Shown here one piece after another: positions 1-23,804 of a stretch of 23,804 nucleotides of DNA. The DNA comes from a virus. Position 1 is the first letter of the stretch; each line of letters begins with the position of its first letter. Under the pieces are notes generated by a model. The model saw only the letters and a program-made list of their open reading frames with translations. It searched no databases and was not told the DNA's origin. Where the stretch lies: positions 1-23,804 of IMG/VR virus record IMGVR_UViG_3300036770_002204. One strand, written 5' to 3'. The position numbers and the translations under genes are program-made.

Positions 1-2568
1 AGTAAGACCAATGTCAATAACTTGATCAATGGTAATGTCAGTGCTAACCTAGACACTGTTGGTAATTTGGCTGTTCCTGGATCCATTATTCCCAAGACTG
101 CTGGAGTATCAGCATTGGGCAGTGCCAGCCGTAGATGGGCAGGTATTTACTTAGATACCACAGCATTCTTTAATGATGTTCGTGTCACTGTTAACACCGG
201 TGGTGTACGAGTGACATCGGTCAGTAATGTCAGTCTGCCTTACTTTGGTAATGTGGTCTACACAGATGGTAGTGTACAAACCACAGCGTTTTTAACATCG
301 TTTATTACCAATGAAGCCAACTTGCGTATCAATGCAGTAGCAAATCTACAAAGTCAAATTGATTTTATTAAAAACAATACTGATCCTGCTGCCATTGATA
401 GTTTAACTGAGCTATTGGCTAACTTCAATAGTGTGTCAACCACAATCAGTACTGTGGCAAACACACTGATCCAAACAGAAACCACTAGAGCCAGTGCAGC
501 GGAAACTGCGCTACAAGCCAACATCACTGCTGAGACTGCTCGTGCTGTGGCAGCTGAACTGTCATTACAGGCCAACATTTTAGCAGAATCACAGACTCGT
601 GCTAATTCGGTGGCTAATCTACAAGGTCAGATCAACAGCATTTTGAACAATGTTGACGCATCAGCACTAGACAGTTTGAGTGAAGTAGTTGCTTTTGTGA
701 CATCAGCTAACATTGCTAGCTTTAACACGTTGGCCAATGGTATCAACACCGAAGCCAATTTGCGTTTAGCTGCTGATCAAGCACTACAAGCCAACATCAC
801 TGCTGAATCCGAAACCAGAGCCAATGCGGTCACTGCTATCAATGCTAACATTACTACATTATTCAACAGCATAGCCACTAATACCACTGCCAACTTGGTA
901 AATGGTAGTTTTGTTGCTTCATTAAACAGCACAGGTAATCTAGTTGTACCAGGGCATGTGATTCCTAGCACAACACTAGCACAAGATTTAGGTACACCAA
1001 CTCAGCAATGGCGTAGTTTATATGTCAGTGCCAACACCATTTACCTGGGCAATACCGGGTTTAGTGTAAGCCAGACTGGTACAATCAGTGTGGTTGGTGG
1101 TATCGAATACGGTGAAAACACTGGTGTACCTGCAACCTGCGACTGGACCGGGAATGTAGTGACCTTGGCTAACTTTGCTGCCAATGCCAACGGTGCTGCA
1201 CTAAAGGATATACTAAGCAAATTAACTGGTGATGAGCAGTTGATTATAACTGCACCGTTTAATCGAACATTAACCATAACCAGTAAACCAGTATACCAGA
1301 ATGCACCATATGCTGATTCATATGTGTTTACGGTAAATGAATCAAGACCCAATGGTGCAGTGACATATCAAGGCACAGGGTATACATATCAGTTCTTCTT
1401 CCTGTTCAAGATAGCTATACAGCCTAAGGCCAATGTCAGTTATATCACTAACTTTGGAAAAACACTAAGTGTCACTGATACTGGTAATGTAGTTGTGCCC
1501 ACTGGTGGTGGTATTTTATACACCGATGGTACTTTACAGACCACTGCCTTTACTTTGAGTTATATCAACACATTGAACAGCAATATTGCCAATGTTCAAA
1601 CACAGTTGACCGCAGTAAATACAGCCTTACAGGGTGTTGATACTGGATTACTGGCCAATGTATCCACATTGTTTAGTAATGCTGCAAGCCAACAGACCAG
1701 TATTGATTCCTTGTTGGCCAATGCAATAACTCAACAAAGCACAATTGATACGCTGTTGGCTAATGCTGTAAGCCAACAAACTTCAGTTGACAGCTTGTTA
1801 GCCAATGCAATAACTCAACAAACCACAATTGACACACTATTAGCCAATGCAATAACTCAGCAAACCAGTGTAGATAGTTTGATTGCCAATGCTGCTAGCC
1901 AACATGACAACATAACCAGTTTGCTGGCTAATACAGTAAGTCAACAAACCACTATTGATAGTTTGAGTGCCAATGCTATTGCTCAACAAACCACGATTGA
2001 TAGTTTGAGTGCCAATGTTGTAAGCCACCAAACCACTATTGATAGTTTGAGTGCCAATGCAATCGCTCAACAAACCACAATTGACAGTTTAAGTGCCAAT
2101 GCTATTGCTCAACAAACCACGATTGATAGTTTGAGTGCTAACACTGTCTCGCAACAAACCACTATTGATAGTTTGAGTGCCAATGCTATTGCTCAACAAA
2201 CCACAATTAACAGTTTGAGTGCCAATGTTGCGGCCAATCAAGTCACACTAACCACGCTGACTTCATACTACGAATCAAGTTTTGAAATTAAGACAGCTAA
2301 TTTTGAAGCCTTGGCAAATCGTAGATATGGAGTCAGTACCGCGTCTGGGGCAGTTACTGCCAACTTACCAGCCGCACCAACAGCTGGAGCAGCAATATTT
2401 TTTGCTGATGCTGGTGGACAGTATGCTGTAAATCCATTTACTATATCTGGAAATGGAGCCACTATCACTGATAGCACCAATTCAGCAGCTAGCACATTGG
2501 TAATCAATACCAATGGTGATAGTGTTGGATTATTTTATACAGGAAGTACCTGGAGACTATACGAATGA
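1..2568 (+). CDS. Tail fibre protein with coiled-coil repeats (5' end outside window)
   Basis: The reading frame is open from base 1, so the gene starts upstream; about 855 residues are visible. It is a modular, Asn/Thr/Ala-rich fibre. The module G-N-L-x-V-P-G ... LG ... W ... LY occurs twice (about 60-200 and 930-1060) and the Y-T-D-G-x-x-Q-T-T-A-F motif occurs twice (about 260-290 and 1520-1550), a pattern common in fibres of aquatic T4-like phages. Stretches of ANITAE-type repeats (about 480-850) and thirteen 14-residue repeats (1681-2226) look like trimeric coiled coil. The last ~85 residues form a globular tip-like domain ending in W-R-L-Y-E. The likely role is host receptor binding at the virion surface. 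It overlaps the next gene by 4 bases (ATGA), so translation is probably coupled. Family placement is by pattern; exact fibre identity (proximal or distal) is unknown. Confidence 0.85.
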   Translation, partial: SKTNVNNLINGNVSANLDTVGNLAVPGSIIPKTAGVSALGSASRRWAGIYLDTTAFFNDVRVTVNTGGVRVTSVSNVSLPYFGNVVYTDGSVQTTAFLTSFITNEANLRINAVANLQSQIDFIKNNTDPAAIDSLTELLANFNSVSTTISTVANTLIQTETTRASAAETALQANITAETARAVAAELSLQANILAESQTRANSVANLQGQINSILNNVDASALDSLSEVVAFVTSANIASFNTLANGINTEANLRLAADQALQANITAESETRANAVTAINANITTLFNSIATNTTANLVNGSFVASLNSTGNLVVPGHVIPSTTLAQDLGTPTQQWRSLYVSANTIYLGNTGFSVSQTGTISVVGGIEYGENTGVPATCDWTGNVVTLANFAANANGAALKDILSKLTGDEQLIITAPFNRTLTITSKPVYQNAPYADSYVFTVNESRPNGAVTYQGTGYTYQFFFLFKIAIQPKANVSYITNFGKTLSVTDTGNVVVPTGGGILYTDGTLQTTAFTLSYINTLNSNIANVQTQLTAVNTALQGVDTGLLANVSTLFSNAASQQTSIDSLLANAITQQSTIDTLLANAVSQQTSVDSLLANAITQQTTIDTLLANAITQQTSVDSLIANAASQHDNITSLLANTVSQQTTIDSLSANAIAQQTTIDSLSANVVSHQTTIDSLSANAIAQQTTIDSLSANAIAQQTTIDSLSANTVSQQTTIDSLSANAIAQQTTINSLSANVAANQVTLTTLTSYYESSFEIKTANFEALANRRYGVSTASGAVTANLPAAPTAGAAIFFADAGGQYAVNPFTISGNGATITDSTNSAASTLVINTNGDSVGLFYTGSTWRLYE
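1681..2226 (+). repeat. Thirteen tandem 42-bp repeats inside the fibre gene
   Basis: The unit encodes 14 residues of the form A-I-x-Q-Q-T-T-I-D-S-L-S-A-N. Thirteen in-frame copies are contiguous, with a degenerate fourteenth after them. The 14-residue period is two heptads with I/V and L at hydrophobic spacing, which fits a trimeric coiled-coil shaft. Copies 1-6 end mostly in LLAN and copies 7-13 in LSAN, so the later copies look like a more recent expansion. Repeats 8, 10 and 11 encode identical peptides. Confidence 0.93.
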
Positions 2569-3242
2569 GCGTGATCGATAATCCGGGGTCAGTGGCCCCG
2601 CCTGCCCCTGATCTTGAACCTACACTGATACTGTCGGAATTTAAAAATCGGCATCGTATTAAAGGCAATGGCCCTGCCAGTGCTGGTGCCACTGGTGCTA
2701 CTGGTGTAGCGGGAACAGGTATTGTTAATACCACAGTGGAACATACCATAATACTAGGTTCCACACACAATCAACCAGTGACCGGCACACGGACCATACA
2801 AAGGCTGGAATGTCAGCGTGTGGGAGATAAAGCCAGGATTACTTACAAATTGGGTTATGCTGGTGGTCAAGCTGGTACTGGTGGATATCTTTTAACCTTG
2901 CCCACTGGCTTAGCGTTCAATACTGATTATCATCCTTTGCATACTGGTGACCTATGGGTCGGTGACGTACAAAATATGGCCAAGTACTTTATTCCTGCTG
3001 TTGGTGGAATAGCCATGCCCGGTCATTGGTCTAACCAGATCATGGTTGTTCCCTACGATGCTACCAGATTTAGGTTAGCATTAACCAACAACAACAGTCA
3101 AACTACCTATCAGGTTTGGCACAATGGTTGGTATGCTGCTAGTTCGAACACCAGTCTAAACATTCAATTTGAAATTTGGCCCGCAACTGCTCCAGCAGCA
3201 GCACCTCCGAGAATGTTAGGTGCTATGAGACCCCCCGGTTAA
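2565..3242 (+). CDS. Small virion/tail-fibre protein with short collagen-like segment
   Basis: 225 residues. The Pro-rich N-terminus (PAPDLEPT) is followed by a Gly-x-y run (about residues 36-52: GPAS, GATGATG), typical of short collagen-like stalks in phage fibres. The remainder is a Gly/Trp/Tyr-rich, beta-strand-like domain with W-H-N-G-W near the C-terminus, ending in a Pro/Ala tail. The start ATG overlaps the stop of the upstream fibre gene (ATGA), so the two are probably co-translated; it may be a fibre tip, adhesin or fibre-attachment protein. No enzyme motif is seen. Virion role is inferred from context and collagen-like sequence. Confidence 0.65.
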   Translation: MSVIDNPGSVAPPAPDLEPTLILSEFKNRHRIKGNGPASAGATGATGVAGTGIVNTTVEHTIILGSTHNQPVTGTRTIQRLECQRVGDKARITYKLGYAGGQAGTGGYLLTLPTGLAFNTDYHPLHTGDLWVGDVQNMAKYFIPAVGGIAMPGHWSNQIMVVPYDATRFRLALTNNNSQTTYQVWHNGWYAASSNTSLNIQFEIWPATAPAAAPPRMLGAMRPPG

Positions 3243-3251
3243 TCTAAAATC

Positions 3252-3280
3252 TTGCATTCTTAACAGTATTCATATATACT
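3252..3280 (+). promoter_or_regulatory. Sigma70-type promoter upstream of primase gene
   Basis: -35 TTGCAT (3252-3257), 17-base spacer, -10 TATACT (3275-3280). The expected start of transcription, about 7 bases after the -10, falls at or next to the ATG at 3288. No Shine-Dalgarno sequence precedes that ATG. Confidence 0.7.
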
Positions 3281-3290
3281 GTTAAGAATG
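3255..3290. promoter_or_regulatory. Perfect 15-bp inverted repeat covering promoter and start codon
   Basis: Left arm CATTCTTAACAGTAT (3255-3269), 6-base centre, right arm ATACTGTTAAGAATG (3276-3290). The right arm contains most of the -10 box and ends with the primase ATG; the left arm contains part of the -35. It could be an operator for a dimeric repressor. No T-tract follows, so it is not a standard terminator. Confidence 0.8.
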
Positions 3291-4265
3291 TTCTCCTCGG
3301 TTTCTGATACTCTGACTCAATTACTGCCTGCACGACGTAGGCGTAGTGCTAGCGGCTGGATTAGTTTTAATGCTGTATGTTGCCAACATCGTGGCGAACG
3401 AGCCGACACAAGAGGTCGTGGTGGTGTTATAAGCACCAGTGACGGTGCTATCACCTATCATTGTTTTAATTGCAATTTTAAAACTGGCTATAGACCTGGG
3501 AATTATCTAGGTTATCGTTTTCGAAGATTACTGATTTGGTTAGGTGCAGATGAAGCCACCGTAAATAGATTAGTAATCGAAGCAGTACGTATCAGAGACT
3601 ACACCGGCGAATCTGACAAAACAGTAGATCAAGAGCCCATTGATTTTAAACCCAGGGCCTTGCCCGACGATGTAGAATTAGTCGACAGCGATCCTCGTGC
3701 TTTAGAGTATTGTCAACAGCGACACATCAATCTGGATCGTTATCCACTGTTGGTCAGTAAAAAAACAGACTATAATTTAAATAGACGTGTGATCATACCA
3801 TTTACTTGGAACAACCAGTTGATAGGTTATAGTGCTCGGGCATGGGATCCAATGATCAAACCGCGCTATCACAGTCAGTACGAACCAAATTATGTTTTTA
3901 ATTTGGATCAACAACCCGGATCAGCTGAATTTGTGATTGTCTGTGAAGGTCCATTTGATGCAATGAGCATAGATGGTTGTGCTATACTCAGCAATGAGTG
4001 CAGTGAACGTCAAGCAGATATCATTGATACCTTAAACAGAGAAGTAATTTTAGTTCCAGATGCAGATCGCGCCGGGCAACAATTGGTAGACTCTGCTATT
4101 AAATTTGGTTGGTCGGTGAGTTTTCCAATTTGGCATGAAACCTGTAAAGACATCAATGATGCTGTGGTAAAGTATGGTCAATTGTTTGTATTGAAAACCA
4201 TTTTAGCAGCTAAAGAAACCAGTAAACTAAAGATCGAACTTAAACGTAGGTGGTTATATAACTAG
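3288..4265 (+). CDS. 61: DNA primase, T4 gp61-like
   Basis: 325 residues, close to the size of T4 gp61. It would make short RNA primers for lagging-strand synthesis together with the helicase encoded next door. An N-terminal zinc site is visible as C31-x2-H34 and C59-x2-C62. A TOPRIM-type catalytic core follows: VCEGPFDA with E219 and VPDADRAG with D257 and D259, which would bind metal. The gene stops one base before the helicase ATG, matching the primosome pairing in T4-like phages. The start at 3288 is chosen because the promoter -10 ends 7 bases upstream and no upstream in-frame start lies outside the promoter; no Shine-Dalgarno is present, suggesting leaderless translation. Confidence 0.88.
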   Translation: MFSSVSDTLTQLLPARRRRSASGWISFNAVCCQHRGERADTRGRGGVISTSDGAITYHCFNCNFKTGYRPGNYLGYRFRRLLIWLGADEATVNRLVIEAVRIRDYTGESDKTVDQEPIDFKPRALPDDVELVDSDPRALEYCQQRHINLDRYPLLVSKKTDYNLNRRVIIPFTWNNQLIGYSARAWDPMIKPRYHSQYEPNYVFNLDQQPGSAEFVIVCEGPFDAMSIDGCAILSNECSERQADIIDTLNREVILVPDADRAGQQLVDSAIKFGWSVSFPIWHETCKDINDAVVKYGQLFVLKTILAAKETSKLKIELKRRWLYN

Positions 4266-4266
4266 T

Positions 4267-5658
4267 ATGGACAAAGATTACCCAGTAGATCTTCAAAGAT
4301 TGTTTTTAGAAATCATGCTTAGTGATGCACAAAACTATGTGCGAGTTCAAAACATCTATAATCCCGAAAACTTTGATCGCAGTCTGAGAGATGCGGCTAA
4401 ATTTCTGAGCACCCACAGTCAAAAATACACAGTACTGCCCACATTTGAACAAGTACAAGCAGTCACAGGAGTTGCTCTTAAAACAGTTGAGATAGAGACT
4501 GCACACCAAGATTGGTTTTTGGTTGAGTTCGAAGGATTCACACGCAGGCAAGAACTAGAACGTGCTATCTTAAAAAGTGCAGATTTGATCGCCAAAGGTG
4601 ATTATAACCCAGTAGAAAAACTAGTTAAAGATGCTGTACAAATCAGCTTGACCAAAGACCTGGGCACCGACTATTGGGCTGACCCAATGGACCGTATTAA
4701 TCGCTATTTCAACTCTGGTGGACAAGTCAGTACCGGATGGCCACAGATGGACAAGATCATGTATGGTGGTTTCAGCAGAGGTGAGCTCAATATCTTTGCT
4801 GGTGGCTCTGGCTCAGGTAAGAGTTTGGTTATGATGAACATAGCATTAAATTGGCTACAGCAAGGACTTCATGGGGTATACATAACCCTTGAGCTCAGCG
4901 AAGAATTGTGTAGTTTACGAACTGATGCCATGTTAAATGACATGAGCACCAAGGAAATACGCAAAAACATTGACGAAACTGCGCTAAAGGTTCGTGTGGC
5001 CAGTAAGCGAGCTGGTAGTTATCGTATCAAGTATATGCCAGCACAAAGCACTGTCAACGACATACGCAGTTTTTTAAAGGAATATCAAATCCAAAGCGGC
5101 AATCGTGTTGACTTTATGATGATTGACTACTTGGATTTATTGATGCCCGTCAGTGCCAAAGTATCGCCCAATGACTTGTTTGTCAAAGACAAGTATGTGT
5201 CAGAAGAGCTGCGTAATCTCAGTAAAGAACTCGGTGTGTTGATGATCACAGCATCGCAGTTAAATAGGTCGGCAGTAGAAGAAGTAGAGTTTGATCATAG
5301 CCATATCTCGGGTGGTATCAGTAAAATTAACACAGCAGATAATGTGTTTGGTATTTTTACCAGTCGCAACATGCGTGAGCGTGGCAAATATCAAATACAG
5401 TGTATGAAATCTCGTAGCAGTACCGGTGTGGGCATGAAGATAGATCTTGACTACAACATGGAAACCATGCGTATTACAGATCCTGGTATCGATGACCAAC
5501 CAAGAAAATCATCAAGTTCCATTTATGAACAAATCAAAACCAAAAGCGAAGTTGTTAGTCGCAACGATCCCGAACCTGAATCAGCAAAAATCAATGTCAC
5601 ATCTAGTAGTTCACAGGTCAAAAGCATGTTGGCCGGACTCAAACGTGACAAAGTTTAA
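4267..5658 (+). CDS. 41: Replicative DNA helicase, DnaB family, T4 gp41-like
   Basis: 463 residues, the expected length for gp41. It is a hexameric 5'-3' helicase that unwinds the fork and works with the upstream primase. The RecA-type motor is clear: Walker A GGSGSGKS (about 179-186), an acidic Walker B region in VDFMMIDYLDLL (about 281-292), and the ITASQLNR sensor motif (about 327-334). Residues 1-140 form the helical N-terminal domain typical of phage DnaB-like helicases. The C-terminal ~60 residues are Ser- and Lys-rich and probably flexible. The ATG lies one base after the primase stop, so expression is likely coupled to it. Confidence 0.92.
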   Translation: MDKDYPVDLQRLFLEIMLSDAQNYVRVQNIYNPENFDRSLRDAAKFLSTHSQKYTVLPTFEQVQAVTGVALKTVEIETAHQDWFLVEFEGFTRRQELERAILKSADLIAKGDYNPVEKLVKDAVQISLTKDLGTDYWADPMDRINRYFNSGGQVSTGWPQMDKIMYGGFSRGELNIFAGGSGSGKSLVMMNIALNWLQQGLHGVYITLELSEELCSLRTDAMLNDMSTKEIRKNIDETALKVRVASKRAGSYRIKYMPAQSTVNDIRSFLKEYQIQSGNRVDFMMIDYLDLLMPVSAKVSPNDLFVKDKYVSEELRNLSKELGVLMITASQLNRSAVEEVEFDHSHISGGISKINTADNVFGIFTSRNMRERGKYQIQCMKSRSSTGVGMKIDLDYNMETMRITDPGIDDQPRKSSSSIYEQIKTKSEVVSRNDPEPESAKINVTSSSSQVKSMLAGLKRDKV

Positions 5659-5666
5659 AAAATGCA

Positions 5667-5674
5667 CATAAATA
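5667..5674 (+). promoter_or_regulatory. T4-late-type promoter box CATAAATA
   Basis: CATAAATA differs from the T4 late consensus TATAAATA at one base. It lies 20 bases before a TTG start that has a strong GGGAGG ribosome site, and so could drive the 5694-8542 cluster. Confidence 0.6.
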
Positions 5675-5693
5675 TAGCATCGGGAGGCAGATT

Positions 5694-5942
5694 TTGCAAA
5701 AACGTACAAGAAGTTTATTGGCAGAATTAGACAGCTTAGGTCTACGTAAAGATAGAGAAAGTTTTGTTGAAACTCGTGCTGCCAATGTTATTCAAGGCGC
5801 TATAAATCTGTTGCACTTTATCAAAGAAAACTATGATAAAGATACTGCCAGTGAATTAGAGCGACGTTTACTCAACAGCATACGCAGCGGCGATACTTCC
5901 AAGTTTACTCGTGGAATAAGAAAGATTAAAGATGAAAGCTAA
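5694..5942 (+). CDS. Small helical phage protein, function unknown
   Basis: 82 residues, highly charged and predicted mostly helical. The TTG start is supported by GGGAGG at 5682-5687, with 6 bases between it and the start codon; no ATG is available in frame nearby. The middle (NVIQGAINLLHFIKENY) reads as an amphipathic helix and the C-terminus is Lys/Arg-rich. No signal peptide, membrane segment or catalytic motif is seen. It overlaps the next gene by 11 bases and is the first gene after a late-type box, which points to late expression with the head-associated cluster. Function is not recognised. Confidence 0.7.
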   Translation: MQKRTRSLLAELDSLGLRKDRESFVETRAANVIQGAINLLHFIKENYDKDTASELERRLLNSIRSGDTSKFTRGIRKIKDES

Positions 5943-6684
5943 TGAGATAATTCAGGAATCCCTAGTCGACGAAGGTCCATTGGATTATATGCGTCAAGGC
6001 TGGCGTCGACTCAAACATGCTTATCGTGGCGCACGAAATCAAGTCTATGGCAGTCAAATTTTTGATAGGCTACGTGACGAATGGAGAGAATATGCTGCCC
6101 AAGTTGATGATGAGATAGCCCCGGGCCAACGTATCAATTGGAGTATAATTTTACAGAAATGGGCCGACAGTCAATTCAGTAGTGTTGAAAGCAGAATACC
6201 TGTACCTAAGCTGTCTGGTCCTGGGCTAGGTATACTCAACGTAAACACCAACGCCATCATTGATAGGTATATTTGGAATCGCACATTTGAATACATTAAC
6301 AACCAACAACAACCAGCCAAAGCCACAGTGCCACCAGAAGCACCGGCACCCGAGCGCCCAGCGGCCAAGACTGCGGCTGCACCAGCCGAGCCTGACATTG
6401 TGCCACAAGACAGTGCTGGACCTAGTAGGATGGTCAGTGTGCATCCATACATGGGCGGGTCGTATGCCTACAACGTAATCAACAACCAATGGATCAATAA
6501 TCGTACCAACAAGGTAATCACTGATCCTTACATGATTAAACAGTTAAACATATCCTATAACAAAGCCAATCAGCGTCAAACACCCTATAACATGACGCCA
6601 GCAGATAAGTTTGCTCGCAATCGTGACCTACTTCAACGTCAAGCAGCTCAACGTGCTCGCAGTGAATTAGGAGTCACACAATGA
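5932..6684 (+). CDS. Conserved phage protein with capsid-targeting-like N-terminus
   Basis: 250 residues. The start, M-K-A-N-E-I-I-Q-E-S, contains I-x-E near residue 9, the form of site cut by the T4 prohead protease gp21. Residues 15-120 are Arg/Trp/Tyr-rich and helical (W-R-R-L-K-H-A-Y-R). Residues about 125-165 are a Pro/Ala linker, and a Tyr/Asn-rich C-terminal domain follows (YNVINNQWINN). No enzyme motif is visible. It overlaps the previous gene by 11 bases and the next by 4 (ATGA). A head-internal protein is a reasonable inference from the N-terminus and neighbours, but is not shown. Confidence 0.65.
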   Translation: MKANEIIQESLVDEGPLDYMRQGWRRLKHAYRGARNQVYGSQIFDRLRDEWREYAAQVDDEIAPGQRINWSIILQKWADSQFSSVESRIPVPKLSGPGLGILNVNTNAIIDRYIWNRTFEYINNQQQPAKATVPPEAPAPERPAAKTAAAPAEPDIVPQDSAGPSRMVSVHPYMGGSYAYNVINNQWINNRTNKVITDPYMIKQLNISYNKANQRQTPYNMTPADKFARNRDLLQRQAAQRARSELGVTQ

Positions 6685-7466
6685 ATATCATTCGTGAAGG
6701 CGGCAATGCTATCGCTGACAGCAATCCTGTGTTGAAAGCTGATATAAAAGGTGTGGTCAAGCAGGCCAAAGCCTATTTGCCTAAACCAGTGGCTCGTGGT
6801 CTACAAATAGATATTGGCAGTGCTGGATACAAAGTACAGTCGGGAGACATTGACTTGTTTGTTGAAGCACAGGACGTGGTTGATTTTTTCCAAACTGCAC
6901 AGGCTAAAGATCCAGTCAAAGACGCCAAGCAACTATTAAAAAAGCACTTTGAGCAGCAAGGTTTACCGAGCGTGGTCAGTGGACGTAATGTACACATAGG
7001 TGTACCTTATACCACTGCTGATGGAAAACCAGGTCTGGCTCAAGTTGATGTCATGGTCATACATGATGCTGCTGTAGTAGCACCTTGGCATCAACATGGT
7101 CCTCGTGGTGCCTATGATGACCCTGACTTCAAAGGCAGTGAATTGTTTATCTTGCTAAACAGTTTGGCCAAATTTAAAAATTTAAAGTTTGATGCGTTTG
7201 GTGCAAACTTAATGAATCGTGATACCAATCAAGTAGTGGGTCGTACCAGAAAACAGGTTGCTAAAATATTATTAAATCCACAGGCCAAGGAAAAAGATCT
7301 TGACAGTGTAAAGAGTATTATGGCAGCACTGGCCAATGACCCTGACCGCGAAGGCAAGCTGGCACAGGCCAGGCAGGATGCTGCTCGTGGTACATTACGA
7401 TTACCTGAAACCGCTTACGTAGGTACGCCGGCTTGGTTCAGGTCTGTAGCAGGACGATTACAATGA
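6681..7466 (+). CDS. Pol-beta-superfamily nucleotidyltransferase-like protein
   Basis: 261 residues. The fold signature is G-S at 46-47 followed by D-I-D at 56-58 (S-G-D-I-D-L-F), with a third candidate acidic residue at D123 in Q-V-D-V-M. Together these match the GS ... DxD ... D metal-binding pattern of pol-beta-type nucleotidyltransferases, which transfer NMP to nucleic acid, protein or small molecules. The substrate cannot be read from sequence. The first residues, M-N-I-I-R-E-G, include I-x-E followed by Gly, similar to a prohead-protease site. Its stop overlaps the ATG of the ligase-fold gene (ATGA), so the two proteins are probably made together. Confidence 0.7.
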   Translation: MNIIREGGNAIADSNPVLKADIKGVVKQAKAYLPKPVARGLQIDIGSAGYKVQSGDIDLFVEAQDVVDFFQTAQAKDPVKDAKQLLKKHFEQQGLPSVVSGRNVHIGVPYTTADGKPGLAQVDVMVIHDAAVVAPWHQHGPRGAYDDPDFKGSELFILLNSLAKFKNLKFDAFGANLMNRDTNQVVGRTRKQVAKILLNPQAKEKDLDSVKSIMAALANDPDREGKLAQARQDAARGTLRLPETAYVGTPAWFRSVAGRLQ

Positions 7467-8542
7467 AACAGTTTAGAGATTATTTGGTAGAAGCTGCCGA
7501 AGGTCCGCGTATACCGCATCCTGAGGACAGTATATTTGATGGCAGTGCCAGTGCGGCTAACTATGTTCAGGCACTGCAAGGTATTGCTGCCAATCCTACC
7601 AATGTGACCATTAAATGGGATGGCATGATTGCGCTGTACTTTGGCAGAGATGCACAAGGCAATTTTTTTGTAGCAGACAAGTATATGCCTGCCAAAGGTG
7701 TATTTCCTACTAACCCCAAGCAATGGCAAGACTATGATGCTAGCCGTGGTGCTGTACGTGCAGACCTTTATCAAAAAATCAATTTGATTTGGCCTGGCTT
7801 AGAAAAAGCAGTTGGTCAGACCATTGGTACATTCAAAGGCGATCTCATGTTTGTTGGTCCTCTGCAACCTATCAATGACCAATACATTTTTAAACCGGTG
7901 ACTGTGGAATATCGTGTGCCAGTTAACAGTGACCTTGGTCGACTGATTCGCGGGCGACGAGCCCTGATTGTGGTACACACATTTCAAAATGCGCCGTTCA
8001 ATGGTCGAGGACTAACCAGTAATGAAGAAGTAGCTATTATACCACCCAATGCTGGCATTAAGTTTTCAGTTAAGAATCCAGTTAATTTAAGTAATGCTGC
8101 TAGTGCAGCCATAGCCAAATATGGTGCTAGTATAGATAAATTTTTAGCAGGATTGCCTAATGTGGCCAAAGAAGCCATAAAGAAATATGTCATGCATGTA
8201 AAAATAGGTAAGACTACTATGCCTATAAACGAATGGTTGCGAGCCAATGTCAGCAACAAGCAGTATAATTTTTTAGTTGGTGATGACCAAAACGGTTATT
8301 TAAATCAGTACAAGAATGATCTAGCAGCATTATTCAAAACTTGGAACGCAATTAGTGCGTTTAAAGAAAATCTAGCGCAGCAGCTTGAAACCCAAGTAAA
8401 AGGATTCCAGCAGTTGGTCAACGGTCAGCCACAAGGCGAAGGGTTTGTGATTCCCACACGATTTGGGTTGGTGAAATTAGTACAACGAGCTGGTTTCACT
8501 GCTGCTCACTTTGCAGGCTTTAATGCCCAAAAAACACAATAA
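7463..8542 (+). CDS. Ligase-fold (covalent nucleotidyltransferase) protein, DUF6267-like
   Basis: 359 residues from the ATG at 7463; this start overlaps the upstream stop as ATGA and gives a sensible N-terminus, so a longer frame from 7433 is not preferred. Motifs of ATP-dependent DNA/RNA ligases occur in order: motif I KWDG (nucleophile K51), motif III-like FKGDLMF (124-130), motif IV EGFVI (326-330) and motif V LVKLV (336-340). The interval between III and IV, about 195 residues, is longer than in small ligases and holds a helical insert (about 205-320). The N-terminus M-K-Q-F-R-D-Y-L-V-E-A closely resembles the T4 IPIII capsid-targeting peptide (M-K-T-Y-Q-E-F-I-A-E-A). DUF6267 is my recollection of the T4-like phage family with a KWDG motif; activity is unproven. 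The stop precedes a late promoter by 2 bases. Confidence 0.72.
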   Translation: MKQFRDYLVEAAEGPRIPHPEDSIFDGSASAANYVQALQGIAANPTNVTIKWDGMIALYFGRDAQGNFFVADKYMPAKGVFPTNPKQWQDYDASRGAVRADLYQKINLIWPGLEKAVGQTIGTFKGDLMFVGPLQPINDQYIFKPVTVEYRVPVNSDLGRLIRGRRALIVVHTFQNAPFNGRGLTSNEEVAIIPPNAGIKFSVKNPVNLSNAASAAIAKYGASIDKFLAGLPNVAKEAIKKYVMHVKIGKTTMPINEWLRANVSNKQYNFLVGDDQNGYLNQYKNDLAALFKTWNAISAFKENLAQQLETQVKGFQQLVNGQPQGEGFVIPTRFGLVKLVQRAGFTAAHFAGFNAQKTQ

Positions 8543-8544
8543 GG

Positions 8545-8552
8545 TATAAATA
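8545..8552 (+). promoter_or_regulatory. Perfect T4-late promoter box TATAAATA
   Basis: An exact match to the T4 late -10 consensus, 42 bases before the ATG at 8595, with AAAGGA as ribosome site just upstream of that ATG. It would drive a monocistronic late transcript ending at the 8891-8915 terminator. Confidence 0.8.
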
Positions 8553-8594
8553 AAAACATACGCTGCGGCGTAAAAAATTAGAAAGGAAAATAAA

Positions 8595-8873
8595 ATGGCT
8601 GCATTTACAAGAGTAAACGGTGCTGCTGGCGCAATGGAGCAAGTAGGCCGTGAGTTGTTTTTTAAAAATCTTAGCAAAGGTTCAGCAATCACCCAAGCTA
8701 ACATGGAAGCCCTAGTTGCAAAAGTTCAAGAAACCAGTACAATCACAGTGATTGGTACTTTTACAGCTGGTTCAAGCACCAGTGTAAACATGGTTATTGA
8801 AGGTGCTGACATTGGTAATATCACTGCCAGTGACACAGTTTCTTACACAGTAACAAACGTAAGCGGTTTCTAA
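8595..8873 (+). CDS. Small abundant-type virion protein
   Basis: 92 residues, Ala/Gly/Thr/Val-rich with almost no charged residues in the second half. The N-terminal half looks helical (GAMEQVGRELFFKNL) and the C-terminal half alternates beta-forming residues (TITVIGTFTAG, SVNMVIEGADIG, VSYTVTNVSG). It has its own perfect late box, a good ribosome site and its own terminator, which is what is expected of a highly produced structural or head-decoration protein. No family name is recognised; the virion role is inferred. Confidence 0.7.
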   Translation: MAAFTRVNGAAGAMEQVGRELFFKNLSKGSAITQANMEALVAKVQETSTITVIGTFTAGSSTSVNMVIEGADIGNITASDTVSYTVTNVSGF

Positions 8874-8890
8874 TTTAGAACCACTCCACA

Positions 8891-8915
8891 AGCCCTACCT
8901 AGTAGGGCTTTTTTT
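8891..8915 (+). terminator. Rho-independent terminator
   Basis: An 8-bp perfect stem AGCCCTAC / GTAGGGCT (8891-8898 with 8902-8909), a 3-base loop and a run of seven T. It lies 18 bases after the stop of the small virion protein and is the only textbook terminator found in the window. Confidence 0.93.
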
Positions 8916-8934
8916 ATGGCTGTTGGTTTCAGCC

Positions 8935-8942
8935 AGTAAATA
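8935..8942 (+). promoter_or_regulatory. Late-type box AGTAAATA, close to a start codon
   Basis: AGTAAATA keeps the TAAATA core of the late consensus. It follows the terminator by 19 bases and ends 5 bases before the ATG at 8948, so a transcript from it would carry little or no leader. The box is weaker than the one at 8545. Confidence 0.45.
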
Positions 8943-8947
8943 TCTAC

Positions 8948-9349
8948 ATGAAACTAGCAGTATATACTTTGATAGACATAACCAGCACAGGAATACTATC
9001 CAATGATCAAGCAGTGAAAAAAGAACGCAACCAACAGCGTAATTGGGATACAGCACTACAGATTATTAGTTTACGCAACCATTGTAGAATCATAGCTCAT
9101 CCATCAAGTCCACAGACGGTAAACCTTAACTTGCATGATTTTGGTAGCGATTATACTGGAGAACAACGTTGTTGGAAATTTATTTTTGAGACAGAAACGG
9201 ATCAAGACCTAGAAATTCTCAGCAGAGATTTTGACTCTGTGCCAGTGATAATAGGACTCACTGAAACTGTGGTCTTGGATCAACCAGTGTTTGTAGCACA
9301 TGGAACACAGAAAAATATGTATATAAAGATCTTAGGGTACGAAGGTTAA
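8948..9349 (+). CDS. Conserved T4-like phage hypothetical protein
   Basis: 133 residues, beta-rich at the N-terminus (MKLAVYTLIDITSTGI) followed by Q-Q-R-N-W-D-T-A-L-Q-I-I-S-L-R, a combination I recognise as conserved in aquatic T4-like phages without a known function. No membrane segment, signal or catalytic motif. No Shine-Dalgarno precedes the ATG; a late-type box lies 5 bases upstream. The preceding gene ends in a terminator, so this starts a new transcription unit. Confidence 0.7.
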   Translation: MKLAVYTLIDITSTGILSNDQAVKKERNQQRNWDTALQIISLRNHCRIIAHPSSPQTVNLNLHDFGSDYTGEQRCWKFIFETETDQDLEILSRDFDSVPVIIGLTETVVLDQPVFVAHGTQKNMYIKILGYEG

Positions 9350-9352
9350 ATA
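9345..9352 (+). promoter_or_regulatory. Possible late-type box GTTAAATA
   Basis: GTTAAATA overlaps the stop codon of the upstream gene and is 55 bases before the ATG at 9408. A second TTTAAATA lies at 9397-9404, but it sits between the ribosome site and the start codon and is probably chance. Confidence 0.35.
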
Positions 9353-9407
9353 ATCTTAATGGCCAACATTAGTTGAGCCTACCTTTTACCTAAGGATTTA
9401 AATAAAA

Positions 9408-9671
9408 ATGTCGGCATCTGATATTGAAAAGGAAAACTTGGAGGCGCATGTGGAACTTTGTGCAGAGCGTTATAAACAATTAAATCTCAAGTTAGACAGT
9501 CTGGATAATAAAGTAAGTACCATGGAAAGCATGGTATCTGATATCAAAACTGCCTTGGCTGAAGCCAACGACAAACATAATCGACAACTAATTACCATTG
9601 GCACCGGTATTATACTAAGTTTGATAGGCGCCATAATAACTTTATTAGTAGCATTAAACAAAATAAATTAA
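9408..9671 (+). CDS. Coiled-coil protein with C-terminal membrane segment, XhlA-like layout
   Basis: 87 residues. Residues 5-60 are a charged heptad coiled coil (L-N-L-K-L-D-S-L-D-N-K-V). Residues about 62-84 form one hydrophobic helix (ITIGTGIILSLIGAIITLLVAL), with a short K-I-N tail. This N-coiled-coil/C-membrane layout is that of the XhlA family, associated with phage lysis or membrane attachment in other phages. AAGGA at 9392-9396 serves as ribosome site. Here it is about 12 kb from the probable lysis genes, so another membrane role is possible. Confidence 0.7.
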   Translation: MSASDIEKENLEAHVELCAERYKQLNLKLDSLDNKVSTMESMVSDIKTALAEANDKHNRQLITIGTGIILSLIGAIITLLVALNKIN

Positions 9672-9674
9672 CAC

Positions 9675-9899
9675 ATGAAAATAGTAGAATTTACCAACGG
9701 TGTACAATTACCTATAACCAATGAAGAGTCTGATCTATTATCAAAATTTGAAGACAGTGCTGTTGGTAAACGATCATTAACTGAGCGTGAACAAGTTATT
9801 GCCAATCAATTAGTCAACAAGGGCGTTCTAGTACGACGCAATCAAGATGGACAAATCCAATACAGTAAACAAACAAACAATCGAACAAGCTATCGTTGA
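9675..9899 (+). CDS. Small phage protein, possibly winged-helix-like
   Basis: 74 residues. The segment LTEREQVIANQLVNKGVLVRRNQDGQIQYSK looks like a recognition helix followed by a beta wing, though the protein is too short for a full repressor and no family is recognised. The gene starts 3 bases after the upstream stop and its 3' end overlaps the next gene by 53 bases in another frame. No strong ribosome site, so translation may depend on the upstream gene. Confidence 0.6.
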   Translation: MKIVEFTNGVQLPITNEESDLLSKFEDSAVGKRSLTEREQVIANQLVNKGVLVRRNQDGQIQYSKQTNNRTSYR

Positions 9900-10356
9900 C
9901 GCGGTAAAACATATAAAGAATTGGACCAAGCAAGAACTCAAACATTTATTAGCACAAAATCGTTTTAGTAAAGACAATATCTTAATCATTCCGATCGGCA
10001 CAGCAGGATATCTAATAGGAAACTATGCTCTAAGACAAGTCAACAACGAATGGCACATGATTTACAGATACAACGACATCGAGTTAATTTTTTATAATCG
10101 CAATGCAGCTATGTTTTATGCCATTTGTCAACAAACTCATCGTATACCTTTAGCAGATCAAATTTATTGCTACGATCAACAAGTCAACAGGCTAGACATC
10201 GAAGCTGCACAGTTTAAAATTAGAATCAAGCAATCACAAAATAAAAAAAACAGCGATCAGCTTGAGTTATATGCTAGTAGACATCAAGAAACCACATTGA
10301 AATTACGTCATGCTAGGTTTTTACTAGAAAAAACTTTGGACTTGGCTAAATACTAA
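9847..10356 (+). CDS. Conserved phage hypothetical protein
   Basis: 169 residues. The N-terminus is helical with H-I-K-N-W-T-K-Q-E-L, a phrase I recall from T4-like phages, followed by a short beta region (NILIIPIGTAGYLIGNYAL). The C-terminus is Gln/Lys/Arg-rich coiled helix (FKIRIKQSQNKK). It overlaps the previous gene by 53 bases; the ATG at 9847 is kept because no later in-frame ATG occurs before the conserved-looking segment. It precedes the prohead-core-like gene, a setting that suggests a head-related role without proving it. Confidence 0.65.
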   Translation: MDKSNTVNKQTIEQAIVDAVKHIKNWTKQELKHLLAQNRFSKDNILIIPIGTAGYLIGNYALRQVNNEWHMIYRYNDIELIFYNRNAAMFYAICQQTHRIPLADQIYCYDQQVNRLDIEAAQFKIRIKQSQNKKNSDQLELYASRHQETTLKLRHARFLLEKTLDLAKY

Positions 10357-10378
10357 AACCATTTAGGAATCACCAATT

Positions 10379-11074
10379 ATGAATATTTCTGATATCAATC
10401 CTGTAACATCTAGCCGCAAGATGAACAATCTTATGGAAAGCCGTTTTGGATTCACACTAGATTATAACAAATTGACCTATGCCAAAGCTCAAAAGCTCAG
10501 GGACATGGTCAGCGAAAACATCAATCGTATTCGCTTTAACTTCGGCATTCATCAAGCCGAGCGCAATCCCAAGTACATGGAATTGCTTATGGTACGTGAA
10601 GGCCTAACTCGATGGATGAATGAAAACCAACAGCTCATGGAAGGTGAAATGGGTCGCAGCGAAGCTATTCTTGCTGCAAAAGACATGGTAGACAGCATCC
10701 AGGACATGGTTGAAAAAGTCAGCAAGATGCAGGTTGAACAGCTACCTGCACTAATCGACACAATTCGTGATCAAATTGGTATGCAAGAAGCTGAAACATT
10801 CAAAACCAGCATGGGCGACCTACTACGTAATATTGCTGAAAGTCTAGCACAAGCCAGAGAAACTGCTGATACCAGTGCTCGTTCACTGGCCGGCGAAGAA
10901 GGCGGTATTGGTGACATGGGCGGTATGGGAGGCATGGGCGGTATGCAGCCACCTATGGGCGGTGATCTTGGTGCACCTCCACTAGGTGAACCCAGTGACC
11001 TAGACACAGATGAGTTTGGTGCTACTGATGCAGCCGTTGGCGGAACCGAGCCTGTAGGCAGAGAAAAGCGTTAA
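10379..11074 (+). CDS. Prohead core/scaffold-like virion protein
   Basis: 231 residues. Residues 1-165 are nearly all helical and rich in Met, Gln and Glu (ERNPKYMELLMVREGL; AAKDMVDSIQDMVEKVSKM; EQLPALIDTIRDQIGM). This pattern is conserved in T4-like aquatic phages, often without a name. The C-terminal ~55 residues are a Gly/Met-rich tail (GGMGGMGGM) and then an acidic stretch. L-M-E occurs at 18-20 and again near residue 80; L/I-x-E is the prohead-protease site form. AGGA at 10365-10368 is the ribosome site. A scaffold or core role is inferred from composition and neighbours. Confidence 0.55.
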   Translation: MNISDINPVTSSRKMNNLMESRFGFTLDYNKLTYAKAQKLRDMVSENINRIRFNFGIHQAERNPKYMELLMVREGLTRWMNENQQLMEGEMGRSEAILAAKDMVDSIQDMVEKVSKMQVEQLPALIDTIRDQIGMQEAETFKTSMGDLLRNIAESLAQARETADTSARSLAGEEGGIGDMGGMGGMGGMQPPMGGDLGAPPLGEPSDLDTDEFGATDAAVGGTEPVGREKR

Positions 11075-11464
11075 ATGAGAGCCAAAGAGTTCGCGTTTGA
11101 GGGGGCTTTGACTCCCTCAATTGCTAATTTAGTCGACACCTTAGATGACCTGCGTTCACGTACAGATCAGATACGTGTTGACAGTTTAGTTAATCTAGTA
11201 AGAAAAAAGCCCGGCAGTGAGATGTTTAACATAGATATCTTAGCTGATGCTTACAAAGACAATGACACGGTGAAAAACATGATTAAAAACATCACCAATG
11301 ATGACACCGGTGTCAAATATGTATACTTAAAAAATCTCTACGACACCGATGACGAGGAATTATTTCCGGATCAAGCACAGGACAACGACCTGGCTGGTAA
11401 GCCTGGGAGTCCTGAACGTACAGTGTCCACAATGGCAAAACGAGCCAGCAGAAAAAGAACCTAA
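11075..11464 (+). CDS. Small phage protein, possible head-internal protein
   Basis: 129 residues, starting on the base after the upstream stop (TAAATG), so probably translationally coupled. The N-terminus M-R-A-K-E-F-A-F-E-G-A resembles the M-K-x-x-E-F-I-x-E-A/G targeting peptides seen in this window, but has Ala-Phe-Glu instead of L/I-x-E. The middle is acidic and helical, followed by D-T-D-D-E-E-L-F and a basic tail (K-R-A-S-R-K-R-T). A basic tail could bind DNA. Function not recognised. Confidence 0.6.
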   Translation: MRAKEFAFEGALTPSIANLVDTLDDLRSRTDQIRVDSLVNLVRKKPGSEMFNIDILADAYKDNDTVKNMIKNITNDDTGVKYVYLKNLYDTDDEELFPDQAQDNDLAGKPGSPERTVSTMAKRASRKRT

Positions 11465-11468
11465 TCGG

Positions 11469-11497
11469 TTGTCTTTCAGTAGTTAGTATGCTAAAAT
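11469..11497 (+). promoter_or_regulatory. Sigma70-type extended -10 promoter before the nuclease
   Basis: -35 TTGTCT (11469-11474), 17-base spacer, -10 TAAAAT (11492-11497), with TG one base before the -10 (extended -10). The -10 ends 6 bases before the ATG at 11504, so the transcript would start at the start codon. Confidence 0.7.
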
Positions 11498-11503
11498 ACT
11501 AGT

Positions 11504-12199
11504 ATGCTAAACCCTAAATATAATTATAGTCAAATCAATAGAGAAATGCTAGATGGGCGTCGTTATTATGTGACACCCACCGGCAGTCGTGTACCAAGTG
11601 TTACCACAATACTTGACCGAACTAAACCTGCTGAGTCGCGGCAAGCTCTGGCCGAGTGGCGAAAACGAGTAGGCGAACAGCGAGCACAGCAAATAACCAC
11701 AGAAGCAGCTAATCGTGGCACTCGTATGCACAAATGGTTGGAAAACTATGTGCAGCATGGAGCGGCTGGCGAGCCAGGAACACACCCAGAAAGTCAACGC
11801 AGTCATAAGATGGCCATGACCATTATTGAACAAGGCTTTAAAAATGTCACAGAAGTATGGGGCAATGAAGTACCACTTTATTTCCCTGAACTGTATGCTG
11901 GTACCACAGACTGTGTGGGTGTACATGGTGGGGAGGACGCTATCCTAGATTTCAAGCAAAGCAACAAGCCCAAACGTAGAGAATGGATTGACGACTACTT
12001 TCTGCAACTAACTGCTTATGCTCTAGCACACAATGAAGTCTATGGTACCAACATACGTAAAGGTGTGGTCATGATGTCAGTGCGTCCCGAGGATGGCGCT
12101 GATCCCGAGTATCAGGAATTTATACTAGAGCCCAGCGACTTTGACATGTGGACTCAGCGGTGGTGTGACCGTGTCAGTGAGTACTATAAAATACGGTAA
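11504..12199 (+). CDS. PD-(D/E)XK nuclease, RecB/Cas4-like phage exonuclease
   Basis: 231 residues. The core motifs are in order: GTRMHKWLE (His and Glu of the N-terminal helix), AGTTDCVG with the first catalytic Asp, AILDFKQS with the D-x-K pair, and YFLQLTAYALA, the Q-xxx-Y of RecB-type nucleases. Such phage enzymes degrade DNA ends for recombination or host-DNA breakdown. The ATG at 11504 has no Shine-Dalgarno and lies just downstream of an extended -10 promoter. It sits alone between structural genes with its own promoter, so it may be expressed earlier than its neighbours. Confidence 0.85.
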   Translation: MLNPKYNYSQINREMLDGRRYYVTPTGSRVPSVTTILDRTKPAESRQALAEWRKRVGEQRAQQITTEAANRGTRMHKWLENYVQHGAAGEPGTHPESQRSHKMAMTIIEQGFKNVTEVWGNEVPLYFPELYAGTTDCVGVHGGEDAILDFKQSNKPKRREWIDDYFLQLTAYALAHNEVYGTNIRKGVVMMSVRPEDGADPEYQEFILEPSDFDMWTQRWCDRVSEYYKIR

Positions 12200-12202
12200 A
12201 TA
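12195..12202 (+). promoter_or_regulatory. Late-type box GGTAAATA before the tailspike gene
   Basis: GGTAAATA overlaps the nuclease stop codon. It would give a leader of about 12 bases containing GAGG before the ATG at 12221. Confidence 0.45.
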
Positions 12203-12220
12203 CTCTAACCGAGGTTAAGT

Positions 12221-13915
12221 ATGGCCGTACAACAAATAAGTCAAGTACAAGTTAGAAGTGGTCTTTATCAAGATCTAGGACAACTAGCTCGTGGTGAGTT
12301 TGGCTGGGCACTAGATGAACAACGACTATTCATTGGCAATGGCACAGTAGACGAAGGGGCGCCGGCAGCTGGAGTCACAGAAATTGTGACCAAACAATAT
12401 CTTGATAACTATTTCACCGGCGGTGGCGCGGGAGGAACTAGTCCAGGTACCTCTGTGAATAACACTGCTGTTTATGAATTTGCTTATCGATTTAAAGGTA
12501 TTCAAGGTGGGTATGAAGTACTAACAGGTCCAGACATGGCCAATCCCCACAGCCGCACTCTACAGAAGAAATTAGACGATGTAGTTAATGTCTTGGATTT
12601 TGGTGCCCGTGGTGATGGCCTGAACGACGATACAGCAGCCATACAACGTGCCATTGATCAAACCTACAATAAACAAAGCAGTTTCACAGATCCTAAAACA
12701 CGCCGAGTGATCGACTTTCATTCAGGCACTTATTTGTTGTCTGCTGAAATTCGTGTACCGCCATACTGTGTACTACGTGGCACTGGCCGCGACGGAGTAA
12801 TTTTTAGACAGACCAATGATCTCATAGTCAATACTCTACGCACCGCAGACAGTACTGGCTCAGTTGGTGCCAGCATAGCTTCGGCTGCAACACCCCCGGG
12901 ACCAGTGGAAATCAGTAATATAAGATTTGAAGGCAACTTGGTCACAGAAAAGTGTTTGGTGCGAGTTGACAGTGCTGCTGATGTTTTACTAAATCGTTGT
13001 ACATTTTATGGTGCTTTAGTCAGACCCACTGTGTTAGATTCGGCAGCAGCCATACACATAACATCACAGTATAGAACTAGCTCCAAGGTTGTTGTACAAG
13101 ATTGTGTTTTTGATGGCAGTGCCATTGGTATAAGAATTTCCGACACCATTGGTACAAATAATATAACTGTACATAATAGTGTGTTTCAAAATTTAGTTCA
13201 AGCGATACGTGCTACCACCAGTGCAGCCAGTTTAACTTTAAACATGAAAGTCACTGGGTCTCGGTTTAATGACATACAACAAGAAGCCATATATACTGAA
13301 CGTTGTTCAGGTGTAATCAGTTATCTCAATACATATGTAAACGTAGGTACCAACTATTTGACTTTTTCCGCTGTAAATAACAGCACAGATCTACGTCCTG
13401 TAATTAAATTCAGTGGTAATAGTTCTTACAGTTTCGGTGATATGTTTTTGCGCCCTTCGGATAATAAATTTAATATTACAACTGTAGAACACGGTGCAGC
13501 AGGTATTATCAGCATAGATACAGAGAATGGTATCAGACTGGGATCACGATATCAAACCATTGGTAAAAGTTTATTGTTGAATCCAAATTCAACTAATTAC
13601 ATAGTGCTGAATCGTAGATTTTTAGATGGTGTTGTACATTATAGCATAGAACGTAATAATCAAAGACGCAGTGGATTATTAAGCTATACTGTTAACACTA
13701 TAGATAATTCAGTTTGTTTTAGAGAAAGTTATACCGAAACATCCGGTGTAGACATAAAGGTAAATGTAATGTACACAACTCAATCAGGTGGTACTGTAAG
13801 GTATCCCATGCTCAGTGTTCAAGTAAGCGGTGATGTCACACAAAATGCAGTACTCACCTACGATGTAAAATCGCAATCTAACAGAAACGAACTTGGTGCG
13901 GCTTTACTAGCCTAA
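12221..13915 (+). CDS. Tailspike/fibre with pectate-lyase-like beta-helix
   Basis: 564 residues. Residues 8-45 (VQVRSGLYQDLGQLARGEFGWA ... RLFIGNG) match the small N-terminal domain used by many fibres for virion attachment, as in major-tropism-determinant proteins. Residues 120-150 (V-L-D-F-G-A-R-G-D-G, then D-D-T-A-A-I-Q-R-A-I) are the hallmark start of pectate-lyase-3-type right-handed beta-helices. A long Asn/Ser/Val-rich helix and a beta C-terminal domain follow. The protein probably binds or cleaves a host surface polysaccharide; catalytic residues cannot be assigned. GAGG precedes the ATG. Confidence 0.85.
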   Translation: MAVQQISQVQVRSGLYQDLGQLARGEFGWALDEQRLFIGNGTVDEGAPAAGVTEIVTKQYLDNYFTGGGAGGTSPGTSVNNTAVYEFAYRFKGIQGGYEVLTGPDMANPHSRTLQKKLDDVVNVLDFGARGDGLNDDTAAIQRAIDQTYNKQSSFTDPKTRRVIDFHSGTYLLSAEIRVPPYCVLRGTGRDGVIFRQTNDLIVNTLRTADSTGSVGASIASAATPPGPVEISNIRFEGNLVTEKCLVRVDSAADVLLNRCTFYGALVRPTVLDSAAAIHITSQYRTSSKVVVQDCVFDGSAIGIRISDTIGTNNITVHNSVFQNLVQAIRATTSAASLTLNMKVTGSRFNDIQQEAIYTERCSGVISYLNTYVNVGTNYLTFSAVNNSTDLRPVIKFSGNSSYSFGDMFLRPSDNKFNITTVEHGAAGIISIDTENGIRLGSRYQTIGKSLLLNPNSTNYIVLNRRFLDGVVHYSIERNNQRRSGLLSYTVNTIDNSVCFRESYTETSGVDIKVNVMYTTQSGGTVRYPMLSVQVSGDVTQNAVLTYDVKSQSNRNELGAALLA

Positions 13916-13924
13916 GAATTAATT

Positions 13925-14380
13925 ATGTGGAACTCGAAGCCCGAAGAACGTCTTCGTGAATGGCGTGCTTTTCGCAATTCATTAGGCGAATCAGACTTGG
14001 ATTCAGCATTGGCCAAAACTGCACATCTATGGAGTTATGCTCCATATGTCACACATTATTTGGCTGTTGATCTAGTAGAGGAATGGCCTGATCCCTGGGT
14101 TTTAGTGCATGAAAACTATTATTGTGATCTTGCAAAAGCTCTAGGAATGTTGTATACTTTATATCTATGTCCTCATTGGACGGCAGCTATTACGGATTTA
14201 GAAATAAGAATATATAAAAATTTGGATACCAACGACATTGCAAACACTGTATGGGTAAATCGTGGAAAATATATACTTAATTTGACCTTTGACTCTGTAG
14301 TAAATAAGAATCTCGTCGACGAAAAATATAAACTAAAGCACAGGTACACGGTTCAGGATTTGAAGCTGGACCAATATTAG
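13925..14380 (+). CDS. Conserved T4-like phage hypothetical protein
   Basis: 151 residues with a Trp-rich composition: M-W-N-S-K-P-E-E-R-L-R-E-W-R at the start, H-L-W-S-Y-A-P in the middle and E-E-W-P-D-P-W-V-L-V-H-E-N-Y-Y-C near residue 75. These motifs are familiar from aquatic T4-like phages, where the protein has no assigned function. No membrane segment or known catalytic motif. It lies 9 bases after the tailspike stop and 21 before nrdA, with no good ribosome site of its own. Confidence 0.7.
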   Translation: MWNSKPEERLREWRAFRNSLGESDLDSALAKTAHLWSYAPYVTHYLAVDLVEEWPDPWVLVHENYYCDLAKALGMLYTLYLCPHWTAAITDLEIRIYKNLDTNDIANTVWVNRGKYILNLTFDSVVNKNLVDEKYKLKHRYTVQDLKLDQY

Positions 14381-14401
14381 AATAATAAGGAATCAAAAAC
14401 A

Positions 14402-16738
14402 ATGTCCCAGATTTATGTCATCAAGCGCAACGGTCAAAGGGTACCACTGGATATATCAAAAATACAAAGACAAGTTCTACATGCCTGCAGGGGTATTGAC
14501 GGAGTTAGCCCCAGCATGATTGAAATCAAAGCTCAATTAGAATTTCATGACGGTATGACTACTAGTACCATTGATGCGCTGCTTTTACAGGCCATGGTTG
14601 GTCTGATTGATGAAACCGAAAACCCCGAAATCAATAATGTCAATTATCAATATGTAGCAGGACGTCAACGCCTGAGTATGTTGAGAAAAGAAGTATACGG
14701 CGAATACGATCCTCCCCGACTTTACGAGATCGTAAAGAAGAACGTAGATGCCGGAATGTATACCCCGGAATTGCTAGAGTGGTATACCCGAGATGAATGG
14801 AATATTATAGATTTATTTGTTGATCATCACAAAGATGAGAACTACACATATGCAGCCATTGCACAGCTTTGTGAAAAATATCTAGTACAAAATCGTGCTA
14901 CAGGACAAGTTTTCGAAACTCCACAGGTGCGATATGCTGTAGCAGCAGCCACAGCCTTTCATGCTGAGCCTAAAGACAAACGATTGAAATATGTCAAGGA
15001 TTATTATGAGTGCGCTTCAGATGGCCATTTCACTCTTGCCACCCCTGTGCTTGCTGGTCTTGGCACTACTACTAAACAGTTCAGCTCTTGCGTTCTTATC
15101 AGTAGTGATGATACCCTCGATAGCATATTTGCTGCTGGCGAAATGATGGCCAAGTATGCCAGTAAACGAGCTGGCATTGGCTTGGAAATTGGTCGTATTA
15201 GACCACTTGGTTCTCCCATTCGCAATGGAGAAATCAAGCACACAGGCCTAGTACCATTTATGAAGAAGTGGTTCTCGGATCTACGTAGTTGCAGCCAAGG
15301 TGGCATACGCAATGCATCGTGTACAGTGACCTTTCCCATCTGGCATGCACAGTTTGAAGACCTTATTGTGTTAAAGAATAATCAAGGCACAGAAGAAACT
15401 CGTGTTAGGCAAATGGATTATTCGGTGGTGGTCAATGCCATGTTTTGGCGTAGATTCAAAAACAGAGAAAACATAACCCTGTTTGATCCACATGAAGTGC
15501 CAGACCTATACGAAGCCTTCTACAGAAACACTGCGGAATTTGAAAGGTTATATGTAGAATATGAGCACGATGCGACAAAAAAGAAGAAGGTATTACCAGC
15601 GGACGAGATCTTTAAGAATGGCATTCTTAAGGAACGCACTGACACTGGTCGCATCTACCTTGTCTTCATTGACAACGTTCAGCGTCAAGGCCCGTTTGAC
15701 ACAGAGCTTGATCCAGTATATCAATCAAATCTTTGCCAAGAGATATTATTACCCACGAGACCTTTCCAGAGGATTGAAGACGCTGAGGGAAGAATCGCTC
15801 TTTGTACTCTTGGCAGTATAAACTGGGGCAGTTTCCGCAATCCACAAGACATGCGTAAGTGCTGTAGAATACTAGTGCGTAGTCTCAGCAATTTACTTAA
15901 CTATCAAGACTTTCTAAGTATTCAAAGTCAACTGGCTAACCAGGACTTTGAACCACTTGGGGTTGGCATCACTAATCTCGCTTATTGGCATGCTCGTAGA
16001 AGCCTCAAGTACGGCGAACCAACAGCATTGGCAGAAGTCCGGCGTTGGATGGAACATCAGGCCTATTACCTAACTGAATCAAGTGTAGAATTGGCCGAGG
16101 AGCGTGGTGCTTGCAGTAAGTCGGCGCAGACCTATTATGGTCGGGGAGTATTTCCTTGGGAGCGCCGCGCCACTGGGGTTAATGAGCTAACGGATTTCAC
16201 TCCAAGTCTTGACTGGGAACCTCTGCGTACTCGTATGAAAAAGTCAGGCATACGTAATGCCACCTTGATGGCTGTAGCGCCTGTGGAATCTAGTTCTGTA
16301 GTATTAAACTCAACCAACGGCATTGAAATGCCCATGGAATTGATTTCTGTAAAAGAATCAAAAGCAGGTAGTTTTGTTCAGGTTGTACCTGAGTATAAAA
16401 GACTACGTAATCGATATCAACTAATGTGGGATCAACGTGATTGCGTGGATTACTTGAAAACAGCCGCAGTGATAGCAGCATATGTAGACCAAAGTTTGAG
16501 TACCAACACTTTTTACAATCCAGCACACTATGCAGGAAATAAAGTACCTGGAACAACTATCACTAGAAATCTCATGTTGGCACATCGATGGGGATTAAAA
16601 ACCATCTACTATAGCTTGATCAACAAAGTAGGTGCCAAAACTCAACTCAGTAATGTCAGCAGTCAACTAGAACCCACTGTGACCAGTGTTTTAGAAATTG
16701 AAGAAGACCAAGAAAATTGTGAGGCTTGTGTATTATGA
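14402..16738 (+). CDS. nrdA: Class Ia ribonucleotide reductase, large (alpha) subunit
   Basis: 778 residues, full length. It reduces ribonucleoside diphosphates to deoxyribonucleotides for phage DNA synthesis. Residues 1-95 form an ATP-cone (V-I-K-R-N-G-Q-R-V-P) for allosteric activity control. Catalytic residues are visible: C230 (F-S-S-C), N443/C445/E447 (N-L-C-Q-E), C468 (A-L-C-T) and the radical-transfer pair Y736-Y737. The C-terminal shuttle cysteines are C773 and C776, spaced C-x2-C rather than the C-x4-C of E. coli. AAGGA precedes the start. Its TGA overlaps the nrdB ATG, and glutaredoxin follows about 700 bases after nrdB. Confidence 0.96.
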   Translation: MSQIYVIKRNGQRVPLDISKIQRQVLHACRGIDGVSPSMIEIKAQLEFHDGMTTSTIDALLLQAMVGLIDETENPEINNVNYQYVAGRQRLSMLRKEVYGEYDPPRLYEIVKKNVDAGMYTPELLEWYTRDEWNIIDLFVDHHKDENYTYAAIAQLCEKYLVQNRATGQVFETPQVRYAVAAATAFHAEPKDKRLKYVKDYYECASDGHFTLATPVLAGLGTTTKQFSSCVLISSDDTLDSIFAAGEMMAKYASKRAGIGLEIGRIRPLGSPIRNGEIKHTGLVPFMKKWFSDLRSCSQGGIRNASCTVTFPIWHAQFEDLIVLKNNQGTEETRVRQMDYSVVVNAMFWRRFKNRENITLFDPHEVPDLYEAFYRNTAEFERLYVEYEHDATKKKKVLPADEIFKNGILKERTDTGRIYLVFIDNVQRQGPFDTELDPVYQSNLCQEILLPTRPFQRIEDAEGRIALCTLGSINWGSFRNPQDMRKCCRILVRSLSNLLNYQDFLSIQSQLANQDFEPLGVGITNLAYWHARRSLKYGEPTALAEVRRWMEHQAYYLTESSVELAEERGACSKSAQTYYGRGVFPWERRATGVNELTDFTPSLDWEPLRTRMKKSGIRNATLMAVAPVESSSVVLNSTNGIEMPMELISVKESKAGSFVQVVPEYKRLRNRYQLMWDQRDCVDYLKTAAVIAAYVDQSLSTNTFYNPAHYAGNKVPGTTITRNLMLAHRWGLKTIYYSLINKVGAKTQLSNVSSQLEPTVTSVLEIEEDQENCEACVL

Positions 16739-17838
16739 GTTTAGCGCAGTATAATTTAAAAAAACACACAGACTACTTAAACCGCAGCATGTTTTTGGAT
16801 CCAGCTGGTCCAGTCACGGTGCAACGATTTGAAGAAGTTCGTTATCCCAAAATCGCCAAGTTTGAAGAAACTGCTCGCGGCTTCTTTTGGGTGCCAGAAG
16901 AGATTACCCTGACCAAAGATAAGATTGATTTCAAAGAAGCCACCGAAGCAGTCAAGCATATTTTTACCAGCAACTTATTAAGACAAACTGCCCTAGACAG
17001 TATACAAGGTCGTGCACCAGCGCAGGTATTCAATCCTGTGATCAGTGTACCAGAACTAGAAGCCTTGGTCAATAACTGGAGTTTTTTCGAAACCAACATT
17101 CACAGCAAAAGCTATAGTCATATCATTAGAAACATCTATGGTGTGCCCAAAGAGGAATTCAATAAGATACACGAGACTCGAGAAATAGTAGACATGGCGG
17201 CCAGTGTAGGTAGATACTATGATGAGTTACACAAACTCAACAGCCAAAAAGAAATTGGAGCCATGTTGGTTAGTGAACAGGATCATATCCGAGCAATCTG
17301 GATGGCACTAAATGCCAGTTATGCCTTAGAAGCACTGCGTTTTATGGTTAGTTTTGCCACCAGCTTGGCCATGGTGGAGAATCGTATATTCATTGGCAAT
17401 GGTAATATCATTGCCTTGATCTTACAAGATGAAATATTACATGCCGATTGGACTGCGTATATTATTAATCAAGTGGTACGTGATGATCCAAGATTCGCTC
17501 AAGCGGCACAAGACTGCAGAGACGAAGTTTACCAAATGTACTGCGAAGTTGTAGAAGAAGAAAAACAGTGGGCTGACTATTTGTTTAAGAAAGGTGTAGT
17601 CATTGGTCTAAATGCACAGATTTTAAAAGACTTTGTTGACTACACTGCTTTTATGCGATTACGGGATATTGGCATCAAGTACCAGGCAGAACATCCTAAA
17701 ACCACTCCAATCCCTTGGTTCAACAAGCATGTAAACATAAATAAAAAACAAACGGCCTTACAGGAATCCGAAAGTACGAACTATGTGATTGGTGTAATGT
17801 CGGATTCTGTAGACTATGCAGAATTGCCTGATATTTAA
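16735..17838 (+). CDS. nrdB: Class Ia ribonucleotide reductase, small (beta) subunit
   Basis: 367 residues from the ATG that overlaps the nrdA stop (ATGA); a longer frame from 16726 is unlikely. It houses the diiron-tyrosyl radical cofactor. Ligands are D88 (D-S-I-Q-G-R), E119, H123, E199 (L-E-A-L-R-F), E233 and H236 (D-E-I-L-H), with radical Y127. The E119-to-H123 interval is one residue longer than the E-x2-H seen in E. coli and T4, through an Asn in E-T-N-I-H. The C-terminus ends Y-A-E-L-P-D-I, a tail suitable for docking to NrdA. Confidence 0.95.
   Translation: MSLAQYNLKKHTDYLNRSMFLDPAGPVTVQRFEEVRYPKIAKFEETARGFFWVPEEITLTKDKIDFKEATEAVKHIFTSNLLRQTALDSIQGRAPAQVFNPVISVPELEALVNNWSFFETNIHSKSYSHIIRNIYGVPKEEFNKIHETREIVDMAASVGRYYDELHKLNSQKEIGAMLVSEQDHIRAIWMALNASYALEALRFMVSFATSLAMVENRIFIGNGNIIALILQDEILHADWTAYIINQVVRDDPRFAQAAQDCRDEVYQMYCEVVEEEKQWADYLFKKGVVIGLNAQILKDFVDYTAFMRLRDIGIKYQAEHPKTTPIPWFNKHVNINKKQTALQESESTNYVIGVMSDSVDYAELPDI
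17736..17743 (+). promoter_or_regulatory. Late-type box CATAAATA inside nrdB 3' end
   Basis: CATAAATA lies within nrdB about 105 bases before the ATG at 17849. It could give late expression of the small-protein cluster separately from nrdAB, but a chance match inside coding sequence is possible. Confidence 0.35.
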
Positions 17839-17848
17839 GGAGATTTAA

Positions 17849-18142
17849 ATGGCAAAAATTGATGAGGAACGAATTCTACTTAAAGTAAGTTTGTTAATTC
17901 GTGATGACGGCAACATTTCGGCCGTAAACCTAATAACCGCTAACGTTGTCTCGCAAGTGGAATCCTATGTTGCAACATTATACGATGGACTTGATGCTGT
18001 TATTGTTGAAGCTTATAATGCCACAGATTATTATATTTCAACTACACAACCACCTGCATCAACCACTACTACCGCAGCTCCGACCACTACTACTACAACT
18101 TCAGCGCCTACTACTACTACAACGACCACATCTGGGGTCTAA
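17849..18142 (+). CDS. Small phage protein with Thr-rich tail (paralogue A)
   Basis: 97 residues. Residues 1-65 form a compact alpha/beta-looking domain (I-L-L-K-V-S-L-L-I ... V-V-S-Q-V-E-S-Y-V ... A-V-I-V-E-A). Residues 67-97 are a low-complexity Thr/Pro/Ala/Ser tail. AAGGAG at 17837-17842 is a strong ribosome site overlapping the nrdB stop. The domain resembles the next two small proteins, so the three look like tandem duplicates. Poly-Thr tails occur in some phage virion proteins. Function not recognised. Confidence 0.7.
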   Translation: MAKIDEERILLKVSLLIRDDGNISAVNLITANVVSQVESYVATLYDGLDAVIVEAYNATDYYISTTQPPASTTTTAAPTTTTTTSAPTTTTTTTSGV

Positions 18143-18149
18143 ATTTTAG

Positions 18150-18350
18150 ATGGCTGATGTCACAGTTGATAACTATATTGTAGTGCGTATTAGTAGAATA
18201 GCAAAAGATACTGCTAATATTGATGGTTATCAACTGGTTGATTCAAACACAGTGACTTCGCTAGAAACAGCATTCACTGCTTATTTTGGAAATATTTACT
18301 CGTTGTTTTATTCCAATAGCACTACAACCGTGGAAGCAACTATACTATAA
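18150..18350 (+). CDS. Small phage protein (paralogue B)
   Basis: 66 residues with the same layout as its neighbours: an initial strand (Y-I-V-V-R-I-S-R-I), a turn, a helix beginning V-T-S-L-E-T-A-F, and a final strand (T-T-V-E-A-T-I-L). It starts 7 bases after the previous stop, lacks a clear ribosome site, and its TAA overlaps the next start (TAATG). No motif identifies a function. Confidence 0.65.
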   Translation: MADVTVDNYIVVRISRIAKDTANIDGYQLVDSNTVTSLETAFTAYFGNIYSLFYSNSTTTVEATIL

Positions 18351-18517
18351 TGCCAAAAGTACATGAAGAAACACTAACCATTCGTGTTTATAAGTTATTA
18401 AAAAAAGATCAAGAATCTAATACCATAGTCAGTGAAGATGTCATTGATGCACTCTATGACGTTATAGAAAATCTTCTTGATGATCGTGGTATCGTAATCG
18501 AAGTGGAGAAACAATAG
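18350..18517 (+). CDS. Very small phage protein (paralogue C)
   Basis: 55 residues: M-P-K-V-H-E-E-T at the start, strand L-T-I-R-V-Y-K-L-L, helix V-I-D-A-L-Y-D-V-I-E-N-L-L, and final strand I-V-I-E-V-E. The ATG overlaps the upstream stop (TAATG), and its TAG is directly followed by the glutaredoxin ATG. Overlap on both sides, intact frame and likeness to its two neighbours support it as a real gene despite its size. Confidence 0.65.
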   Translation: MPKVHEETLTIRVYKLLKKDQESNTIVSEDVIDALYDVIENLLDDRGIVIEVEKQ

Positions 18518-18769
18518 ATGTTAACAGTTTACAGCAAGGCTAATTGTCCTTTTTGTGACAAAGCCAAGGCTTTGCTGACTCTTAAACGCATTCCGTTTAC
18601 AGAAGTCAGAGTCGACCAAGACAGCGCAGCAAAACAATTTATCATCGATCAAGGACACCGTACAGTGCCTCAAATCTATCGCGATGGACAAATATTTGTA
18701 GAAAATGGTTATACCGGATTGGCCCGTTTAACCGAAGATGAGTTTAATCAATTAAAGGAACAAATCTAA
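18518..18769 (+). CDS. grx: Glutaredoxin
   Basis: 83 residues, usual glutaredoxin length. The dithiol active site is C10-P-F-C13 after M-L-T-V-Y-S-K-A-N, and the cis-Pro loop T-V-P lies near residue 50 (H-R-T-V-P-Q-I), followed by G-Y-T-G-L for glutathione contact. It would reduce the NrdA C-terminal cysteines, using glutathione as electron source. Its ATG abuts the preceding stop and its TAA overlaps the next start (TAATG). Confidence 0.95.
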   Translation: MLTVYSKANCPFCDKAKALLTLKRIPFTEVRVDQDSAAKQFIIDQGHRTVPQIYRDGQIFVENGYTGLARLTEDEFNQLKEQI

Positions 18770-19059
18770 TGTTGATCGAAAATAGTAGATTTCATCAAGG
18801 CGAAATTATCAATATAAAATTAATCAGTGGTGACGAGATAGTAGGAGAACTAGTGGGGCAAGATACCAGCAGTTATGAACTGCGTAAACCCTGTGTAGTA
18901 GTGACCAGCCCCGAAGGCATTGGTCTGATCCAAGCCATGTTTGGACTAGATCCTGATCGCGAAAATCTACGTTTTCGTAATGATCATGTTATTACCACTT
19001 GTCATACACACGATAAAATGCGTGATCACTATATCACAGTGACCACCAGCGAGGGCTAA
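18769..19059 (+). CDS. Small beta-barrel protein, Sm/SH3-like
   Basis: 96 residues. The N-terminal part, I-I-N-I-K-L-I-S-G-D-E-I-V-G-E-L-V-G-Q-D, follows the Sm1-type pattern (hydrophobic alternation, then G-D-x-x-x-G-x-L-x-x-x-D) found in Sm/LSm and Hfq folds. A short helix-breaking stretch (F-G-L-D-P-D-R-E-N) and a His-rich segment (C-H-T-H-D) follow. An RNA-binding role is possible but the fold alone does not show it. It overlaps glutaredoxin by one base, so it is probably co-expressed with it. Confidence 0.55.
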   Translation: MLIENSRFHQGEIINIKLISGDEIVGELVGQDTSSYELRKPCVVVTSPEGIGLIQAMFGLDPDRENLRFRNDHVITTCHTHDKMRDHYITVTTSEG

Positions 19060-19060
19060 C

Positions 19061-19345
19061 ATGCCTGGCGCAGCTAGAATGGGCAAAGATCGTGCTCGTA
19101 TCAACGGCACCATCATGCAGGGTTCATGCAGTGTGATAATTAATAACGCTCAAGCTGCCAGACTAGGTGATAAGTGTGTGCCTCATATTCCTTATGGTAA
19201 AAGAAGTTTACACAAATTTCCTCAACCAATAATCAAAGGCAGTTGTTCGGTCATCATTGACGGAAAACCTGCTGCTCGAATGGGCGATCCTACACTATGT
19301 GGATGCCCTATCAATGTAGGCAGTTGCGACGTCATTATTGGCTAA
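19061..19345 (+). CDS. PAAR-repeat spike-tip protein, T4 gp5.4-like
   Basis: 94 residues, the size of T4 gp5.4. Three A-A-R motifs (residues 4-6, 32-34, 71-73) and repeated G-S-C-S-V-I-I strands are PAAR-type features. Cys and His that could hold a metal ion at the tip are C39, H42, H51, C62, C80, C82 and C89. PAAR proteins cap the central spike of contractile tails and help pierce the host envelope. It starts one base after the previous stop. Confidence 0.9.
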   Translation: MPGAARMGKDRARINGTIMQGSCSVIINNAQAARLGDKCVPHIPYGKRSLHKFPQPIIKGSCSVIIDGKPAARMGDPTLCGCPINVGSCDVIIG

Positions 19346-19361
19346 CTGCCACTAAAAATAG

Positions 19362-19369
19362 CATAAATA
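19362..19369 (+). promoter_or_regulatory. Late-type box CATAAATA before the Gly/Cys-rich structural gene
   Basis: CATAAATA ends 7 bases before the ATG at 19377. That ATG has no Shine-Dalgarno, so the transcript would be nearly leaderless. Confidence 0.55.
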
Positions 19370-19376
19370 CTGTACT

Positions 19377-21200
19377 ATGGGATGTAGTTTATTATCTACT
19401 GTTCAATCTATTGCCGCGGCTGGTTGCTGTGCAGGAATTCCTGTACCAGGTGTTAGCAGTATTGCTGGTGGTCTAAGTGGATCACTGGGCGGTGCCTTGG
19501 GCAGTATTCCTGGTGCAGGTGCTTTAGGCAGTATTCCTGGTGCAGGTGCCATCGCAGGCGGTGTCAGTGGATTGGCTGGTGGTGCATTACCAGGACTGGG
19601 TATTCCTGCTTCACTGAGCAGTGTTTGCAGCAGTTTTACCAATGGTGGGTTAAGTGGATTAGCCCAACAATGCTTAGGAGCCTGCGGGCCTGCTGTACAA
19701 GGTGCACTGGGTCAATTGCCAGGAGCATTAACTGGTATGTGCAGCGGCGGTTTACAGAGTCTGATTCCTGCAGGTATGAATTTTCCTACCAGTAATTTAG
19801 TTGATGGAGTTATGGGCCAAGCACAGAGTTTTCTCAAAAACGGTGTGCCTGGTCTAACCGAATGTATTACATCTGCCAAAGCCTTTTGTGAAAACGGATT
19901 TAATCTCAGTGGTAGTTTGATGCAGGCTGCTAGTTTTAACATAGCTGGCGGCGACCTTGGTCACAAGTTTACCAGTATGGCTGATCTTTGCACAGGTGGT
20001 GTCACCAAGGCCTTTGGTGATATCACTGGCGATGCTTTTAACAGTTTGAAAGGAGCATTGCCAAATTTTGGTGCCATGGTAGATCCATCAAATTTAATTC
20101 AATCATTTACACCAGCTGGGCTTGTAGAAAACTTAACTAATCAAGGATTTGGAGATAAGTTTCTAGGTGCATTAGAAAATCATGGTGTGGCACTGGAATC
20201 TCTGAGCTCAGCCAATCCCAAAGATATACTAGCAGCAATCAGCGAAGTACCCAGTGGAGTAGTAGAAAAAATAGTTGATGCCACAGGATACAAAACAGCC
20301 GACGGCAGTGTATTAGGTAGTCTAACAGACATTTTTAATCCTGTGGTGACCTTGGGTGAAAAGGCCAGCAGTGCCATCAATAACAGTTTGAGTTCATTGT
20401 CAAATAGTTTAACTGATGTGGTAGGCGACACCTTTGATGCTGACAACTGGCAACATGTTGGCGGTTTTCTCAGCGAGGTTGAATCACCCGATTTAAATTA
20501 TCTTAAAGATCTAGGCAGTGATACTACCAGGTATCAATCAGTTTTGAATCCGCCAGAGCTCAACAATCTAATTGGTGCTGGCACAGGGATTTTTGGCAAT
20601 CCTGTTATGACTGACATAATGGGCAGCGTGATTGGGGCAGGGTTCATCAGTCAAATAGCAACCATGACCAGTGTACAAGATAAGTTAATCAACACTGATC
20701 AAGGAGCGGCACTACGTACGGCTTTAGAAACAGCCTACAACAATCGGGACAATGAGTTCTACGATCAAGAATATGCCAATGACATTTTGGCAGCAGCAGA
20801 ACCATTTATCAATCCGGCAACCGAAGAACTGCGAGATGAGTTAAACGCAGCCAATCGTGCTTTCGAAGAAGTATTTCATCGATTATTATTAGAAAAGAAA
20901 AATCTAGCAGTAGCAGGTATAGTGCCCGAAGAAATCAAAGGTTCTGCGGCATCTGTTATGGGATTCGTTGGAGATTTACATTCTGTGCATAATGATGAAG
21001 CACAACTTGGAATAAGGGAGTTTATTGAACAAGCAGCAGCACCAAACATCTACGGCGAAGCCATCAAGGCTGCTATAGTAGAAGGTAAAAACATCGCTGT
21101 TATGAGACAGCGGGGCATAGAATTTGTACGCTTAACAGATCCTGTAGCCTACGCTCAAGAAATCACCAATAGGACAGTGTCCGGTCGTTGTTGTCCATAG
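19377..21200 (+). CDS. Large Gly/Cys-rich phage structural protein
   Basis: 607 residues. Residues 1-130 are Gly/Ala/Pro/Leu-rich with many Cys (G-C-S-L-L at the start, G-C-C-A-G near 17, more near 80-100). A 27-base internal duplication encodes LGSIPGAGA twice. The middle is Ser/Asn/Leu-rich, residues about 430-560 are charged helices, and the end is R-C-C-P. The position after the PAAR protein suggests a baseplate or spike-associated part; no enzyme motif is seen. The Gly/Ala-rich N-terminus could interact with membranes. Confidence 0.65.
   Translation: MGCSLLSTVQSIAAAGCCAGIPVPGVSSIAGGLSGSLGGALGSIPGAGALGSIPGAGAIAGGVSGLAGGALPGLGIPASLSSVCSSFTNGGLSGLAQQCLGACGPAVQGALGQLPGALTGMCSGGLQSLIPAGMNFPTSNLVDGVMGQAQSFLKNGVPGLTECITSAKAFCENGFNLSGSLMQAASFNIAGGDLGHKFTSMADLCTGGVTKAFGDITGDAFNSLKGALPNFGAMVDPSNLIQSFTPAGLVENLTNQGFGDKFLGALENHGVALESLSSANPKDILAAISEVPSGVVEKIVDATGYKTADGSVLGSLTDIFNPVVTLGEKASSAINNSLSSLSNSLTDVVGDTFDADNWQHVGGFLSEVESPDLNYLKDLGSDTTRYQSVLNPPELNNLIGAGTGIFGNPVMTDIMGSVIGAGFISQIATMTSVQDKLINTDQGAALRTALETAYNNRDNEFYDQEYANDILAAAEPFINPATEELRDELNAANRAFEEVFHRLLLEKKNLAVAGIVPEEIKGSAASVMGFVGDLHSVHNDEAQLGIREFIEQAAAPNIYGEAIKAAIVEGKNIAVMRQRGIEFVRLTDPVAYAQEITNRTVSGRCCP
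19500..19549 (+). repeat. 27-bp tandem duplication in the Gly/Cys-rich gene
   Basis: GGCAGTATTCCTGGTGCAGG begins at 19500 and again at 19527, identical over 23 bases. The period of 27 keeps the frame (9 residues). Confidence 0.9.
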
Positions 21201-21203
21201 AGA

Positions 21204-21232
21204 TTGAATTCTCTCAAGGGCAATGTTATAAT
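21204..21232 (+). promoter_or_regulatory. Sigma70-type promoter before the lysis genes
   Basis: -35 TTGAAT (21204-21209), 17-base spacer, -10 TATAAT (21227-21232, perfect consensus). The expected start is about 21239, inside the palindrome GCCAATTGGC (21238-21247), leaving a short leader with AGGAGG before the ATG at 21266. A partial late-type box TATAAATT is at 21248-21255. Confidence 0.7.
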
Positions 21233-21237
21233 TAAAG

Positions 21238-21247
21238 GCCAATTGGC
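21238..21247. promoter_or_regulatory. Palindrome GCCAATTGGC at predicted transcription start
   Basis: A perfect 10-base palindrome, placed 5 bases after the -10 box. Position suits an operator; no regulator is identified. Confidence 0.4.
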
Positions 21248-21265
21248 TATAAATTAGGAGGAAGT

Positions 21266-21841
21266 ATGTCAAACTTACAACCTACCGACATGCAGAGCTT
21301 TTATTCTCTAAAATTTTTAGGGAATATACTAGCATTGGTATTCATGCTAGTGGGTTTATATTTTTGCTATAATATGTTAACATGGGCAGTAGACAAGAAA
21401 TTAGCAAGTATAGAAAAACCCGAGCTACATGCGGCCACCGTTGAAGTACGTGAAAAACAGTTAGCCTGTCTGGCTCGAAATATCTATTTTGAAGCCGGAA
21501 ACGAATCGTTTGAAGGCAAAGTTGCTGTGGCACAAGTCACACTAAATCGAGCTGATTCAGGAAATTTTCCCACAGATATTTGCAGAGTGGTTTATCAAAA
21601 AAATATTTTTTATGAAAAGGTAGTTTGTCAATTCAGTTGGTATTGTGATAGGTCGGCTAGCTCACGGCCAATGCATAAAGATATCTATAACGAATGTATG
21701 GAGGTTGCTAAAAAAGTTCTATTAGAAGGGTTTAGACTGCCCGTGTTAAACGATGCAATGTACTATCATGCAGATTACGTAAACCCCGGTTGGCGCAAAG
21801 AAAAATTAGCCAAAATCGGACGACATATTTTTTATCGATAA
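21266..21841 (+). CDS. Membrane-anchored SleB-type cell wall hydrolase (probable endolysin)
   Basis: 191 residues. Residues 17-42 are one hydrophobic segment (signal anchor), then a linker. From residue 66 comes the hydrolase domain: C-L-A-R-N-I-Y-F-E-A-G-N-E with probable catalytic E76, and G-K-V-A-V-A-Q-V-T-L-N-R, the hallmark of the SleB/CwlJ hydrolase family (Hydrolase_2). It would cut peptidoglycan at lysis. The anchor suggests Sec export in a membrane-tethered form, as in signal-anchor endolysins. AGGAGG precedes the ATG and a sigma70 promoter lies upstream. The three-helix membrane protein follows after 9 bases, fitting a lysis cassette. Confidence 0.88.
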   Translation: MSNLQPTDMQSFYSLKFLGNILALVFMLVGLYFCYNMLTWAVDKKLASIEKPELHAATVEVREKQLACLARNIYFEAGNESFEGKVAVAQVTLNRADSGNFPTDICRVVYQKNIFYEKVVCQFSWYCDRSASSRPMHKDIYNECMEVAKKVLLEGFRLPVLNDAMYYHADYVNPGWRKEKLAKIGRHIFYR

Positions 21842-21850
21842 GGAAAATTA

Positions 21851-22192
21851 ATGGACAAGGATCCAGCACTTACAAGATTGTTAGAGGGTATTTTGAATAT
21901 TCCCAGTTTGATTTTTGAGTTCATACGTAATCATTTGGTTAATATCAGCGCACATACACTAGGATGGTTAACCATTGTCATGCTGCATCTCAGTAGTGTG
22001 CCCACATTATTGGCGGTATTAACACATCAAAGCGATAAAATGCCCTCAGTGGACATCATGTTGTTTGTATGGGGTGGACTGGTAGCAATTTTCTTCAAGA
22101 GTTTGTTTGAACGAAATTATTTGTATATTGCTACCATCTGCTTGGGTTTCGTAGCACAAACGGTGTTGATGAGTCTGATATTGTTTAAATAA
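21851..22192 (+). CDS. Three-helix membrane protein, candidate holin
   Basis: 113 residues. Hydrophobic segments at about 35-55 (TLGWLTIVMLHLSSVPTLLAVL), 67-83 (DIMLFVWGGLVAIFF) and 90-112 (YIATICLGFVAQTVLMSLIL) suggest three membrane spans. Size and location right after the hydrolase gene fit a class I-type holin that would release or activate the endolysin. AAGGA precedes the ATG. No holin family signature is recognised, so it could be another phage membrane protein. Confidence 0.6.
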   Translation: MDKDPALTRLLEGILNIPSLIFEFIRNHLVNISAHTLGWLTIVMLHLSSVPTLLAVLTHQSDKMPSVDIMLFVWGGLVAIFFKSLFERNYLYIATICLGFVAQTVLMSLILFK

Positions 22193-22221
22193 ACTCGGAC
22201 GATATCCAACTAAGAAGTCGG

Positions 22222-22229
22222 CTTAAATA
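22222..22229 (+). promoter_or_regulatory. Late-type box CTTAAATA
   Basis: CTTAAATA lies 25 bases before the ATG at 22254, which has its own AAGGAG (22241-22246). Confidence 0.45.
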
Positions 22230-22253
22230 CTAGGACTATTAAGGAGTTCCTAA

Positions 22254-22496
22254 ATGTCAAAACGCAATCAAGTAGAAACAGAAGTAGACTCAGATTACAA
22301 TTCGGTGGAACTCGACGAAACAGATACCATGGACATCGAAGAGACTGATGTGGGGTTTTTAATTGACAAAGACGGTAATTTAAAAACTGTGTTTGGTCCA
22401 GCTGAGGGGTTTGAAAATCCCAGCGAAACTGTAGCAGCCATCCTGGAAATTTTTGGAATTGACGAACTAACTAGTCCAAATCGTACTCTGCACTAG
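22254..22496 (+). CDS. Small acidic phage protein
   Basis: 80 residues, strongly acidic in residues 8-35 (E-T-E-V-D-S-D; E-L-D-E-T-D-T-M-D-I-E-E-T-D). The C-terminal half (V-G-F-L-I-D-K-D-G-N-L-K-T-V-F-G) looks foldable. AAGGAG is a good ribosome site. Acidic small phage proteins can be DNA mimics or bind host proteins, but nothing here identifies a partner. Confidence 0.65.
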   Translation: MSKRNQVETEVDSDYNSVELDETDTMDIEETDVGFLIDKDGNLKTVFGPAEGFENPSETVAAILEIFGIDELTSPNRTLH

Positions 22497-22498
22497 GT

Positions 22499-22600
22499 CG
22501 CTGAAAACCCACAACTTGTGGTAGAAAAACAACACATTTTTGGTTGAAAATCCAGCAAATTTGACTGATTTTTAAGCATTAAGGTGTTGTTTTTCAGCAA
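22499..22600. repeat. Inverted repeats in the longest intergenic region
   Basis: GAAAAACAACAC (22524-22535) is the exact reverse complement of GTGTTGTTTTTC (22584-22595), 48 bases apart. GCTGAAAA (22500-22507) pairs alternatively with TTTTCAGC (22591-22598). CCACAACTTGTGG (22509-22521) is a near-perfect short palindrome. No ORF or tRNA is seen. It could be a structured RNA, an operator cluster or the end of a late transcript. Confidence 0.7.
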
Positions 22601-22615
22601 CTCTAGCATTATGAG

Positions 22616-22644
22616 TTGACAGAATCTGCCCGTTTTGCTATACT
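22616..22644 (+). promoter_or_regulatory. Consensus sigma70 promoter before the GIY-YIG gene
   Basis: -35 TTGACA (perfect), 17-base spacer, -10 TATACT with TG one base before it (extended -10). The -10 ends 6 bases before the ATG at 22651, so a transcript would begin at the start codon. Confidence 0.85.
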
Positions 22645-22650
22645 AAGAGT

Positions 22651-22971
22651 ATGGAAAAACGCACTCGTAAACGCCGTCAAGACACCAAACATGCTGTCTA
22701 CATGATTGTTAATGTAGTGACTAATGAGCACTATGTTGGCATCACAGTATGCGGCAGCGAAGTCAATCGTGCACTAAAAATTCGCTGGCAAAAGCATGTT
22801 CGTCGTGCTGTGACTGAGAACAAGTCGTGGGCTTTGTGCAACAGTATTCGTACTCATGGCGCAGAAGCTCATGTCATGCTCTTAGTTGATATTGTACGTG
22901 GACGCAAGCCCGCACATGCCGCAGAGCGCGAAATTGTAAACTCATGTGCTCCAGCACTAAACACGCATTAA
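22651..22971 (+). CDS. Small GIY-YIG nuclease
   Basis: 106 residues, little more than one GIY-YIG domain. The signature is A-V-Y-M-I-V-N-V-V-T-N-E-H-Y-V-G-I-T near residues 15-32, with Y-V-G in place of Y-I-G. Arg and His follow (I-R-W-Q-K-H-V-R-R) and the catalytic Glu lies in A-A-E-R-E-I-V near residue 92. No DNA-binding extension is seen, so this need not be a homing endonuclease. It begins the early-type module and has GCT/CGT-rich codon use unlike the late genes. Confidence 0.85.
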   Translation: MEKRTRKRRQDTKHAVYMIVNVVTNEHYVGITVCGSEVNRALKIRWQKHVRRAVTENKSWALCNSIRTHGAEAHVMLLVDIVRGRKPAHAAEREIVNSCAPALNTH

Positions 22972-22991
22972 CCCTAGACTTGACAGGGTTA
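22969..22991. promoter_or_regulatory. 7-bp inverted repeat across the stop codon and -35 box
   Basis: TAACCCT (22969-22975) and AGGGTTA (22985-22991) flank the TTGACA of the next promoter. Without a T-tract it is a weak terminator; it may be an operator or just a chance stem. Confidence 0.35.
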
Positions 22992-23008
22992 TTGAATTAT
23001 GTTATACT
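22980..23008 (+). promoter_or_regulatory. Consensus sigma70 promoter before the zinc-motif gene
   Basis: -35 TTGACA (22980-22985), 17-base spacer, -10 TATACT (23003-23008). Unlike the other TATACT promoters it has a leader of about 24 bases with ACGGAG before the ATG at 23039. Confidence 0.85.
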
Positions 23009-23038
23009 AACGGTACACTGAAACAACGGAGATACAAA

Positions 23039-23686
23039 ATGGCATACAAAGGTTTTTACCGTGCTCCTCGTGTTGTTAGCCCTGACGCTGCTCAGGAACC
23101 CCAAGTGCAAGCTCTGCGTAATGCAATGAGCACCATGTCTGCTCGCGACGCAGAGTTCGCTGGTAGTTTAGTCAGCAACTTCTATCGTTTTGGTCGTCTC
23201 AGCGACAAGCAGTTAGCATGGGTTGATACGCTTACTCAGCGTGTTACTAATCCTGCTCCGGCACCCGCTGCCGCTGTACAGGTCAACGTTCAGCGCATTC
23301 AGGACATGTTCGATCGTGCTGCACAGACGCTCAAGCGTATTAAAGTCAAACTTCAAAGCGTTGAGGGTCAGCCTGTTGCGTTTGGTCGTGCTGGTCCCGC
23401 TAGCAAGTATGCTGGTCAAATTTTGATTACAGATGGTGGCCCGTTTGGTGCTAATAAGTACTTTGGTCGCATTGACCAAAATGGTGACTTCCATGCCACT
23501 AGACAAGCTGGTGCCGACGTGTTAGCATTGGTACAAGAGTTTGCCGCAGAGCCCGAAGCTACTGCTGGCAAGTATGGTCGTTTGACTGGTGCTTGCAGCT
23601 TCTGCAATCACGGTCTCAAAGATAGTCGCAGCACTGAATTGGGTTATGGCCCAGTATGCGCGAAGCGTTTTGGTTTGGTACATTGA
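23039..23686 (+). CDS. Early-type phage protein with C-terminal zinc motif, DUF6011-like
   Basis: 215 residues. Residues 1-70 are helical (QALRNAMSTM), a Pro/Ala linker follows near 72-80, and residues about 85-175 form a mixed domain. The C-terminus has C-S-F-C-N-H-G-L with S-x-x-L-G-Y-G-P-V-C, a Cys-based zinc site that I associate with DUF6011. Such phage proteins often carry nucleic-acid or adaptor functions, but none is known here. A strong promoter and ACGGAG leader imply high early expression. Confidence 0.75.
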   Translation: MAYKGFYRAPRVVSPDAAQEPQVQALRNAMSTMSARDAEFAGSLVSNFYRFGRLSDKQLAWVDTLTQRVTNPAPAPAAAVQVNVQRIQDMFDRAAQTLKRIKVKLQSVEGQPVAFGRAGPASKYAGQILITDGGPFGANKYFGRIDQNGDFHATRQAGADVLALVQEFAAEPEATAGKYGRLTGACSFCNHGLKDSRSTELGYGPVCAKRFGLVH

Positions 23687-23698
23687 TTGGAGAATACT

Positions 23699-23804
23699 AT
23701 GGTTAAGACTGTTGACAATCCTATTAAAAAAGGTGACATCGTAGTAGTTACCCAACGATACCAATTTTATACTCGTTTATCTTTCAGACGCATGCCAGCC
23801 GGGC
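23699..23804 (+). CDS. Start of a further phage gene (truncated by window end)
   Basis: The ATG at 23699 opens a frame with no stop to the end of the window (35 codons): M-V-K-T-V-D-N-P-I-K-K-G-D-I-V-V-V-T-Q at the start. TTGGAGA lies about 6 bases before it as a ribosome site. K-G-D-I-V-V-V suggests an SH3-like small domain, but the fragment is too short to identify. It is probably in the same early transcript as the zinc-motif gene. Confidence 0.6.
   Translation, partial: MVKTVDNPIKKGDIVVVTQRYQFYTRLSFRRMPAG

Follow-up and report, generated by a model that had tools for sequence, protein, structure and literature searches.

The question raised by this locus is whether a T4-type phage head carries enzymes that enter the host together with the DNA. 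In the 23,804-nt stretch analysed (hereafter, the window), from an uncultured T4-type virus of bacteria, several neighbouring genes encode proteins that begin with short peptides resembling the capsid-targeting sequences (CTS) of the T4 internal proteins, and it was originally predicted that a nucleotidyltransferase and a ligase-fold enzyme are in this way loaded into the head, trimmed by the prohead protease gp21 and injected. The relevant features, all on the + strand, are listed below; genes are designated by their first coordinate, and a slash marks a predicted cut.

5667–5674, + strand: late-promoter-like box CATAAATA before the operon
5694–5942, + strand: small operon-opening protein, 82 aa, TTG start, PHROG 11854 virion structural protein (E 3.3e-16)
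5932–6684, + strand: tagged protein with a fast-changing body, 250 aa (MKANEIIQES; same locus in relatives)
5932–5958, + strand: proposed tag of the 5932 protein, cut predicted after E9 (MKANEIIQE/S; homologue comparison)
6681–7466, + strand: Pol-beta-type nucleotidyltransferase, 261 aa (invariant motifs, AF2, Foldseek)
6681–6698, + strand: proposed tag of the nucleotidyltransferase, cut predicted after E6 (MNIIRE/GGN; E6 G7 G8 invariant)
7463–8542, + strand: DUF6267 protein, 359 aa, predicted to belong to the covalent nucleotidyltransferase (ligase/capping) superfamily (PF19782, motifs)
7463–7492, + strand: proposed capsid-targeting sequence, cut predicted after E10 (MKQFRDYLVE/A; homologues and T4 IPIII)
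7613–7624, + strand: KWDG, ligase motif I with the putative nucleotidylated lysine (K, D and G invariant)
10379–11074, + strand: untagged protein, homologue of a PA5oct virion protein (PHROG 14154, E 1.2e-11)
11075–11464, + strand: protein with a looser tag (MRAKEFAFE/G; homologue pattern)

N-terminal tags and their conservation

The reading frames and N-termini of the 5932, 6681, 7463 and 11075 genes are as first described. The likeness of the ligase-like protein to IPIII holds: MKQFRDYLVEA agrees with MKTYQEFIAEA, with which both IPII and IPIII open in the T4 record, at all four genetically mapped positions, residues 4 and 7 of the IPIII CTS serving in targeting and residues 8 and 10 in processing (PMC9026906). 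The corresponding pattern (hydrophobic or aromatic residues at 4 and 7, I/L8, E10) is found in the 7463 protein (F4, Y7, L8 and E10, followed by A11) and in its homologues, among which A11 is invariant and L8 and E10 nearly so. The 7463 reading frame reaches upstream to a TTG at 7433; the start conserved among homologues is the ATG at 7463. The 5932 (MKANEIIQES) and 6681 (MNIIREGGN) proteins have I-x-E inside their first ten residues, as predicted. The CTS pattern is only approximate in 5932 and 11075, and of it the nucleotidyltransferase has only the L/I-x-E part, in a short tag with no residue 4/7 pattern and with E6, G7 and G8 invariant behind a prefix of variable length. The weaker version ascribed to the 11075 protein was aptly so described: its homologues mostly keep MR-x-x-E-[FI]-x-x-E, with the E conserved and A, V, M or I at P3. 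Both AF2 models give the tags low confidence (disordered), with pLDDT <50 for residues 1–7 of the nucleotidyltransferase. The 5694 protein, encoded by the preceding gene, has the N-terminus MQKRTRSLLAELDS, and an L-x-E (LAE, LDE or LTE) near residues 10–12 is present in every homologue read.

In the window by itself the tag could be chance and is only suggestive, since a strict form of the pattern occurs at 2/30 starts and at 1/115 internal Met (p=0.11), and [LI]-x-E lies near six of the 30 starts, with 1.9 expected; the homologues therefore decide the question. [LI]-x-E is kept in 21/21 distinct prefixes of the ligase clade (shuffled mean, 5.0), in 18/18 of the nucleotidyltransferase (3.2) and in 57/59 of the wider DUF6267 family (15.3); because the homologues are related, these shuffles give a scale and not a p-value. 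Alignment of homologue N-termini, proposed with the original prediction as a check, thus came out in favour of a targeting and cleavage site, and as judged from these alignments the conservation of [LI]-x-E is far beyond chance. Other tag residues are mostly variable. Relative to the E, the 57 tagged DUF6267 prefixes show peaks at −6 (F, 39/50), −2 and 0, of which −2 and 0 are fixed by the search itself and −6 is independent, as well as an aromatic or hydrophobic tendency at −3. As a positive control, the tag pattern finds IPII, IPIII, gp22, gp24, gp68 and Alt of T4.

Genome-wide in G001, a 321-kb relative, loose criteria for [LI]-x-E gave 49 matches against 31.6 expected; as this enrichment is modest, they were replaced by a stricter tag with an internal-Met control (15/458 vs 14/1630; p=4e-4). 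Simple gene calling mis-set some starts (e.g., in L035) and, at the window's 6681 gene, preferred an antisense ORF; the tag counts are the noisier for such errors. About 1% of internal Met match the strict pattern by chance, and single genes are therefore not callable from one sequence.

Modularity of the tag and predicted identity of the tagged enzymes

Across relatives the tag behaves as a module, which stays while bodies or inserts change. At the 5932 locus, MKTNEVITEG, MKINEILTEG, MKVNDIINEG and MRINSILSEN stand on differing bodies; L028 and L032 have in common only about the first 34 residues, and L026 and L039 share a body, L026 with about 175 additional residues behind the tag. In a fusion in L025 the nucleotidyltransferase's site is internal (DLRE/SRVIRE/GGNAIP; linker sequence DLRESRVIREGGN), with no start codon there, and further internal sites are seen in fusions in L106 (FESFLAE/D) and L151 (FESFLNE/S). 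The majority of the cyanophage DUF6267 orthologues examined have no tag and begin at the tag's end (KN-THLEHLED); packaging is thus not something that all members of the family need share.

The original enzyme calls fared unequally: the Pol-beta nucleotidyltransferase is well backed by motifs and Foldseek, and the ligase fold is indicated by invariant motifs. In the 6681 protein, G46, S47, D56, D58 and D123 are invariant among 21 homologues and make up the GS motif and D-x-D ... D of the Pol-beta superfamily; the best Foldseek matches of its AF2 model (pLDDT 83.9) are to DNA polymerase lambda (E 2e-6, TM-score about 0.44). A Pfam search and tblastn against annotated phages returned no match for this protein. 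The 7463 protein belongs to Pfam PF19782 (DUF6267; E 5.9e-28) and PHROG 455, which have no described function, the name not being found in the literature searched. Its invariant residues, K51xD53G54, G126D127, E326G327 and K338, include motif I (KxDG), motif IV (EG) and the motif V lysine of the ligase/capping superfamily. Many of its top Foldseek matches are ligases or capping enzymes, all below significance (best E 0.19), and a PDB sequence search with both enzyme alignments gave nothing useful. Family searches gave no match for the 5932 protein, and no enzyme domain in either the 5932 or the 11075 protein.

Protease, capsid site and gene neighbourhood

Neither gp21 nor gp23 was found in the window (23.8 kb) or in its nearest relatives, all of which are fragments. 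A gp21-type S77 protease is present in G001 and in 4/4 complete relatives checked (Melnitz-3, DLP6, HTVC008M and PA5oct). The capsid proteins of these five phages align with an L-x-E where T4 gp23 is matured or next to it, which would be the same cut as that predicted in the tag; comparison with capsid sites had also been proposed as a check. Taken as comparative evidence, the conserved CTS positions, the modularity of the tag, and the protease and capsid L-x-E of the relatives strongly support a targeting and cleavage site.

The box before the operon is late-promoter-like in that it fits NATAAATA, the late promoter of S-PM2 (PMC2984593). In every distinct upstream region read, TAAATA precedes the 5694 homologue by about 20–28 nt; it shows no enrichment across both strands of the window and was used only for its conserved place before the operon. 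The tagged genes come directly behind genes for a gp61-like primase and a gp41-like helicase, both untagged, and in Melnitz-3 and HTVC008M a helicase gene is likewise just upstream. Genes 5694, 9675 and 10379 match PHROGs annotated as virion structural.

Evidence from virions is indirect and comes from PA5oct. There, the homologue of the 10379 protein, EST35_0237 (profile E 2.7e-19), is annotated as a structural protein (ESI-MS/MS). The gene at the place of 11075 adjoins it, begins MKIKDILVE/S and is also annotated ESI-MS/MS, its correspondence to 11075 being one of position only. The PA5oct list also has NrdA and NrdB, so that inclusion in it does not cleanly establish that a protein is internal. 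Profile searches of PA5oct proteins with the window's nucleotidyltransferase and ligase families gave no significant homology; the nucleotidyltransferase-like and ligase-like counterparts, matched by gene order and motifs only and not used as proof, are untagged. Further tagged proteins in G001 look kinase-like, GNAT, and GGCT plus chitinase (peptidoglycan-active), and resemble host-takeover factors. An assignment of G001 to the known freshwater clades with bS21 was abandoned, since its gene for this protein (147447) is far from the capsid genes at 811–3773.

Proposed head cargo, alternatives and known systems

Our reading, to which we give a probability of about 0.78, is that the N-terminal tags are T4-type capsid-targeting sequences of prohead cargo that is trimmed by gp21 and probably injected. 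Late in infection, the tagged 5932 protein, the nucleotidyltransferase, the DUF6267 ligase-like protein and probably the 11075 protein would attach to the prohead core by hydrophobic residues of the tag; gp21 would cleave behind [LI]-x-E to leave mature proteins inside the head (e.g., GGNAIP... and AAEGPRIPHPED...), and these would be ejected together with the DNA; we infer packaging, cutting and ejection alike. The likeliest role of the two enzymes is far more tentative, at clearly less than even odds: they may repair nucleic acid early, or modify its ends, with phage DNA ends or nicked RNA as substrates, ahead of the synthesis of new phage proteins. At a little below even odds, T4-superfamily phages of freshwater and the sea may have in common a general system of injected effectors. 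A short cleavable tag would then come and go on many enzymes of unrelated kinds, among them a nucleotidyltransferase and ligase pair that acts immediately upon entry on nucleic acid of the host or the phage, and part of the cargo would be made as polyproteins that gp21 splits in the head.

A true core-docking peptide and gp21 site could also mark parts of the core or scaffold (like gp22, gp24, gp67 and gp68) and not injected effectors. T4 gp22 (MLKEQLIAEA) and gp24 (MAKINELLRES) have N-termini of the same kind, and the structural PHROG matches of 5694, 9675 and 10379 are in line with such a role, which the 5932 and 11075 proteins, lacking an enzyme domain, may indeed have. However, the nucleotidyltransferase and ligase-like proteins retain every catalytic motif residue and other tagged proteins are enzymes, e.g., kinase-like and GNAT, which makes this explanation unlikely for the set. 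Docking to another complex, such as the replisome, would suit enzymes acting on nucleic acid and encoded next to primase and helicase genes, but the primase and helicase themselves are untagged, the GNAT, GGCT–chitinase and kinase-like proteins elsewhere in G001 bear the same tag, and its L-x-E is also the predicted capsid-protein cleavage site; we regard it as very improbable. Chance likeness of ordinary M-K-rich, amphipathic N-termini accords with the p value in the window and with the commonness of loose matches, but is largely refuted by conservation among homologues, and modularity and the internal sites retained in fusions leave it scarcely credible.

Little is known of the head contents of T4-type phages besides T4. 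If the preferred reading, that of injected head cargo, is true, a conserved tag makes cargo discovery a matter of sequence search, and offers natural, diverse tags for loading phage heads with proteins. It indicates DUF6267, Pol-beta nucleotidyltransferase, kinase-like and GNAT proteins as cargo families in aquatic phages, with exact predicted mature N-termini that can be checked by mass spectrometry.

The tag of T4 is already known; the cargo families appear to be new. IPI, IPII and IPIII are alike in having a 10-residue tag (aromatic or hydrophobic 4 and 7, I/L8, E10, then a small residue) on unrelated bodies, but are small proteins of about 95–194 aa, whereas those of the window are predicted enzymes of 260–360 aa, with a tag more variable in length (6–15 residues) and sometimes internal to a fusion. 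Alt, likewise found by the tag pattern, presumably differs from the window's enzymes in activity and fold. This ADP-ribosyltransferase is packaged in the head, trimmed by gp21 and passed on to the host (PMC9026906). In phiKZ and SPN3US, propeptides of ejection and head proteins are cut off by a gp21-related protease (PMC5694885), but many are longer than 100 residues, and A/S-x-E takes the place of L/I-x-E as the motif. Polyvalent proteins, which occur in phages and conjugative elements, are effectors of the early phase that are believed to accompany the DNA, and include Pol-beta nucleotidyltransferases and kinases (PMC5512222). They are large and multidomain, whereas the window's enzymes are separate tagged proteins.

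Probable capsid-targeting tags in the operon and its homologues

The window is a 23.8-kb viral fragment of a T4-superfamily phage in which the overlapping genes 5694, 5932, 6681 and 7463 (named by start coordinate) form an operon in that order. Other genes read there include:

3288: primase-like gene, upstream of the operon
4267: gp41-type helicase gene, upstream of the operon
14402: NrdA-like protein, read from sequence
16735: NrdB-like protein, read from sequence
22-2568: fibre-like protein containing successive, nearly identical repeats of type QQTTIDSLSANAIA
17849-18142: small protein with a threonine-rich C-terminal tail (TTTTAAPTTTTTTSAPTTTTTT)

Several adjacent genes probably bear a T4-type capsid-targeting sequence (here, the tag) with a gp21 cleavage site, a reading to which we give a probability of about 0.78 from sequence comparison. 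Re-reading the window confirmed the N-termini of the original prediction, which had likened those encoded at 5932-8542 to T4 targeting peptides. In the T4 genome, IPII and IPIII both start MKTYQEFIAEA. According to a review (PMC9026906), targeting needs no more of IPIII than its first 10 residues, of which 4 and 7 are important for the targeting itself and 8 and 10 for processing. The 7463 protein, M-K-Q-F-R-D-Y-L-V-E-A, has F4, Y7, L8, E10 and A11. A single L/I-x-E close to a start is poor evidence; it occurs in 6 of the 30 window genes, against 1.9 expected. A stricter tag was found at 10/239 starts versus 6/854 internal methionines in T4 (p=5e-4) and at 15/458 versus 14/1630 in G001, a 321-kb relative (p=4e-4); in the window the counts are 2/30 versus 1/115 (p=0.11), so that the window by itself is no proof of a tag, which homologues can provide. 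A looser pattern selects 21 T4 starts, among them IPII, IPIII, gp22, gp24, gp68 and Alt. The T4 DNA end protector gp2 (76061-76885, L094) starts MAIFQIINES, matching the tag pattern.

IMG/VR relatives were collected with the ligase-like protein (L002-L008), the nucleotidyltransferase (L009-L043) and a DUF6267 alignment (L097-L176). In the ligase clade (MKSYNEYLVEA, MKTYIDFLVEA, MKPLTDYLIEA, MTSFIDYLVEA, MKFSFINMLTEA), A11 never varies, and L8 and E10 hardly do. In nucleotidyltransferase homologues [LI]-x-E-G-G is retained after a prefix that differs in length (MNLTEGG, MMYLYEGG, MSNLLKIYEGG), E6, G7 and G8 being invariant. Among wider DUF6267 proteins, 57 of 59 distinct prefixes ahead of the conserved HLEH contain [LI]-x-E, with E at residue 6 to 15. 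The L/I-x-E is thus conserved across homologues, as predicted, far above the means obtained by permuting residues inside each prefix (21, 18 and 57 prefixes observed for the ligase clade, nucleotidyltransferase and DUF6267, versus 5.0, 3.2 and 15.3). When DUF6267 prefixes are anchored on E, conservation peaks at -6 (F, 39/50), -2 and 0, of which the last two are set by the search pattern and -6 is independent of it; -3 tends to be aromatic or hydrophobic. Positions -6, -3, -2 and 0 correspond to IPIII residues 4, 7, 8 and 10. The product of the first operon gene, 5694-5942, shares with every homologue an R-S-[IL]-L-x-E-L among residues 1-13, possibly a further L-x-E site, but with Leu at P1' and an N-terminus conserved throughout.

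Modular tags and internal sites

In relatives, the product of the 5932 locus opens with MKTNEVITEG, MKINEILTEG, MKVNDIINEG or MRINSILSEN, followed by differing bodies that are 179 to 808 aa long. Two of these proteins (L028, L032) align only across ~34 N-terminal residues; two others (L026, L039) have a common body, yet in L026 ~175 extra residues separate it from the tag. The DUF6267 proteins of HTVC008M, C48C1, Melnitz-3 and DLP6 are tagged; those of cyanophages S-PRM1, P-TIM40, S-8S53, P-HM2 and ACG-2014a, and of L171 and L173, are tagless and begin near the tag's would-be end (MAKNTHLEHLED). In Syn9 and ACG-2014a the untagged DUF6267 gene precedes one whose cytidylyltransferase-like product carries the tag (MKKFSAFLSEA or MKKFSAFLNEA). 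Between the nucleotidyltransferase and ligase-like genes, several relatives have one more tagged gene (MKIFEILREGGWDTTLTQNTVLHP; 338-343 aa), with no match in Pfam or PHROG:

L059:1487-2503 (G001): tag present
G009 8494-9525: tag present
G012 2066-3082: tag present

In L025 (G008 13037-14920, minus strand) one 627-aa frame joins a 5932-type protein to the nucleotidyltransferase, with one N-terminal tag and an internal DLRE/SRVIRE/GGNAIP (slashes mark predicted gp21 cuts), near which there is no start codon; the product may be a cargo polyprotein cut inside the head. In L106 and L151, DUF6267 lies behind another domain (MITQSDLNQVEKFADRLF...), with internal FESFLAE/D and FESFLNE/S, respectively, at ORF residues ~115-130. 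Internal starts are conceivable in both, since a TTG (L106) or, a few codons away, an ATG (L151) lies upstream. An internal site could also be the remnant of a recent fusion; its retention away from the N-terminus is consistent with a protease site.

Protease, capsid protein and virion context

The gp21 (S77 protease) and gp23 genes are absent from the window because it is a fragment. An S77 protease was found in G001, Melnitz-3, DLP6, HTVC008M and PA5oct. The gp23 of five relatives, aligned to T4, has L-x-E at or adjoining the T4 cleavage position; T4 FLTE/A, cleaved after residue 65, is the only established site (PMC5694885), and FLSE/A, LLGE/A, FLGE/I, FLVE/N and QLSE/S are predicted. The proposed match to the capsid-protein site is thus a prediction from relatives, the window's own gp23 lying outside the fragment.

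Genes 5694, 9675 and 10379 fall in PHROGs annotated as virion structural protein. The 10379 product is homologous to PA5oct EST35_0237 (E 2.7e-19), marked structural by ESI-MS/MS by its depositors, as is the product of the next gene, which starts MKIKDILVE/S; NrdA and NrdB are also listed, so the list is not clean proof. In all distinct relatives read, a late-promoter-like box, NATAAATA or [ACGT]TAAATA, lies ~20-28 nt upstream of the operon; the S-PM2 late promoter is reported as NATAAATA (PMC2984593). An exact TATAAATA box (8545-8552) precedes a small gene, 8595-8873, whose product has a weak head-fibre Pfam match below cut-off (E 0.0054).

Proposed cargo enzymes and known systems

The nucleotidyltransferase assignment of 6681 was borne out: GS, D-x-D and a third D are invariant, and the model (pLDDT 83.9; residues 1-7 <50) best matches DNA polymerase lambda among solved structures (E 2e-6, TM ~0.44). 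For the 7463 protein the proposed ligase fold rests on the invariant motifs KxDG, GD, EG and K, which are characteristic of ligases and capping enzymes, because Foldseek matches of its model (pLDDT 87.4; tag low-confidence) were not significant (best E 0.19), although many leading ones were such enzymes. Two tagged G001 proteins (L061:6473-7171, L054:12276-12923) match PHROG 15752 (T7-type protein kinase, inhibitor of host transcription) and are candidates for kinases that a T4-type jumbo phage injects. Another (L061:7168-8325; MKITDVLDEA) combines gamma-glutamyl cyclotransferase (GGCT) and GH19 chitinase/endolysin domains. G001 also has tagged GNAT-like and LysM proteins, and HTVC008M a zeta-toxin-like kinase starting MIPFILKEG. 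Judged by sequence, these other tagged proteins resemble a set of early effectors more closely than they do proteins of replication or of the scaffold; our best guess for the enzymes' role after entry is nucleic-acid repair or end modification.

The cargo families, tag gain or loss between orthologues and internal-site fusions were not found in the literature searched, and may be published nonetheless. The kind of system is already known, since the proposed mechanism is that of the T4 internal proteins and a review already suggests that T4-like phages load varied proteins through such targeting sequences (PMC9026906).
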